Shown: one piece after another, positions 1 to 64,000 of the stretch
Numbering within the stretch: the first letter of the stretch is position 1
Layout of the letters: each line of letters begins with the position of its first letter
NCBI RefSeq assembly: GCF_029525575.1
Contig: NZ_JAPDIA010000003.1
Span: forward strand, 2,286,214-2,350,213
DNA: 64,000 nucleotides
Source: Cohnella rhizosphaerae
GTDB taxonomy: Bacteria > Bacillota > Bacilli > Paenibacillales > Paenibacillaceae
Reading direction: 5' to 3'
Made by a program: the position numbers and the translations under genes
Notes under the pieces: generated by a model
The model's database searches: none
The model's input: only the letters and a program-made list of their open reading frames with translations
What the model was told of the DNA's origin: nothing

Positions 1-317
1 GCAATCCGTCCAAGCTGATCTTCGATTGCTCGGCCTTTACCGAATTCGTCTTCGCCAAGGTAGGCGTCGATCTGAAGTGGGGCACGAAATACCAGAAGTC
101 CGCAGGCTCCTACGTGAGCAAGAGCAATCTGGCCAAGGGAGACCTCGTATTTTTCGATACGATCGGCAGCAATAACGGCGTTATCAACCATGTAGGCATC
201 TACATGGGAGGCGGCAAGGTGATCCACGACACGCCGTCCGTTAACGGGCTTCAGATCAGTTCGATCACATCCGGCTACTGGTCCACGCACTACGTGACCG
301 CGCGCAGGGTGCTTTAA
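1..317 (+). CDS. NlpC/P60 family cell-wall hydrolase, C-terminal part
   Basis: Open from the left window edge in the frame whose first full codon is at base 3, ending in TAA at 315-317. The visible 104 residues are the catalytic half of an NlpC/P60 papain-like peptidoglycan endopeptidase. The catalytic Cys lies in FDCSAFTEF (codon 27-29), the catalytic His in INHVGIYMG (codon 189-191), and a third polar residue in VIHD (about 225). DLVFF and the HVGIY strand are typical of the fold. Such enzymes cut D-Glu-mDAP type stem peptides outside the cell. The N-terminus, with any signal peptide or SH3/SLH domain, lies outside the window, so the architecture is unknown. Confidence 0.9.
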   Translation, partial: NPSKLIFDCSAFTEFVFAKVGVDLKWGTKYQKSAGSYVSKSNLAKGDLVFFDTIGSNNGVINHVGIYMGGGKVIHDTPSVNGLQISSITSGYWSTHYVTARRVL

Positions 318-442
318 CTAGCGGACAAGGCGCCCATGGGCGGCCGCCAAGCTTGCTGCAGAAGACGTTGAATTCGGGATGTATACGGGAAAACGTTCGG
401 TTGATATCGGCGCTGCGACTGCCGCCGGTATCGACGGCGTTG
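318..442. other. 3' flank of the NlpC/P60 gene, no gene seen
   Basis: Between the hydrolase stop and the terminator there is a short 10-bp palindrome (GCCCATGGGC, about 336-345) and an open frame on the plus strand (about 351-545) with no start or recognisable family. I see no supported gene here. Confidence 0.4.
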
Positions 443-474
443 CCGGGAGCTCAGGGCTTCCGGCTTTTTTCCTT
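442..474 (+). terminator. Rho-independent terminator after the NlpC/P60 gene
   Basis: A 9-bp stem (442-450 with 456-464, one G-T pair, 5-nt loop) is followed directly by six T (465-470). It ends transcription about 130 nt after the hydrolase stop codon and separates that gene from the mdx operon. Confidence 0.65.
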
Positions 475-639
475 ATCGGGCCCCGCTCGGCGGGAAGGCG
501 AGCAGGGCGGCCCAAAAGCGAACTGCGGGCAGTGGTTGAATGCGAGTAGGGCAGAGGCATCGGAACGGCGCCTTCCAGGAGCGGGTCCGTCAAGCGATCC
601 GCTTAACTTGAGAGCGTCTGCTATCTGCGAAAATAGGAG

Positions 640-668
640 TTGTATGTTGCTGAAAAAAGAGTTATGAT
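640..668 (+). promoter_or_regulatory. Sigma-A-like promoter of the mdx operon
   Basis: TTGTAT at 640-645 and TATGAT at 663-668 are separated by 17 nt. The operator starts 4 nt after the -10 box, so a bound repressor would sit over the transcription start. Confidence 0.55.
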
Positions 669-672
669 ATTT

Positions 673-688
673 ATGCAACCGGTTGCAT
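673..688. promoter_or_regulatory. LacI-family operator, perfect 16-bp palindrome
   Basis: ATGCAACCGGTTGCAT is a perfect palindrome with the central CG dyad and GCAA/TTGC arms typical of LacI/MalR operators. It lies between the -10 box and the ribosome site of the LacI-family gene, which implies autoregulation and control of the downstream maltodextrin genes. Confidence 0.75.
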
Positions 689-707
689 TGGAAGGAGAGA
701 GCTTCGA

Positions 708-1675
708 TTGAAAAGATAACGATCAAAGAAATCGCGGAATTGGCCGGGGTCAACAAAGCGACCGTCTCGCGGGTGTTGAACGGCAACGCGAACATCTCGG
801 CGCGGACGCGCGACAAGGTGATGGAGATCGTCAAGCGGCACAATTATGTGCCCAACGCGTTGGCGAAGGGACTGGCTTCGAACCGTACGTACACGGTCGG
901 CTTTTGTTACGACTATACGGAAAAGCAAGCGGTCTCGAACCCTTTCTTCCAGACGGTGCTGCAAGGGGTCGAGGATGTCGTGTACGCGCGCAATTTTCTG
1001 TTCCTGATGATGAGCATGCAGCGCGATCAGCTGGCGCATTCTTCGTTCGCCAAGGTCGTGACGGAGCGTCGTATTGACGGAGTGCTCGTGCCCACGCAGC
1101 TGTTCACCGAAGCGACGCATCGTCTGCTGCGGCAGGAGGGCATGCCCTTCGTCGTCGTCGGCGAGCCGATGATCTCGCAGCCCGACGTGCATTGGGTAGA
1201 CATCGACAACGTGCAAGCCTCGGAAAAGCTGACCCGGCGCCTGCTGGACCAGGGGCTCGGAGACGTACGGATCGTGTACGACGAGGCGGACAAAGTCAGG
1301 GACAAGTTCGTGCTGGATCGGATCGAAGGCTACAAAAGGGCGATGGGCGCATCGCGGTTGAAGCCGAGAGAGGCCACGCTGCCGCAAGTCGAGGAAGCGT
1401 TCGTCGGCGAAGCCGAAACCGTACCGCAGGCGTTGATCTTTTCCACCGAATCGTTGCTGTTCGACTGGCTGGACACTGCGGCGTCGTATCCGCAGGCGCA
1501 TTCGATTCGTTTGGCTACGTTCGACCGCAGCCCGTTTCACCGGCATATGAAGTACGCCGTCGAGGCGATCGAGATCGAACTTGAGGCCATGGGCACCGAG
1601 GCGGCGGACATGCTGTTCGCCTTGATCGACAAGAACGAGCTGGCGCAACCTTATATCAAAATACCTTCCAAGTAA
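708..1675 (+). CDS. mdxR: LacI-family regulator of maltodextrin use (MdxR/MalR-like; start disrupted)
   Basis: About 322 residues. The N-terminal LacI helix-turn-helix reads ITIKEIAELAGVNKATVSRVLNG, followed by the hinge NYVPNALAKGL and a periplasmic-binding-protein-like effector domain. Position as first gene before a GH13 amylase and a maltodextrin ABC operon matches Bacillus yvdE/mdxR. The start is odd. AAGGAGAG (692-699) is spaced for TTG at 708, but TTG AAA AGA TAA is out of frame; the aligned frame has ATT at 707. One extra A in the A4 run (711-714) would give the canonical MKKITIKE start, so a missing base is likely. An upstream in-frame TTG at 683 lies inside the operator and is unlikely. 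Effector probably a maltodextrin. Confidence 0.85.
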
Positions 1676-1710
1676 AAGCGGGAACAAGGAACAGGCAAAG
1701 GATTGGTTAG

Positions 1711-3477
1711 ATGACGGCAACGACGACAAGGCTTTACCACGATCCGGCGCTTGATGCGACGTTGGCGCGGTTAGACGAACTCGAGATTCGTTTTGCGCTG
1801 CCGAAGGACGCCCGCGAGGTCGAGATCGTGTACTGGGATAAGTACAGGAAGCAGGAGCAGGGTCTGCGCAGGTTGCGTCCGGTGCGCTGGGCGGAGACGT
1901 CGGAGCTGGCTTTTTACAGAGTCGTATTGAGGAGCGACGCACCGCGCGTTCGATATCTTCAATATATATTCACTTTTGAGCGGGGGAGGACAAGCCCGGG
2001 TATTGCAGGCGGCAGGCTTGACAGAAGAGGGCGCGCAGGCGATTCCCTTTCAATTCTCGTACGCGGGAGACCGGGATACGGTGCACCGGCCTGCCTGGAC
2101 CGCGGATCGGGTATGGTATCAGATCTTCCCGGAACGCTTTTTCAACGGCGATCCGAGCCGCGATCCCGAGGGTGTCGTGCCGTGGCACTCGGCGCCCGGC
2201 CGGGACAACTTCTTCGGAGGCGATCTGGCGGGAATCCTCGCGAAGCTCGACGATCTGGGACGATTGGGCATTAATGCGATTTATTTAAATCCCGTGTTCG
2301 TCTCCCGTTCGAATCACAAATACGATACCGAGGACTACTTCGAGATCGATCCCGCGTTCGGCACGCGTGAACAGTTGAAGGAGCTGGCCGACGCTTGCCA
2401 TGAACGGGACATCAAGCTGGTGCTCGACCTGGTGATCAATCATTGCTCGTATTACCATCCGTTTTTTCAGGACGTGATCGAACGGGGAGAGGCTTCGCCT
2501 TATAAAGAGTGGTTCTACGTCAACCGGTATCCGATCGCGTTCGGGGAAGAGGACTACGACTCTGTCGGCTACTACAAGTGGATGCCCAAGCTGCGGACAT
2601 CGAATCCCGAAGTGCAGCGGTACATCTTCGATATCCTATCCTTCTGGCAGGAAGAGACCGGTATCGACGGATGGCGGATCGATGTCGCAGACGAGGTGGA
2701 AGCCCGGTTCCTGGGGGGAACTGAGTTCCAAGGTCAAGCAATTGAATAAAGACTCTTTTATTATTGCAGAAATCTGGTACGATGCCAAGCTGATGATGAC
2801 CGGGCGAGGCGTCGACAGTGTCATGAATTACGAACTTCGCGATATGCTGCTGGCGCTCGTAGCGGACGAGAGCATCGGTGTCGGCGACTTTCATGAGCGG
2901 CTTGTCCGCCATGCGAACCGATACGCGCTGGCCGAGGCGATGGGGCTGTACAACCTGCTCGGCAGCCACGACACCGAGCGAATTTGGACGCGCTGCGGCG
3001 CGGACAGGCGCAAGCTGTCGCTGCTGCTGGCGATGCAGTTTATGCTGCCGGGCATGCCCGCGGTGTACTACGGCGACGAGATCGGCATGGCGGGAGACAA
3101 CGATCCCGGCTGCCGAGGCGCGATGAGATGGGAGCCGGAACCGGCCGACAGCGATATCTGGCAGGAGACGGCAGAATGGATTCGGCTGCGCAAGTCTCAT
3201 CCGGCGCTGCTCGGCGGCGATCTGATCCTTTTTGCAGCCGAGCGATGTAAGCGCTTATACGATTGTCAGAAGACATGAGGGTCGCGAGCTTCGGCTGATC
3301 TTCAATGCATCGGGCGCATCCGCCCGCTCAGCCCAAGAGACGATGCGGGCATGCGGCGTCGATCCGGAGGCCGTCGCGGTCATTCGCTCCGCCGGCGCGG
3401 ATCTTGCTTCGGACGCCATGCCGCCATGGTCATGGCTGTTGCTAGACATCATTGATACAGGGGGGATTCGTCCATGA
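1711..3477 (+). CDS. GH13 maltogenic amylase / cyclomaltodextrinase / neopullulanase (three frameshifts)
   Basis: Cytoplasmic GH13 enzyme that would hydrolyse imported maltodextrins or cyclodextrins. Repaired length is about 588 residues, the normal size for the neopullulanase subfamily. An N-terminal CBM34-like beta domain (first ~110 residues) precedes the barrel. Catalytic signatures visible: nucleophile Asp in GWRIDVADEV, acid/base Glu in IIAEIWYDA, transition-state Asp in LLGSHDTER, plus GVVPW and INAIYLNPVF. The frame breaks at the G5 run 1982-1986, the G6 run 2713-2718 and the T5 run 3229-3233. Each is repaired by removing one base, so the gene is probably intact in the cell. Its TGA overlaps the ATG of the binding-protein gene (ATGA), indicating coupling. 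Equivalent in position to Bacillus yvdF. Confidence 0.85.
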
Positions 3478-4793
3478 ATAATCGTCCGTACCGGTTATTG
3501 CTTTCCATATGCTTGATCCTGGCGCTGTTCGCGCTGTCCGCTTGCGGCGGCAATAACGGGAACAAGGGCGGCGACGCCTCGCCCTCGGCTGCCGCGCCCG
3601 CTTCTTCGAAAGCGTCCCCGGCGTCGGCCAAGCAGGTGAAGCTGACGTTCTGGCACCACTACAGCGCTTCTTCTCCCGAGGAGAAAACGCTGACGGAGAC
3701 GCTCATTCCGAAATTCGAGCAAGAAAATCCAGGAATCAAGGTCGAGGCCGTCGCCTTTACATGGGAGGATCTGCACAAGAAGCTGCAGATCGCGGGCAGT
3801 ACGAACGAGCTGCCGGACATCGCGCGTCTCGACATTATCTGGGTGCCCGAGCTGCAGCGCAGCAACTGGCTCTTGCCGTTGGACGAGAAGTTCCCGGACT
3901 TCAAGCAGACGGTCGACGGCCTGCTGGAGGGCCCTGTGTCGACGGCCAAGGTCGGCGAGCATTATTACGGCATTCCGCTGAACACGAATACGAAGGTGCT
4001 GTTCTGGAACGAGGCCATGCTCAAGCAGGCCGGCTTGTCCGAGCCGCCGGCGACGACCGACGCGTTTTTTGCCGCGCTGGAAGCCGTGAAGTCGTCTGCG
4101 CCGAAGGCATGGGGGTACGGGGAGCCCGGCTTGTACGGTTGGAACGTACTGCCGTGGATATGGAGCAACGGCGGCGACGTGCTGGCGCCGGATATGAGCA
4201 CGGCGGACGGCTATCTGAATTCCGCGGACACGGTCGCGATTCTGACCCGTCTGCAGCAAGCTTATCAGGACGGCATGATCGCGGGCTTCAAGCCGGGCGA
4301 CGTGCCGGTCACCGAAGGCCATGCCAAAGGCTCCTATGCGCTGATTGCGGAAGGGCCGTGGGCGGTGGCGCAGTTCCAGGGACAATTCGCCGGCTTCAAT
4401 GCCCGGATGACCGGCTTTCCCGCCGGCAAGACGGGCTCGGTCCAGGTGCTGGGCGGAGAGGATATCGGCATTTTGAACGATCGGCACGAAGCGGAGTCCT
4501 GGAAGTTCCTTCAGTTCATGACGGGCGAGTTTGCCCAGGTGGAGATGGGCAAGGTCGGTCAGATCCCGGTTAATCTGGCCGCGATGGACAATGCCGAGAT
4601 CAAGGCTATCGACTATTTCGCCCCGTTCCTCGAGCAGCTGTCGACGGCCAAAGCCAGACCGCCGGTAGCCGCCTGGCCGCAGATCGATGAAGTCATCAAT
4701 ACGACGATGTCCAAAATATTTTTGAAGAAAACGGACGTAAAAACCGAGCTGGACCAGGCGGTCAAGCAGATCGACGACCTGCTCGGGGCTTAA
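3474..4793 (+). CDS. mdxE: Maltodextrin-type ABC transporter substrate-binding lipoprotein (MdxE-like)
   Basis: 439 residues, intact. A lipoprotein signal peptide with lipobox LSAC (Cys24) is followed by a low-complexity Ala/Ser linker and a family 1 solute-binding fold. VKLTFWHHYSA, PDIARLDIIWVPEL, NTNTKVLFWNEAML and VLGGEDIGI are typical of MalE/CUT1 sugar-binding proteins. It would capture maltodextrins outside the membrane for the two permeases encoded downstream. Translation starts at the ATG overlapping the amylase stop, with a G6 ribosome site at 3460-3465. No ATPase gene lies in the operon, so a shared MsmX-like ATPase elsewhere is expected, as in Bacillus. Confidence 0.9.
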   Translation: MNNRPYRLLLSICLILALFALSACGGNNGNKGGDASPSAAAPASSKASPASAKQVKLTFWHHYSASSPEEKTLTETLIPKFEQENPGIKVEAVAFTWEDLHKKLQIAGSTNELPDIARLDIIWVPELQRSNWLLPLDEKFPDFKQTVDGLLEGPVSTAKVGEHYYGIPLNTNTKVLFWNEAMLKQAGLSEPPATTDAFFAALEAVKSSAPKAWGYGEPGLYGWNVLPWIWSNGGDVLAPDMSTADGYLNSADTVAILTRLQQAYQDGMIAGFKPGDVPVTEGHAKGSYALIAEGPWAVAQFQGQFAGFNARMTGFPAGKTGSVQVLGGEDIGILNDRHEAESWKFLQFMTGEFAQVEMGKVGQIPVNLAAMDNAEIKAIDYFAPFLEQLSTAKARPPVAAWPQIDEVINTTMSKIFLKKTDVKTELDQAVKQIDDLLGA

Positions 4794-4807
4794 CCGAGCC
4801 GCAAAAA

Positions 4808-4838
4808 AAGAAGAACTCCGCCTCCCGGGGTTCTTCTT
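4808..4838 (+). promoter_or_regulatory. Intercistronic hairpin between binding-protein and permease genes
   Basis: A 13-bp stem (4808-4820 with 4826-4838, one G-T pair, loop 4821-4825) starts 15 nt after the mdxE-like stop. There is no T-run after it on the plus strand. This is the usual position for an mRNA-stabilising or partial-termination hairpin that lets the binding protein be made in excess over the permeases. Confidence 0.6.
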
Positions 4839-4859
4839 CGGAAACGGAAGGGAAGCACG

Positions 4860-5740
4860 ATGAGACATAGACGGTTCCAACCGGACGCTTACTTGTTTTT
4901 TTTGCCCGCCTTTTTTATTTTTCGCGTCGTTTGTGCTTTATCCGCTTGTCCGCAACTTGTTATACAGCTTCACGGATTTCCGCCTGACGGATCTCCGCGA
5001 CGCTCCCTTCGTCGGTCTGGACAATTACGGCCGTGTCCTGAGCGATCCTGTCTTCTGGATCTCGATCCGCAATGTGCTGATCTACGGGGCGATATCGGTA
5101 CCTGGCCAGATCGTGGCGGGCTTTGCGGTCGCTTTTGCGCTCCATCGCCGGATCGCGGGCGTGCGGCTGTTTCGTACGCTTTATTTTCTTCCTGTCATCA
5201 CATCATGGGTCGTCGCGTCCTTGATTTTCAAATTTATTTTTACGGATCGCGGGTTGCTGAACTATGTGCTGTCGGACGTGCTTCATCTGAGCGACGAACC
5301 GGTCAATTGGCTCGGCACGCCGATGTACGCGATGATCGTACTTTCGCTGCTGGGGATCTGGAAGGGGGCCGGCTGGGTGATGGTCATGTATCTGGCGGCG
5401 CTGCAAAACGTTCCGAAGGATCTGTACGAAGCCGCATCGATCGACGGTGCGACGGTGGCGCAGTCCGTACGCTACATTACATTGCCGGCGATCCGCGAAA
5501 TGACCGGCTTCGTGCAGATTATGCTCATCATCGGCGCGTTTAACGTCTTCACCTCGGTTTATCTGGTTACGGACGGCGGACCGCTTAATCAGACCGAGGT
5601 GATGCTGACTTGGATGTATCGGCAGGCGTTCGGCAATTACGATCTGGGCTATGCATCGGCGCTTTCCTTTTTTATTCGCCATCCCGATCGGATTGCTGAC
5701 CTGGGTTCGGTTTCGCCTGACGGGGAGGAGCGCGACATGA
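4860..5740 (+). CDS. mdxF: ABC sugar permease, MalF/MdxF-like (two frameshifts)
   Basis: About 293 residues when repaired, the usual size for a CUT1 permease without the extra MalF loop. It has six predicted membrane segments and the EAA loop EAASIDGATVAQSVRYITLP that contacts the ATPase. The start ATG at 4860 follows GGAAGGGAAG. The frame breaks at a T5 run (4918-4922; repaired FFIFASFVLYPLVRN) and a T6 run (5668-5673; repaired ALSFLFAIPIGLLTWVRF). The second break makes this gene appear fused to the next permease. The repaired frame ends in TGA at 5738-5740, overlapping the next ATG. Confidence 0.85.
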
Positions 5741-6567
5741 GAAAAGGGATCCTTCGCTTCGCCGTATACGTTCCGCTGATCGCCGGCGCGCTGCTCAGTC
5801 TTTATCCCTTGCTGTTCATGCTTTCGACGTCGCTGCAGCCGATGACGGTCGTGTTCGAGTATCCGCCGAAACTGTTCTCGGGTTCGATGACCTGGAGCAA
5901 CTTCGAAGCCGCATGGACGAGCCGCAATTTCTCGCTTTACCTGTTCAACAGCTTGTTCGTGACGGCTTCGTCGCTGCTCGTCATTGCCCTGCTGTCGTCG
6001 CTGCTCGCGTTCGCGTATTCGCGGTTCGCGTTCGTCGGCAAGCGATTAAGCTTCGCCTTGCTTATGAGCAGTCTCGTCATTCCCGGGCTCACGCTGGTCA
6101 TTCCGCAGTTTGTCATGATGCATCAGCTCGGCTTGAACGATTCGTTCGGCGGACTTATCACCGTTTACGCAAGCCGGCGCGATTCCGTTTACGACGTTTC
6201 TGCTGAAAGGCTTCTTCGATTCGATCTCCAGGGAGATCGACGAATCTATCGCGATCGACGGCGGCTCCAGTTGGACGCTGTACTGGCGAATGATCGTGCC
6301 GTTGTCCAAACCGGCGTTCGTGCCGGCGATTATATTTAACGTGCTGTCGATTTGGGAGGAATTCCCTTGGGCGCTTACGATTATCAGCGATCCCGCCAAG
6401 CGGACGCTGCCGATCGCGCTGGCGAACTTTCAGGGTCAGTACACGACCCAGTGGGGCGTCGTGTTCGCGGGGGGCGCTTATTGCCGTGCTGCCGATCGTC
6501 GTTGTCTTTTTTGCTGCTTCAGCGCTTTTTCGTTCAAGGCATCATGTCGGGCGCGGTCAAGGGATGA
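5737..6567 (+). CDS. mdxG: ABC sugar permease, MalG/MdxG-like (three frameshifts)
   Basis: Second CUT1 permease, about 276 residues repaired, starting at the ATGA overlap with the previous gene. Six membrane segments; EAA loop ESIAIDGGSSWTLYWRMIVP; characteristic C-terminus FLLLQRFFVQGIMSGAVKG. The frame breaks near 6169-6172 (repaired VYAAGAIPFTTFLLKGFF), at a G6 run (6469-6474) and at a T6 run (6507-6512). Together with the previous permease and the lipoprotein it forms the maltodextrin importer. The gene is last in its operon; a long hairpin follows. Confidence 0.85.
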
Positions 6568-6595
6568 TGCTCCGCGTCTCTGCGGCTTAAACGAA

Positions 6596-6638
6596 GAGGG
6601 TTCCCCTGCCGGCCGTATGGCCGGACGAGGGAACCCTC
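6596..6638. terminator. Bidirectional hairpin between convergent mdxG and NRPS genes
   Basis: A perfect 10-bp outer stem (6596-6605 with 6629-6638) encloses a perfect 6-bp inner hairpin (6609-6614 with 6619-6624, loop GTAT). T-runs are absent, so it may act by strong structure only. It sits between two converging transcription units. Confidence 0.5.
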
Positions 6639-6661
6639 CTGTTATCGTTCGGGCTGCCGGT

Positions 6662-9600
6662 TTATACGCCCGCGGCTTCGCCCGTCTGATCCGCCCGCAG
6701 CAGCCTTTTCGGCGCCGGAAAATATCCGATCGATACGGCGTAATCGATCATCTGGCGAAGATAGCGCTCGTCCGCCGGCGCGCAGCGGATGTCCGTCGAC
6801 TCAAGGAAAGAGGACGTGGCCGGGCAGCCGTAGCGATAGTCCGAATCCTTCGCGCCGTCGCCCTCGAGCTGGGTGATCGCGAGCTTCACCGCTTCCGGAT
6901 CCTTGAGCAATGCCGAATCGAACAGCCAGCTCGAATAATCCGAGAAATCGAGCGTCTCCACCGGATAACCAAGCGCGACGACCATCTCGATCAACCGCTC
7001 GTAGCGAACGGGCGCCGGATTGCAAATGTGGAACATTCGCCCGCAAGTGTCCGCCCGCAGCGCCAGGTGCACGATCGAGCGGCCGGCATAGTCGATCGGG
7101 GTGAAGTCCACGTCCCAATTCGCTTTCGGCGCTTTGCCGAGCAGCAGCATCGCTTTGATCATCCGGTAGAATGCGTTGTTATCGATGTTCTGCTGGAACT
7201 TCCCATTCTCCGAATGGCAGGACAGATTGCCCGCCCGGTAGACGTTGACGGCCAGGCCGCGGTTCGCGGCGGCGAACAGCAGCTTTTCCGCTTCGAGCTT
7301 GCTCTGCGTGTACAGGTTGGCCACCCGCAGGTCCGGATCGAACGCGGGGCGCGCAAGCTGCTCTTCCCACTGTCCGCTCAGCGCGAGATCTTCCGGAATG
7401 CCGAGCGTGGAGATGTGGTGAAATCTCACGTCGCGCTCCGATCCTTCGGCGAGCTCGATCAGATGGCGGGTGGCGAGGACGTTCGACCTGGCGAATTGCT
7501 CCGCGTCCCCGAAATGGCGCACGTCGGCTGCGCTATGCAGGATGGCGTCCGCATGCGCCCGGACGAACTGCGCGTCGGCTTGCGACAATCCCAGTCCCGG
7601 CTGCGACAGGTCACCCTCGAAGACGTAGACGCGCCCGTCCAGCAGATCGAGCGAAGCCGGGCCGAAGTAGTGCGCCAACGTCTTTTGAATTCTGAACGGC
7701 GCCGAGTCCCCGCCGCTCGGCCGCGCGAGGCAGAGGATCTTCGCCTCGCTCTGGACGAGCAGCTCGTAGAGCAGATAGGCGCCGAGGTAGCCGGTCGCGC
7801 CGGTCAGCAATACGCCTGACGGCCGTTCGCGGCGCCGGTCGTCCCGCTCCGCGGACGAGGGTCCCAGACAGGCGGGATGCTCGTCGAGCGGGATCGTCTC
7901 GCCTCCCGCGAACGCTTTTCGTGCGCCTGCGGCACCTGGGCCGGCACCTCCATCGGCATCGGCTCCGGCGTTCGCCCGATCCGCGCGCGCCGCCAGTTTT
8001 TCGATCGTCCTGCATTCGAAAAAGTCGTTGATGCCGATTTCCGGGAAACGCGGCTTGAGCAGGACGAGCACATGCATGATCGCCAGCGAATCGCCGCCGA
8101 TCTCGAAGAAGTCGTCGCGGATGCCGATGCTGCCGAGCTCCAGCGATTCCTGCCAGGCGGCCGCTATGGCGGCCTGGGTCTCGTTAACCGGGGGGTTCGA
8201 ACCCGTCGTCGTCTTGCTCCTGTTCCTCCTGCCGCAGCTCGTAGCCGGCAAGCTTTTTGCGGTCGATCTTGCCGGTCGGCGAGAGCGGCATCTCGTCCAG
8301 CTGCACGATCAGCTTCGGCACAAAGTAGGAGGGGAGCTTGGCGCCGAGCAGCCGCTTGACGTCCGCGGCGACCACGCGCGCGCCGTCCTTGGAGGTGAAG
8401 AACCCGACGAGCATGTTCTGGCCGTCCTTTTCCTTCTTCGGCACGACGGCGATGTTCTGGACGTTGGGAATCTTGGCAAAAGCGTCCTCGATCTCGCCGA
8501 TCTCGATCCGGTGTCCGCGAATCTTGATCTGCGAGTCGCGGCGGCCGACGTACTCGATCGTGCCATCCGGCAGCAGCTTGGCGAAGTCTCCCGACTTGTA
8601 GATCAGGCTGCCCGGCTCGAACGGATTCGGGACGAACGCGTCCCTGGTTTTCTCGGGCTGGTTCAGATAGCCTTTGGCCAGTCCCACGGTCGAGATGAGC
8701 ACTTCTCCGTGGACGTTGACCGGACACAGCCGGTTCTCCTCGTTGACGATGTAAACTTTGTAGTTGCCGATCGGCCGTCCGATCGGCACGTTGGCCAGAT
8801 CGTCCGGAATATAATCCTTGATCGTATGGGTCGTCGTGCACACCGTGCATTCGGTCGGCCCGTACACGTTCACGATCGCGATGGCGTCTTTGAACTTGCG
8901 CTGAAAAGCGCGCACCTGCTCGCCATACAGCGCTTCGCCCGCCACCGTGATGAGTTGGACGCGGGACAGCTTGCGGTAGCCTTCGTCCGACAGATACGCG
9001 GACAGTTGATTAAAAAACACGGTCGGCAGGATAGCGACGATCGTCGTTCCCGTCCGTTCGACCGCCGAGGCGAATTCCTCGACCGACATTCGCTCGGCCG
9101 GGGACAGCAGGTACAGCTCGGCGCCGTAGAACAACGCGCCGATCGTATCCCACACGGAGGCGTCGAAGCTGTACGTGGCGAATTGGGTCAGCACGTCGTC
9201 CGGCCCGATGCGGCAATCCTTGCGGACCGATTCGCCCAGGTTGACGACGCCTTCGTGCGCGATAAGCGCGCCCTTCGGCCGGCCGGTCGAGCCGGACGTA
9301 TAGATGACATAAGCGAGATCGTCCGGACATACGCCAGCATCCGGATTTTCCAAGCCCTCGCAAGCCGGGAATCCCGCTTCGACGTCGAAGATCGCCTTAA
9401 CCGTCCCGATGTCCGCGCAGAGTCGCTCCGCGGCGGGCATGTATCTGCCTTTCGTCAGGACGAACGCCGATCCCGTATCCTCCACGATATAACGGTTGCG
9501 CTCGTCGGGATGCTCCGGGTCGACGGGAACGTATACGCCGCCCGCCTTCAGAATGCCGAGCAGGCTCGCGATCAGCTCCGCGCTGCGCTCCATCAGGATC

Positions 9601-10425
9601 GTGACGAACTCGCCCTTTCGAAGGCCGCGATCCATCAGCATCCGCGCCGTCCGGTTCGCCAGCTCGTTCAGCTGCCGGTACGTCCATTTGCCTTCGGCGG
9701 AGGAGACCGCGGTCTTGTCCGGATAAAGCGCGGCCGCCCGCTCGAACATGCCGTGAATCGTCGCGTTCTTGTCGTACGACGCTTCCGTCGCGTTCAGCGC
9801 CGCATAGACCGCGGCATCCGCTTCCGTCAGCAGATCGACTCCCCCAAAGCTCGCGTACGGGTCTGCCAACGCAGCCTCCAGCAGGGCGACGAAGTACCGG
9901 ACGTAGCGGCCGATCGTCGCTTCGCGGAAAAGAGAGGTATCGTATTCGACGACGACGGCCCAGCCGCCGTCGCGCTCGCGCAGCTGCCAGTTCAACTGCT
10001 CGCGCTCCGCGCGAAGGGAGAAGCCGACGGAGAAGCGGGTCTCGCAGACGCCCTCGAACGGCGGCTCCGGCGCGATCAGGCCGCGATGAACGGCATCGCG
10101 CAGGTCGGCGAACGTACTGGCCGCGGACGCGTCGACGAACACGGGCGCGTCGCCGGCCGCGGCGGCGATGCCGGCCGCCATCTCCCGCTCGCCCGACAAG
10201 CGGCAGATCCATGCGAAGTAGACGGCCGCCAGCAAGGCGATATCGCGATTTCCCTCCTTTTTTCGATTCCCCGAGCTTTCGGGTTAATGATTCGCTTAAC
10301 GCATATTCGATCGTATCGTAGGCGTAAGTCCGGCGATGACGGGGATAGTCCGTCGGCAGCAGAAGAACCGGCTGTTGCGATCCGCGCGCGTGGTTCAGTT
10401 CGGCAGCGGTACGATTGAAAGACAT
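6662..10425 (-). CDS. Single-module NRPS: partial condensation, adenylation, carrier and thioester-reductase domains (two frameshifts)
   Basis: About 1,254 residues repaired. Start ATG at 10425 follows GGAGGCA. N-terminus: only the C-terminal lobe of a condensation domain; no HHxxxDG is present. Adenylation domain: YTSGSTGRPKG, FDASVWDT, YGPTE, YKSGDFAK and PLSPTGKIDRKKL. Carrier domain: FFEIGGDSL with the phosphopantetheine Ser (about 8090). Reductase: NAD(P) motif TGATGYLG (about 7790) and catalytic YTQSK. Such an enzyme activates one amino acid and releases it reductively as an aldehyde or alcohol. A hand-read specificity code of about DAWATAVVCK resembles aromatic/Phe-type codes. Frame breaks: run 10258-10263 and G6 run 8190-8195, both repaired by one deletion. 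No other biosynthetic gene is adjacent, and a PPTase must come from elsewhere. Confidence 0.85.
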
Positions 10426-10452
10426 GTTGTTATTGCCTCCATTGCTAGAATG

Positions 10453-10488
10453 GAGACGCACCCCATCCCAGAGAATAGAGTGCGTCTC
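10453..10488 (-). promoter_or_regulatory. Hairpin in the NRPS 5' leader
   Basis: Perfect 9-bp inverted repeat (10453-10461 with 10480-10488, 18-nt loop), 28 nt upstream of the NRPS ATG and about 90 nt after the chemotaxis-receptor stop. It could be a weak terminator or a leader element; no T-run follows on the minus strand. Confidence 0.35.
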
Positions 10489-10546
10489 GGTGATCCGGGA
10501 GAGTGCTGATATGGTTTATTCGCAATCAAAATCAAATCTTATTTAT

Positions 10547-10586
10547 CGTTGAATCGCCGTTGAACTAACGTTGAATTAACGTTGAA
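10547..10586. repeat. Four 11-bp-period repeats at the chemotaxis-receptor stop codon
   Basis: CGTTGAA (plus strand) occurs at 10547, 10558, 10569 and 10580, exactly 11 bp apart. The receptor stop codon (10576-10578 on the complementary strand) lies inside the array. This looks like slippage or a helically phased binding array. Confidence 0.5.
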
Positions 10587-12327
10587 CCGTGAAGCGTTCG
10601 ACCAACTGCTGCAGCTCCGCGGACATGGCCGCCAATCCGGTCGACGATTCGACGATGGCCCGCATCGATTCCTTCTGGTCCGCGATCGATTCGTTGATCC
10701 TGGCGCTGCTCGCCGCGGTCTTGCCCGCCGAGGCCGACAGCTCCGCCGAGGTCGCGGTGAGCTCTTCGGTGCCGGCCGACATCTGCTCGGTCGAGCTGGA
10801 CACCTCCTGGATTTGGAGCGCGACGTTGTTCGTGGCGTTCAGGATGCCGCCGAACATCCGCTCCGCGTCGGAGGCGACCTCTTTTCCGATACGGACCTCG
10901 TTCGTCCCCTGCTCCATGGCAAGGGCCGCGATGCCGATCTCGCTCTGAATCTCCTTGATGAGCTCGGTGATCTGATTGGCCGACTGCGCCGACATCTCGG
11001 CGAGCTTGCGCACTTCGTGCGCCACGACGGCGAAGCCCGCGCCGTACTCGCCGACCCGCGCCGCCTCGATGGCCGCGTTCAGGGCGAGCAGGTTAGTCTG
11101 GGTCGAGATGCCGGTGATGATGGCGACGATATTTTCGATTTCCTGCGAGCGTCCTTCCAGGAGCTGGACCGCATTCGAGGTGCGGCTCACGAAGTCCTCG
11201 ATTTGCGCCATCTGGTCGGACACCTGCCTGACGACCTGGTTGCCCTCGAGCGACAGCTTTTCCATCTCCGTCGCTTCGTCCGCGACTTTGGACGCGTTGG
11301 CGGCGATATTCTGGATGACGTTGGCCATCTCGGCCATCGCCTTCGCGCCGTCGCCTGCCGCTTGCTCCTGGGTCACGACGCTCACGGTGATTTCGCGCAT
11401 GCCGGCCGTCATCGTTTCCATGCTGGCGTCGTTCTTCTCGGACACTTCATGAAGCGCCCTGGCGGAGGAAGTCAACGCGTGCGAGGTTTGCTGAACCTTC
11501 GCGATCGTGTCGTTGATCCGCGCGACCATGCCGTTGAACTTGTCGTTCAGCATGCCGAGATCGCTGCGGCCGGTCTGCAGCTTCACGTCCAGATTGCCCT
11601 GGCTCACTTGCTCGATGCCCCGGATCAGCTCTTTGATCGGCTTCATCATGCGGCGGGAGACGATGAACTGGATCAGCAGAATGACGGCCAGCAGGATGAG
11701 CAGGATGGAGATGCCGTAGGTCAGCAGCTTGCCGAGGCCCTTGGATACCGAGCTGGCATCCACGTCGACGGCGAAATAAGCGAACGTGCTCCCGTCGGCG
11801 CCTTTGATCGGGTAGGCGATCGTCGTCCACGTGCCGAAATCGTCCGAGTAAATGCTGGTGAAGGTGGGATTGCCGGTACGCAGCATATGGGCGAGCGCGT
11901 CGGCGACGATTTTCGGCTGCTCGTACATGTCGCCGACGTTCAGCTTCGCTTCTTCGAACGCCGCCACGAGACTGGTCGGCATCGCCGCGATCGACGTTTG
12001 GTTGCCGTTCGTCAGCTCCGTGCCGAAGACGTACGCTTGGGCGATATTGGGATTGTTTTTGTTGATTTGGTCCAGATAAGCCGTGAGCTCCGTCTGTACG
12101 GGGTCCTTGTAGCTTTTCTCGGCCATCGCCTTTTGGATTTTTTGGGGCTCGATGCCCTTGGCCCAGTTTTCGGTGACGACCTTGATCTGACCGCGCAGTT
12201 GGTCGATCAGAATGTTTTTTTCGACGATGTATGCGGAGGTGATGAGCGCCGCTCCGATGAGAATAATATTGATGAACGATAAAATTAAATTTTTGGAGAA
12301 AAAGGACATTCTAAGCAACTTCTTCAC
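10576..12327 (-). CDS. Methyl-accepting chemotaxis protein
   Basis: 583 residues, intact. GTG start at 12327 with AGGAG upstream. An N-terminal membrane helix (about residues 12-32) is followed by an extracellular dCache-like sensor (about 35-195), a second helix (about 199-221), a HAMP domain and a long cytoplasmic coiled-coil with the CheA/CheW-binding tip ([20 protein letters not shown], normally GRGFAVVAEEVRKLA). It would relay a small-molecule signal to the flagellar motor through CheA. It is upstream of, and co-directional with, the NRPS gene (150-bp gap). The ligand cannot be told from sequence. Confidence 0.93.
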
Positions 12328-12709
12328 TAAACTCCGCTCCTGTTGTATAATTTGCAGTCTAGACGGTTATTGCAGCATGACCGGCCTTCCCTAATGACCT
12401 GCGACTTTGGTCATGAAAGCCCTTCAAAAATTGGTTCTAGTTTATAAAACTCCCTCCCTATCCAAAATTTCCACCATTCCTATATCGAACATTAGGAAGA
12501 CGAAAGTAATAGGTTTTCTAAAGAATTGTTTAATTTTTCAACATATTCCTCCCTTTAGCCTATGTAAATTGTTACATAAGTCCTATCCGCCCAATAATAG
12601 CCGGCGGAGCAGGCCTGCCGCATTTGCAGCGACAAGGAATTCGCCTGTTTTTGTCGAATCCTTTTGTCGAATCCAAGTGTCCATAAAGATATCGAAGGAG
12701 GCGAGCGCG
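12328..12709. other. AT-rich divergent intergenic region
   Basis: 382 bp between the divergent chemotaxis-receptor and histidine-kinase genes, clearly more AT-rich than its surroundings from about 12405 to 12600. It contains one strong operator-like palindrome (listed separately) and a direct repeat, TTTTGTCGAATCC, ending just before the kinase ribosome site. No gene is seen. Confidence 0.5.
12561..12578. promoter_or_regulatory. 18-bp operator-like palindrome upstream of the histidine kinase
   Basis: TATGTAAATTGTTACATA has perfect 7-bp arms around a 4-nt centre, in the AT-rich island about 130 bp upstream of the kinase start. Its cognate regulator is unknown. Confidence 0.45.
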
Positions 12710-14542
12710 GTGGATACGAGGCAATGGATGTCGGTGCTGCTGTGTCTCGCGACGGCGCTCATGCTGTTCGTCGCCTGTCTCTCGTACCTGAAACGCCAGC
12801 AGCCGATGGCGCGCACGATGGTCTGGATGATGCTGACTGCTTCATGCTACGCGATGGGGTACACGCTCGAGATCGTGAGCGAGAGCCTGCGCGAGGTGAA
12901 GCTGTCGTATCAGCTGGAATACGTCGGCATCCCGTTCGTGTCGGCCTTCTGGCTGCTGCTCGTGTTCCAATTCACCGGGTTCGCCGCTAAGCGCCGGAGG
13001 CAGGTCGCGATCGGCATCTTCCTCATCCCGACCGTCACCTTCCTGCTGCATCTGACCAACGACTGGCACCATCTCCTCTATCGCGCCTTCGTCCCGAATG
13101 CGGAAGGTCTCGTCCCCGTCTACAACACGATAAAAGGTCCCTGGTACGCGGTCCACGCGATCTACAACTATACGATTCTCCTGTTCGGCATCCTGCTCTT
13201 CCTCCCGATGTATCTCAGAGCCGTTCCGATCGTCCGCAAGCAGATCGTCGCGCTGATCGTGGGCGCGGCCGGTCCGATCCTGTTCAATATCGCCTACATG
13301 TTCAACAAGGAGATCGACTTCACGCCGCTCGGCTTCGCTTTGTCCGGACTGGTGTACGCATGGGGCATCTTCCGCTTCCGGCTGCTGCGGCTGACGCCGC
13401 TCGCCTATGCCAAGATGTTCGATACGATCCGGGACGGCGTCATCCTGCTGGACTACGACAACCAGATCGTGAGCCACAACGACGCGGCGACGGAGGCTTA
13501 TCCCGGCCTGCCGCATGCGGCGAAAGAAGGGCCGATGCCGGCCCGCGCGCTGCTCGCGGAGAGCCCCGAGCTGCTGGACAGATTGACGTCGCCGGCGCAT
13601 CTGGACGAGCGCTTCCCGCTGGCGCGCGCGCTAGGGGAACGGACGCGGCACTATATTTGCAGCATCACGCACATCTACGATGCCGGCACGTCCCCGATCG
13701 GGAAAATGGTCATGCTGAGCGACGTCACGGCGCTCCGCGAGAACGAGGAGCGGCTGAGGGAAAAGTCCGAGCAGTTGACGCAGCTGAACGCCTTCAAGGA
13801 TAAGCTGTTCACGGTGATGGCCCACGACATCCGCGATCCGATCGCGCTGCTCGTCAGCCTGACGGAGATTCTGGAAGCGGAGCCGGCGGAGCAAGGTCAG
13901 GCGAAGGCCGAGGTGCTGCCCGAGATCAAGCGCCAGGTGCGCGGCACCTACCAGCTCGTGGACAACCTGCTCGACTGGTACCGCAGCCAGAACGGCACGA
14001 TCGCCTTCCGCCCGCAAGCGTGGAATCTGCAGCAGGTCGTCCGGCAGGCGCTGTCGCTGGCCGGCGCGAGAGCCGCCGCCAAGCACATTCGCATCGCGGA
14101 GCGGGTCGACGACCGGCTGACCGTGAACGCGGACAAGGAGATGCTCGATCTCATCTTCCGCAACCTGCTGGCGAACGCGATCAAGTACACGGACGTCGGC
14201 GGGCAAATCGCGGTAGGCGCGTCGCTTCGGGAAGGCGAGGTGAGCGTATCCGTGAGCGACGACGGAAGAGGCATCGACGAAGAGACGGCCAAGCTGCTCC
14301 GGCGCGACGAGATGTACTTCAAGGAGCCGGGCTTCGCAAGCGCGGGCGATGGCGGAGAGATGCGGTTCGGGCTCGTGCTCACCCGCGAATTTCTCCGGAT
14401 GCACGGCGGCGGTCTCCGGTTCGAGAGCGAGGCGGGGCGGGGGACGACATTCTGGTTCACGCTGCCGGGCTACGCGGACGGGGATGCCGCGACGGAAAAA
14501 GAGGAATGGGCGGTGAGCGCGTATGAAAGTGATGCTGGTTGA
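12710..14542 (+). CDS. Sensor histidine kinase with N-terminal 7TM region and PAS domain
   Basis: 610 residues. I place the start at GTG 12710 because AAGGAGG (12695-12701) precedes it and the 7TM region begins at once; the frame stays open far upstream without a ribosome site. Seven hydrophobic segments span about residues 6-222 (His-kinase N-terminal 7TM type). A PAS-like domain follows (about 235-330). The HisKA H-box is MAHDIRDP with His372, then the N-box NLLANAIKYTD, G1 DDGRGID and a C-terminal G-box RGTTFWFTLP. Asp replaces Glu after the His. It overlaps the response-regulator gene by 20 nt, so the two form a translationally coupled pair. The ligand is unknown. Confidence 0.93.
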   Translation: MDTRQWMSVLLCLATALMLFVACLSYLKRQQPMARTMVWMMLTASCYAMGYTLEIVSESLREVKLSYQLEYVGIPFVSAFWLLLVFQFTGFAAKRRRQVAIGIFLIPTVTFLLHLTNDWHHLLYRAFVPNAEGLVPVYNTIKGPWYAVHAIYNYTILLFGILLFLPMYLRAVPIVRKQIVALIVGAAGPILFNIAYMFNKEIDFTPLGFALSGLVYAWGIFRFRLLRLTPLAYAKMFDTIRDGVILLDYDNQIVSHNDAATEAYPGLPHAAKEGPMPARALLAESPELLDRLTSPAHLDERFPLARALGERTRHYICSITHIYDAGTSPIGKMVMLSDVTALRENEERLREKSEQLTQLNAFKDKLFTVMAHDIRDPIALLVSLTEILEAEPAEQGQAKAEVLPEIKRQVRGTYQLVDNLLDWYRSQNGTIAFRPQAWNLQQVVRQALSLAGARAAAKHIRIAERVDDRLTVNADKEMLDLIFRNLLANAIKYTDVGGQIAVGASLREGEVSVSVSDDGRGIDEETAKLLRRDEMYFKEPGFASAGDGGEMRFGLVLTREFLRMHGGGLRFESEAGRGTTFWFTLPGYADGDAATEKEEWAVSAYESDAG

Positions 14543-15673
14543 CGACGAGCCGGTCATGCATCTGATCATGAGGAAAATGCTGGAGAAATACGACGGGCTG
14601 GAGGTCGTCGGCACGTTCTCGGACGCCCCGTCCGCGACCGCCTTCCTGAAGGAGCGGGAAGACGTCGATCTGGCGTTCGTCGACATCTCCATGCCCGGCG
14701 GCAGCGGCCTGTCCTTCGCCGCGCAGATGGACCGCGAAAGCGGCGCGCCGCGGATCGTGTTCGTCACGTCGCACAAGGACTATGCCGTGGACGCGTTCGA
14801 GCTGTCCGCGCTCGATTATCTGGTCAAGCCGGTGACGCAGGAGCGGCTCGAGCGGACGGTCCACCGCGCGCTGGAGAGCCGCAAGGCGCTGGGACCCGCA
14901 AAGACGGCGGACGCGCCCGCGGAGATCCGGGACAGGGTGACCGTATCGGCGCTCGGGGATTTTGCCGTGCAGAGCGAACGGGGCAGGGTGAAGTGGATGT
15001 CGGGCAAGAGCGCCGAATTGTTCGCCTACCTCCTGCTGAGCCGGGGAAGAGAATCTCCCGCCACAGGCTGATCGCGGAGATTTTCGCGGGCATGACGGTG
15101 TTGAACGCGGAGAAATATCTGAACACGGCGGTCTACCAGCTGCGCAAGTCGCTGGAGCCCCTTGGCCTGCGCGAGGCGGTCCGCTCGGAAAACGACGGGT
15201 ACGTCCTGGAGCTGGACGAAGCGGTCGTCGACTTCGAGACGTTCGAACGGGAGACGGCCAGGCTCGGCAGGCTCCATGCCGGCAACGCGGCGGAAGCGCT
15301 GGATGTCGAGCGGCTGTACGCGGGCGACTTGTTCGGCGCCAAGGCTTACGTCTGGGCGGTCCGGCATACGGAGCGGCTCGCGGACCGCTATGCGGCCTTC
15401 GTGCGGGCGGCTGCTGCCGCGCTGCTCGAGACGGGGGACACGGAGGCCGCCGGCAAGCTGCTGCACAAGCTGCACGTTCGCAACCCATGGGACGAGGCCG
15501 CCGTCGCCCTGCTCATGCGCAAGCATGCGATGGTGCGGGACAAGAAGGGACTGACCGCGCAGTATACCGACTACGTGAAGCTGCTGAGCCGCGAGCTCGG
15601 CATCAAGCCGTCCAAGGAGCTGCTGCTGCTCTACGATTCGCTCGTCAGCGGGCTTTCGGAGGGCGCCAACTAA
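14523..15673 (+). CDS. Response regulator: CheY receiver, winged helix and BTAD (SARP-like) domains (one frameshift)
   Basis: About 383 residues repaired. The receiver (1-120) has the acidic pair DDE, phospho-acceptor Asp54 in FVDISMPGG and VKPV. After a linker comes an OmpR/SARP-type DNA-binding domain (about 140-230: VTVSALGDFAV, TAVYQLRKSLEPLGL), then an all-alpha bacterial transcriptional activation domain (LYAGDLF, ELGIKPSKELLLLYDSL). The frame breaks at the G4 run 15044-15047; adding one G restores LLLSRGKRISRHRLIAEIF. It is the partner of the overlapping 7TM kinase. The giant surface-protein gene starts 190 bp downstream on the same strand and is a candidate target. Confidence 0.88.
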
Positions 15674-15696
15674 TATTTTCATGAAAGGGACAAACG

Positions 15697-15727
15697 CCGC
15701 CGAGCCTTGATGCGAAGCGGTTTTTTT
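15697..15727 (+). terminator. Probable terminator after the response regulator
   Basis: A short CCGC/GCGG stem (15697-15700 with 15717-15720) with a large loop is followed by seven T (15721-15727). The stem is weak, but the T-run is clear and position is right. Confidence 0.4.
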
Positions 15728-15735
15728 GTCTGATT

Positions 15736-15764
15736 TTGACGAACTCTTTCATTATTCTTTTATT
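15736..15764 (+). promoter_or_regulatory. Candidate promoter of the giant SLH gene
   Basis: TTGACG (15736-15741) and TTTATT (15759-15764) are spaced by 17 nt, about 100 bp upstream of the GTG start and just after the response-regulator terminator. The -10 box matches 4 of 6 positions. Confidence 0.4.
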
Positions 15765-15864
15765 CGGGTCCCGTAGACTTAGCCCTAGCATGCTCGCCAT
15801 CCGTCCGCAGTCAGGACGATCCTGATCCGGCGCGGCGGCAAGCGAGGGAAGGGGTTAACGTACT

Positions 15865-18800
15865 GTGGGGAATAGAGGAAGGAATTGGCGCGGCGTCGCG
15901 CTCGCCTGGCTGCTCGTCGCAAGCATGCTGGGCAGCTTGATTTTGCCGAACTTTAGCGGAGGCAAGGCCGCTGCCGCAGCGCCGTTGGCGGCGGGCTTCG
16001 GGACGCCCGGCATCGGGGCGTTGTCTGCCGCTGCCGCTTCCGCCGACACGTCGGGACACTGGGCCGGCGAGACGATGGCGGAGTGGCGGCGCTTGGGGCT
16101 GATCGACGGCTTCCCGGACGGCAGCCTGCGTCCGGATCAGGTCATCAGCCGGATCGAGTTCGTGGCGCTGGCGAACCGGCTGTTCGCCTACGGGGGGAAC
16201 CGCGAGCCTGCAGTTCGCCGACGTGCCGGGCAATGCCTGGTTCGCGTCCCAGGTGCAGGCGGCCGTGGCGGCGGGCTATATTAACGGCTTCCCGGACGGG
16301 ACGTTCAAGCCGAGCCGGCAGCTCACCCGCGCGGAGGCGGCCGTCATGCTCGCGAAGCTCGTGCCGGCAGTCGAACGCGACGGCGCGAATGCGCTCGGCG
16401 CGTTCGGGGACCGGGACGATGTGCCGGCTTATGCCCGGGCTTCGCTGGGCGCGCTCGTCGAAGGCGGCATCGTCCAAGGCTTCGCGGACGGGACGGTCCG
16501 TCCCGGAGGCAAGCTGACGCGCGCGGAGGCCGTCGTGCTGCTGGACCAGATCCGCACGCAGTCCGTCGTCGCCGCGAACGGGGGCATCGTGCCCGCCGCG
16601 CTGCGCTTGACGGAGGCGGGCGTATATGGGCCGGCATCAGGCACTGCCGCGGTCGGCGGGGACGTCGTCATCGATGCGCCGGGCATCACGCTGCGCAACG
16701 TGACGGTGCGCGGGAACCTGACGATCGGCGCGGCGGTCGGCGAAGGGGATGTCTACTTGAAGGGCGTCGCCGTAGTCGGGAGCACGAATCTGCAGGGCGG
16801 CGGGGCGCACAGCGTACATATCGACGACTCGCGGCTCGGGACGGTCGTCGTCGAGAAGAAGGACGGCCGGATCCGGATCGTCGTCGGCGGCACGACGGTC
16901 ATCGAGCGGATGGACGTGCGGACGGACGCGAACATCGAGTCGGCCGGCACGGCGGAGAGCGCCGGGATCGCCGGCATCTCCATTACGGCGGCCGGCGAGG
17001 TCGAGCTGTCGGGAAGCTTCGGCAAGGTCGAAGTCGCCGGCGACGTGTTGCTGACCGTCGGCGCCGGGACGATCGGCGAGCTGCAGGTTGCGGATGGCGT
17101 CAAGTCCGCGGCCATCAAACTGGGCGACGGCGTATCGGTGGAGCGCGCGGAGCTGCACGGCGGCGCGCAGTTCACGGGCGCGGGGACCATCGGCCATGCG
17201 CTGGTAGACGCGGCGGACGTGCGCTTCGAGACGAAGCCCGCGACCGTGGAAACGACCGAGCGCGCCGTCGCGGCCGGAGGGTCGGGCGGCACTGGCGGCA
17301 CTGGCGGCACTGGCGGAAATGGCGGCGTGCAGCCGACGACTGCGCCGACGACGATGCCGACGAGTACGCCGACGCCGACGCCGCCGGTCGATACGACGAT
17401 AACGGTCGTCCCGACGCTTGTTCAAGCGCGAGTGTCCAGTCTCAAGGTGGCGCTCGACCCGGCCGTGCCGGGTCTGACTGCCGCGAACTTTGCCCTGAAG
17501 GACGCCGCGGGCGGCAATGTCCCCGTGACGTACGCGGCAACGCTTGACGGCGGCGCGACATACGCTTTGGCTGCCGCGTTGTCAGAAGGCGCGACGTATA
17601 CGCTGACGATCGCGAAGACGGGTTATGGCTTCGGCTCGGGCCTCGCCGTCGCGGTTCAGGTCACCCAGCCGGCGGACGTCGACGTCGCTGCGTCCCTTGT
17701 CGGCGCGGCTGCGCCGTCCGGCTTCACGTTGGCGCTGAGCGGACCGGTCGCCGGCCTGACGGCGGCCGATCTCGCGCTGACGCACGGCGGCGAGCCGGTT
17801 GACATCGCGTCCGCGGACAGCGCCGACGGCGGCGCCACGTATGCGGTCGTCGCGGCGCTGTCCGCGGGCGAACGCTACCTGCTGACGATCGTCAAGCCCG
17901 GCTATCGCTTCGGCGGCGCGCTGACGATCGACGTGCTGCCGGAGGGAACCGAGGAGATCGCCGTCACGCTGGCGCCGGGCGGTACGGTCGGCGGCGCGGG
18001 ATTGTCCGTCGGCTTGAGCGTGCCGATTCCGGATCTGTCGGCCGGGCAGTTCCAGTTGACGCACGGTTCAGACAGCGTGGCCGTGACTAGCGCCGTCAGC
18101 GAAGACGGCGGGGCGACGTACGCGATCGCGGCTTCGCTGACCGAAGGCGAGACGTACCGGCTGACGATCGTCAAGCCGGGCTACGGCTTCGGCAGCGGCT
18201 TGACCTTCACGGTGCCTGCAGGTCTTGTGGTCGTCGCGCCCAGCGTCAGTCGTCTTACTTCCTCCGGTTTCGTTTTGGAGCTGGACAAGCCGGTGCCGGA
18301 GCTTGAGATGGACAGCTTCACGATTAAAGGCAGCGACGAGACGACTGTCGGCATCAACATGCTGGAGACCGAAGCCACGCACAAGATCGTCGAGGTGTAC
18401 GCGCCGCTCGCGCTGGGCGACACGTACACGGTGTCGCTGAACAAGCCGGGCTATACCTTTGACGAACCGCTGACGCTGTCCGTCAAGGCGACCGAATCGC
18501 CTTCTACGATCGAGTGGGTGTCGTATCAGGGCTTCTCCATCCGCTTCGGCTCGCCGATCGCGGCGTTGACCGCCGACCGGATCTCGCTGACCGGGGCGTC
18601 GGGCGCGGCAATCGCCGTTCAGGGCGTACAGCTGGCGGCGGACGGCAGGTCCGCCGTCGTGACGGCCGAGCTGCCCGCCGCCGGCGACTACGGGTATCGC
18701 ATCGCCTTTGCGGACCTCGTGTTCTCGGGAGAGCTGCATGTACCTGAGACGATCGCCGTCAGTCGGTACACGACCTTCGAGTCGGTCAATTACGTGGATC

Positions 18801-21800
18801 AGGGCTTGCGCGTGCATTTCAGCGTTCCGGTCCAGGGGCTGCCTCCCGAGGCGTTCGCGCTGACGCACCGGGACGGCACGCCGTATGCGCTCGCGTCGGC
18901 GACGACGGACGACGGAGGCCGGAGCTACCTGCTGGTACCGGAACAAATGACGTACAGCGACTATGCGCTGGACGTACGGCATGCGGGCTACGACTTCGGC
19001 GGCACGCTGCAAATCATCCGTCCGACGATTAACAACTGGGGCGGGTTGGCCGACCTGGCCGCGTTTATCGGACTTAATCCGTCCGTGCCGACGACCATGG
19101 ACAACTATCGGATTACGGACGCATCGGGCGCTTCGGTCGCGATCAAGGCGCTCATCCCGATGCAGAACGCGTTCATCGCCACTTTTGACGGCCTGCGGGG
19201 CCGCGGCTACGATGTGACCGTCGTCAAGGAAGGCTACGACTTCGGCGGTCCGCACCGGATCAACGTGTACGCACGCAATACGATCGTCGATCCTTCCAGG
19301 ACCGGGTTCACGCTGGCGCTCAATCCGCCCGCGGCGATCGACACTGCGCACGCCTTTGCGCTGTACAGGGCGAAAGATGGCGCAGTCGTCGGCAGCGCGC
19401 TGCGGATCGATTCCGTCACGACAACGGACAACGGGGCGAGCTATCGGTTCGCGGCCGCGCTGACGCCCGGAGACTACAAGCTGTCGGTGGACGCGGACAT
19501 TGATGAAGATTCGTTCTACTTCACGGTACCGGTCGTCGCTACCATAACGGTCGATCAAATTACCGCTAGCGGCCTGACCGTGAAACTAAGCGAAGCACTG
19601 AGCGGTCTGACCGCCGGCAGCTTCGGACTTGTCCAGGCGGATACGGGTATGCCGGTTGCGATCGATTCGGCGACGACGTCCGATCAAGGCCGCACTTATC
19701 GGCTGTCGGCCGAGCTGTCCGGGGGGCAGTTACACGCTGCGGCTGTACGGCCATCTTCCGGACGCGGGCGTCCCGTTCCAGGTTGCTCCTACGGTGGATG
19801 CGGGCGTCCCGGCCGTCGACCGCATCGGGGCGGACGGCTTCGACCTGACGTTCGACAGCGCCGTGCCGGGCTTGCTGCCGGCCAATCTCGAGCTGCGCGA
19901 CGCGAGCGGCAATCGCCTGAGCGGCGTGACGCTGTCCACCGCGAACGGCGGGGCCAGCTACCGCGTCCATGTCGGCCTGACCAGCGGACGGGACTACAAG
20001 CTGACGCTGAGCAAGGACTTTTTCCGCTTCGCCTCGCCGGTCACCTTCCACGTCGGCTACTTCCTGTCTGCGACGATCGTGCAGACGACGCTGGACGGAC
20101 GCATCGAGGTCCGCTTCTCGTCCGCGCTTCCGCAGGCGCAGTACGGCGGCGTGTTCGCCCGGGACGAAGCGGGGGAACGATTATCATCCGTACGAATATG
20201 CCATGGCCGGCGGCGGTACCGTCTATCGGCTGAGGCTCGTGACTTTCTCGCCTGCCCATACGTACAGCATCGCGCTGAATCCGGCGGCGGTACCGGACCT
20301 CGCGGATTATGCGCTAACCTCGCCGACGTTCGGGTTCCCGACGGAGATCTCTGCCGCGGACGGCACGGCGACGGGCCTCAAGGTCCGATTCGCCACGCCC
20401 GTCGACGGACTGACCGGCGCCGGCTTCATCGTCCGCGACCCTTCCGGCGCGGCGATCCCCGTGACCGGCGCGTCTACCGGGGACGGCGGCGCCAGCTATG
20501 CGCTGACGGCCGCGCTGACGCCCGGGAAGTTTTACACGGTACAGTACAAATCGCCGGCGTCGTATCAACAGACGCAGCCGGTCTCGTTCGCCGTGCGCAA
20601 GTCGCTGGCCCCGACGATCAAAAACGTGACATCGACGGGCTTCACGCTTCAATTCGGCGAGAAGGTCGCGGGTCTCAAGGGTTCCGAAGTCGTCCTGCGC
20701 GATCCAAGCGGCGGCGTGCTCGGCACGCACCTGTACAGCTTCTCGACGGCGGATCAGGGCCTGAGCTATCAGTTCCGTTACGCGGTCGGCGCGGGTGCCG
20801 TCGAGCCGGGCGCAGGATACACGCTCGACGTGCAGCGCGACGAATTCGCGCTCGACGCGCCGCTCGCGTTCGATATTCCGATTCCGGCGAACGTCCTCGT
20901 CTCGCTGACGACTAGCACGGATCTGCTGCTGGATATCGGCAGCTACGGAGGCCGGGAGCTCGGCCTCGTCAAGAGCAGCTTCGACCTGCGGGACGGCAAG
21001 GGACGTCCGGTATCGTTCGCGATGGCCGATCTCGGCGGCGGCTCTTACAAGCTGACCGGCGCCTTCGACGCGCAAGAGACATACACGCTGACCGTCTCCA
21101 AGCCGGGCTACGACTTCGGCAAGCCGCTGACGTTCGGCCTTAGCATCGCGGTGGGCATCACGACGATGTTCCAGAACCAGCAGGGCTTCAGGCTGTTCCT
21201 CAGCCCTCCCGTGGCCGACTTGGGCGTCTCCGAGATCGTGATCAAGGACGGCGGCGGCCAGACGACGGCCGTGACGTCGACAACCACCGCCGATGGCGGC
21301 GCCACCTATCAGGTGTCCGCGAAGCTGACGGCCGGCAAGACCTATACCGTCACGATCGTCAAACCGAATTATACGGTGAAGTTCACGATTCCGTTCAGCC
21401 TGAATCGGCGTGCGGCGTCGGTGGATATGGCGTCGGTTGGCGGCTTCCGGCTGAACTTCGACCGTGCGGTGAACTGGAGCAGCGAGTTCAAGCTCGTCGT
21501 CATGGACGAGCAGGGCAATGTTGTCAAGACGAGCGGCATCGTGTCCAAAGATAACGGGCTGAGCTACGAGATCGATGCGGCGCTCGCGCCGGACGTCAAC
21601 TACACGGTCACGCTCACCAAGCCGGGCGACGACTACGGGCCGGGCATTCCGCTGATCGTCCGGAAGGCGCAGACGACCTTCGACGGCCTGGCGCCGGGCG
21701 GCAGCCGCACTTTCGGCTTGACGCTCGATCCGGCGATTCCGGACATGCGTCCCGGGGAATTCGTGCTGCGGCGCGCTTCCGACGGACGGCGTCTACCGGT

Positions 21801-24800
21801 GCTGTCGGCCGAATCGACGGACGGCGGCACGACGTACGCGCTGTCCGCCGACTTCCTTCAATCGGAGAGCTACACGATTATTCCGGAAAAAGACGGCTAC
21901 GCATTCGGCGATCCGATCCCGTTCGACGTGCCGATCTTCGAGCGGACGGCCGTGACCGGCGCGAGTCCGCGCGAGATCCGGATCGGCTTCAACCCCGCCG
22001 TGCCGGGTCTCGACGAGAGCGGCTTCGCGCTGCGCAGCGGGGCAGGTACGACGCTGCCCGTCGGTTCGGTCTCGACCGACGACGGCGGAGCGACTTATCG
22101 GATCGTCGCCGACTATGCGGGCGGGGAGACGTATACGGTGTCGGTCGCCAAGGCCGGCTACGAATTCGGCGAACCGCTCGTCGCGGATATTCCCGACGCC
22201 GTGACGGCCGCGATCGCGGCGATCTCCGAGACGGGTCTCACCGTGTCGCTCGCTCCTGCCGTAGGCGGACTGTCCGCTTCCAGCTTCTCGCTGCGGGATG
22301 CGTCCGGACATGCGGTCGCGCTGACCGGCGCGACGACGGCGAACGGCGGCGGCACCTATGTGCTGAGTGCGTCACTGACGGGCGGCACCGGCTATACGCT
22401 GACCATCGGGCTGGCCGGCTACGACTTCGGCACTCCGATGACGCTGAACGTACCGATCCCGGTAACCGCCGCGTATTCGGACGTTGGGACGTCCGGGCTG
22501 ACGATCCGCCTGGCCGCTCCGGTGTCAGGGCTTACGGCCGCGAACGTCACGCTGCTCGATCAGGACGGCAAGCCGATCCCGATCGATGCCATGACGACGT
22601 CCGACGGCGGCGCCGCCTACGCGGTGGAGGCTACGTTCGAGGCGCAGCGGCGCTATACGCTGCGTCTATCCAAAGCGGGCTACGACTTCGGCGCCGATGC
22701 AGGCTTCGTCGTGCCGCTTGCCGTACAGACGGAAGTGCCGGCGCTGCTGACGACGGGCTTCGCGATCAAGCTGAACCTGGCGGTGCCCGGATTGACCGCA
22801 GGCAATGTGGCGCTTGCGGACAGCGCCGGAAAAGCAGTCGCCATCACCGCCTGGACCGCGTCCGAAGACGGGCTGTCCTATCAAGCTTCCGCCGAGCTGG
22901 CTGCGCATGAAACGTACGCGCTGCAACTCGTCGCGAACGGCTACGACTTCGGCCCGGCCGTCCGGCGCGAGGCGCGGCCGGCGCTTGCGCTCTCGGCGAG
23001 CGGCGTTTCCGACGTCGCCTTCGTCCTCGAGCTCGGCGACGCCGTGCCGAATCTGAAGCCGGACGACGTCTATCTGACGGATGCGTCCGGTACGCGGATC
23101 AAGCTGAATGCGGTCTCGTTCTTCGATTTATCTGGCGCGGCCAACGCCGGACGCCGGTACCAGGTCGTCTATTCATTGACGAGAGGCGAGACGTACACGA
23201 TCGACGTCCGCGATCCGGCGCATCCGACGGCCGCACCGCTGCAGGTTATTTTGCCGATCCAGGCTCAGGTCCAGGTGTCCGGCATCTCGAAGAAAGGCTT
23301 CACGCTCGCCTTTAACAAAGCGGTTCAAGGACTGAGCGCGGACGAGATCGAGCTGCTGAACGAAGACGGAGAGCGGATCGCCGTCGGCAGCGCGGTCGCG
23401 GGAGAGACGGCGGCGAAGTATGCGGTCGACGTCAAGCTGACGGAGGGACGCACGTATACGCTCAAGCTGAACAAGAAGGGCTATAGCTTCGGCTCGGCCG
23501 GCGGGACGCAGGTACAGGTGCCGATCGCCGTGACGGCTACCGTCTTGAATCCGAACGAATCGGGCTTCACGATCGTGTTGTCCGAGCCGGTGCCGGATCT
23601 GGATATCAAGCTGTTCAAGCCAGGCTTCGCCAGCGCCTATTACGATCTGACGATTGCGACGCCGGATGGAGGCCGGACTTATCAGGTGGGCGTATCGTGG
23701 CCAAGCGACTATCCGCTGACGCTCGCGCTGTCGAAGCCGGGATACGCGCTCGGCGCCGACCAGACGGTGCAATACGCGAAGAAGCCGCCCGTCATGCTCC
23801 GCGCGGTATCGGGCGCGGACAGCGCGAGCGTGCTGCTGACGTTCGACGCGCCGCTCGTGTCGATGGAGACGAGTGCCGGATTTACGCTGAAAATAGGCGA
23901 CCAGTGGCAAAGCGGGGTTAAGTCCTACTTTATCAACGCGACGACGGTCAAGCTGACCTGGAGCGGATCGCTCCTCCGTTCGACCGACGAACTGGCCGTC
24001 GCCTATACCGGCGTGAACCGGGTAAAAGGCGTGAACGGCGCGTTCCTGGCGCAATTCGCCGCTACGCCGGCGCTGAATGCCTCGAGCGAGCTCGGCCTCG
24101 TGCAGAGCTACGTCGACAGCCGGAATGCAGATACGCCGGCGGCGATGCTGCACGCGCAGTTCGGACGCTCGGCGCTCGAGACCGCGAAGCTGCTGCGGGA
24201 GGGCGGGTTCTCCGCCGCGCTATACGCGGCCGCCGTCGGCAAAGCGTATCAGCTGGACTTTGCGGCCGTGCTCGGACTGCTGTACCAGATGGACACGGAT
24301 GCGTCCACGGCATTCGGCGCCGTCCGGGCGACGCGGTATTTGCCGAACGCGCCGGACACGTGGATCGCGGGCTTCCTTGCCGCCGGCTATGCGCCGGAGG
24401 AATTCGCGGGCAGCTTCCGCGACGCGGGTTATCAGACGCGGGATATCGTGCGCGGGCTCAAACTGGGAGGCGTGTCCGCAAAGACGGCGGCGCTGACGAT
24501 GAACCGCGCGCTCCATGAAACGGGCGACAGCGCGGCCGCCCAGCTGCGCATCCTGTACGGAGCTGCGGACACCGCGGGCGCCGTGCAGAGCGCGTACGGT
24601 CTGACGGATGCCGGGACGGTGCAGGCGCTGGCGGCCGGCGGGATGTCAGCGGCCGATGCAGCCGCTGCGAGCAAGACGCTGTTCTCCGCCGATGCGGCGA
24701 CCGCGGCCGGACTGCTGAGCGGCGCCGGCTACCCGGCGAAGGCCATCGGCGCAGCCGTCCGGCAGCTCTATACGTTCGCGGACGCGGCAGAGGCCGTCCG

Positions 24801-27800
24801 GGCGCTCGGGCAAGCGGGTCTGGCCGGGGCAGAGCTGTATGCCGCAGCCGGCGCGATCTTCTCGCCGGCGGACGCGGCTTCGGCCATGCTGGGCCAAGGG
24901 ATGTCAGCGTTCGACGTGGCGGACGCGATCCGGGCGGCCGGCGGCGGCGCGGCGACGGCAGTCGCCGCTCTGCTGAGCCGCGGCGGGGATCCTGAAGCGA
25001 TCGCCCGCCAGGTGATGAGCGCATGGGGCACCTCGCTGACGCTGCGGGAGACGGCAAGCCAGTTCGTGCAGGGCGGCTTCAGCAAGATCCAGGCGGCGGC
25101 GACGCTGCGCACCGTCTACGGGGCGAATACGGCGTCGGCCTACGACGCGCTCGAGCCGATGTTCCATCCGTGGGGCTTCGATGCCAAGGGGCTGTTCACG
25201 ACGCTGCTCCAAGGCGGGTATGATCCGGTAGAGGTGGCCGATTACTTCCTCGCGCACGTCTATGCCGGCATCGCGCCCGTGCTGGAAAACTTCCTGGAGG
25301 ATGCGCGCTACCCGCTCCCCGCGTCGCTGACGTACGTGCACGATGCGGTGACGAAGGGCGGCAAGGCTTATGCGATGAAGGACGCGGTCCGGGACATGTT
25401 CGCCACCGGGGCTTTCTACTCCGCGGAAGAGGCGCTCGCCGCGCTGCGCGCCGCCTATGCGAGCGATGCCGCCGAGCCGGCCAATCCGGCGAACCTGGCG
25501 GCGGGCATGAGCGAACGGTATTCGTTCTACGATTATCAAAGGGCGCTGATCTCGCAGTTCGGCCAGACGATGGCGATGTGGATCGATCAGCAGACGGCCG
25601 ATTGCGCTTGCGACGCAGCCAAGCTGGCCAAGGATGCGAAGTTCCTGTTCGGCGCCTCGTCCGTCGGCGACATCACGGCGACGATGAGCGCGACCGGCAA
25701 GTTCACGCTGCAGCAGATCATCGAGGGCACGATCTCGCTGTACCCCGGCGCTTCGCGGGAATCGCAGATGTCCGCGCTCACCGCCGTGCTGAGCGGTACC
25801 GGGTATCCGGTCGGCGAGCTCGCAGCCGTATATGACAGCGAGGGCTGGGACTGGATCAAAGCGTTCAGCCGGTACGGCATCGCGGCCAAGGAAGCGGCTT
25901 TGTATTTGCAGTCCAAGGGGCAGACCGAAGACCAGATCATCGTTCGTCTGCGCCCGTATCCGCTCAAGGATATCGCGCTCGTGCTGCGCGAGCAGTACGG
26001 ACTGGACGAGTCGGGCGCGATTGCGGCGCTGCTGTCCGCGCAGTTCTACGATCAGGACGAGATCGGATCGGCGGTCGCCTGGGCGTTCGGCGGCAACCCG
26101 GTCGCGCTGTGGGTGAAGACGCTGAAGGCGCAAGGCGCGTCGGCGGGCTCGGTCATCAGCCTTCTGGCCTCCCGCTATACGGAATACCGGGATCCGAGCG
26201 TAGCGGGTCCGGCGCTGATCCGCGGCGGCTACGGCATGGAAGAGGTCATTCAGGCGCTGATCGCCCGTTCGAGCAATCCGAACCTGCAAAATACGATCGC
26301 CGTGCTCAAATCGCTGTACGCGCAAGACCAGGTGACGGTCGCGCAGCTGCTGGCCGCATCCGGCAGCGCTGCGCCGGCCGACGGCATCGTCTTCCTTAAA
26401 AACGCGAAGTATTCGCAAGCGGAGATCGCCCGCAGCCTGAAATCCTATTACGGGCTGGAATCGGGCGAAGCGGCCAGGCTGCTCGCCGACGCTTACCCGT
26501 CCGAGCTGACGAAGGTCATTCAGACGGTGGCGGGCATTTACGGGGACAGCAAGGCGGCTGTCGCGGCCGCCGCGCTTGCGGCCGAGGGCATTACCACGCT
26601 GGAGGCGGCGATTCCGTACTTGCGGGATGCCGGCTTCGGGTTGCAGGATATCGCCGCCATCGCCCGCGATCGCTTCGGCGCGCCGCTCGGCCGGACGGCG
26701 CAAGCCCTGCTGGCGCACAGCGGCGAACGCGACAGCGTCGTGCTCTATGCGGCGGCGGGCGTCTACGGCCAGACGGTCGAGCATGCGATCCGCGAGCTGC
26801 TGACGGCGAACGGACAAGCGTCCTTCGCCGACGCGATCGCCTATATTTACGCGCAGCAGCGGTTCGATCTGCGGACGGGCGCGATGCTGGCGAAGGAAGA
26901 ATACGGTCTTTCGTCGGGACAAGCGCTGCAGGCTTTCCGCGCGTTCGGCATGTATAAGGACAAGGACGTCGTCGCCACGGTGGCGGGCGTGTACGGCATG
27001 TCCGGCGACGCGAGCGTCGTCGATTCGCTCGAAGCGAGCGGCATGCATACGTTGACCGACGCGGTATCGTACCTGCTGCGTATGAACTTCGATCTCCGGA
27101 GCATCGTGCGCGTCGGCCGCGAGCACTACGGACTGACGCAGGGCCAGACGGCGTCGGCCCTCGACGCATCGGGCTTCTTCGACGGCAGCGGCAGCGAAGT
27201 CGTCGCCGCGATCGCCTCCGTATACGGACAGACGATGAGCCAGGCGCTGGTGGCCGCGCTGGACGGGCTGGGGGCAACGACGTTCGAAGCCGCCATTCCG
27301 GATCTGCGCGCTGAGAACCTGACGCTGGACGACCTCGTGCTGGCCGCGCGCGATCACTACAGGCTGACCGCCGGTCAGGCGCTTGGCGCGTTGCTGCCGA
27401 TCGCCGCTTACCAGACCGGCGCGGTGACGGCAGCCGTCCTGGAGTATTACGGCAAGCCGTTCGCGGAGAGCGCAGGAGACCTGCTGCGCGGCGCCGGCGC
27501 CGCCAAGCTGGAGGACGGCGCGCCGATCCTGCGGCAGATGGGCTATTCGTTAAAGGAAATCGTCGCGGCATCGCGGTCGTACTACGGCTTGACCGCCGAG
27601 CAGACCGCCGACGGGCTCGCGGCGCTCGACCTCGACAGCGCGTCCCTGATCGCGGCGGCCGTAGCGGACGTCTATGCGCCGGCTTCGGCCGCCGATGCGG
27701 ACGCGGTGCTTGCCGGCGGCGAAGAGATCGCGGATCCCGCTGCCGCCGCAAGGCTCCTATGGCAAGCGGGCATTCCGCTGGGCGACATCGCCGGCGCGCT

Positions 27801-29889
27801 CAGCCGTCATTACAGTCTGACTGCCGGCGAGATTGCCGCCGTTCTGGCAGGCACGGAGCTGTTCGATCCGGCTACGATCGTCTATGTGCTGGTCGCAGGA
27901 TCGGAAGGTTTGACTGGTGCCGGCGTGGCTGCGGTGCTGAGCGCGGTAGGCGTCGGTTCCGCATCGGACGCCGCGGGCATGCTGCGGCAGGCCGGCTATG
28001 GCGCGACGGACATCGCGTCCGCGCTCCTGAACGGCTATGCCCAATCGGAGACGAATACGAAGGCCATCCTGTCCGGACTTGGCGTCTACACGGCGCAAAC
28101 GATCGAAGCCGCCGTGAATCAGGCGCGCGGACAAGGACCGACGTCGGCCGACCTGCTGTCGGACGTCCTCGAGCTGTACGGGGTGACGACGCCGGAAGGC
28201 GCGGTGGCTTTCCTGAAGCAAACGAACAATTCGCTCGCCGACATCGCGCTGCAGCTCAAGAACCGCTATCAGATAGACGCGGCGCGCGCGACCGAGCTGC
28301 TCAAGCCTTACGCCCAGGCCGGAGACATCGCGCTGGCGATCGCCGCCGTCTACTATGCCGATACGAATCTGTCGTATCTGAAGCAGATGGTGCCGGCTGC
28401 CTATGCGGGCAATCCGACCAATTTGGCGGGCTATATGTCCGGGAAGTTCCCGCTGTCCGACATCGTGCTCGCGCTCAAGCTGCTGTTCGGTCTCGACGCG
28501 CTCGGCGCCAAGGATGCGATGATCAACGTGGACGCTTCGCCGGATCAGATCAACGGCAAGATCGCGGAAGTGTACGGCGTCGATCCGGTGCTCGCGCTGC
28601 TGACCCGGATGAAGGCCCAGGGAGCCAGCGCAAGCGATATCGCGGTCGAGATGCAGCGCAACGGCAAGTTGGAGGTTAGCGACCGTTACTTGGTCGATAC
28701 GCTTGCCGCTCTCGGTTACGACGGGGCGACGATTCTGAATTTGCGATATCGATCCTTCAACCGCGTGTTAAAAAACGAAGGCACCATTGAGGGACAGGCC
28801 GCGCTGCTCATCCGGTTCGGCGTCAACACCCCGGCGGCGATGGCGGACTTCCTGATGTACAAGAGCTACGGCGGCAGCTCCGCGGGCGTGCTCGCGATGA
28901 TGCAGATCATGCGTGCGGGCCTGCCGAACGCCTCCATCGGCGATATCGCGCTGGCGGTCGCGGGCTACGGCTTCGGCCGGCTGCCGATCGAGAACGCGAT
29001 GCTGGCGATGGACGAGCTGAGCGGCAGCATCGCGGAGGAAGCCATTCTGAAGCGGCTGGGCTACAGCGCCTATGACGCCGCAGGCTTCGTAAGCCGCATG
29101 TTCGACAGCCGGAACGATCGTTTACGGCTGCTTGCCCTCAACGGCTACAAGCTCACGGACTACTTGAAGTATGTGTATTACGGCGCGGAGTCCGTCGCTT
29201 ATCTGAAGCAGACCGGGCTTGGCGCCACGGAGATCGCGGTCGCGGTCGTCCAGTCGGGCGCGTCGAATAACTATGCGATCATCGCGCAGGACCTGAAGCA
29301 AGGCGGCTTCACGGATCTGGACGAGATCGTGAAGGCGGTGTACAAGGCGGGACTTCGTCCCGAATGGATCCCCGACTATCTGTACGGCATGGCGCCGCTG
29401 CAGGATATCGCCCAAGCGATGGTCGACACCGGCGAGATCTCCCTCACCGTCATCGTCAAGGCGTTGCAGATCGCGGAGGCGAACAACAAGCAAATCTACG
29501 ACATCGTCAAGGCCATCAGCAAAAACGAGCAGGCCGCATTCCTCGGCGAGCTGTCCGCGGTCGAACGCCGCGCGCTCGGCGACGACGAGGCCGCGATTAT
29601 CGTGACGCTGGGCACGCTGCGCGGCGCCGGGTTCGGCGCGCACGAATCGGCCGACCTGCTCACGAACGACATGGGCGACTGGATGAAGGCGACGGTGATG
29701 CTCATCCTGTCGGGCTACGAGTGGGACGATGCGCTCGGGGCGGTGTGGGACGAGTACCGCGCGGCGATCGGCGTGTTCATCCTGCAGTCGATGATGGGCA
29801 GCACGATCTCGAACTTCATGAAGGATTTCCAGAATTACTGGAGAATCGGCAAGATTGTCATGAAAATCGTAAAACGCGAATTGTCCTGA
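15865..29889 (+). CDS. Giant SLH-anchored surface protein with beta-domain array and alpha-helical solenoid (three frameshifts)
   Basis: About 4,670 residues repaired. GTG start at 15865 after AAGGGG; signal-peptide-like N-terminus. Three SLH domains (about 16048-16190, 16207-16365, 16396-16560; GFPDG and TRAEA motifs) bind secondary cell-wall polymer. A beta-rich stalk (16600-17270) and a Gly/Thr/Pro linker (17271-17400) follow. Next come about 24 beta domains of ~92 residues (17440-24060) with signature TxDGGATY...LTxGETYTLTIxKxGYDFG. Last is an Ala-rich helical region (24090-29889) of ~75-residue units: LxDIxxxARxxYGLTxxQAxxAL, then VVAxVAxVYGQ. No enzyme motif seen. Frames break at G6 16192-16197 (add one), G6 19721-19726 and G5 20171-20175 (remove one), each restoring an SLH or beta domain. 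The function is probably adhesive or structural. Confidence 0.85.
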
Positions 29890-29906
29890 CGTTTAAACGA
29901 GAAACG

Positions 29907-29943
29907 GAAGTCTCCTTCCCTTCGGGGAGGGGGACTTCTTTGT
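29907..29943 (+). terminator. Terminator of the giant SLH gene
   Basis: 14-bp stem (29907-29920 with 29925-29938, two G-T pairs) with a TTCG tetraloop, starting 18 nt after the stop codon and followed by TTTGTC. It also lies at the end of the convergent AraC gene. Confidence 0.75.
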
Positions 29944-29958
29944 CGTCTGGCGCGCCGA

Positions 29959-30799
29959 TCAATCGAATTTCGACGGAGGCACATGATAGTACTTCTTGAA
30001 CGCCTTCGAAAAGGTGAAGGGATCGGGGTAGCCGAGGAAGCCGGAGATTTGCTGGACCGTGTATTTTTTTTCGTACAGGTAGTCGCGCGCCCGGTTCATT
30101 TTAATCTGATAGATATACTGCCCCGGCGTGATGCCGACGGCTTTTTTGAAGTAGGAAATGAAATATTTCTCGGAGATGCCGGCAAGGGGAGCCAGCTCGC
30201 CGATTCGGACCGATTCGTGCAGATGATCGTCAATGTACCGGAAGATCGGCTGGAGGACGTCCAGATCCCGGCCCGATCTCCTCGGCGAGGTCCCGATCAG
30301 AAAGGCGCCGTGATACTGCCCTTGGGCGTGGAGCTCGATGATCTTGGCGATGACGGCCATGAGGCAAGCTTTTAAATATAGACGGTTCCCCGGCTTGCCG
30401 TCCGAACGCTCCGATTGCGCGTAGGCCTTGACGAACAGCTCGACATTTTCCCGTATCAAATCGCCGCCGACAATGCCCGATAGCGGAAAGTCGCCCAAAA
30501 TGCGCTGCTGCTCGCCGATGCCGTAGTCGAAATGGACGTATATAAACCTGCAGCCCCCCCTCTTCGCAGGAAGCGATGTACGGGATGCGGGGATAAAAGA
30601 AAACGACGTCGCCCGGACGGGCCGTATGCGAGGTGCCGCCGATGCTAAGCTTCACGGTGCCGGATTGAATGAACCAAATATCGTAATCGGCATGCGCTTT
30701 ATGCTCGATCCAGTCCCCTTCCGGCGCGATCGCCCAGCAGGACTTCAGGCGGAGCGCGATGAACTCGGAGAGCTCGTTAAAAATGTCCATATCCGGCAT
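29959..30799 (-). CDS. AraC-family regulator with cupin sensor domain (one frameshift)
   Basis: About 280 residues repaired. Start ATG at 30799 follows GGGGGAA. The N-terminal cupin/AraC-binding domain (HADYDIWFIQSGTVKLSIGG, ARPGDVVFFYP) should sense a sugar. The C-terminal double helix-turn-helix reads LAPLAGISEKYFISYFKKAVGITPGQYI ... VQQISGFLGYPDPFTFSKAFKKYYHVPPSKF. The frame breaks at a C7 run (30554-30560); removing one base restores EEGGCRFIYVHFDYGIGEQQ. It is divergent from the GH4 glycosidase gene, so it likely activates that gene in response to its substrate. Confidence 0.85.
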
Positions 30800-30881
30800 G
30801 TACGATTCCCCCACTCGTAGACATTGCGGGCTTTTATCCGATTATATCATTGAATTCGCAGGCTTCAGAAATTCGTACTTT

Positions 30882-30910
30882 TTGACATGGATGCAAAACC
30901 GCCGCATATT
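30882..30910 (+). promoter_or_regulatory. Promoter of the GH4 gene
   Basis: TTGACA (30882-30887) and CATATT (30905-30910) are spaced by 17 nt. A second candidate -10, TATAAT, lies at 30931-30936. Both fall in the 167-bp AraC-GH4 divergent region. Confidence 0.5.
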
Positions 30911-30966
30911 CCGCTTTCCGGCCATTCTCCTATAATGAGGCTATCAACTACTTAGGAGGTTCGATC

Positions 30967-32355
30967 GTGAGCGACTCGAACGCGTTTCAACCGAAGGTCG
31001 TCGTGCTCGGCGCGGGCAGCCTGTTTTTCGGCCGTCAGTCGATTTGGCAGATGGTTCATTCCCCTTATTTGAACAACGGGACGCTTGCCTTGGTCGACAC
31101 GGACGAAGACAGGCTGGCTAAAATGGTGAACCTGGCCAAGGCGGTTGCCAAGGAGAATGGCGTCCCGCTGAAGGTGGAAGGTTCAACGAACCGGAGAGAT
31201 GTGCTGAAGGACGCCGATTTTGTCGTGCTCAGTTTTGCGGAGGATACGGTCAAATACCGGGGCATCGACTGCCAGGTTTCGTTGAAATACGGGATTCGCA
31301 TGTGCTCGGGCGATACGATCGGACCGGGCGGCATCTTCAGGGCCATGAGGGAGATGCCGGTTATCCTCGCATGCGCCAGGGACGTCGAAGAGCTGTGTCC
31401 CGACGCCTGGGTCATCAACTATATCAATCCGTCGACCGTCCATGGGATCGCGCTGAGCCGCTACGCGCCGAAGCTGAAGTCGTTCGCGCTGTGCGACGGC
31501 CACCATATGCCGCACATCAAAGCGAATTATGCCGTCAGGGCCGGCATTATCGCGGATCGGAGCGCATTCGACGCGGATCTCGATCGGCGATTCGACTTCC
31601 GGGTGGCCGGCGTCAATCATTTTACCTGGCTGCTGAAGGCGGAGTACGATGGAGCGGACGTCGCTCCCAAGATCGCCGAGGCGATGAGAATAGCGGCCGC
31701 GACGGAGACCGACGGCGGAGATACGGGTGCCAAAGCGCGCTTCAACGATTCGATTACCTATCAGCTGTACGATATATTCGGCTATATCCCGACTTGCACG
31801 GCGCACACCAAAGAATACGTCCGGTATTGGCAGGGGCTGGGGAAGACGAAGGACGCGATCCCGCCGCTGTCGATCTGGGAGACGGACGAGCGGTACAAGC
31901 GCCACGAAGAGATGTGGGGCCAAGTGGACGGCTTCCTGTCCGGCGCGCTGCCGATCTCGGACTATATGCGGTCGTTCGGCCCCGACCATGCGACGGATAT
32001 CATCGAGAATATGGTCGGCAATCTGGGCAAGCGCTTCTATATCAACACGCTGAACAACGGAGCGGTGTCCAACATGAACGACGACGCGTTCCTGGAGCTG
32101 CTGAGCGAGGTGAGCATGGAAGGGATCAAGCCGCTTCCCGCAGGGGAGATGCCGAGAGGCATTCGAGGCATGCAGGAGCTCGTGCTGGACACGCACGAGC
32201 TTACCGCGGAGGCGGTCGCCGAACGGAGCTTCGTCAAGCTGCGCAGGGCGATGATGACCGATCCGCTCGTGAATTCGATCCATGACGCGGACCTGATCAT
32301 CAAGGAGCTGCTCGAGCAGGAAAAAGATGTCCTCCCGCCATACTGGTACGAATAG
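30967..32355 (+). CDS. GH4 family NAD-dependent alpha-galactosidase / alpha-glucosidase
   Basis: 462 residues, intact; GTG start after TAGGAGG. Glycoside hydrolase family 4 uses NAD and Mn2+ in an oxidation-elimination mechanism. Visible features: Rossmann start VVVLGAGSLFFGRQSIWQM, INYINPSTV, the metal-site Cys in ALCDGHH and the metal-site His in AGVNHFTW. The CDGHH form resembles alpha-galactosidase or alpha-glucosidase branches (MelA/AglA) rather than the 6-phospho-beta-glucosidases, but exact specificity cannot be assigned by eye. No PTS gene is adjacent, which favours an unphosphorylated substrate. It is divergent from an AraC regulator and stands alone. Confidence 0.9.
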   Translation: MSDSNAFQPKVVVLGAGSLFFGRQSIWQMVHSPYLNNGTLALVDTDEDRLAKMVNLAKAVAKENGVPLKVEGSTNRRDVLKDADFVVLSFAEDTVKYRGIDCQVSLKYGIRMCSGDTIGPGGIFRAMREMPVILACARDVEELCPDAWVINYINPSTVHGIALSRYAPKLKSFALCDGHHMPHIKANYAVRAGIIADRSAFDADLDRRFDFRVAGVNHFTWLLKAEYDGADVAPKIAEAMRIAAATETDGGDTGAKARFNDSITYQLYDIFGYIPTCTAHTKEYVRYWQGLGKTKDAIPPLSIWETDERYKRHEEMWGQVDGFLSGALPISDYMRSFGPDHATDIIENMVGNLGKRFYINTLNNGAVSNMNDDAFLELLSEVSMEGIKPLPAGEMPRGIRGMQELVLDTHELTAEAVAERSFVKLRRAMMTDPLVNSIHDADLIIKELLEQEKDVLPPYWYE

Positions 32356-32384
32356 CGGAGGCGCAAAAGCGCCGCCATCCAAAA

Positions 32385-32420
32385 CAAGAACCGCGGAGCC
32401 TTGGGGCTTGGCGGTTCTTG
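32385..32420. terminator. Hairpin terminator between GH4 and VOC genes
   Basis: Perfect 10-bp stem (32385-32394 with 32411-32420) enclosing AGCC/GGCT, preceded by a smaller GGCGC-AAAA-GCGCC hairpin (32360-32373). An A4 run at its left (32381-32384) is a T-run for minus-strand transcripts, so it suits the VOC gene as well as GH4. Confidence 0.55.
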
Positions 32421-32497
32421 CTCGTGCGCCATGTCTCGCGCTTGCGCGTCTCGCCGGGCGGCATCACGCATGCGGAATACGCTTATCCGCCATACGC

Positions 32498-33427
32498 TTA
32501 TCCGAGAAAAGCCTGCTCCAGCTTCGCGATGTCGAGCTTTTTCATCGGCATGAAGGCCTTCGTCACGCGCTCGATCTGCTCGGGCGTCCCGCCGGACATC
32601 ATGTCGTTCATGGAAGCGGGCGCGATCTGCCACGACAGGCCGAACTTATCCTTGAGCCAGCCGCACTGTTCAGCCTGCGTATCGGCGGACAAACCGCTCC
32701 AATAGGCGTCGATCTCGGCCTGCGTGTCGCATCGGACGAGCAGGGAGATCGCTTCGTTGAACGCGAAGCCGTGGTCGTGCGCGCTGTCCATTGCGGTCAG
32801 CCAGGTATTTTCCACCATAAAGTCGCTGAACATGACCGTGCCTTCCTTATCCGGCGCCATGCCGGGACCGTAGCGTCGCAGCTGTCCCGGACGCGAACGC
32901 GCGAATACGGACAGATAAAGCTCGCGGGCTTCCTCCGCTCTGCCTGCGTTGTCGCCCGTGAACATGAGAGACGGGATGATCGTCGGACGAGGCTCCCCTT
33001 CCGGATTGGTCAGCATAAGCTGCCACGTCACGCCGTACTTGTCCCGAATCCAGCCGAATCGCGCGCTGAACGGGTATTCGCCCAGGGGCATCAGCGCCGT
33101 GCCTTGTTCGGCGAGCTTGTCCCATGTCTCGTCGAGCAGCTCCCGCGCGCGGCTCTCCCTGGACGGATCGAAGTTCACGATAAACGAGACGGACGGATTG
33201 AACTTGAAGAGCGGGCCTGCGGAGATCGCCATGAAGGGCGTGCCCCAGATCGTAAACGATACGAGGTCGGCGTCGCCGGAGGGCGTGTCGCGAAGCGTCG
33301 TCGCGCTCGTGACGGCGGACCCGGGAAACGCGGTACTGTAAAACGCCGCTGCTTCCTTGGCCTCCTTGTCGAACCACAAATGCGGGACGATGCGCGGCTC
33401 GGATGCGCCGGCGGTAACGTCGCTCAT
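32498..33427 (-). CDS. VOC-superfamily protein with two PhnB-like domains
   Basis: 309 residues, intact. Start ATG at 33427 is preceded by AAAAAAGGAGG; the frame is open further upstream without a ribosome site. Two tandem PhnB/3-dmu-9_3-mt type glyoxalase-fold domains begin at IVPHLWFDKEAKEAAAFY and TIIPSLMFTGDNAGRAEEARELY. Each contains the FGWIRDKYGVTWQL / CGWLKDKFGLSWQI signature of the family. Metal-binding residues of true glyoxalases are not conserved in this group, and the biochemical role is unknown. It is a single-gene unit. Confidence 0.88.
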   Translation of the reverse strand: MSDVTAGASEPRIVPHLWFDKEAKEAAAFYSTAFPGSAVTSATTLRDTPSGDADLVSFTIWGTPFMAISAGPLFKFNPSVSFIVNFDPSRESRARELLDETWDKLAEQGTALMPLGEYPFSARFGWIRDKYGVTWQLMLTNPEGEPRPTIIPSLMFTGDNAGRAEEARELYLSVFARSRPGQLRRYGPGMAPDKEGTVMFSDFMVENTWLTAMDSAHDHGFAFNEAISLLVRCDTQAEIDAYWSGLSADTQAEQCGWLKDKFGLSWQIAPASMNDMMSGGTPEQIERVTKAFMPMKKLDIAKLEQAFLG

Positions 33428-33539
33428 GGATGTCAGCCTCCTTTTTTGTACCATTTTATCATGGACAGGCGGGCCGGCGTTTCTCATGGATTGCTGGGTT
33501 TCGTCGAAATTCGCGCAGGAAGCCGGCGCGGTCCGGACG

Positions 33540-33647
33540 ATGACGGGCGAGACGCGCTCGCCGATCAACGCCGGCAACCTCCGGAAGACGCACCTGATGC
33601 TGGAGACCTGCCGAACGGCGGGCAAGGTCGTGCTCGAAGGATTTTAA
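33540..33647 (+). pseudogene. Possible C-terminal relic of an MDR/zinc-type oxidoreductase
   Basis: In the 313-bp gap between the VOC and flavoprotein genes, the plus-strand frame ending TAA at 33645-33647 encodes INAGNLRKTHLMLETCRT and then GKVVLEGF. The last part resembles the extreme C-terminus of medium-chain dehydrogenase/reductases (SGRxxGKVVL). There is no start, ribosome site or catalytic part. This is a guess from a short match. Confidence 0.25.
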
Positions 33648-33740
33648 TTCGAGTCGCCGTAGTGCTATGATCATTAAAAAGGAAAACTTGGTTAACGGAA
33701 GCAAGGGACAGCTAATCTGATCAGCAAAGAGGGATGCGCG

Positions 33741-35123
33741 ATGGCGGACAGGAGAGAAAAGGTCGACGCTTTAATCATCGGTTTCGGCAAAGGGGGCAAG
33801 ACGCTGGCGCCCTATCTGGCCGCCCAAGGCCTCAAGGTCATCGTCGTCGAGAAGTCTCCGCTGATGTACGGCGGCACCTGCATCAACGTCGGCTGCATTC
33901 CGACGAAGGCGCTGGCTCACGACGCGCATCTGCTGTCTCAGCGGGTCGGGCTGAGCATGGAGGCGCGCAGCGAAGCTTATGCGCAGGCCGTTCGGGACAA
34001 GAACGCGCTCGTCTCGCTGCTGCGGGCCAAAAACTTCGACAACGTTAACGGCCGCCCCGGCGCGACCGTGCTGACCGGCGCGGCGTCGTTCCTCAATCCG
34101 CGCGAGGTGCGCGTGGAGACGGAGGATGGCGAATGGATCGTCGAAGCCGACCGGATCTTCATCAATACGGGCGCGCGGGCGGTCTTGCCGAACCTGCCGG
34201 GCATCGAGGGCAGCCGCATTTATACGAGCACGGAGCTGCTGGAGGTCGAGCGCTTGCCGGCGCGCCTCGCGATCGTCGGCGGCGGATATATCGGCCTTGA
34301 ATTCGCCTCGATCTATGCCGGCTTCGGATCGGAGGTGACGGTTATCGAACGGGGCACCCGGTTCATGCCGCGCGAGGATCCGGACATCGCGGACGAAGTG
34401 CGGAAGACGCTGGAGAAAAAAGGCATCCGCTTCCTGTTGAACGCCGGCGTGAATCGGATCGAAGACGGCAGCGATGCTTCGATACTGCATGTGTCGTGTC
34501 CGGAAGGCGAGTCGGAGCTGGCGGCGGACGCGATTCTGATCGCGGCGGGACGCACGGCCAACACGGAAGGCCTGAATCTTGACGCGGCGGGCGTCGCACG
34601 GAGCGAACGCGGCTTCATCCAGGTCGACGAGCGGCTGCGAACGAACGTCCCGCATATTTGGGCGCTCGGGGACGTCAACGGAGGACCTCAATTTACCTAT
34701 ATCTCGCTCGACGATTATCGGATCGTCAGAGACGCGTTGTTCGGCGACGGCGGACGCTCGACGAAGGATCGGCATTACGTTCCGTATACGGTGTTCATCG
34801 ATCCGCCTTTGTCCCAGGTCGGCATGACCGAGACTGAGGCGCTGCGGGCCGGACACCGGGTGAAGACGGCCGCGCTGCCCGCGTCCGCTTCGCCGCGCGC
34901 GCGCCAGCTCAGGCAGACGGAAGGTCTGATGAAGGCGGTCGTCGACGCGGACAACGGGCGGCTGCTCGGCGTTACGCTGTTCGCCGCGGAGTCCGGCGAA
35001 GTCGTGAACATCGTCTCGATGTTCATGAAGACCGGCGAGCCTTACGCGACGCTCCGGGACTCGATCTTTACGCATCCGTCGATGGCCGAGTCGCTGAACG
35101 ACCTGCTGTCGGCCATCGGTTGA
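33741..35123 (+). CDS. rclA: RclA-like flavoprotein disulfide reductase (hypothiocyanous acid reductase family)
   Basis: 460 residues, intact. Class I pyridine-nucleotide disulfide oxidoreductase. FAD-binding start ALIIGFGKGGKTLAPYLAAQG; redox-active pair Cys47/Cys52 in GGTCINVGCIPTKAL; NAD(P) site AIVGGGYIGLEFASIYAGFGSEVTV; second FAD site IWALGDVNGG; C-terminal dimer motif FTHPSMAESLNDLL with the catalytic His-Glu pair. The IIGFGKxGKTLA and YGGTCINxGCIPTK signatures match E. coli RclA, which reduces HOSCN and protects from neutrophil oxidants. The alternative is another Mer/Lpd-like reductase. A small zinc-ribbon membrane protein gene follows 52 bp downstream. Confidence 0.85.
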   Translation: MADRREKVDALIIGFGKGGKTLAPYLAAQGLKVIVVEKSPLMYGGTCINVGCIPTKALAHDAHLLSQRVGLSMEARSEAYAQAVRDKNALVSLLRAKNFDNVNGRPGATVLTGAASFLNPREVRVETEDGEWIVEADRIFINTGARAVLPNLPGIEGSRIYTSTELLEVERLPARLAIVGGGYIGLEFASIYAGFGSEVTVIERGTRFMPREDPDIADEVRKTLEKKGIRFLLNAGVNRIEDGSDASILHVSCPEGESELAADAILIAAGRTANTEGLNLDAAGVARSERGFIQVDERLRTNVPHIWALGDVNGGPQFTYISLDDYRIVRDALFGDGGRSTKDRHYVPYTVFIDPPLSQVGMTETEALRAGHRVKTAALPASASPRARQLRQTEGLMKAVVDADNGRLLGVTLFAAESGEVVNIVSMFMKTGEPYATLRDSIFTHPSMAESLNDLLSAIG

Positions 35124-35175
35124 GCGTCCGACGCCGAGTCAGTCGGGCATACCGCAGATCGGAAAGGAGAACCGC

Positions 35176-35521
35176 ATGCTGATCGCTATTGTAATGGCCG
35201 CCGTCCTGGCGGTCGCCGGGGCCGCCATTTGGCTTGTCCGGCGCCGCCGAACAACGCCGGCAGCGCGCAGCGCGAAGGTTGTGCCGCTTCGGGCCGCCCG
35301 CCGGCGCAGAACCGGCAAGCCGCGAACGGGCGGACGCCAAACGCAAGAGGAGCCGGGCAAGACGCGGCACCCCGAAGCAGGGGAGCAAGCGCGGCCCTGC
35401 TCTTTGTGCCGCAAGCGCGCCGCGCGGCTTTCTTTTTTATATCGACGAAGGCGGGCGTACGATCGGCGTATGCAAAAGCTGCCGGCCCAAAGCAGAAGCG
35501 CGGGAGCTCGACCGTCTGTAG
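35176..35521 (+). CDS. Small membrane protein with C-terminal CxxC...CxxC zinc ribbon (one frameshift)
   Basis: About 114 residues repaired; ATG after GGAAAGGAGAACCGC. An N-terminal hydrophobic segment (MLIAIVMAAVLAVAGAAIWL) is followed by an Arg/Lys-rich linker, then CSLC, GFLFYIDEGGRTIGVCKSC and a charged tail ending in TAG at 35519-35521. The two CxxC pairs, about 19 residues apart, look like a zinc ribbon. The halves lie in different frames; one surplus base within about 35411-35426 explains it. It follows the RclA-like gene in the same direction, perhaps co-transcribed. I do not recognise the family. Confidence 0.55.
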
Positions 35522-35552
35522 TCTGCCCTGCGTCCCGACAAGCATCCGCCGA

Positions 35553-36324
35553 TCACGGAAGCTTGACGGCAGCGATACGCAAGCGACTTTTATGGATCGT
35601 CCATTGGCCGTCGCGGTACAGGCGCGGCATGAGCGCGGCCTCGACTTCGTCGTAGACGGCATCGTGCTCCTCGGGCGCGACGCCGTCGAAGAAGTAGCTC
35701 GCGAAGCTGTCCATCATCGCTCTAATGCCCGCGGGCGCCTTAATCGGCGAATGCTGATCGAAGTGCAGGGCGGACGTCACGCGAAATCCGGTTCGCTCCA
35801 GCAAGCCCGCATATTCGCCGATCGTCGGTAGATACCAGGGAATGCGTCCCTCGGGCTTGTAGCCGCGCGCCGAGAGCGTCTTCACGACCGCATCGGTCAG
35901 CGAGACGAGGTTGCCGCTGCCCGCGAACTCGGCCACGAATCGTCCCCCGTCCCTGAGGGCGAGCCGGATGGTGCGCGCCGTCGCCTCCGCGTTCCCGATC
36001 CAATGCAGCGCGGCATGGGAGAAGACCGCGTCATAACGTTCGTCCGTCCGGTAATTGCCGGCATCCGCCACAAGAAGATCCAGGCCCGGGTGCCTTAGTT
36101 TTGCGGCAGCGATCGAATCCGCAGACAGATCGATGCCCGTGGGAATCGCTCCCGCGGCCGCGATTCGGGCCGTCAGGTCCCCGTTTCCGCAGCCGAGGTC
36201 GAGTATTCGCTCTCCGGGGGGAGGGCTGGAGGAGGGACAGCACTTCCGTGCCTAGTCGGGACAAGGGTTCCTTTCGCTGCGCCCCGTTCGGAAGAGTTGA
36301 ATCGAGGTCGGGTTGGCTGGACAT
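35553..36324 (-). CDS. Class I SAM-dependent methyltransferase (one frameshift)
   Basis: About 256 residues repaired. Start ATG at 36324 follows AAAGGAGA. Motif I reads ERILDLGCGNGDLTARIAAAGA, the acidic ribose-binding residue follows in TGIDLSADSI, and motif IV reads YDAVFSHAALHW (trans-aconitate-methyltransferase/UbiE-like). RFVAEFAGSGN is a further motif. The frame breaks at the G6 run 36216-36221, just before motif I, and is restored by removing one base. The first ~35 residues (PDLDSTLPNGAQRKEP) are unlike the usual start of this family, so a second error there is possible. The substrate is unknown. Confidence 0.8.
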
Positions 36325-36510
36325 GGTCGCAGTCTCCTTTATTAATGGAATCGATTTTTAATTAAAGATATTGAATATCCATAATAGATTCAAATGGGTG
36401 GGGACGTCAAGCGTCATCGACGAACGGTCGAGCGAAAGTTTGAAGTGCAGACGGACGCCGTAAACCGCTACAATGATAGAAAACGATGAAATTACCGAGG
36501 AGCGCAGTTT

Positions 36511-37883
36511 ATGACCGAAATTTCCGAGCTGGAAACGATACTAAGCCGTTTGTCCAAAGAAGAGCTCGTTCAAATCGTAGCGAACGTATGCGAACAGGAC
36601 AGCATGCTTAAAAATAGCCTGCTATTGAAATACGGGAAAGGGAAAACGGACAAGCAGCAAATCCAAGCATTAAAAAAAAATGATCAAATCGACCGTAAGA
36701 AAGTACAGCGGAAAACAAGAATTCATTTTTTATCGGGAGGTATCCGGATTTGCGGCGGAAATGTTGAATCTGCTGGAAAGCATCGATGACAGCCACGGCG
36801 CCGTGCTATCGCTTGAAATGACGTCCGCGATGCTGGAAGAAAGCATGGAAGCGCTGCAATATGCGGACGATTCGGGCGGCGAGATCGGCATGCTGATCCA
36901 GGAATGTTTGGGGAAAATCGCGCAGCTTGCAAACGAATGTCGCGAAGATAGCGAGACGGCGCGTCTCTTTTTCTTTGAGCGCTTGCTTGCATTGAGCGAC
37001 AGCGGGATGTTCGACGGCTGGGACTCGAACCGTACCGATGTGCTTGAAATTTGCATGGCCTTCGCCGATCTGCCGGGACCGAGAGAACGGTTGAAAAACA
37101 AGCTGGAGGAGCAGCTTGAAGACGGTGCCGACGACGGATACGCTCAATACAATCGGGAGAGCTTGCTTCAACTGATGCATCGGCTGCTCCTGCTCGATTC
37201 GGAGGAAGAAGCGGAGCGGTTTGCCTATGAACATATCCAATATCCTTCGTTTCGCGAGCTGATCATCGATCGTTTCATGGAATCCGGGGGACACGCGCCG
37301 CGCGATCGAATTGGCCGAGGAGGGCGAACGGGAGGATCGGACGTTGCCGGGACGCGTCGCCAAGTGGAAGCGCATCAAGTATGAAGCCTATAAAAGGCTT
37401 TCGCTTAAGCAGGAGCAGGCGGCGCTCGGCAAGGAGCTGCTGCTGGGCGGCGAGTATGCGTACTATGAAGAGCTGGCTGTCCTGGCTGGAGAAAATAAGG
37501 AAGCTTTCTATCGACGTATCATCGCGGAGCTGAGGGAGGCTGGCGGTTGGCGTTCCAGAGACGTGTATCTTCGGCTGATTCTGGAGAACAACGATCTGCC
37601 GGAACTGATGGATTATGTCCGTACCGCGCCTTCGGAGATCGAAACGCATGCCGAACGGCTTGCGACCGATTACCGGGATGAAGTTCTGCAAATTTATGAG
37701 CGGTACATTGATCGTCAGGCTGAACAGTCGACCGATAGAAAGGGCTACCGGGCGGTGTGCGGCGTTATCAAACGCTACAAAAAGATCGCCGGCGAGGCCA
37801 GGCAAGCGGAGGTCGTCTCCCGATTGAAGGCGGCTTACGGGAGACGGCCCGCTTTTATGGACGAGCTGGCGAAGCTTAGTTAA
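36511..37883 (+). CDS. Hypothetical alpha-helical protein, SWIM-associated/DUF6880-like (two frameshifts)
   Basis: About 457 residues repaired; ATG after CGAGGAGCGCAG. It starts with a helical motif ([23 protein letters not shown]) and continues as TPR-like helical repeats rich in Glu/Leu ([75 protein letters not shown]). These resemble the C-terminal half of Paenibacillus SWIM zinc-finger proteins, but no CxCxnCxH SWIM motif is present. Frames break at an A9 run (36672-36680) and a G5 run (37286-37290). The 3' end overlaps the convergent MFS gene by 8 bp. Function unknown. Confidence 0.7.
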
Positions 37884-39097
37884 CGGCGGGTTTTGCTTCG
37901 AGCGATTTGACGCTTTTTTCGGTGAACGCATAGAGAATCGCGAGCAGCGGCAGAGCGGCACCGATCAGCGAAGCGAGCTGCCAGCCGCCGTGCGCGTATG
38001 CCCAGCCGCCGAGCGCCGAGCCGACGGCGCCCCCCGATGAAGAAGATCGACATGAACAGGCCGTTCAAACGGCCCCGCGCTTCGCTGCCGAGCGAATAGA
38101 CGACGCGCTGTCCGAGCACCAGGTTGCCGGAGACGGCCATGTCGAGCGCGATCGCGGCGACGAAGAGCAGGATGAGCGATGCGGTCGAGTGGCCGTGTAC
38201 AATGCGCGGGAGCAGCCAGGACAGCAGGGCGACGCTCATCGCCAGCCAGGTAAGCGGCCGGCTCCAGCCCTTGTCCGCCAGCCGCCCGGCGATCGGAGCG
38301 GCAATCGCGCCGCCGACGCCGACGAGCGCGAACCAGGCGATGCCCTGCTGCGACATGCCGTAAGCATCCGCCAAATGGAGCGGGGCGACCGTCCAGAAGA
38401 GGCTGAAGGCGCCGAACAGGCAAGCCTGGTACAACGCGCGCCGGCGAAGGGCCGGCGTGCGGGCGAGCAGCGGCAAAAGGGAGCCGATCAGCTTGCCGTA
38501 GGATACGCTGGGCGCAGGCTGCCGTTTGGGCAGCTTGCGCGACAGCAGCGCCGCCAGCAGCGCGATGGCGACCGCCGAGGCGGCGAATACATAAGGCCAG
38601 CTCCAGATGCCGGCGATGAAGCTGGCGACCGGCCGCGCGAGCATGATGCCGAGGAGAAGTCCGCTCATCACGTTGCCGACAATGCGGCCCCGTTCGGCTT
38701 CGGAGGCGAGCGAAGCCGCGAAGGGCACGAGCACTTGGGCGACGACAGAAGCGGTCCCGATGAGGAGCGACGCGGCCAGAAACAACGGCGCGTTCGGCGC
38801 CAGAGCTGCCGCGATCAATGCGGCGGCCGCCACGGCGAGCGATACGATCGTAAGCCTGCGATTCTCGACGATATCGGCCAACGGGACGATGAACAGCAGC
38901 CCCGCGACATAGCCGATCTGGGTCAACGTGACGATGAGGCCCGCGGCGCCGGCGGACAGTCCCGTGGAAGCGCCGATCGGTCCGACCAGCGTCTGGGCAT
39001 AGTAGAGGTTCGCCACGATCAAGCCGCATGCTGCCGCGAGCAGGATCGTCAAACCGCGGGAAATGCCGCCGTCCTTCGCTTTTTGTTTCGTATGCAT
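37876..39097 (-). CDS. MFS transporter, drug-efflux type (one frameshift)
   Basis: About 406 residues repaired, 12 predicted membrane segments. Start ATG at 39097 after [33 protein letters not shown], the loop 2-3 region [12 protein letters not shown] and [26 protein letters not shown] are typical of 12-TM major-facilitator exporters close to YcxA/YfmO or AraJ-like pumps. The frame breaks at a C6 run (38030-38035); the repaired end is [17 protein letters not shown]. It is divergent from a TetR regulator, the classic arrangement of a substrate-inducible efflux pump. The substrate is unknown. Confidence 0.88.
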
Positions 39098-39114
39098 CTG
39101 AATTCCTCCGATTT

Positions 39115-39146
39115 GTACGTTCGAATGGTATATATACTGAACGTAC
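39115..39146. promoter_or_regulatory. TetR operator candidate between efflux and TetR genes
   Basis: Perfect 8-bp inverted repeat GTACGTTC...GAACGTAC (39115-39122, 39139-39146) around a TATATACT promoter element. ATATACTGAACG is repeated at 39172. The element lies in the 121-bp divergent region, so one repressor could control both genes. Confidence 0.5.
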
Positions 39147-39218
39147 AGTTTATTAATTTGTGATCTCATGATATACTGAACGAAGCGTTTTGTAAATAGG
39201 CGAAGGGAGAACAGAACG

Positions 39219-39800
39219 ATGCATGAGCAGGGCAAGCGGGGGAGGCCGCGGGATCCGAAGACGCAGCAGGCGATACTGTCCGCGTCCTACGAATTGCTGC
39301 TGGAGGTCGGCTTCGGCGCGGTGACGGTGGAGAAGATCGCGGAGCGCGCTGGCGTCAGCAAAGCGACCATTTATAAATGGTGGCCGAACAAAGCCGCGGT
39401 GGTCATGGACGGATTTTTGTCCGCCGCCACGGCCCGGCTGCCGGTGCCCGACACGGGAGACGCATTCGAGGACGTTCAGCTTCACGCCGTGAACTTGACC
39501 CGCTTTTTGACAAGCCGGGAAGGCAAGATTATCGCCGCGTTGGTCGGGGAAGGGCAATTCGATGCCGGTCTCGCCGAAGCGTACCGGACGCGGTACTTCC
39601 AGCCGCGGCGGCAGGAAGCCAAGGGAATTCTGGAAAAAGGAATTCGCCGAGGACAGCTTCGGGAAACGCTGGATGTCGGACTGGGCGTGGACTTGCTGTA
39701 CGGACCGATCCTTTACCGGCTGCTGGTGACCGGCGAGCCGCTGGACGACGATTATGTGCGCCGGCTGGTGACGAGCGGGTTCGAGGGCATTCGGGCGTAG
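39219..39800 (+). CDS. TetR/AcrR-family regulator of the adjacent efflux pump
   Basis: 193 residues, intact. N-terminal HTH: AILSASYELLLEVGFGAVTVEKIAERAGVSKATIYKWWPNKAAVV. The C-terminal ligand domain is of the TetR_C_11-like type (REGKIIAALVGEGQFDAGLAEAYRTRYFQPRR). The start ATG follows AAGGGAG. It is divergent from the MFS gene with an inverted repeat between, so it is most likely its repressor. An alternative start is unlikely because RGRPRDP is the usual N-terminal arm. Confidence 0.92.
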   Translation: MHEQGKRGRPRDPKTQQAILSASYELLLEVGFGAVTVEKIAERAGVSKATIYKWWPNKAAVVMDGFLSAATARLPVPDTGDAFEDVQLHAVNLTRFLTSREGKIIAALVGEGQFDAGLAEAYRTRYFQPRRQEAKGILEKGIRRGQLRETLDVGLGVDLLYGPILYRLLVTGEPLDDDYVRRLVTSGFEGIRA

Positions 39801-39829
39801 CGGGAAGAGATGCCCGGGAGATGAAGCGT

Positions 39830-40316
39830 GCAAAGTAGTGAGGTAGGGCAGTAGTTGGGCGGTGTCTGGGGCTGAAGGGTGCAAAGTACGGTCGTAGGGC
39901 AGTTGATGGGCGGTGTTTGGGGTTGAAGGGTGCAAAGTACGGTCGTAGGGCAGTTGATGGGCGGTGTTTGGGGTTGAAGGGTGCAAAGTACGGTCGTAGG
40001 GCAGTAGTTGGGCGGTGTCCGGGGTTGAAGGGTGCAAAGTACTGTCGTGGAGCAGTAGTTGGGCGGTGTTCGAGGCTAAGGCGCGCAAAGTACGGTCGTA
40101 GGGCAGTAGTTGGGCGATGTCCGGGGCTAAGGCGCGCAAAGTACGGTCGTAGGGCAGTAGTTGGGCGATGTCCGGGGCTGAAGGGTGCAAAGTACTGTCG
40201 CAGGGCAGTTGATGAGCGGTGTCCGGGGCTAAGGCGCGCAATGTACGGTCGTAGGGCAGTAGTTGGGCGATGTCCGGGGCTGAAGGGTGCAAAGTACTGT
40301 CGCAGGGCAGCAGAAG
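39830..40316. repeat. 51-bp minisatellite array 1
   Basis: Nine full copies and one partial copy of a 51-bp unit at exact 51-bp spacing (39830, 39881, 39932, 39983, 40034, 40085, 40136, 40187, 40238, 40289). Units start GCAAAGTACGGTCGTAGGGC and differ by a few substitutions but no indels. Being 17 codons long, the array is open in frames on both strands, which I regard as incidental. It lies 3' to the first FG-GAP/SLH gene, beyond its terminator. Confidence 0.9.
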
Positions 40317-40335
40317 TTTAAACATCGATCAAATA

Positions 40336-40377
40336 AAAACGGGATTAGGCAGGAACAAACCTGCCTAATCCCGTTTT
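40336..40377 (-). terminator. Strong bidirectional terminator of SLH gene 1
   Basis: Perfect 18-bp stem (40336-40353 with 40360-40377, loop AACAAA) starting 15 nt after the minus-strand stop codon, with T-rich flanks on both strands. An identical element ends the paralogous gene at 46491-46532. Confidence 0.9.
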
Positions 40378-40392
40378 CAATCAAAGGTGCAG

Positions 40393-43300
40393 TCAGTTGG
40401 AGCGTTTGGACAATCGCACGAGGAACGCCGCCGCTTCGGCCCGGGTCGTTGGCGCGCCAGGCTCGAAGCGATTGCCGATTTTGCCGCTCAGAATGCCGTG
40501 CATCGCGGCGGTTGCGGCATACGGCTTCGCCCAAGACGGGATGCTCGCGTCGTCCGCGAAATTTGTGACAGTCGTTGAATCCGTCGTCCACTTCGCGGCG
40601 CGGACGAGGGTGGCCGCGGTCTCGGCGCGGCTGATCGTCACGGCGGGGCGGAACGTGCCATCCGGATAGCCGTTCAGGATGCCGCTGTCCAACGCGGCGG
40701 CAATCGCCTCTCTGGCCCAGGCGGGAATGCTGGACGAATCCGCGAACCCGGAGACCATGGCGATACTTTTGACGTCCGAATTCAACCATCTTGCGATCAT
40801 GACGGCCCACTCGGCGCGAGTGACGGGACTGTCCGGTCTATAAAGGCCTTCGGGCCCGCCTTGGACCAGGCCGAGCGCGCAGGCTTCGTTAATTTCCGCT
40901 TCCGCCCAGTGGCCGCGGATATCGCCGAAGCAAGTAACAACCGGCGGCTTCTCCTGGCGATTAATCGTCAGACTATAGGCGCGAATACTGCCGTTAGCCG
41001 CCCGTACTTCGATTTGGATCTCGTTCTTGCCCGGGGCGAGATCGATCGCGAGCGGGAGCTTGCCGGGGACGCTCTGTCCGTTAATCCGCAAAACAGCGGC
41101 TGGAGAAAGGGGCTCGGCATTCAGCGTAACGCGCGATTCCGTAGTCGTTGCCTCGTAAGCGAGTACGTTCATGTCGAAGGCAGGCGTCAAGCTGACGGAG
41201 CCTGCATCCGTAATGAGCGTCAGCAACTGAACTCGGTTCTCGCCCGAAGCTTCGGGCGGCTGCGCAGTTACAGAACGAGGCGGCGTCGAGGCCGTGGCCG
41301 TCAACGGGGCGCTTCGGTTGCCCGCAGCATCCACGGCGACGATGGAAAATTCATAAACGGTCGAAGCGGCCAGGTCTCCGATATCGCGGGACAGCGTGGA
41401 AGCCGTCAAAATAATGGGCGTACCCGCGTTCTGCGTCAGCTCGTAATGGTCGACGCCGCGGTCGTCCGCGGCAGCAGGCCATGAGAGCCGGAGGCTCTCG
41501 TAGGTGACTGCCGAGACGGATAGCGTCGCACCAGCTTGCCAAACCGGTGCCGCGACGTCCGGCGCGATGCCCTTTGTCAGCGTGACGGTCACGGCCGCCG
41601 CCGCTGTGCGCGGCGATTCGGTGCCGACGCCGTCGGTCGCCGTGACGACGAACTTGTACGTGCCGGGCGCGAGGTCGCCGAGATCGGCGGCCGCGACCGA
41701 GCCGTCGGCGCCGCTCGTGCCGAGCGCGATAGCGGCGCCGAGCTCGCCCGTATCGACGACGCCGTCGGTGTCGGCGTCGGTCCAGCGGTAGGCGCGCACG
41801 GTCGAGCCGGCGCGGCCGATGGCGTCAACTGCGCCGGCCAATTGGTCCGGCGTGCCGTAGTAGTTGTCGACGATCGAGAACTTCGCCGGATCGACGAGCG
41901 GCGAAGTCGCCACCGTAGCGGCGAGCGGCGCGCTGCGGTTGCCCGCGGCGTCCACGGCGACGATCTCGAACGCGTACGACTTGCCGGCTGTCAAGCTGCC
42001 GACGTCGTAGGACAACGTCGCTGCAGCAGGCGAGGCGATCAGTCCGCCGTCCTTCGTCAACTCGTAGTGGTCGACGCCGCGATCGTCGTCGGCTGCGGGC
42101 CAAGACAGCTTGACGCCGGTGCGCGTGACGTTCGTGTTCGCGAGCGTCGCCCCTGCCTGCCAGGTCGGATCGGCGACGTCCGGCGCGATGCCCTTCGTCA
42201 GCGTGACGGAGACCGCGGACGCCGCCGTGCGCGGCGATTCGGTGCCGACGCCGTCGGTCGCCGTGACGACGAACTTGTACGTGCCGGGCGCGAGGTCGCC
42301 GAGATCGGCGGCCGCGACCGAGCCGTCGGCGCCGCTCGTGCCGAGCGCGATGTCCGCGCCGAGCTCACCAGCATCGACGACGCCGTCGGTGTCGGCGTCG
42401 ATCCAGCGGTAGGCGCGCACGGTCGAGCCGGCGCGGCCGATGGCGTCAACTGCGCCGGCCAATTGGTCCGGCGTGCCGTCGTAGTTGTCGACGGCCGAGA
42501 ACTTGGCCGGATCGACGAGCGGCGCCGTCGCCACCGTCGCGGCGAGCGGCGCGCTGCGGTTGCCCGCGGCGTCCACGGCGACGATCTCGAACGCGTACGA
42601 CGTGCCGGCTGTCAAGCTGCCGACGTCGTAGGAAAACGTCGCCGCAGCAGGCGAGGCGATCAGGCCGCCGTCCTGCTTCAGCTCGTAGTGATCGATGCCG
42701 CGGTCGTCGTTGGCTGCGGGCCACGACAGCCGGCCGCCGGTGCGCGTGACGTTCGCGTCCGCGAGCGCCGCACCTGACGGCCAGGTCGGCGCCGCGACGT
42801 CCGGCGCGATGCCCTTCGTCAGCGTGACGGTCACGGCCGCCGCCGCCGTGCGCGGCGATTCGATGCCGACGCCGTCGGTCGCCGTGACGACGAACTTGTA
42901 CGTGCCGGGCGCGAGGTCGCCGAGATCGGCGGCCGCGACCGAGCCGTCGGCGCCGCTCGTGCCGAGCGCGATGTCCGCGCCGAGCTCGCCCGCATCGACG
43001 ACGCCGTCGGTGTCGTCGTCGGTCCAGCGGTAGGCGCGCACGGTCGATCCGGCGCGGCCGATGGCGTCTACCGCGCCGACCAGCTGATCCGGCGTGCCGT
43101 CGTAGTTGTCGACGGCCGAGAACTTCGCCGGATCGACGAGCGGCGAAGTCGCCACCGTAGCGGCGAGCGGCGCGCTGCGGTTGCCCGCGGCGTCCACGGC
43201 GACGATCTCGAACGCGTACGACGTGCCGGCTGTCAAGCTGCCGACGTCGTAGGACAACGTCGCTGCAGCAGGCGAGGCGATCAGTCCGCCGTCCTTCGTC

Positions 43301-45855
43301 AACTCGTAGTGGTCGACGCCGCGATCGTCGTCGGCTGCGGGCCAAGACAGCTTGATGCCCGTGCGCGTGATATTCGCGTCCGCAAGCGCCGCGCCAGCCG
43401 GCCAGGTCGGATCGGCGACGTCCGGCGCGATGCCCTTCGTCAGCGTGACGGAGACCGCGGACGCCGCCGTGCGCGGCGATTCGGTGCCGACGCCGTCGGT
43501 CGCCGTGACGACGAACTTGTACGTGCCGGGCGCGAGGTCGCCGAGATCGGCGGCCGCGACCGAGCCGTCGGCGCCGCTCGTGCCGAGCGGGATGTCCGCG
43601 CCGAGCTCGCCCGCATCGACGACGCCGTCGGTGTCGTCGTCGGTCCAGCGGTAGGCGCGCACGGTCGCGCCGGCGCGGCCGATGGCGTCAACTGCGCCGG
43701 CCAATTGGTCCGGCGTGCCGTCGTAGTTGTCGACGGCCGAGAACTTGGCCGGATCGACGAGCGGCGCCGTCGCCACCGTCGCGGCGAGCGGCGCGCTGCG
43801 GTTGCCCGCGGCGTCCACGGCGACGATCTCGAACGCGTACGACGTGCCGGCTGTCAAGCTGCCGACGTCGTAGGACAACGTCGCTGCAGCAGGCGAGGCG
43901 ATCAAGCCGCCGTCCTGCGTCAACTCGTAGTGGTCGACGCCGCGATCGTCGTCGGCTGCGGGCCAAGACAGCTTGATGCCCGTGCGCGTGATATTCGCGT
44001 CCGCAAGCGCCGCGCCAGCCGGCCAGGTCGGATCGGCGACGTCCGGCGCGATGCCCTTCGTCAGCGTGACGGTCACGGCCTCCGCCGCCGTTCGCGGCGA
44101 TTCGTTGCCCGCAGCGTCCTCGGCGGATACGACGTATTTGTAAGTTCCAGGCCCGAGGTCGCCGATGTCGGCGCCCGGAACAGAGCCGTCCGCGGCGCTT
44201 GTACCGAGCGGGATCGCCGCGTCGAGCTCGCCTGCATCGACGACGCCGTCGGTGTCGGCATCGATCCAGCGGTAGGCGCGGACGATCGCGTCGGGTTCGC
44301 CGATCGCGCCCGCGGCGCCTGCGAGCCGGTCCGGCGTGCCGCTGTAGTTGTCGACGGCGGCGAACTTCGTCGGATCAAGGGTAGGCGCGGTCGTATCCGG
44401 CGCCGGATCGTCCTCTTGAATGGTGACGACCGCGCTCGTCTGCGCGCCGAGCGTCGCTCCGTTGGTCGGACCGGAGATCGTCACGCCGAACGTCCGGTCC
44501 GTGCCGTAGACCGAATTGTCCTTGACCGGCACCGTCACGTTTTTCGTCGTCTCGCCGGGACCAAAAACGATCGTCTGGTCGACGGAGGTATAATCGGTGC
44601 CCGAAACCGCCGTCAAGTCCGATGTCTGAACTCGAACCTTCGTTTGGCCGTAGTCGCTGCCCGTACGATTGACGGTCACAGTCGCATTGCCGCCATTCTC
44701 GGCGACGGTAAAGGTCGGCGCGGAAAACGCCAGCTCGCCTTCGGCCCGGCTATTCAATAATTTGAGGTTTGCGCCGTTCGCATAGACCAAATCCGCCAGC
44801 CCGTCCTCGTTCAAGTCTTCCGAGGCTACATAACCGAAAATCGGCAGATCGAACTTCGGCTGGAAGGTTCCATCGGCGTTGCCGTTAAAGAAAGAGACTG
44901 TGCCTACCACCTGGTTCGAGACGGCCAGATCGAGCCGGCCGTCGCCATCGTAATCGCCCGCCGCGATGTCGAATGGATAGGTACCCGGAGCGGTCGGGTA
45001 CAGGACGGCTGTGCGGAAGGAGCCGTCGCCGACGCCGAGCAGGACGGCAGCGCCGCCGGGATTGCCGTTGTCGGCGGTCGCCAGATCAGTGATCCCGTCG
45101 CCATTGAAGTCGCCCGACACCAGGGACGTCGGGGTCAGAATGCCCCCGAAATCGCTGCGGTTAAAGGTGCCGCCTCCCTGATTAAGCAGCACGCTGATAT
45201 TCGCCGAGCCGGTGTCGGAGACGGCCAGATCGGGCTGCCCGTCCTTGTCGAAGTCATGGGCGATGATATAACGAGGATAACTTCCTACCGGCAAAGAAAC
45301 GGGGGCTAGGAAGGTGCCGTCTCCGTTGCCGTAGAGGAGAGATACTTGATGACTATCGTTGTCTGCGATCGCCAGATCCAGGTGCCCGTCCTTGTTTAAA
45401 TCGACCGAGGCGATTCCGATCGGGCCGTCTCCCGCCGCATACGCGGTTCCAGGCTTAAACGTGCCGTCGGCGTTCCTGAGAATGACCGTTACTTTGTCGT
45501 CGGAATAGCTGGTAACAGCGAGATCCGGGAAGCCATCGCCGTCGAGATCCTCGATCGAGATCCTTCTCGGACCGAGGCCCACCGTCAAGTATTGGGGCGT
45601 TGCCTGAAGCGTCCCGTCGCCATTTCCTTTGAATATCGCGATTCGGTCATTTATCGGATCGCTCACGATCACGTCCAGGTGCCCGTCCTTGTCCAGATCG
45701 GCGAAGGCGATATGGTTAATCGAGCCGCTGTTATTAATCGTGTAAGCAGGCACCGCACTTTGAAACTTCGGTCCGGCCGCGAACGCGCCGAGCGGAGCTG
45801 CCGCCATGGCGATCGCCAGCCCGGCGGGCACGAGACCCGCTAGTTTTCTTTTCAT
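40393..45855 (-). CDS. FG-GAP/Calx-beta/EF-loop surface protein with C-terminal SLH domains, long paralogue
   Basis: 1,820 residues, intact. Start ATG at 45855 after AGAAGGAGA. Signal peptide (MKRKLAGLVPAGLAIAMAAAPLGAFA) is followed by about eight FG-GAP/VCBS repeats with calcium loops (DLDKDGHLDVIVSD type), probably a beta-propeller, and a Calx-beta domain. Five near-identical 207-residue repeats follow, each with an EF-hand/dockerin-like loop (DTDGVVDAGELG) and an Fn3-like domain (LSWPAADDDRGVDHYEL, SYAFEIVAVDAAGNRSAP). A cadherin-like beta-sandwich domain and three SLH domains (TRAEWA, SRAETA, TRAEAA) complete it. A cell-wall-anchored adhesin or matrix protein is likely. It is the left member of a tandem duplication. 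Confidence 0.92.
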   Translation of the reverse strand: MKRKLAGLVPAGLAIAMAAAPLGAFAAGPKFQSAVPAYTINNSGSINHIAFADLDKDGHLDVIVSDPINDRIAIFKGNGDGTLQATPQYLTVGLGPRRISIEDLDGDGFPDLAVTSYSDDKVTVILRNADGTFKPGTAYAAGDGPIGIASVDLNKDGHLDLAIADNDSHQVSLLYGNGDGTFLAPVSLPVGSYPRYIIAHDFDKDGQPDLAVSDTGSANISVLLNQGGGTFNRSDFGGILTPTSLVSGDFNGDGITDLATADNGNPGGAAVLLGVGDGSFRTAVLYPTAPGTYPFDIAAGDYDGDGRLDLAVSNQVVGTVSFFNGNADGTFQPKFDLPIFGYVASEDLNEDGLADLVYANGANLKLLNSRAEGELAFSAPTFTVAENGGNATVTVNRTGSDYGQTKVRVQTSDLTAVSGTDYTSVDQTIVFGPGETTKNVTVPVKDNSVYGTDRTFGVTISGPTNGATLGAQTSAVVTIQEDDPAPDTTAPTLDPTKFAAVDNYSGTPDRLAGAAGAIGEPDAIVRAYRWIDADTDGVVDAGELDAAIPLGTSAADGSVPGADIGDLGPGTYKYVVSAEDAAGNESPRTAAEAVTVTLTKGIAPDVADPTWPAGAALADANITRTGIKLSWPAADDDRGVDHYELTQDGGLIASPAAATLSYDVGSLTAGTSYAFEIVAVDAAGNRSAPLAATVATAPLVDPAKFSAVDNYDGTPDQLAGAVDAIGRAGATVRAYRWTDDDTDGVVDAGELGADIPLGTSGADGSVAAADLGDLAPGTYKFVVTATDGVGTESPRTAASAVSVTLTKGIAPDVADPTWPAGAALADANITRTGIKLSWPAADDDRGVDHYELTKDGGLIASPAAATLSYDVGSLTAGTSYAFEIVAVDAAGNRSAPLAATVATSPLVDPAKFSAVDNYDGTPDQLVGAVDAIGRAGSTVRAYRWTDDDTDGVVDAGELGADIALGTSGADGSVAAADLGDLAPGTYKFVVTATDGVGIESPRTAAAAVTVTLTKGIAPDVAAPTWPSGAALADANVTRTGGRLSWPAANDDRGIDHYELKQDGGLIASPAAATFSYDVGSLTAGTSYAFEIVAVDAAGNRSAPLAATVATAPLVDPAKFSAVDNYDGTPDQLAGAVDAIGRAGSTVRAYRWIDADTDGVVDAGELGADIALGTSGADGSVAAADLGDLAPGTYKFVVTATDGVGTESPRTAASAVSVTLTKGIAPDVADPTWQAGATLANTNVTRTGVKLSWPAADDDRGVDHYELTKDGGLIASPAAATLSYDVGSLTAGKSYAFEIVAVDAAGNRSAPLAATVATSPLVDPAKFSIVDNYYGTPDQLAGAVDAIGRAGSTVRAYRWTDADTDGVVDTGELGAAIALGTSGADGSVAAADLGDLAPGTYKFVVTATDGVGTESPRTAAAAVTVTLTKGIAPDVAAPVWQAGATLSVSAVTYESLRLSWPAAADDRGVDHYELTQNAGTPIILTASTLSRDIGDLAASTVYEFSIVAVDAAGNRSAPLTATASTPPRSVTAQPPEASGENRVQLLTLITDAGSVSLTPAFDMNVLAYEATTTESRVTLNAEPLSPAAVLRINGQSVPGKLPLAIDLAPGKNEIQIEVRAANGSIRAYSLTINRQEKPPVVTCFGDIRGHWAEAEINEACALGLVQGGPEGLYRPDSPVTRAEWAVMIARWLNSDVKSIAMVSGFADSSSIPAWAREAIAAALDSGILNGYPDGTFRPAVTISRAETAATLVRAAKWTTDSTTVTNFADDASIPSWAKPYAATAAMHGILSGKIGNRFEPGAPTTRAEAAAFLVRLSKRSN
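41536..44390 (-). repeat. Five tandem 621-bp intragenic repeats
   Basis: The calcium-loop motif GCCGTCGGTG occurs at 41761, 42382, 43003, 43624 and 44245, exactly 621 bp (207 codons) apart. The middle copies are nearly identical, the outer two more diverged. The paralogue has two copies (47918 and 48539), so copy number has changed since duplication. Confidence 0.9.
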
Positions 45856-45899
45856 AGTAAGGGCAAATCTCCTTCTGACAAAATATAGCCTTTTTCAAC

Positions 45900-45905
45900 A
45901 TTATA
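45900..45905 (-). promoter_or_regulatory. -10 box upstream of SLH gene 1
   Basis: TATAAT on the minus strand, 45 nt upstream of the ATG. The same box and flanks precede the paralogue at 50191-50196. The -35 region (TTTCTA here, TTTATC there) is poor, so an activator or alternative sigma factor is possible. Confidence 0.45.
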
Positions 45906-46063
45906 CTAGATTCGTTCTTGCTAGAAATCCCCCAATCGATTAAACCAATCAGCCTGGTTCGGATAATTCAGCGTAATCGTACCCGACAACATTCAAGTGA
46001 AGTAGAAAACGAAAAAAATATAGGCATAGTCCACAATAATCCACGCGGGAGCGATGGGGAAAC

Positions 46064-46127
46064 GATGAAAAACGCATTGAAAAAGAAGTGGCTGCGGATC
46101 TTTTCTTGTCCGCGCCAGGTGTCCGGG
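46064..46127 (+). pseudogene. Relic of the 5' end of the downstream ABC binding-protein gene
   Basis: ATGAAAAACGCATTGAAAAA at 46064 and its leader (about 45945-46063, including CATAGTCCACAATAATCCAC) match the start and leader of the intact binding-protein gene at 50356. Similarity ends after about 40 coding bases, where the sequence passes directly into the 51-bp array. This marks the junction of a tandem duplication that copied only the first few codons. Confidence 0.75.
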
Positions 46128-46470
46128 GCTGAAGAGCGCAATGTACGGTCGTAGGGCAGTAGTTGGGCGGTGTCCGAAGCCGAAGGGTGCAAAGTACTGT
46201 CGCAGGGCAGCAGTTGGACGGTGTCCGGGGCTGAAGGGCGCAAAGTACGGTCGTAGGGCAGTAGTTGGTCGGTGTCCGCGGCTGAAGGGTGCAAAGTACG
46301 GTCGTAGGGCAGTAGTTGGGCGGTGTCCGGGGCTGAAGGGCGCAAAGTACGGTCGTAGGGCAGTAGTTGGGCGGTGTCCGGGGCTGAAGGGCGCAAAGTA
46401 CGGTCGTAGGGCAGTAGTTGGGCGGTGTCCGAAGCCGAAGGGCGCAAAGTACTGTCGCAGGGCAGCAGAA
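46118..46470. repeat. 51-bp minisatellite array 2
   Basis: Same 51-bp unit as array 1, at 46138, 46189, 46240, 46291, 46342, 46393 and a partial copy at 46444, all exactly 51 bp apart. It sits between the relic of the binding-protein gene and the terminator of the second SLH gene. Confidence 0.9.
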
Positions 46471-46490
46471 GTTTAAACATCGTTCAAATA

Positions 46491-46532
46491 AAAACGGGAT
46501 TAGGCAGGAACAAACCTGCCTAATCCCGTTTT
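46491..46532 (-). terminator. Strong bidirectional terminator of SLH gene 2
   Basis: Perfect 18-bp stem (46491-46508 with 46515-46532, loop AACAAA), identical to the terminator at 40336-40377 and 15 nt after the minus-strand stop. Confidence 0.9.
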
Positions 46533-46547
46533 CAATTAAAGGCGCAG

Positions 46548-49500
46548 TCAGTTGGAGCGTTTGGACAATCGCACGAGGAGCGCCGCCGCTTCGGCCCGGG
46601 TCGTCGGTGCGCGAGGCTCGAAGCGATTGCCGCTTTGGCCGTTCATAGTATCGTGCATCGCGGCGGCTTGCGGCATACGGCTTCGCCCAGGACGGGATGC
46701 TCGCGTCGTCCGCGAAATTCGTGAGGGACTTCGGATCCGTCGTCCACTTCGCGGCGCGGACGATGCTGGCCGCCATCTCCGCGCGGCTGATTCTCACGGC
46801 GGGGCGGAACGTGCCGTCCGGATAGCCGATCAGGATGCCGATGTCCGTCGCGGCGGCAATCGCCTCGCTGGCCCAGGCGGGAATGCTGGACGAATCCGCG
46901 TACTCGGAGACCATGGCGGTACTTTTGACGTCCGAATTCAACCATCTTGCGATCATGACGGCCCACTCGGCGCGAGTGACGGGGCTGTCCGGTCTATAAA
47001 GGCCTTCGGGCCCGCCTTGGACCAGGCCGAGCGCGCAGGCTTCGTTAATTTCCGCTTCCGCCCAGTGGCCGCGGATATCGCCGAAGCAAGTGCCAACCGG
47101 GGGGCTTCTCCCGGCGATTGATCGTCAGGTCGTAAGCGCGGATATTGCCGTTGGCTGCCTGAACTTCGATCTGTACGACGTTCTTGCCCGGGGCGAGATC
47201 GATCGCGAGCGGGAGCTTGCCGAGGGCGCTCTGTCCGTTAATCCGCAAAACAGCGGCTGGAGAAAGGGGCTCGGCATTCAGCGTAACGCGCGATTCCGTA
47301 GTCGTTGCCTCGTAAGCGAGTACGTTCATGTCGAAGGCAGGCGTCAAGCTGACGGAGCCTGCATCCGTAATGAGCGTCAGCAGCCGAAGTCGGTTCTCGC
47401 CCGAAGCTTCGGGCGGTTGCGCAATTCCAGGACGAGGCAGCGTCGAGGCCGTGGCCGTCAACGCGGCGCTTCGGTTGCCCGCAGCATCGATGGCGACGAT
47501 GGAAAATTCATAAACGGTCGAAGCGGCCAGGTCTCCGATATCGCGGGACAGCGTGGAAGCCGTCAAAATAATGGGCGTACCCGCGTTCTGCGTCAGCTCG
47601 TAATGGTCGACGCCGCGGTCGTCCGTTGCAGCAGGCCACGAGAGCCGGAGGCTCTCGTAGGTGACTGCCGAGACGGATAGCGTCGCACCAGCTTGCCAAA
47701 CCGGTGCCGCGACGTCCGGCGCGGTGCCCTTCGTCAGCGTGACGGTCACGGCCGCCGCCGCCGTGCGCGGCGATTCGGTGCCGGCGCCGTCGGTCGCCGT
47801 GACGACGAACTTGTAAGTGCCGGGCGCGAGGTCGCCGAGATCGACGGCCGCGACCGAGCCGTCGGCGCCGCTCGTGCCGAGCGCGATGGCCGCGCCGAGC
47901 TCGCCCGCATCGACGACGCCGTCGGTGTCGGCGTCGTCCCAGCGGTAGGCGTGCACGGTCGCGCCGGCGCGGCCGATGGCGTCAACTGCGCCGGCCAACT
48001 GATCCGGCGTGCCGTCGTAGTTGTCGACGGCCGAGAACTTCGCCGGATCGACGAGCGGCGAAGTCGCCACCGTCGCGGCGAGCGGCGCGCTGCGGTTGCC
48101 CGCGGCGTCCACGGCGACGATCTCGAATGTGTACGACGTGCCGGCGGTTAGTCCAGCGACGTCGTAAGTCAGCGTCGCCGCAGAAGGCGAGGCGATCAGG
48201 CCGCCGTCCTGTTTCAGCTCGTAGTGATCGACGCCACGGTCGTCGTCGGCTGCGGGCCACGACAGCCGGACGCCGGTGCGCGTGACGTTCGTGTTCGCGA
48301 GCGTCGCCCCTGCCGGCCAGGTCGGATCGGTGACGTCGGGCGCGAGCCCCTTCGTCAGCGTGACAGTGACCGCTGCCGCCGCCGTGCGCGGCGATTCGTT
48401 GCCCGCAGCGTCCTCGGCGGATACGACATACTTGTAGGTTCCCGGCCCGAGGTCGCCGATGTCGGCGCCCGGGACCGTGCCGTCCACGTCGCTTGTGCCG
48501 AGCGCGATGGCCGCGCCGAGCTCGCCTGCATCGACGACGCCGTCGGTGTCGGCATCGATCCAGCGGTACACGCGTACGATCGCGCCGGGTTCGCCGATCG
48601 CGCCCGCGGCGCCTGCGAGCCGATCCGGCGTGCCGCTGTAGTTGTCGACGGCGGCGAACTTCGTCGGATCTATCGTCGGCGCCGTCGTGTCCGGCACGGG
48701 GTCGTCCTCCACAATCGTGACCGTCGCGCTTGTCTGGCCGCCCAGCGTCGCCTCGTTCGTCGGTGCGGATATCGTCACGCCGAATGTGCGGTCCACGCCA
48801 TGAACGCCGTTGTCCGCGACCGGTATTGAATACGTCTGCGTCGTCTCGCCCGGGTTGAAGACGATCGTCGCGTCGACCGCCGTATAGTCGGAGCCGGCGA
48901 TCGCGGTGATGTCCGACGTTTTAATCCGAACCTTCGTCTGACCGTAGGAGCTTCCGGTCCGATTGACGGTCACGATCGCGCTGACTCCATCCTCGGGGAC
49001 GGAATAAGCGGGGGCGGATAGCGCCAGCGCGCCTTCGGCTCTGCTGGTCTTCAGAAAAATCGTGTTCCCGCTTAAATTGGCCAAATCGGTAATGAGGTCG
49101 CCGTTCCAATCGCCGGTCGCAATGTACCCGGAGAGCGGAAGATCCGACTTGGCCTGGAACGTGCCGTCGCCGTTGCCGTTCAGGAACGAGACGGTGCTCC
49201 ATTGGTTCGTGACCGCCAGGTCCAAATGGTTGTCGCCGTCGAAGTCGCCCGTGGCGATATCGATCGGTTGATTGCCGGTGTAGTACAGGACGGGCGTCTC
49301 GAAGGAACCGTCGCCACGGCTGATCAGAACGTAGGCGCCGTTGCCGCCGACGCCATTGGCCACGACCGCAAGGTCGTCGTCGGCGTCGCCGTCGAAATCG
49401 CCCGACACGAGCTTGAACGGACCTGGGAAGCTTCCGTATGCGCTAGTCGTAAAGGTCCCGTTTCCGTTATTCAGCAGCACGCTGATATTCGAATCGGAGT

Positions 49501-50147
49501 CGTTGGAGACGGCGAGATCCATTTGTCCGTCCCTGTTGAAGTCGCCGGCAGCGACGTAACGAGGAATATGTCCGACAGAAAAAAGAAACGGGCGCGCCGA
49601 AAGCGCCGTGTCCATCGCCGTAGAGGACCGACACCTGATCCGAGAGGGTATCAACGACGGCTAAATCCGCATTGCCGTCTCCGTTGAAATCTGATTCGGC
49701 TAAGCCCATCGGATAGGTGCCGGCAGCAAAGAAGGTCTGCGTGTCGAAAGTGCCGTCTCCCCGGTTGAGGAGGATCGATACGTTGTGAGAGTCGCTGTTG
49801 CTGATCGCCAGGTCAAGATCGCCGTCTTTGTCGAAGTCCGCCACGGCGATTTCTCTCGGTTTGGCGCCGACCGGCTGATAGGACGGCGGGTCCTGGAACG
49901 TACCGTCACCGTTTCCTTTGAATATCGCGAGTTCATTTTTATAGAGATCAATCAGAACTGCATCCTGGCGTCCGTCGCCCGTCAAGTCGGCGAACGCTGC
50001 ATCGAATATGATTGAATAAGTGTCCGGCAGCGTATACGAAGGAGTCGCACTTTGAAACTTCGGTCCGGCCGCGAACGCGCCGAGCGGAGCTAATGCCAGG
50101 GCGAGCGCCAGCACTGCGGGCACGAGACCCGCTAGTTTTCTTTTCAT
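46548..50147 (-). CDS. FG-GAP/Calx-beta/EF-loop SLH surface protein, short paralogue (three frameshifts)
   Basis: About 1,199 residues repaired. Start ATG at 50147 after AGAAGGAGA; signal peptide MKRKLAGLVPAVLALALALAPLGAFA. Same order as the upstream paralogue: FG-GAP repeats (clearly diverged), Calx-beta, two 207-residue EF-loop/Fn3 repeats instead of five, cadherin-like domain and three SLH domains. The C-terminal half is nearly identical to the paralogue. Frames break at an A6 run (49579-49584), a G6 run (47099-47104) and an extra C near 46667; direct comparison with the intact paralogue confirms the last two. It is divergent from the ABC operon at 50356 and shares its upstream region. Confidence 0.88.
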
Positions 50148-50355
50148 ATAATGGCAAATCTCCTTCTGACAAAATATGGCCTTTTTCAACATTATACTAG
50201 ATTCGCCTTCGCGATAAATCCCCCAAACGATTTAATAAATCAGCCCGGTTCGGATAATCCAGCGCAAATAGTCCCCGACTACACTCTAGGTGGAGAGAAA
50301 ACAACAAGAATATAGACATAGTCCACAATAATCCACGCGGGAGTGAAGGGAAACC

Positions 50356-51465
50356 ATGAAAATCGCATTGAAGAGGAAGTTAGCTGCGGGTCTCGCGTTG
50401 TCGACGCTCGCGCTGTCGCTGGCGGCATGCGGAGAAAAAAGCGCGGACGGCGCGGAAGCGAGCGCAGCACCGCAGCAGGAAATCTCGGTGGCCGACCTGG
50501 AAAAGAACGCGAAGGAAGAGGGCACCGTCGTCAGCGTCGGCATGCCGGACACTTGGGCGAACTGGAAAGATACGTGGGCAGATCTGCAGACCCAATACGG
50601 CTTGACGCATACGGACACCGACATGTCGAGCGCCGAGGAGATCGCCAAGTTCGACGCGGAAAAGGACAAGCCGACCGCGGACATCGGCGACGTCGGCATC
50701 GCCTTCGGCTCGGTCGCGATCGACAAGGGCGTCACGCAAGCCTATAAAACCTCGTACTGGGACGAGATTCCCGCTTGGGCCAAGGACCAGGACGGCCACT
50801 GGATCGTCGGCTACCAGGGCACGATCGGATTTCTGACGAACAAGAAGCTCGTCGCGAACCCGCCCAAGAGCTGGGAGGACCTGAAGAACGGCGACTACAA
50901 GATTATCGTCGGCGACGTCACCAAAGCCGCGCAAGCCCAAATGGCCGTGCTCGCGGCGGCGATCGCGTTCGGCGGCAGCGAGACGAACGTCGAGCCGGGC
51001 ATCGCGTACTTCGAAGGCCTGGCGAAGGAAGGCCGTCTCTCCAATGCGGAAGCGAGCCTCGCCAACATCGAGAAGGGCGAAGTGCAAGTGACGCTGCTCT
51101 GGGACTTCAACGCGCTCAACTACAGCGACCAGCTCGGCAAGGACCAGTACGACGTCGCTATTCCTACCGAGGGCAGCGTCGTGAGCGGCTACGCGACGAT
51201 CATCAACAAGTACGCGCCGCATCCGAACGCGGCCAAGCTCGCGCGCGAATATATCCTCAGCGACGAAGGTCAGATCAACCTGGCCAAGGGCTACGCCAGA
51301 CCGATCCGCGACAGCGTGAAGCTGCCGGACGACGTGGCCGCCAAGCTGCTGCCGAAGGAAGCCTACGCGAACGTCAAGCCGGTTAACGACTACAAGGCGT
51401 GGGAAGAGACCGCCAAGCAGATTCCGCAGCTGTGGCAGGAACGCGTCCTCGTCCACATGAACTAA
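50356..51465 (+). CDS. ABC transporter substrate-binding lipoprotein (Fe3+/spermidine/2-AEP superfamily)
   Basis: 369 residues, intact; ATG after GAAGGGAAACC. Lipoprotein signal with Cys25 in LAAC, then an ordered periplasmic-binding fold (DIGDVGIAFGSVAIDKGV, GYQGTIGFLTNKKLVANPPKSWEDLKNGDYKIIVGD, ANIEKGEVQVTLLWDFNAL, GYARPIRDSVKLPDDV). This cluster (PotD/AfuA/PhnS-like) binds polyamines, ferric ion, thiamine or phosphonates. Next genes encode two permeases, an ATPase, a DeoR regulator and a phosphodiesterase, so a phosphorylated organic substrate is plausible. A truncated copy of its start lies at 46064. Confidence 0.85.
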   Translation: MKIALKRKLAAGLALSTLALSLAACGEKSADGAEASAAPQQEISVADLEKNAKEEGTVVSVGMPDTWANWKDTWADLQTQYGLTHTDTDMSSAEEIAKFDAEKDKPTADIGDVGIAFGSVAIDKGVTQAYKTSYWDEIPAWAKDQDGHWIVGYQGTIGFLTNKKLVANPPKSWEDLKNGDYKIIVGDVTKAAQAQMAVLAAAIAFGGSETNVEPGIAYFEGLAKEGRLSNAEASLANIEKGEVQVTLLWDFNALNYSDQLGKDQYDVAIPTEGSVVSGYATIINKYAPHPNAAKLAREYILSDEGQINLAKGYARPIRDSVKLPDDVAAKLLPKEAYANVKPVNDYKAWEETAKQIPQLWQERVLVHMN

Positions 51466-51473
51466 ATTCTTAC

Positions 51474-51505
51474 GGGGCGTCTTCGACTTCGGCCGAAGGC
51501 GCCTC
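51474..51505 (+). promoter_or_regulatory. Intercistronic hairpin after the second binding-protein gene
   Basis: Stem of 10-12 bp (51476-51485 with 51494-51503, extendable outward, G-T pairs) in the 66-bp gap before the permease. This is the same arrangement as in the mdx operon, suggesting excess expression of the binding protein. Confidence 0.5.
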
Positions 51506-51531
51506 TCCGATCCGATAGGAGCGTGGCGCGT

Positions 51532-52462
51532 TTGAAACGAAGCAATCGGTGGATGTGGCTGGGGCTTGTCCCCTTTTTTGGCGATGGTACTCTTGTTTCA
51601 ACTGATCCCGGTCGTATCGATGGTGACGGGCAGCCTGAAGCCCGAATCGGGCCGGGGCATCTCCTTCGGCTTCTATGCGCACATTCTGCAGAGCGCCTAT
51701 TATATGCAGGCGATCAAGAACAGCCTGCTCATCTCCGCCGCTTCAAGCGCGATCGGCATCGTCGTGGGTCTTGCCTGCGCGTATGCGATCACGAGATTCC
51801 CGTCAAGAACGCGGGACCGCTTGCTGATGCTATCCAACATGACGTCGAATTTTCAGGGCATCCCGCTCGCCTTCGCTTATATCGTGCTGCTGGGCAGCAA
51901 CGGGGTGTTCACGCTCCTGTTCAAGCAGTGGGGCTGGAGCGTGTTCGCCGATTTTAATTTGTACAGCTGGTCGGGGCTGGTCCTGGTGTATGTGTACTTC
52001 CAGGTGCCGCTCGCGCTTCTGCTGCTGTATCCGTCCTTCTACGGCATCCGGGAGCAGTGGCGCGAAGCCGCGTCGCTGCTGGGCGCGAGCCGGCGGCAGT
52101 TCTGGACGAGCATCGGCTTGCCGGTGCTGTCGCCCGCCGTGTTCGGCACGGTCGGCATTCTGTTCGCCAACGCGATGGGGGCGTACGCGACGGCCTATGC
52201 GCTGGTCGGGGGCAACTACAATCTGCTGGCCGTGCGGATCGGCTCGCTCGTGGCGGGCGACGTCGTCAACCAGCCGCAGCTCGGCAACGCGCTCGCGGTC
52301 ATTCTGGCGCTCACGACGCTGCTCGCCGTCTTTCTCAATCATAAGATGACCCAGCGCGCGCGGCGACTCGACGCCGCATTCGCCGCTCGCCCGGCCCGCA
52401 AGCGCCGTTCTTCGCCGCCGCGCTCGTGGACTGCGGCAGCCGCCGCCAAGGAGGAGCTGTGA
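51532..52462 (+). CDS. ABC transporter permease 1 (one frameshift)
   Basis: About 309 residues repaired; probable TTG start at 51532 placed 10 nt after AGGAG, while the in-frame GTG at 51523 is too close to it. Six membrane segments; EAA-type loop REAASLLGASRRQFWTSIGLPVLSP. The frame breaks at the T6 run 51574-51579 (repaired GLVPFLAMVLLFQLIP). Homologous to PotB/PhnU-type permeases. Its TGA overlaps the next ATG (TGATG), so translation is coupled. Confidence 0.85.
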
Positions 52463-53271
52463 TGGACGCTTCGACCAAGCGGGCGGGACCCGCGCATCGC
52501 ACGTTGCTGCTGCTGCTGATGGTCTATTTGCTGCTGCCCTTGCTGGCCACCTGCATCTATGCGTTTGCCCGGGAATGGCAGACGACGCTGCTGCCCGAGA
52601 GCTGGACGCTCGAATGGTTCCGCGGCATGTTCATGGACCTTCGTTTTCTGGCGTCGCTCTGGAATTCGCTCTATCTTTGCCTGATTAGCGTCGCCATCAG
52701 CCTGCTCGTCATGCTGCCCGCGGTGTTCGTCATTGCGATCTACATGCCAAGGCTGGAGTCGCTTATGAAGGGGCTCGTCGTGCTTCCTTACGCGGTGCCC
52801 GGCGTCGTCGCGGCGGTTGGACTCATCCGCGCCTATTCTTCCGGTCCGCTCAACATATCGGGCACGGCTTACATTTTGATCGGCGCCTACTTCGTCGTCG
52901 TGCTGCCTTATATGTACCAGGGCATCCGCAACAGTCTGCTGACCGTATCCGCCGGTCCGCTGCTCTCCGCCGCGGAACTGCTCGGCGCAAGCCGGATGCG
53001 CGCGTTCGCGACGGTCGTTTTGCCCAACATTTGGCCCGGCGTGCTCGTCTCCGCGCTGCTGTCGTTCTCCGTGCTGTTCGGCGAATTCGTGCTGACCAAC
53101 ATGCTCGTCGGCGGGCAGATTCAGACGATCCAGGTGTACCTGTATCGACGTATGGGCGAGAGCGGGCACGTCGCCAGCGCCATCGCGATCACCTACTTCG
53201 TGTTTATATTGATCCTGTCCGCCATGCTCATGAAGCTGGGCCAAAAAGTGAACGGAGGTTTGAAACGATGA
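52462..53271 (+). CDS. ABC transporter permease 2
   Basis: 269 residues, intact; ATG at 52462 after AAGGAGGAG. Six membrane segments and the EAA loop SAAELLGASRMRAFATVVLPNIWPG (PotC/PhnV type). FSVLFGEFVLTNMLVGGQIQTIQVYLYRRMGESGHVASA is characteristic of this subfamily. Forms the membrane channel with permease 1. Its stop overlaps the ATPase start (ATGA). Confidence 0.92.
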   Translation: MDASTKRAGPAHRTLLLLLMVYLLLPLLATCIYAFAREWQTTLLPESWTLEWFRGMFMDLRFLASLWNSLYLCLISVAISLLVMLPAVFVIAIYMPRLESLMKGLVVLPYAVPGVVAAVGLIRAYSSGPLNISGTAYILIGAYFVVVLPYMYQGIRNSLLTVSAGPLLSAAELLGASRMRAFATVVLPNIWPGVLVSALLSFSVLFGEFVLTNMLVGGQIQTIQVYLYRRMGESGHVASAIAITYFVFILILSAMLMKLGQKVNGGLKR

Positions 53272-54306
53272 GCGACTACCTGGAGCTGCAAGGCATCCGC
53301 AAGCGATTCGGGTCCGCGAACGTGCTGGAAGACGTGAACCTGCAAATTCGAGAAGGCGAGCTCGTGACGCTGCTCGGGCCTTCGGGCTGCGGCAAAAGCA
53401 CGCTGCTGCGGTGCATCGCGGGGCTCGCGGACATCGACGGCGGCCGAATCCTGCTGGACGGCAAGGATATCGCCAAGCTGCCGCCGCGGAGCCGGGAGAT
53501 CGGCATGGTGTTTCAGGCATATGCGCTGTTCCCGAACCTGACGGTCGGTCAAAATATCGAATACGGCCTGAAGATGCGGGGGGATCGACAAGGCGGCCAG
53601 ACGGAGCCGGGCCGAGGAGCTGCTCGCCGTCGTCGAACTGACGGACAAACGGGATGCGTATCCCCAGCAATTGTCCGGCGGTCAGCAGCAGCGGGTGGCG
53701 CTCGCGCGCTCCCTGGCCGTCCGTCCGAAGGTGCTCCTGCTGGACGAGCCCCTCAGCGCGCTGGACGCGCAAATCCGCAAAAACCTGCGCGCCGAAATCC
53801 GCGCGATCCAGCGGCAGTTCAACATGACGACGGTGTTCGTCACGCACGACCAGGAGGAAGCGCTGACGTTGTCCGACCGGGTATGCCTGATGAACAAAGG
53901 CCGGATCGTCCAGGAAGGCTCGCCGGAGGCGATCTATACGAAGCCGCGGACCGAGTTCGTCGCCCGGTTCATGGGCAGCTACAATGTGCTTAGCCGAATG
54001 GACGCGCTCAAGCTGTTCGGCAAAGTCGACGGCGCGGCGCAAAGCTTCGCCATTCGTCCCGAATCGGTCGTGCTGCTGAAGGAAAGCGCCGAATCGCTTG
54101 GGACGGATCGGCGCATCGCGGCGGGCATGATCCGTTCTGTGTCGATCCTCGGCAACGTCATCCGGTACGGCGTCGAGGCCGCCGGCGTGCGGCTTACGAT
54201 CGACGCGCTGAACGACGGACGCACGCTGCCGCTCGCCGAGCGGAGCCTCGTCCTCCTTGCGCTCGACGAATCGCAGCTGCTGCAGCTGGAGAAAGAAGGA
54301 GCTTGA
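53268..54306 (+). CDS. ABC transporter ATP-binding protein, PotA/FbpC-like (one frameshift)
   Basis: About 346 residues repaired. Walker A GPSGCGKST, Q-loop VFQAYALFPNLTV, signature LSGGQQQRVALARSL, Walker B VLLLDEPLSALD, H-loop VFVTHDQEEAL, and a C-terminal TOBE_2 regulatory domain (FAIRPESVVLL). The frame breaks at a G6 run (53578-53583); removal of one G restores GLKMRGIDKAARRSRAEELLAVVEL. It powers the importer formed by the two preceding permeases. Confidence 0.9.
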
Positions 54307-54310
54307 GCGT

Positions 54311-55097
54311 ATGTCCATCTCGTCGGAAGAGCGCAAACGCGTCATCGTGGATCAGTTAAAGCTGGAAGGGCAGGTCAAGGTGCCCGAGCTGTCGCTGCGG
54401 TTCGCCGTGTCGGAGGAGACGGTGCGCCGGGACCTGCTGCTGCTCGAGCGGGAAGGGCTCGCGAGGCGCGTCTACGGCGGCGCGGTGCCGAGCAAGCAGA
54501 CCAACTACGAGCCGCCTTATTTGCAGCGCCAGAAGGAGAAGGCGCTGGAGAAGGAACGTATCGGCCGGGCGGCCGCCGCCCTCATCTCGTCGGGAGACAC
54601 GATCGCCATCGACGTCGGCACGACGACGCTGGAGCTGGCCAAGGCGATCGCGGGCCGCGAGCGGCTCACCGTGCTGACCAACTCGCTGGCCGTCGCTTAC
54701 CATCTCATGGAATCGTTGAACGGCGGCCGTTTTACGGGCAAGATCATCGTCATCGGCGGCGAGCTGAATCCGGAGCAGCAATCGATGTCCGGCACGATGG
54801 CCGAACGGACGATCTCGCAGTTTCGGATCGACAAGGCGTTCATCTCGGTCGGCGGCGTATCGCCGAATCGGGGGGATCAGCGACTACGATCTTGCCGAGA
54901 CGGGCATGTCCAGGCGCATGGCCGAGGCGGCCGGACAGACGATCGTGCTCGCGGACGACTCCAAGCTGAACAAGGAAGCGTTCGTGGAGATCGTCCCGCT
55001 TCGCAGCGTCCATACGATCGTCAGCAACGTCGCCGCGCCGCGGGAGTGGGCGCAGACGCTGCGCGCCCACCGCTTGCAATGGACGGTCGCCCATTAA
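54311..55097 (+). CDS. DeoR/GlpR-family regulator (one frameshift)
   Basis: About 262 residues repaired; ATG 4 nt after the ATPase stop, with GGAGCTTGAG as ribosome site. N-terminal DeoR helix-turn-helix: ERKRVIVDQLKLEGQVKVPELSLRFAVSEETVRRDLLLLEREGLARRVYGGAV. The C-terminal isomerase-like sugar-phosphate sensor contains IDVGTTTLELAKAI, VLTNSLAV, VIGGELNPEQQSMSG and ILADD-type SKLNKEAF. The frame breaks at a G6 run (54870-54875), repaired to GGVSPNRGISDYDLAETGMS. A phosphorylated sugar or polyol is the usual effector, supporting a phosphate-ester substrate for the operon. Confidence 0.88.
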
Positions 55098-55112
55098 AGG
55101 AGGACAACTCGC

Positions 55113-55994
55113 ATGAACTCAACGTTTTCGAAGCTTATCGTCGTCGTGCTGGACGGATTAAGGTACGATGCCGCGCGCCGCTATCTCGGCTTCATGGAGC
55201 ATCTGGCCGAGCAGGGAGAAGCGGTCTGCCTCAAAGTCCGGTCCGAGCTCCCGAGCCTGTCGCGTCCGCTGTACGAGGTGCTGCTGACCGGCACGCCCGC
55301 CGCGCAAAACGGCATTACGGCCAATCATATCGCGCGTCCGAGCCGCGAGCGCAGCGTGTTCCAGCTTGCCGCCGGCGCGGGGCTCGGTACGGCCGCCGCA
55401 GCGTATCATTGGGTCAGCGAGCTGTACAACGCCGCGCCTTTCCGGCCGCTCGCGGACCGTCACCAGCATGACGGGGACAAGCCGATTCAGCATGGCGTTT
55501 TTTACTTCGAGGACCACTATCCGGACAGTCACCTGTTCGCGGACGCCGAGCATCTGCGCAAGGCGTACGATCCGCATTTTCTGTACGTTCATACGATGAA
55601 CATCGACGACGCGGGCCACAAGTTCGGCGGCGAGAGTCCGCAGTACGAGGCGGCCGTGAGGGCGGCGGACGGCATGCTGGCGTCGCTCGTGCCGGAGTGG
55701 CTGGCGCTCGGCTACCGAATCCTCGTCACCTCCGACCACGGGATGAGCGCGTCGGGGATGCACGGCGGAACGGCGGCCGAGGAGCGAAGCGTACCGCTCT
55801 ATCTGCTGGGGGACGCCAGATTTATGCTGGAGCGGGGGCGCGGCGAGTCTGCGCTGCCGCAGCTGCTGATGGCCCCGCTTATGTGCCGCTGTCTCGGCAT
55901 CGCGCCCTCGCCTGCGATGGTCGACTTGCCGGAAGCGGCGTACACATCGTCCGCCTCATCCGCATCGTCTGTATCTTCTGCATCGCGTGTCTAA
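55113..55994 (+). CDS. Alkaline-phosphatase-superfamily phosphodiesterase (NPP-like)
   Basis: 293 residues, intact; ATG after AAAGGAGGACAACTCGC. Metal-ligand motifs: VVLDGLRYD (Asp14), likely nucleophile Ser50 in ELPSLSRPLYEVLLTGTP, NIDDAGHKFG, TSDHGMS and MHGGT. The fold matches nucleotide pyrophosphatase/phosphodiesterases and phosphonoacetate hydrolases; the Asn of the NPP FPN motif is replaced by Leu. No signal peptide, so it acts in the cytoplasm, probably cleaving the compound imported by the transporter of the same operon. The Ser-rich tail (about 55945-55990) is low complexity. Confidence 0.83.
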   Translation: MNSTFSKLIVVVLDGLRYDAARRYLGFMEHLAEQGEAVCLKVRSELPSLSRPLYEVLLTGTPAAQNGITANHIARPSRERSVFQLAAGAGLGTAAAAYHWVSELYNAAPFRPLADRHQHDGDKPIQHGVFYFEDHYPDSHLFADAEHLRKAYDPHFLYVHTMNIDDAGHKFGGESPQYEAAVRAADGMLASLVPEWLALGYRILVTSDHGMSASGMHGGTAAEERSVPLYLLGDARFMLERGRGESALPQLLMAPLMCRCLGIAPSPAMVDLPEAAYTSSASSASSVSSASRV

Positions 55995-56056
55995 ATGCGG
56001 CCCGGCCGGTGCGAGATTCGACGATTTGCGGGATAGGTGCATAAACCGGACGGGCT

Positions 56057-56085
56057 TTGGATAATCTTGGAGCGGATGATACAAT
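56057..56085 (+). promoter_or_regulatory. Promoter of the FMN reductase gene
   Basis: TTGGAT (56057-56062) and TACAAT (56080-56085) with a 17-nt spacer, 37 nt upstream of the ATG. Confidence 0.6.
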
Positions 56086-56122
56086 GAATTGAATCCAACT
56101 TCAGGCCAAGGGAGGCAATATC

Positions 56123-56662
56123 ATGTTGAAAATCGGCATTATCCTGGGGAGCACGCGCGAAGGCCGTCTCAGCCCGCAGGTCGGTGAATGGGTCAAATCG
56201 CTCGCGGACAAGCGCGGCGACGCCGAATACGAGATCCTCGACATCGCCGACTACAAGCTGCCGCTGCTCGGCGAGCCGGGTCAGGACGCGTCCGGCGCCG
56301 CTGCGTGGACGGCGAAGATCGACAGCTGCGACGGATTCGTGTTCATCGTGCAGGAGTACAATCACTCCATCACGGGCGCGCTGAAGAATGCGCTCGACTA
56401 CGTGCGCAAAGAGTGGAACGACAAGGCCGCGGGCATCGTCTCGTACGGCTCGGTCGGCGGCGCCCGCGCGGCGGAGCATCTCCGCGGCATCCTCGGCGAG
56501 CTGTCGGTCGCGGACGTGCGCGTGCATCCGGCGCTCTCGCTGTTCACCGACTTCGAGAACGGCTCGGTGTTCAAGCCGAAGGACGTGCAGGCGACTTCGC
56601 TCGGACAAATGCTGGACCAAGTGATCTCCTGGTCCACGGGTCTGAAGACGATTCGCAAGTAA
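56123..56662 (+). CDS. NADPH-dependent FMN reductase family protein
   Basis: 179 residues, intact; ATG after AAGGGAGGCAATATC. Flavodoxin-like fold: phosphate-binding loop IILGSTREGRLSPQVGEW, LDIADYKLPLLGEPG, the FMN-contact segment VFIVQEYNHSITGALKNALDY and SYGSVGGARAAEHLRGIL. Members reduce FMN, quinones, azo dyes or chromate with NAD(P)H in the cytoplasm. It is monocistronic, with its own promoter and terminator. Confidence 0.92.
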   Translation: MLKIGIILGSTREGRLSPQVGEWVKSLADKRGDAEYEILDIADYKLPLLGEPGQDASGAAAWTAKIDSCDGFVFIVQEYNHSITGALKNALDYVRKEWNDKAAGIVSYGSVGGARAAEHLRGILGELSVADVRVHPALSLFTDFENGSVFKPKDVQATSLGQMLDQVISWSTGLKTIRK

Positions 56663-56692
56663 TTCGCTTCGCGACGCAATCAGAATAAGCCT

Positions 56693-56729
56693 GCCCTTTG
56701 TCGGTTTATCCGGCAAGGGGCTTTGTTTT
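56693..56729 (+). terminator. Terminator of the FMN reductase gene
   Basis: 12-bp stem (56693-56704 with 56710-56721, two G-T pairs, 5-nt loop) followed by TTTGTTTT, 30 nt after the stop codon. Confidence 0.8.
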
Positions 56730-56780
56730 GCGCGGACATGGGGGGGAGCGTGGTCGCGCGGCGCAGCATGGCCTAGCACG

Positions 56781-56890
56781 GCCCAGGGCAACCCACCCAG
56801 AGCACGCCCCGCCCAGGGCAGCCCACCCAGAGCACGCCCCGCCCAGGGCAGCCCACCCAGAGCACGCCCCGCCCAGGGCAGCCCACCCTA
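56781..56890. repeat. 30-bp tandem repeats
   Basis: GCCCAGGGCA recurs at 56781, 56811, 56841 and 56871 at exact 30-bp spacing, with copies almost identical. A short intergenic GC-rich minisatellite. Confidence 0.8.
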
Positions 56891-57217
56891 ACGCGGCTCA
56901 GCGCGGAATAAGGGTTAAAAGGCCGTTATTTCGTGCGGATTCGGAAGCAAGCAGCAGTTAGTTGTTAAAAGGCAGTTATTTTCATGCGGGATGCGAGAAT
57001 TTGACGTTTTAGCGGGAATTAGCAGCCTTTTGACACTTATTTTTTGCGGATATGCGATTGGCGGGGAAATAACTGCTTATTGACAACTATCTCCAGGAGG
57101 TCGGTTGCTGTAGCGCTCATCAAGCTGCAATCACGCATCGCAGCCGGACGCTGTTTGAGCCGCGATTCCCCCCTTTGCTACAATAGGTACAACACAGACA
57201 AGGGAAGGATGTTCGCC
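56891..57217. other. Intergenic region with diverged short repeats
   Basis: Contains several imperfect copies of a segment with (A)AAAGGC(A/C)GTTATTT and TGCGGAT (about 56915-57080), some inverted. No gene is seen. AAGGGAAGG at 57200-57208 is the ribosome site of the next gene. Confidence 0.4.
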
Positions 57218-57589
57218 ATGATCGTCGCCATCAACACCATCAAGATAAAGTCGGGACATGTCGCCGAAGTCGTCGAACGCTTCAAAAATCCGAAGGGCGT
57301 CCAGCACGCGCCAGGCTTCGTCCGAATGGAGCTGCTGACCGAATCGCTGGCGGAGCATGACGAGCTTAAGGTGTGCACGACCTGGGAAGATCGCGCGGCC
57401 TTCGACAGCTGGGTGAACAGCGACGCGTTTAAGCAAGCGCATGCCCATGCCCGTCCGAAGCCGGAAGCCGGTGCCGAACCGGCAGCGCACCCGGGCGGTC
57501 ACGGCGAGCAAGCGCGTCCCGGCGGCGGCATCATGCTTGGCGCGAAGCTGAGCGTGCACGACGTCGTTTTCGCTTATCCGTCGAATTAA
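57218..57589 (+). CDS. Antibiotic biosynthesis monooxygenase-fold protein, heme-degrading IsdG/HmoA-like
   Basis: 123 residues. Start chosen at ATG 57218 because AAGGGAAGG lies 9 nt upstream; ATG at 57209 overlaps it. The ferredoxin-like ABM fold shows MIVAINTIKIKSGHVAEVVERF, GVQHAPGFVRMELL and DELKVCTTWEDRAAFDSWVNSDAFKQAHAH. It closely resembles HmoA-type heme monooxygenases that open the heme ring to release iron. A His/Pro/Gly-rich insert (HPGGHGEQARPGG) precedes the last strand. An 83-bp repeat array begins 5 nt after its stop. Confidence 0.82.
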   Translation: MIVAINTIKIKSGHVAEVVERFKNPKGVQHAPGFVRMELLTESLAEHDELKVCTTWEDRAAFDSWVNSDAFKQAHAHARPKPEAGAEPAAHPGGHGEQARPGGGIMLGAKLSVHDVVFAYPSN

Positions 57590-57593
57590 TATC

Positions 57594-58025
57594 TGTGCGA
57601 TGACGCGCCGTTGAGCGGTCGCGGACCGCGCCAGCACGCAGGGAGCCGCGCCAAACGGCTGTAATCGCACTAAAAATGTGCGATGACGCGCCGTTGAGCG
57701 GTTGCGGACCGCGCCAGCATGCAGGGAGCCGCGCCAAACGGCTGTAATCGCACAAAAAATGTGCGATGACGCGCCGTTGAGCGGTCGCGTACGGCGCCAG
57801 CATGCAGGGAGCCGCGCTAAACGGCTGTAATCGCACAAAAAAATGTGCGATGACGCGCCGTTGAGCGGTCGCGGACCGCGCCAGCATGCAGGGAGCCGCG
57901 CCAAATGGCTGTAATCGCACAAAAAATGTGCGATGATGCGCCGTTTAGCGGTCGCATACGGCGCCAGCATGCAGGGAGCCGCGCCAAACGGCTGTAATCG
58001 CACAAAAAATGTGCGATGACGCGCC
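57594..58025. repeat. Array of five 83-84 bp structured repeats
   Basis: Units begin TGTGCGATGACGCGCCGTT at 57594, 57677, 57760, 57844 and 57927, with a partial copy at 58010. Each full unit can fold on itself: outer arms TGTGCGAT/ATCGCACA, then GCCGTT/AACGGC, then an inner hairpin GCGGTC-GCG-GACCGC. Substitutions between copies sit mostly in the inner parts. The array follows the heme-monooxygenase-like gene immediately. Confidence 0.88.
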
Positions 58026-58511
58026 GCGCTACCTTGCAACACCTTGCAACTTCGCCTCGCCTCGAAGCCCGCCCGATTGTATCGTTAACGCACGCCTCCA
58101 ACGCCCCTCAAGTATCTGACTGGCATAGCCCGCACACCATATATTTATTTCGTGCTGCTGCACTGCAAAAATGCGCGGTAGATCGTCTCTTGAGCAAATC
58201 CGGTGCATGTCGACTCTACATTCACTTATGCGTGCGCGTAGGCGATAGACTGAGCGGCGAGAGGGTACGAGTCTGAATGGCGAGAGGGTACGAGTCTGAA
58301 TAGGGAGCTGCTCTGGAGCGTGCAATGTTGCGCGATAGACTGACCGACGAGAAGTTACGGTCTCATTTCTTCAATTATGAATTCGAAAATGAATTTGCGC
58401 CTTCGCATTTCTAACGCCAAAAGCGCCATCCGCGCCGGCGCCGCGATAAGCGGGGCCGACGCAGCATGGCGCCATCGCATGTAGCTCGGTACGGGTTGCA
58501 CGGGGCTCGCT
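58026..58511. other. Intergenic region without a gene
   Basis: 486 bp between the repeat array and the end of the efflux gene. It holds a 23-bp direct repeat GGCGAGAGGGTACGAGTCTG (58256 and 58279) and a diverged GCGATAGACTGA pair (58242, 58333). I see no supported coding frame. Confidence 0.5.
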
Positions 58512-60001
58512 TTAATGCCCCGCCAGCATGCTCTCCTCCCCGCGCACATCGCCGGAACCGCTCTTCTGCGCGGCCGGCTTGACGCGCCGGATGAACAGGC
58601 TGAGCACGAAGCCGGCGATCGCGAAGCCCGAGGTGAGCAGGAAGGTATCGCCGAACGCGCCGACGACGGCTTCGAGCGGGTTGGGACCTTTGTAGGCTGC
58701 CAAAACCTTGTCGCTGTGGGTGGACAAGTAACCCGTCAGACCGGCTACCGCGAAGGACACGATGACCTGCTGGGCCGAGTTGGTCAGCGGCGTGACGCGG
58801 CCGACAAGCTCCTTTGGCGCCGTATTGAGGATATACGTGTTCATCGTCATCATCGATAGCCCCATGCCGCAGCCGAGCAGGAACAGGTTGAGCATGATGA
58901 CGTACAGCGGACGATCGAGCGTGATTTGCGACATGATGAGCAGCGCCGTGGAGATGAACACCGTGCCGGTGATGACGATCGGACGCGCGCCGAACCGGTC
59001 GAACAGGCGGCCGCCGATCGGCATGCCGAGCATGGAGCCAAGCGCCTGCGGGAGCAGGATGAGTCCGGTCTCCAGCGGCGTATAGCCCTTGGCCTGCTGC
59101 AGCATGAGCGGGAACAGGATGATGGAGCCGAACAGCGCTGCATAGAGGATCCAAGACAAGATAATGCCTTGCGTGAAGGCGAAGCTCTTGAATACGCGCA
59201 GCTCCAGCAGCGGCTGGCGATGCCTCAACTCGACGAAGATGAAGAGCAGGAGCGCGACGCCGCCGACGATAAGGCCCGTTAACGTGCGCCCGGAGCCCCA
59301 GTCCGTGCCCCCCCTCGCTGACACCAAAGGCCAGCATGGCGAATGCGATCGGACCGAGGATCATGCCGAGGATGTCGAGCGCCGGCGGCTTGCCGCGTTC
59401 GAACGCGGGCAGGTAGCGCCACGCGACGATCACGGCGGCGACGCCGATCGGCAGGTTGATCAGGAAGATCCAATGCCACGAGACGTACTCGACAAAGTAG
59501 CCCGACAGCACGGGTCCAAGAGCCGGAGCGAGCAGGATTGGAATGCCGAGCATGCCCATGACCGCGCCTCGCCTCTCCGGCGGCGAGATGCGGAAGACGA
59601 GCGCCATGCCGATTGGCGCGACCATGCCGCCGCCGATGCCCTGGATGACGCGGAAGACGACGAGCTGCTCCGTGTTCGTCGCCAGCGCGCAGAGCGCGGA
59701 GCCGAGCGTGAACATCACGATCGTCGCGATGAAGATGCGCTTTGAACCGAATTTGTCGGTCAACCAGCCGGCGAGGGGGGATGACGGCCGACAGGGCGAG
59801 CGTATAGCCGGTGACGGCCCACTGCAGATGATGCAGCGTCGTGCCGAAGTCGTCGACCAGCGTCGGAATCGCGTTGTTGACGACGGTCGTGTCAAGGATA
59901 ACCATGAACATGCCGATAATAACGGCGAGGAGCGGCGGCAGCAGCTTGAGCAGCGAGAAAGGCTCTGCTTGGGCGGACGAGGCCGTGCGCGGGTTTGCCA
60001 T
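58512..60001 (-). CDS. DHA2-family (EmrB/QacA-type) 14-TM MFS efflux transporter (two frameshifts)
   Basis: About 496 residues repaired; ATG at 60001 after GAAAGGAATG. Membrane segment 1 motif LLAVIIGMFMVILDTTVVNNAIPTL and QWAVTGYTLALSAV, motif A GWLTDKFGSKR, motif C region GPVLSGYFVEYVSWHWIFLINLPIG: typical of DHA2 multidrug exporters. Frames break at a G6 run (59775-59780) and a C7 run (59308-59314); both are repaired by one base removal. It is divergent from a TetR regulator across 170 bp with inverted repeats. The substrate is unknown. Confidence 0.9.
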
Positions 60002-60060
60002 AAGTATTCATTCCTTTCTGAATAAGGGCCTGAGCCTTGACGGAATTCCGATTTTCCGTT

Positions 60061-60107
60061 AACTTTTGACTAAGTGGTTTTAACAAAAACCGCAGAGTCA
60101 TAAAAGT
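60061..60107. promoter_or_regulatory. Inverted-repeat operator candidate between DHA2 pump and TetR
   Basis: A perfect 6-bp inverted repeat GGTTTT-AACA-AAAACC (60076-60091) lies inside a wider imperfect pair, ACTTTTGACT (60062-60071) and AGTCATAAAAGT (60096-60107). The location in the divergent region suits a TetR-type repressor. Confidence 0.45.
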
Positions 60108-60171
60108 CTACAGGCCTAGTTTTATCGTGTTAGGCAGCCTTTGTCAATCCTTATTTTTAAGGAGGGTCCTC

Positions 60172-61068
60172 ATGAGCATCCTAAAAAACAAAATTATAGC
60201 GTCGGCCGAGCGCATGTTCGCGGAGAAAGGCTACGAGGCGACTTCCATTCAAGATATAGCGGACGACTGCAGCATCGCCAAGGGCTCGCTGTACAAGTTT
60301 TTTCCTTCCAAGGAGGATCTGTACATCGAGATCATGGAGGTTCATTTCGCGCGAATCATGGAGGATTCCGAACGGATTCGCGAACGGACGGAGCTCTCCC
60401 CGCGCGAGCTGTTCGTCGAGGAGATCCGCCATCAGTTGGACTACTTTCTCAATCGCGGCCTGTTCGTCGCGAATTCGCTCAAGGAGAAGCCCGCGATTCC
60501 CGGCGACAAGCTCGGACCGCTGATGTTCCGCAAGCGCGCCAAGCTGCTCAACTACAATCGGGGCGTGCTGCAGCGTCGCTACGGGGAGGCGCTCGAGCCG
60601 CATATCTGGGATGCGGTCATGATTCTGAACGCGATGGCCAAGGAGTATCTTCACCTGATCAAGATGTTCGCCAAGCCGATCTCGGTGCCGGCGCTGGCGA
60701 CTTACTTCGCCGACCGGATGGACGATCTGGTCGAGGGACTGCTCTCGCGGAAGGCGGAGCCGATGCTCTCGACCGACCTTATGAAGGAATTCGAGTCCGA
60801 GCGGCCGGAGACGCTGCAGGAAGCGATCGAGCGCTGCGGCGCCTTGGTGCTCGAGCAGGCGTCCTCCACGATCCGCGAGCTGAGCGTGCCCAACGCGCGC
60901 AAGCGGGAGCTGGAGCAGCTCTTGGATATGCTCCGGGAAGAGGGAGAGAAGGAGGCGCCGCGGCGCTTCCTCGTCACGGCGCTGCTCAACGAGCTGGCGA
61001 CCGAGCACGAGCTCGCGCCGTACGTGGCCAAAATGCGCCGCTGGGCGATGCAAATGTTGCAGGATTAA
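60172..61068 (+). CDS. TetR/AcrR-family regulator
   Basis: 298 residues, intact; ATG after AAGGAGGGTCCTC. N-terminal HTH: NKIIASAERMFAEKGYEATSIQDIADDCSIAKGSLYKFFPSKEDLYIEIM. The C-terminal part is about 100 residues longer than in a typical TetR protein (usually ~200) and is helical and Glu/Arg-rich (ALVLEQASSTIREL, ELEQLLDMLREEGEKEAPRRFLVTALLNELA). That extension may be a second ligand or dimer module. Divergent from the DHA2 pump, so probably its repressor. Confidence 0.9.
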   Translation: MSILKNKIIASAERMFAEKGYEATSIQDIADDCSIAKGSLYKFFPSKEDLYIEIMEVHFARIMEDSERIRERTELSPRELFVEEIRHQLDYFLNRGLFVANSLKEKPAIPGDKLGPLMFRKRAKLLNYNRGVLQRRYGEALEPHIWDAVMILNAMAKEYLHLIKMFAKPISVPALATYFADRMDDLVEGLLSRKAEPMLSTDLMKEFESERPETLQEAIERCGALVLEQASSTIRELSVPNARKRELEQLLDMLREEGEKEAPRRFLVTALLNELATEHELAPYVAKMRRWAMQMLQD

Positions 61069-61189
61069 AAACGAGCGTTGGAAGCAGGATAAGATAAGCA
61101 TAGTTTTCGTTATTTTTTTGGCGAGTACGGGGATGGCGGGCGCTCTATAATCGGTACTGCAACGATCAGAACCGAGGAGGCATCCGCGC

Positions 61190-61931
61190 ATGACGCAGTC
61201 CGTACTGACCGAAGACGAAGTCGCGTTTTATCGCACCGAAGGCTATTATTTGCACAAGAAGCCGTTGTTTTCCCCTGCACGCTTGGCGGAGCTGACGGCG
61301 ATCTTCGAGGATCAGCTCGCGCAAAAAAGGCGCCAAGCTGTCCGACGAGCTGGACACGCCGCATTTTCGCGACGAGCGTCTGCTCTCGTTTTTGCTGAGC
61401 GACGAAGTGCTGGATTTGATCGAGCCGATCATCGGACCGAATATCGGGCTGTGGTCGAGCCACTTTATTTGCAAGGACCCGTATGTAGGCCGGGCTACGC
61501 CTTGGCACGAGGACTCCGCGTACTGGAACGGACGGCTCAGCTCCTTCGACAAGATCGTGACCGTATGGCTCGCGATCGACAGGAGCAACCGGGAAAACGG
61601 CTGCATGCGCGTCATTCCCGGCACTCACCGGGGCGGTTTTTCCGAATATGAGGATATCGATACCGAACGCAATGTTTTCCCGACGCAAATCAAGGGCGAA
61701 TTGGACGAAAACAAAGCCGTCTATTTCGAGCTCGAGCCGGGCGAGTGTTCGCTCCACGATTCGCGCATCATCCACGGCGCCGCGCCCAATACGAGTCCGT
61801 ACAGACGCTGCGGCTATACGATGCGTTACTTTTCTACCGAAGCCCGCGTCATTCCGGAGCGCAATCCGGGCTTCAAGATCTGGCTCGCCCGCGGCAAGGA
61901 TATCGCCGGCAGTCCGTTCGTCAACGCATAA
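61190..61931 (+). CDS. Phytanoyl-CoA dioxygenase (PhyH) family, Fe(II)/2-oxoglutarate oxygenase (one frameshift)
   Basis: About 246 residues repaired; ATG after CGAGGAGGCATCCGCGC. Iron-ligand motif HxD in TPWHEDSAYW; the distal His in LHDSRIIHGAAPNTSP and the 2-oxoglutarate Arg in the following RRCGYTMRY. VTVWLAIDRSNRENGCMRVIPGTH is a family signature. The frame breaks at an A6 run (61323-61328), repaired to QLAQKGAKLSDELDTPHF. Such enzymes hydroxylate small organic substrates; this one is not assignable further. An AraC regulator follows 57 bp downstream on the same strand. A TATAAT box lies at 61146-61151. Confidence 0.87.
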
Positions 61932-61988
61932 GGCAGGCGTCGCGCCGCATCCGAACGGCCGACGCGGAGGAAACGGAGGCGCCCGAAC

Positions 61989-62870
61989 ATGACCGTCCAT
62001 CCAACCCGCGAGCCGGATCGGCTTACGAATCGCGATTATATGCACCGGGCGCTTCCGTTTCGGCTGTACTTGAACGAGCTGACGGGAGACGTCGACGTAC
62101 ATTGGCATGAGTTTTTCGAGCTGGGATTCGTTATCTCCGGCACGGGCGAGCACGTGCTGAACGGCCGGTCCGCCCCGCTGCGGCCCGGCACGCTGTTTTT
62201 GCTGACGCCGGCCGATTTTCACGCGCTGAACACGCCTTCCGGTCCGCCTTGCGTCCACTACAATCTCATCTTTTCCGACGAGGCGCTGCGGGACGAGCTT
62301 CGCGCGTTGCTGTTCGTTGCCCGCACGGACAGCCTCGTCGTTCAATTCGAAGAAGAAGCGGAGATCGCGCGAATACGCGCGGAGTTCGAACGCATCGAAG
62401 CCGAGCTCCGCCAGGAGCGGCGTCCCGGCGCGAGCTTGGTCGTCCAAGGGACGATCGAACGGATTCTGATCGAGCTGATCCGGCGCATTCCGGCAGCGCC
62501 TGCTGCGCGGCCTGCTTCGGAATCCGCCGTGGACGATGCCGTCAGACAGGCAGCCGCGTACGTGCAGATTCATTTCCGCGAGCCGCTTACGCTCGAGGCG
62601 ACCGCCGCGCAAGCCCATCTGTCCCCCAACTATTTCAGCCGCCGCTTCAGGGAGCTGACGGGCATGACCTATCAGCGCTTCCTGCAGGATCTGCGGCTTC
62701 AGTTCGCCGGCTCCCTGCTCAAGGTGTCGCGGCTGCCCGTCACCGAGATCTGCTACGCTTCCGGCTTCAACACGCTGCCCCATTTCGAGCGGGCATTCAA
62801 GGCCGCCTTCGGCCATTCTCCCAGATCCTATCGAAAAACCGCCGAATACGGATGCGACCGAATCCAATAG
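61989..62870 (+). CDS. AraC-family regulator with cupin domain
   Basis: 293 residues, intact. ATG 57 bp after the PhyH gene, with GGAGGAAACGGAGG upstream. Cupin sensor: DVHWHEFFELGFVISGTGEHVLNG, PLRPGTLFLLTPADFH. Linker, then double HTH: LTLEATAAQAHLSPNYFSRRFRELTGMTYQRFLQDLRLQFAGSLL ... VTEICYASGFNTLPHFERAFKAAFGHSPRSYRK. Probably co-transcribed with, and a regulator of, the PhyH oxygenase or a pathway around it. Confidence 0.92.
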   Translation: MTVHPTREPDRLTNRDYMHRALPFRLYLNELTGDVDVHWHEFFELGFVISGTGEHVLNGRSAPLRPGTLFLLTPADFHALNTPSGPPCVHYNLIFSDEALRDELRALLFVARTDSLVVQFEEEAEIARIRAEFERIEAELRQERRPGASLVVQGTIERILIELIRRIPAAPAARPASESAVDDAVRQAAAYVQIHFREPLTLEATAAQAHLSPNYFSRRFRELTGMTYQRFLQDLRLQFAGSLLKVSRLPVTEICYASGFNTLPHFERAFKAAFGHSPRSYRKTAEYGCDRIQ

Positions 62871-62997
62871 CGCACAGAAGGCAAAACCATTTTGCGGGCT
62901 TAAAACGGCTTCTGCGCAACAGAATCGTGCCAGCCGACTTGTAAGTTTGGCGGAATGCGGCAATAATGGAGTATCGTTAAAAATTAGGAGTGGTCGT

Positions 62998-63345
62998 TTG
63001 AAAAAGCAAAAGCCGATGTCGATGGAAGAATTGTTGAAGGATCTGCAAGGCCAGCGTACGTTCCAGGAGGATCCGAATCATGTCTCGCTGGATAAACTGT
63101 TCAACGAAGCGTTCATGAGCAAGTACACGAACTTCGATTCGTTCCTCGCATTTCTTGAGAAGGGCAACTTCCAGGTATACTCCCACGAGGATATCAAAAA
63201 TCTTCATGAAGAGCTGTGGGAGCGGCACGTGGCCAGAGAGACCCGATTCGCCGACTGGAAGTCGATGCTCGATACGGCGAACGCCGAGTACGCAGGCAAA
63301 AAAAGCGTAACGCAACCGGCTTGTGGCCCAGCGGAGTTCCCCTGA
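62998..63345 (+). CDS. Small hypothetical protein
   Basis: 115 residues. I place the start at TTG 62998 because TTAGGAGTGG lies just upstream; the open frame continues 5' without a ribosome site. MSMEELLKDLQGQRTFQEDPNHVSLDKLFNEAFMSKYTNF is mostly helical and charged, with no signal peptide, membrane segment or Cys motif. I do not recognise the family. It is a single-gene unit with a terminator downstream. Confidence 0.72.
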   Translation: MKKQKPMSMEELLKDLQGQRTFQEDPNHVSLDKLFNEAFMSKYTNFDSFLAFLEKGNFQVYSHEDIKNLHEELWERHVARETRFADWKSMLDTANAEYAGKKSVTQPACGPAEFP

Positions 63346-63481
63346 GCGCTTTCCCGTCAAGCGGGAACTCCTGATCGATTCTATCTCATACTTCGTTCTA
63401 TCTCTTCCATAATTCGAATCTGACGAAAGCGGCGAATACGCTATCGTTTTTCGCATTTTCAAAAGCTTGCGTCCGGCATCG

Positions 63482-63519
63482 AACGCCCCTCGCTCGGAGA
63501 TACGCGAGGGGCGTTTTTT
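63482..63519 (+). terminator. Intrinsic terminator after the small hypothetical gene
   Basis: Perfect 12-bp stem AACGCCCCTCGC (63482-63493) with 63504-63515, 10-nt loop, followed by TTTT. It is 137 nt after the stop codon. Confidence 0.85.
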
Positions 63520-63748
63520 GCGCTTTCATCACGAAAACGTATAAAGACGCAAAAAAAGATTTGTCTCGAAATAGCTTCGGCTATTATGATGGACATAGGT
63601 CGTTTGCATCAGCTTCAGATGCATATGGTATAAATGTCACCGCTTGGCAGCTGAACTCGTTACGATGGTACTTTAATTATTGGCAGCTCCCGCGGCACGC
63701 CTTCAAGGGACGCCCGGGCGCACCGGCCAAACAGACAGGATGATCATC

Positions 63749-64000
63749 ATGAAGCTTCAGCCGCTGCGTTATTTCCGCAATCTGTCGACGACGCTCTTTT
63801 TGCGCCTCATGGCGGGGTTTTTGTGTATCATTATTCTCCTCGTGTCTTTGACCGCGTATGCGCTTTCCGTATCCAAGAGCAATGTTCGGCACGAGATCGT
63901 GAAGTACAACACGCTCATGCTCGACAGCACGATGGAGAACTACGAAAAGCATTTTAATATCATCCGCCAGCAGATGTACCTCTTTTTGTTCAGCGATCGC
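63749..64000 (+). CDS. N-terminal part of a membrane-bound sensor/regulator (AraC- or kinase-type), cut by the window edge
   Basis: 84 codons visible from ATG 63749 (alternative ATG 63740), open to the right edge. A basic stretch (KLQPLRYFRNLSTTLFLRL) is followed by one membrane helix (MAGFLCIIILLVSLTAYAL) and the start of an extracytoplasmic helical domain (SNVRHEIVKYNTLMLDSTMENYEKHFNIIRQQMY). This is the usual start of Paenibacillus one-component AraC regulators with a dCache sensor, and of YesM-type kinases. The output domain is outside the window, so the two cannot be separated. Confidence 0.75.
   Translation, partial: MKLQPLRYFRNLSTTLFLRLMAGFLCIIILLVSLTAYALSVSKSNVRHEIVKYNTLMLDSTMENYEKHFNIIRQQMYLFLFSDR

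Follow-up and report, generated by a model that had tools for sequence, protein, structure and literature searches.

A giant SLH protein, probably displayed at the surface, of Cohnella and Paenibacillus group soil bacteria, with a very large, predicted helical C-terminal region

The 64,000-nucleotide stretch of Cohnella rhizosphaerae DNA analysed here (the window) carries a gene for a putative giant cell-surface protein that is found in soil bacteria of the Cohnella/Paenibacillus group and has a very large helical C-terminal region. The genes of a histidine kinase and a response regulator adjoin it. The features, in window coordinates, were as follows.

12407..14542, + strand: histidine kinase with N-terminal 7TM region (HisKA_7TM, HisKA, HATPase_c; Pfam)
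14523..15673, + strand: response regulator with C-terminal BTAD, here in two frames (14523-15071 and 14993-15673; ORFs, Pfam BTAD)
15865..16281, + strand: giant gene, frame-0 piece with probable GTG start, putative signal peptide and first SLH repeat (sequence; start and signal peptide judged by eye)
16223..20233, + strand: giant gene, frame-1 piece with SLH repeats, a segment that we take to resemble a beta-solenoid, a linker and the first part of the stalk (ORF P0002, Pfam SLH, orthologue comparison)
20341..23757, + strand: the final 13 Ig-like domains of the stalk, sharing a frame with the helical region (domain count, Pfam Big_5)
24073..26358, + strand: helical region, N-terminal part (residues 1-762; profile self-comparison)
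25603..25611, + strand: codons of the CxC pair, helical residues 511-513 (24/24 main-type sequences)
26359..26583, + strand: 75-aa unit 1 (profile self-comparison, structure model)
26584..26808, + strand: 75-aa unit 2 (profile self-comparison, structure model)
26809..27036, + strand: 75-aa unit 3 (profile self-comparison, structure model)
27037..27270, + strand: 75-aa unit 4 (profile self-comparison, structure model)
27271..27492, + strand: 75-aa unit 5 (profile self-comparison)
27493..27720, + strand: 75-aa unit 6 (profile self-comparison)
27721..27945, + strand: 75-aa unit 7 (profile self-comparison)
27946..28179, + strand: 75-aa unit 8 (profile self-comparison)
28180..28404, + strand: 75-aa unit 9, end approximate (profile self-comparison)
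28405..29886, + strand: C-terminal remainder of the helical region, few internal matches among those listed (profile self-comparison, structure model)

The window copy of the giant gene changes frame near 16.2 kb and again between ~19.8 and 20.2 kb. The open frame at 15859-16281 matched all 11 named orthologous loci and appears by eye to encode an N-terminal signal peptide, and a single open frame of 3,292 codons (20011-29886, stop codon at 29887-29889) carries the helical region; the end of the 16223..20233 ORF falls past a frame change. An earlier note made from the window's sequence had described a giant SLH protein, anchored to the cell wall, with about 24 beta domains ahead of a helical region. 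The SLH domains and the number of beta domains were borne out, but the window's own gene proved not to be one open frame. SLH domains were matched above the Pfam cut-off in three stretches of the intact 96%-identical relative L023 (E 2.9e-31) and in two stretches of the window fragment (E 1e-20), and the stalk, which includes a Pfam Big_5 match, comprised 24 Ig-like domains in L024, an intact orthologue with 88% identity, and 23-25 across the 12 main-type sequences listed.

The helical region consists of the last 1,938 residues of the frame, beginning at window position 24073. Its length was nearly fixed among the 12 sequences measured (the window and named loci) despite identities down to ~36%: 11 of these had 1,938-1,961 residues and L047 had 2,096. 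The 75-residue repeat that the earlier note had extended over ~1,900 residues proved to occupy roughly a third of that span, from about helical residue 763 to 1444 (window 26359-28404; nine units, ~680 residues), although the two half-motifs it had named (YGLTxxQA and VYGQ) were present and alternating. When a 24-sequence alignment was compared with itself by HHalign, eight segments of the array each had 8-10 off-diagonal partners at >80% probability, all but three of them at multiples of ~75 residues, whereas ten column-shuffled control alignments gave 0 such matches (best probability 1.1%); thus, the 75-residue repeat is far beyond chance. A profile self-comparison revealed a different, weaker rhythm near 28.6 residues at helical residues ~77-320 (~24301-25032) and, among the matches listed, few internal ones at residues ~380-570 and over most of 1520-1938. 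Nine units were counted in 18 of the 19 sequences scanned; the number seen varied by type (3, 9 or 11), with nine in the main type. The CxC pair was invariant in the 24 main-type sequences, and the last 500 residues also retained invariant columns across the aligned orthologues.

A structure model of residues 770-1938 was helical throughout (pLDDT 78.3, pTM 0.37), with units 5-9 less confident (ten-residue means of 48-85) and the last 35 residues below a pLDDT of 50; residues 1-769 were called helical from their sequence, so that the proposed ~1,900-residue helical region is modelled from residue 770 onward and putative before it. Confidence was higher for units 1-4 modelled separately (pLDDT 93.1, pTM 0.78), where 20 helices were predicted in 304 residues. 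These amount to five short helices per 75-residue unit with no hairpin pair, contrary to the HEAT- or TALE-like hairpin rhythm suggested previously.

Neither Pfam nor NCBIfam gave a match above cut-off for the window's helical part, in keeping with the proposal of a repeat without a named family, and no PDB sequence matched it significantly stretch by stretch. Among 14 helical regions, those of a few relatives gave weak to moderate matches to small Pfam families, namely RuvA_C (2/14, best E 2.7e-7), RepB_primase_C (2/14, 4.8e-7), DUF4287 (2/14, 4.5e-5) and UBA (1/14, 5e-4), so that distant kinship with such motifs is conceivable. None of the four was found in the window's helical region at E<=0.01, and neither RuvA_C nor UBA was listed for the 54 single units (E<=0.1); the RuvA_C and UBA matches are single short motifs, in contrast to the whole 75-residue unit. 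HEAT/ARM families were absent from those listed for the 14 full regions (E<=0.01) and the 54 units (E<=0.1), a comparison that distant kinship could escape. Annexins have five helices per ~70-residue repeat, a count that agrees with the model of units 1-4; annexin A8 gave a weak profile match that was not significant (E 0.24), and annexins were not among the structural matches listed, where a likeness could still be missed. As regards a fold shared with (L)WY effector modules, the best structural matches listed included the oomycete effectors 9j5r, 5gnc (PSR2), 9rdc and 9ria (AVRcap1b) and 3rmr (ATR1), at 6-10% identity and with Z scores that lie in the tool's common range for helical repeats and were tied with those of unrelated structures; these effectors also differ from the giant protein in organism and cellular setting.

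Comparison of alleles indicated that stalk and tip are swapped as a whole cassette behind a constant anchor. The OV330 sequence is a mosaic. Its residues 101-400 share 80-90% identity with close relatives of the window, the remainder 30-56%; with C. thailandensis and C. fermenti, this remainder shares 49-80% identity. The trees conflicted (AU p 4e-65 and 6e-5), and the regulator tree agreed with the anchor.

The kinase/regulator pair adjoins the giant gene in nine of the 12 named loci, the window included, the exceptions being L038, L040 and L047. Likewise, the regulator adjoins it in 14 of the 16 sampled genomes whose copy is full-length (the two exceptions are G018 and G026, to which L038 and L040 belong), lying upstream, downstream or, in L041, with one on each side. 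Of 392 genomes from the order, 23 had any match to the helical region, as against 109 with a regulator match at E<=1e-20. The pair was often present without the giant gene; of 14 such regulator neighbourhoods, five had another large SLH or GLUG ORF within ~3 kb and nine had none.

Taken together, these results lead us to favour, with moderate confidence, a fibrillar, adhesin-like giant surface protein whose distal end is the helical region, comprising an SLH anchor, an Ig-like stalk and a helical tip, regulated by the adjoining pair and subject to allele exchange. Three N-terminal SLH repeats would hold the protein to the cell wall, and ~24 Ig-like domains would form a stalk bearing outward, as a tip, a ~1,940-residue region that is mostly or wholly alpha-helical and is probably a displayed binding or scaffolding part. 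Within the main-type tip, the nine tandem units of five short helices may serve as a scaffold of fixed length, and contact or activity would most likely reside in the flanking helical segments, one of them with the CxC pair. The giant gene is probably turned on, upon an outside signal, by the adjoining 7TM histidine kinase and BTAD response regulator, and stalk and tip would constitute an allele cassette replaceable behind the anchor, as expected for a part facing variable partners. A role in surface display, adhesion or matrix, as proposed earlier, would fit this architecture. Fibrillar adhesins share the plan of an anchor, a long stalk of tandem beta domains and a large terminal region (PMC8286594); the terminal region here differs in being a helical repeat array, and no recognised adhesive family was found in it (Pfam/NCBIfam for the window protein, Pfam families for the 14 helical regions). 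Giant1-3 of Apilactobacillus kunkeei are likewise described as very large extracellular proteins with predicted long alpha-helical repeat regions and gene recombination (PMC12863079). That likeness is one of description rather than sequence: their helical repeats form a rod behind a beta-solenoid N-terminal part, whereas here they lie at the tip, and the main text of the paper does not use the word SLH.

A tentative alternative is a matrix or coat protein of the cell surface that serves collective behaviour, whose tips would pack together or on cell-surface polymers and envelop cell clusters instead of binding an external target. The constant tip length would suit packing, and precedents exist in Paenibacillus: the SLH protein SlhA of P. 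alvei is required for swarming and biofilm formation (PMC3776848), and CmoA, a different, extracellular protein of 1,064 aa with vWFA and IPT/TIG domains, envelops moving cell clusters (PMC5072692). SlhA, compared by description, shares SLH anchoring and the bacterial group with the giant protein, but has 1,335 aa and C-terminal SLH motifs (PMC3776848), whereas those of the giant protein are N-terminal. The swap of an entire stalk and tip fits recognition better than a lattice, and the presence of a match in so few genomes of the order also argues against a coat.

We consider it improbable that the gene is a decaying pseudogene in this genome and the helical feature a relic. The window copy is interrupted, and an intact product thus cannot be claimed in this assembly; a paralogue on contig C9 is likewise split. 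Yet the helical frame is open across all its codons, and the gene occupies one frame of ~4,600-4,800 codons in relatives, unbroken in those 96%, 88% and 86% identical. Moreover, the adjoining regulator (one open frame of at least ~385 codons in relatives) and AraC-type genes are also split, and assembly completeness is 91.5% as against ~99% in most relatives, which points to sequencing errors.

An extracellular relative of TALE-like proteins such as BurrH, binding a polymer, e.g., extracellular DNA, at one unit per step, is very unlikely. The unit profile did score the BurrH sequences 4cj9 (49.6 bits, E 3.5e-12) and 4cja (49.5 bits, E 4e-12), the sole PDB sequences below E 0.05, and a short GFSxxDI-like helix-start motif is shared. 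This score, however, adds up 20 tiny stretches that surround one LxxxGFSxxDI-like motif; the best of them alone reached 7.6 bits (E 46), and summing near-identical repeats inflates significance. A TALE-like repeat comprises two helices in 33-34 residues, as against the five predicted per 75 here, and membership was rejected on helix count and on the similarity of single repeats. BurrH was not among the 50 structural matches listed, where a shared fold could still be missed. A toxin stick, polymorphic or contact-dependent, whose C-terminal warhead can be exchanged, to which the allele exchange of a giant surface protein might point, is scarcely credible, given that the exchange spans the whole stalk and tip rather than a short domain at the C-terminus, invariant columns persist in the last 500 residues across the aligned orthologues, no toxin family matched the window protein (Pfam, NCBIfam) and no common small downstream gene was seen among the neighbourhoods listed.

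Returning to the adhesin-like protein, we offer as speculation that the nine-unit array is an unnamed extracellular repeat architecture serving as a modular, polymer-contacting tip with one unit per ligand step (glycan or extracellular DNA), in which unit number (3, 9 or 11) would set reach or avidity, the CxC pair would act as a redox- or metal-dependent switch, and strains would exchange stalk and tip as a whole, with a dedicated sensor pair in control.

Beta-domain stalks are already familiar from giant surface proteins. In the present case, a helical region makes up more than a third of a ~4,700-residue protein on an SLH anchor and contains an unnamed repeat whose unit number is fixed; its gene lies beside its own candidate sensor pair, and the part behind the constant anchor is exchanged as a cassette. 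If the array is stiff, its five-helix unit could serve protein design. With the genes, the unit borders and a set of matched alleles (OV330 and its close relatives) at hand, questions of display, regulation and ligand can be tested directly in environmental bacteria.

The giant gene of the window ends in a frame (20011-29886, plus strand) that is open over 3,292 codons and whose final 1,938 residues, the helical region, begin at window position 24073; SLH repeats and Ig-like domains lie upstream of the helical part in the same gene. Relatives carry it as a single open frame; counted from stop to stop, this spans 4,633-4,761 codons in L023-L029, seven orthologues from the same genus, and 4,632-4,796 codons in 15 other order-sample genomes with a full-length helical region. 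The window copy shifts frame near 16.2 kb and again between ~19.8 and 20.2 kb. Because neighbouring genes, namely the response regulator (14523-15673) and an AraC-type gene (29959-30814), are split too, and genome completeness is only 91.5% in the window strain versus ~99% in most relatives, sequencing errors are the likelier source of these changes; that several adjacent genes shift frame suggests indels introduced by sequencing, not a series of independently arisen pseudogenes.

An earlier note had described the helical region as a ~1,900-residue solenoid of ~75-residue repeats. When a 24-sequence profile was compared with itself, the matches listed placed a regular array of nine units at helical residues ~763-1444 (residue 1 = window 24073), with offsets of 75, 151, 227, 303 and onward. 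Eight array windows had 8-10 off-diagonal partners apiece at a probability >80%. Except for three, these partners sat at multiples of ~75; none of ten column-shuffled alignments produced a partner above 80% (top probability, 1.1%). The shuffle control and the regular offsets therefore show that the repeat is real, although it spans ~680 residues, not 1,900. Conserved unit positions are G2 (87%), A9 (83%), L13 (84%), K28 (87%), Y31 (80%), L42 (87%), Y61 (94%) and L73 (80%).

Outside the array, again among the matches listed, a weaker second rhythm near 28.6 aa occupies helical residues ~77-320 (window 24301-25032), with offsets of 29, 57, 86, 114, 143 and 171 at probabilities of ~50-90%, while residues ~380-570 and most of 1520-1938 had few internal matches, single ones reaching ~84%. 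Cysteines at helical residues 511 and 513 (the CxC pair) were present in 24/24 main-type sequences and absent from all ten other-type sequences checked. Among 12 full-length proteins that carry the pair or were listed alongside it, none to two further cysteines occur past residue 60, except in L025, which has three, all before its likely start. A disulfide, metal or redox site at the pair is speculation.

The earlier note did not recognise the helical part as a named repeat family; in agreement with this, all Pfam/NCBIfam matches of the window protein's helical part fell below the curated cut-off (DUF7626, E = 0.042; HTH_38, 0.4; SCO5918_fam, 0.013). In a scan of 14 aligned helical regions at E <= 0.01, the window region matched DUF7626 only (0.0043); in relatives alone, RuvA_C (best E = 2.7e-7), RepB_primase_C (4.8e-7) and DUF4287 (4.5e-5) each matched two regions and UBA one (5e-4), along with other scattered families. 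Among 54 single units, each family was matched by at most two (best E = 0.0033). We read these scattered matches as short helix motifs common to small helical domains; a distant kinship with such families is possible. Neither the full helical query nor either of two long profiles gave a PDB sequence match below E = 0.03. The unit profile matched two BurrH entries (E = 3.5e-12 and 4e-12), which we treat as motif resemblance because the score sums 20 stretches, the top one reaching 7.6 bits (E = 46).

The helical query matched 12/60 relatives at E <= 1e-5 (own genome counted), all of the window's genus; the helical profile matched 23/392 genomes of the order and 2/299 of the class, both of the same family. 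The unit profile, run against 299 genomes of the phylum, matched one, that of the window itself. The named carriers belong to Cohnella and Paenibacillus (11 loci in 10 strains). Nine consecutive full units were found in 18 of 19 distinct main-type sequences scanned; the 19th, the second C. fermenti copy (L031/L047), has eleven. Types more distant from these have fewer: a separate type without CxC (L032, L093, L094; ~3,600-4,400 codons, L093 being cut by its contig) has only three consecutive 75-aa units, L033-L036, L095 and L096 show just one to three isolated stretches scoring >15 bits, and L097 and L098 gave none in the unit scan. In three order-sample genomes the profile match skips from position 856 to ~1307-1309, or ~six units. 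Of 12 main-type sequences measured, 11 had a helical length of 1,938-1,961 aa, at identities down to ~36% (12 further rows, pre-trimmed to 1,955, were left out). Lengths and unit counts thus show a constant length inside the main type, and steps of approximately whole units from one type to another. L033-L036, L095 and L096 are ~2,000-aa proteins with an SLH anchor and without the CxC pair; the two checked, L033 and L095, have one or two Ig-like domains, and the L033 helical region is ~1,290 aa. The window's own genome also carries a shorter, divergent paralogue of this SLH protein (L037; contig C9, 1922000-1940000), broken into two frames (1,404 and 660 codons).

Directly upstream of the giant gene in the window are a 7TM histidine kinase and a BTAD response regulator; on its 3' side are:

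29959-32355: AraC-type regulator (minus strand), then a family 4 glycosyl hydrolase (GH4)

Kinase/regulator relatives flank the giant gene in 9/12 named loci, window counted (exceptions L038, L040, L047), and the regulator adjoins it in 14/16 order-sample genomes with a full-length copy, window's counted (exceptions G018, G026); these samples overlap, G015, G018 and G026 being named loci too. The pair lies upstream, downstream or, in L041 (Paenibacillus paeoniae), split either side. That it changes sides yet stays adjacent suggests a functional link to the giant gene. The AraC-type and GH4 genes occur together only in L038, L039 and L043 among the compared loci, and neither is in the 2.6 kb downstream examined in the 96% identical relative L023. 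Elsewhere in the window, two minus-strand matches to the giant protein's SLH region lie at 40606-40908 (36% over 102 aa, in a 1,820-aa ORF, 40393-45855) and 46777-47064 (34% over 97 aa, in or beside ORF 45949-46956).

Within this neighbourhood, Cohnella sp. OV330 (L029/L043) is 91-93% identical to the window in regulator pieces, 93% in the downstream GH4 and 94% in the main kinase piece (616 aa), but only 65% in an additional 88-aa kinase piece. Over residues 101-400, its giant protein shares 80-90% identity with L023, L024 and L025, which are close to the window; over the remaining 4,300 residues it shares 30-56% with these and 49-80% with the C. thailandensis and C. fermenti proteins (L027, L028). 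Of the trees of 16 rows (L031 and window left out), the one built from the anchor has OV330 among the window's relatives; in the one built from residues 3301-4210, array included, OV330 joins C. thailandensis, C. fermenti and G293. By AU test, each region rejects the grouping seen with the other (p = 4e-65 for the array, from a quick tree; p = 6e-5 for the anchor); these values are descriptive, since groups were picked after identities were known. The regulator tree (15 rows) is concordant with the anchor tree. On sequence evidence, stalk and tip are best regarded as an allele exchanged between lineages, either of which could be the recipient.

In the literature searched, to which bioRxiv did not belong, the accessible portions held no published description of the giant protein, and the main text of a TALE-inspired repeat screen (PMC5472282) lacks the words Paenibacillus and Cohnella. 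The closest parallel found is Giant1-3 of A. kunkeei (PMC12863079), extracellular giants whose predicted helical repeats form rods. A matrix or coat role at the cell surface, rather unlikely in our estimate, draws on SlhA (PMC3776848) and CmoA (PMC5072692), to which surface or matrix roles in Paenibacillus are ascribed; both are proteins different from the giant protein. Our best reading, to which we give about an even chance, is a regulated fibrillar adhesin-like protein with the helical region as putative tip.

The kinase/regulator pair is not exclusive to the giant gene, as regulator matches (E <= 1e-20) occur in 109/392 genomes. Fourteen regulator neighbourhoods without the helical gene were inspected for SLH/GLUG ORFs. 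Nine lacked a large SLH or GLUG ORF within ~3 kb; L079 has an SLH match ~6 kb away, and the large ORFs examined in L079 and L092 encode a kinase-type and a heparinase-type protein. Two had an SLH ORF within ~3 kb, which Pfam identified in L080 and tblastn in L091, and three had a giant ORF directly adjacent: L088 (SLH and GLUG), L089 (SLH by tblastn only) and L090 (GLUG, no SLH seen, the ORF being clipped by the end of the stretch examined). The L088 and L090 ORFs carry GLUG, DUF5018 and cadherin-like domains. Because the same pair type adjoins other giant surface ORFs in L088, L089 and L090, it may regulate large surface proteins more broadly.
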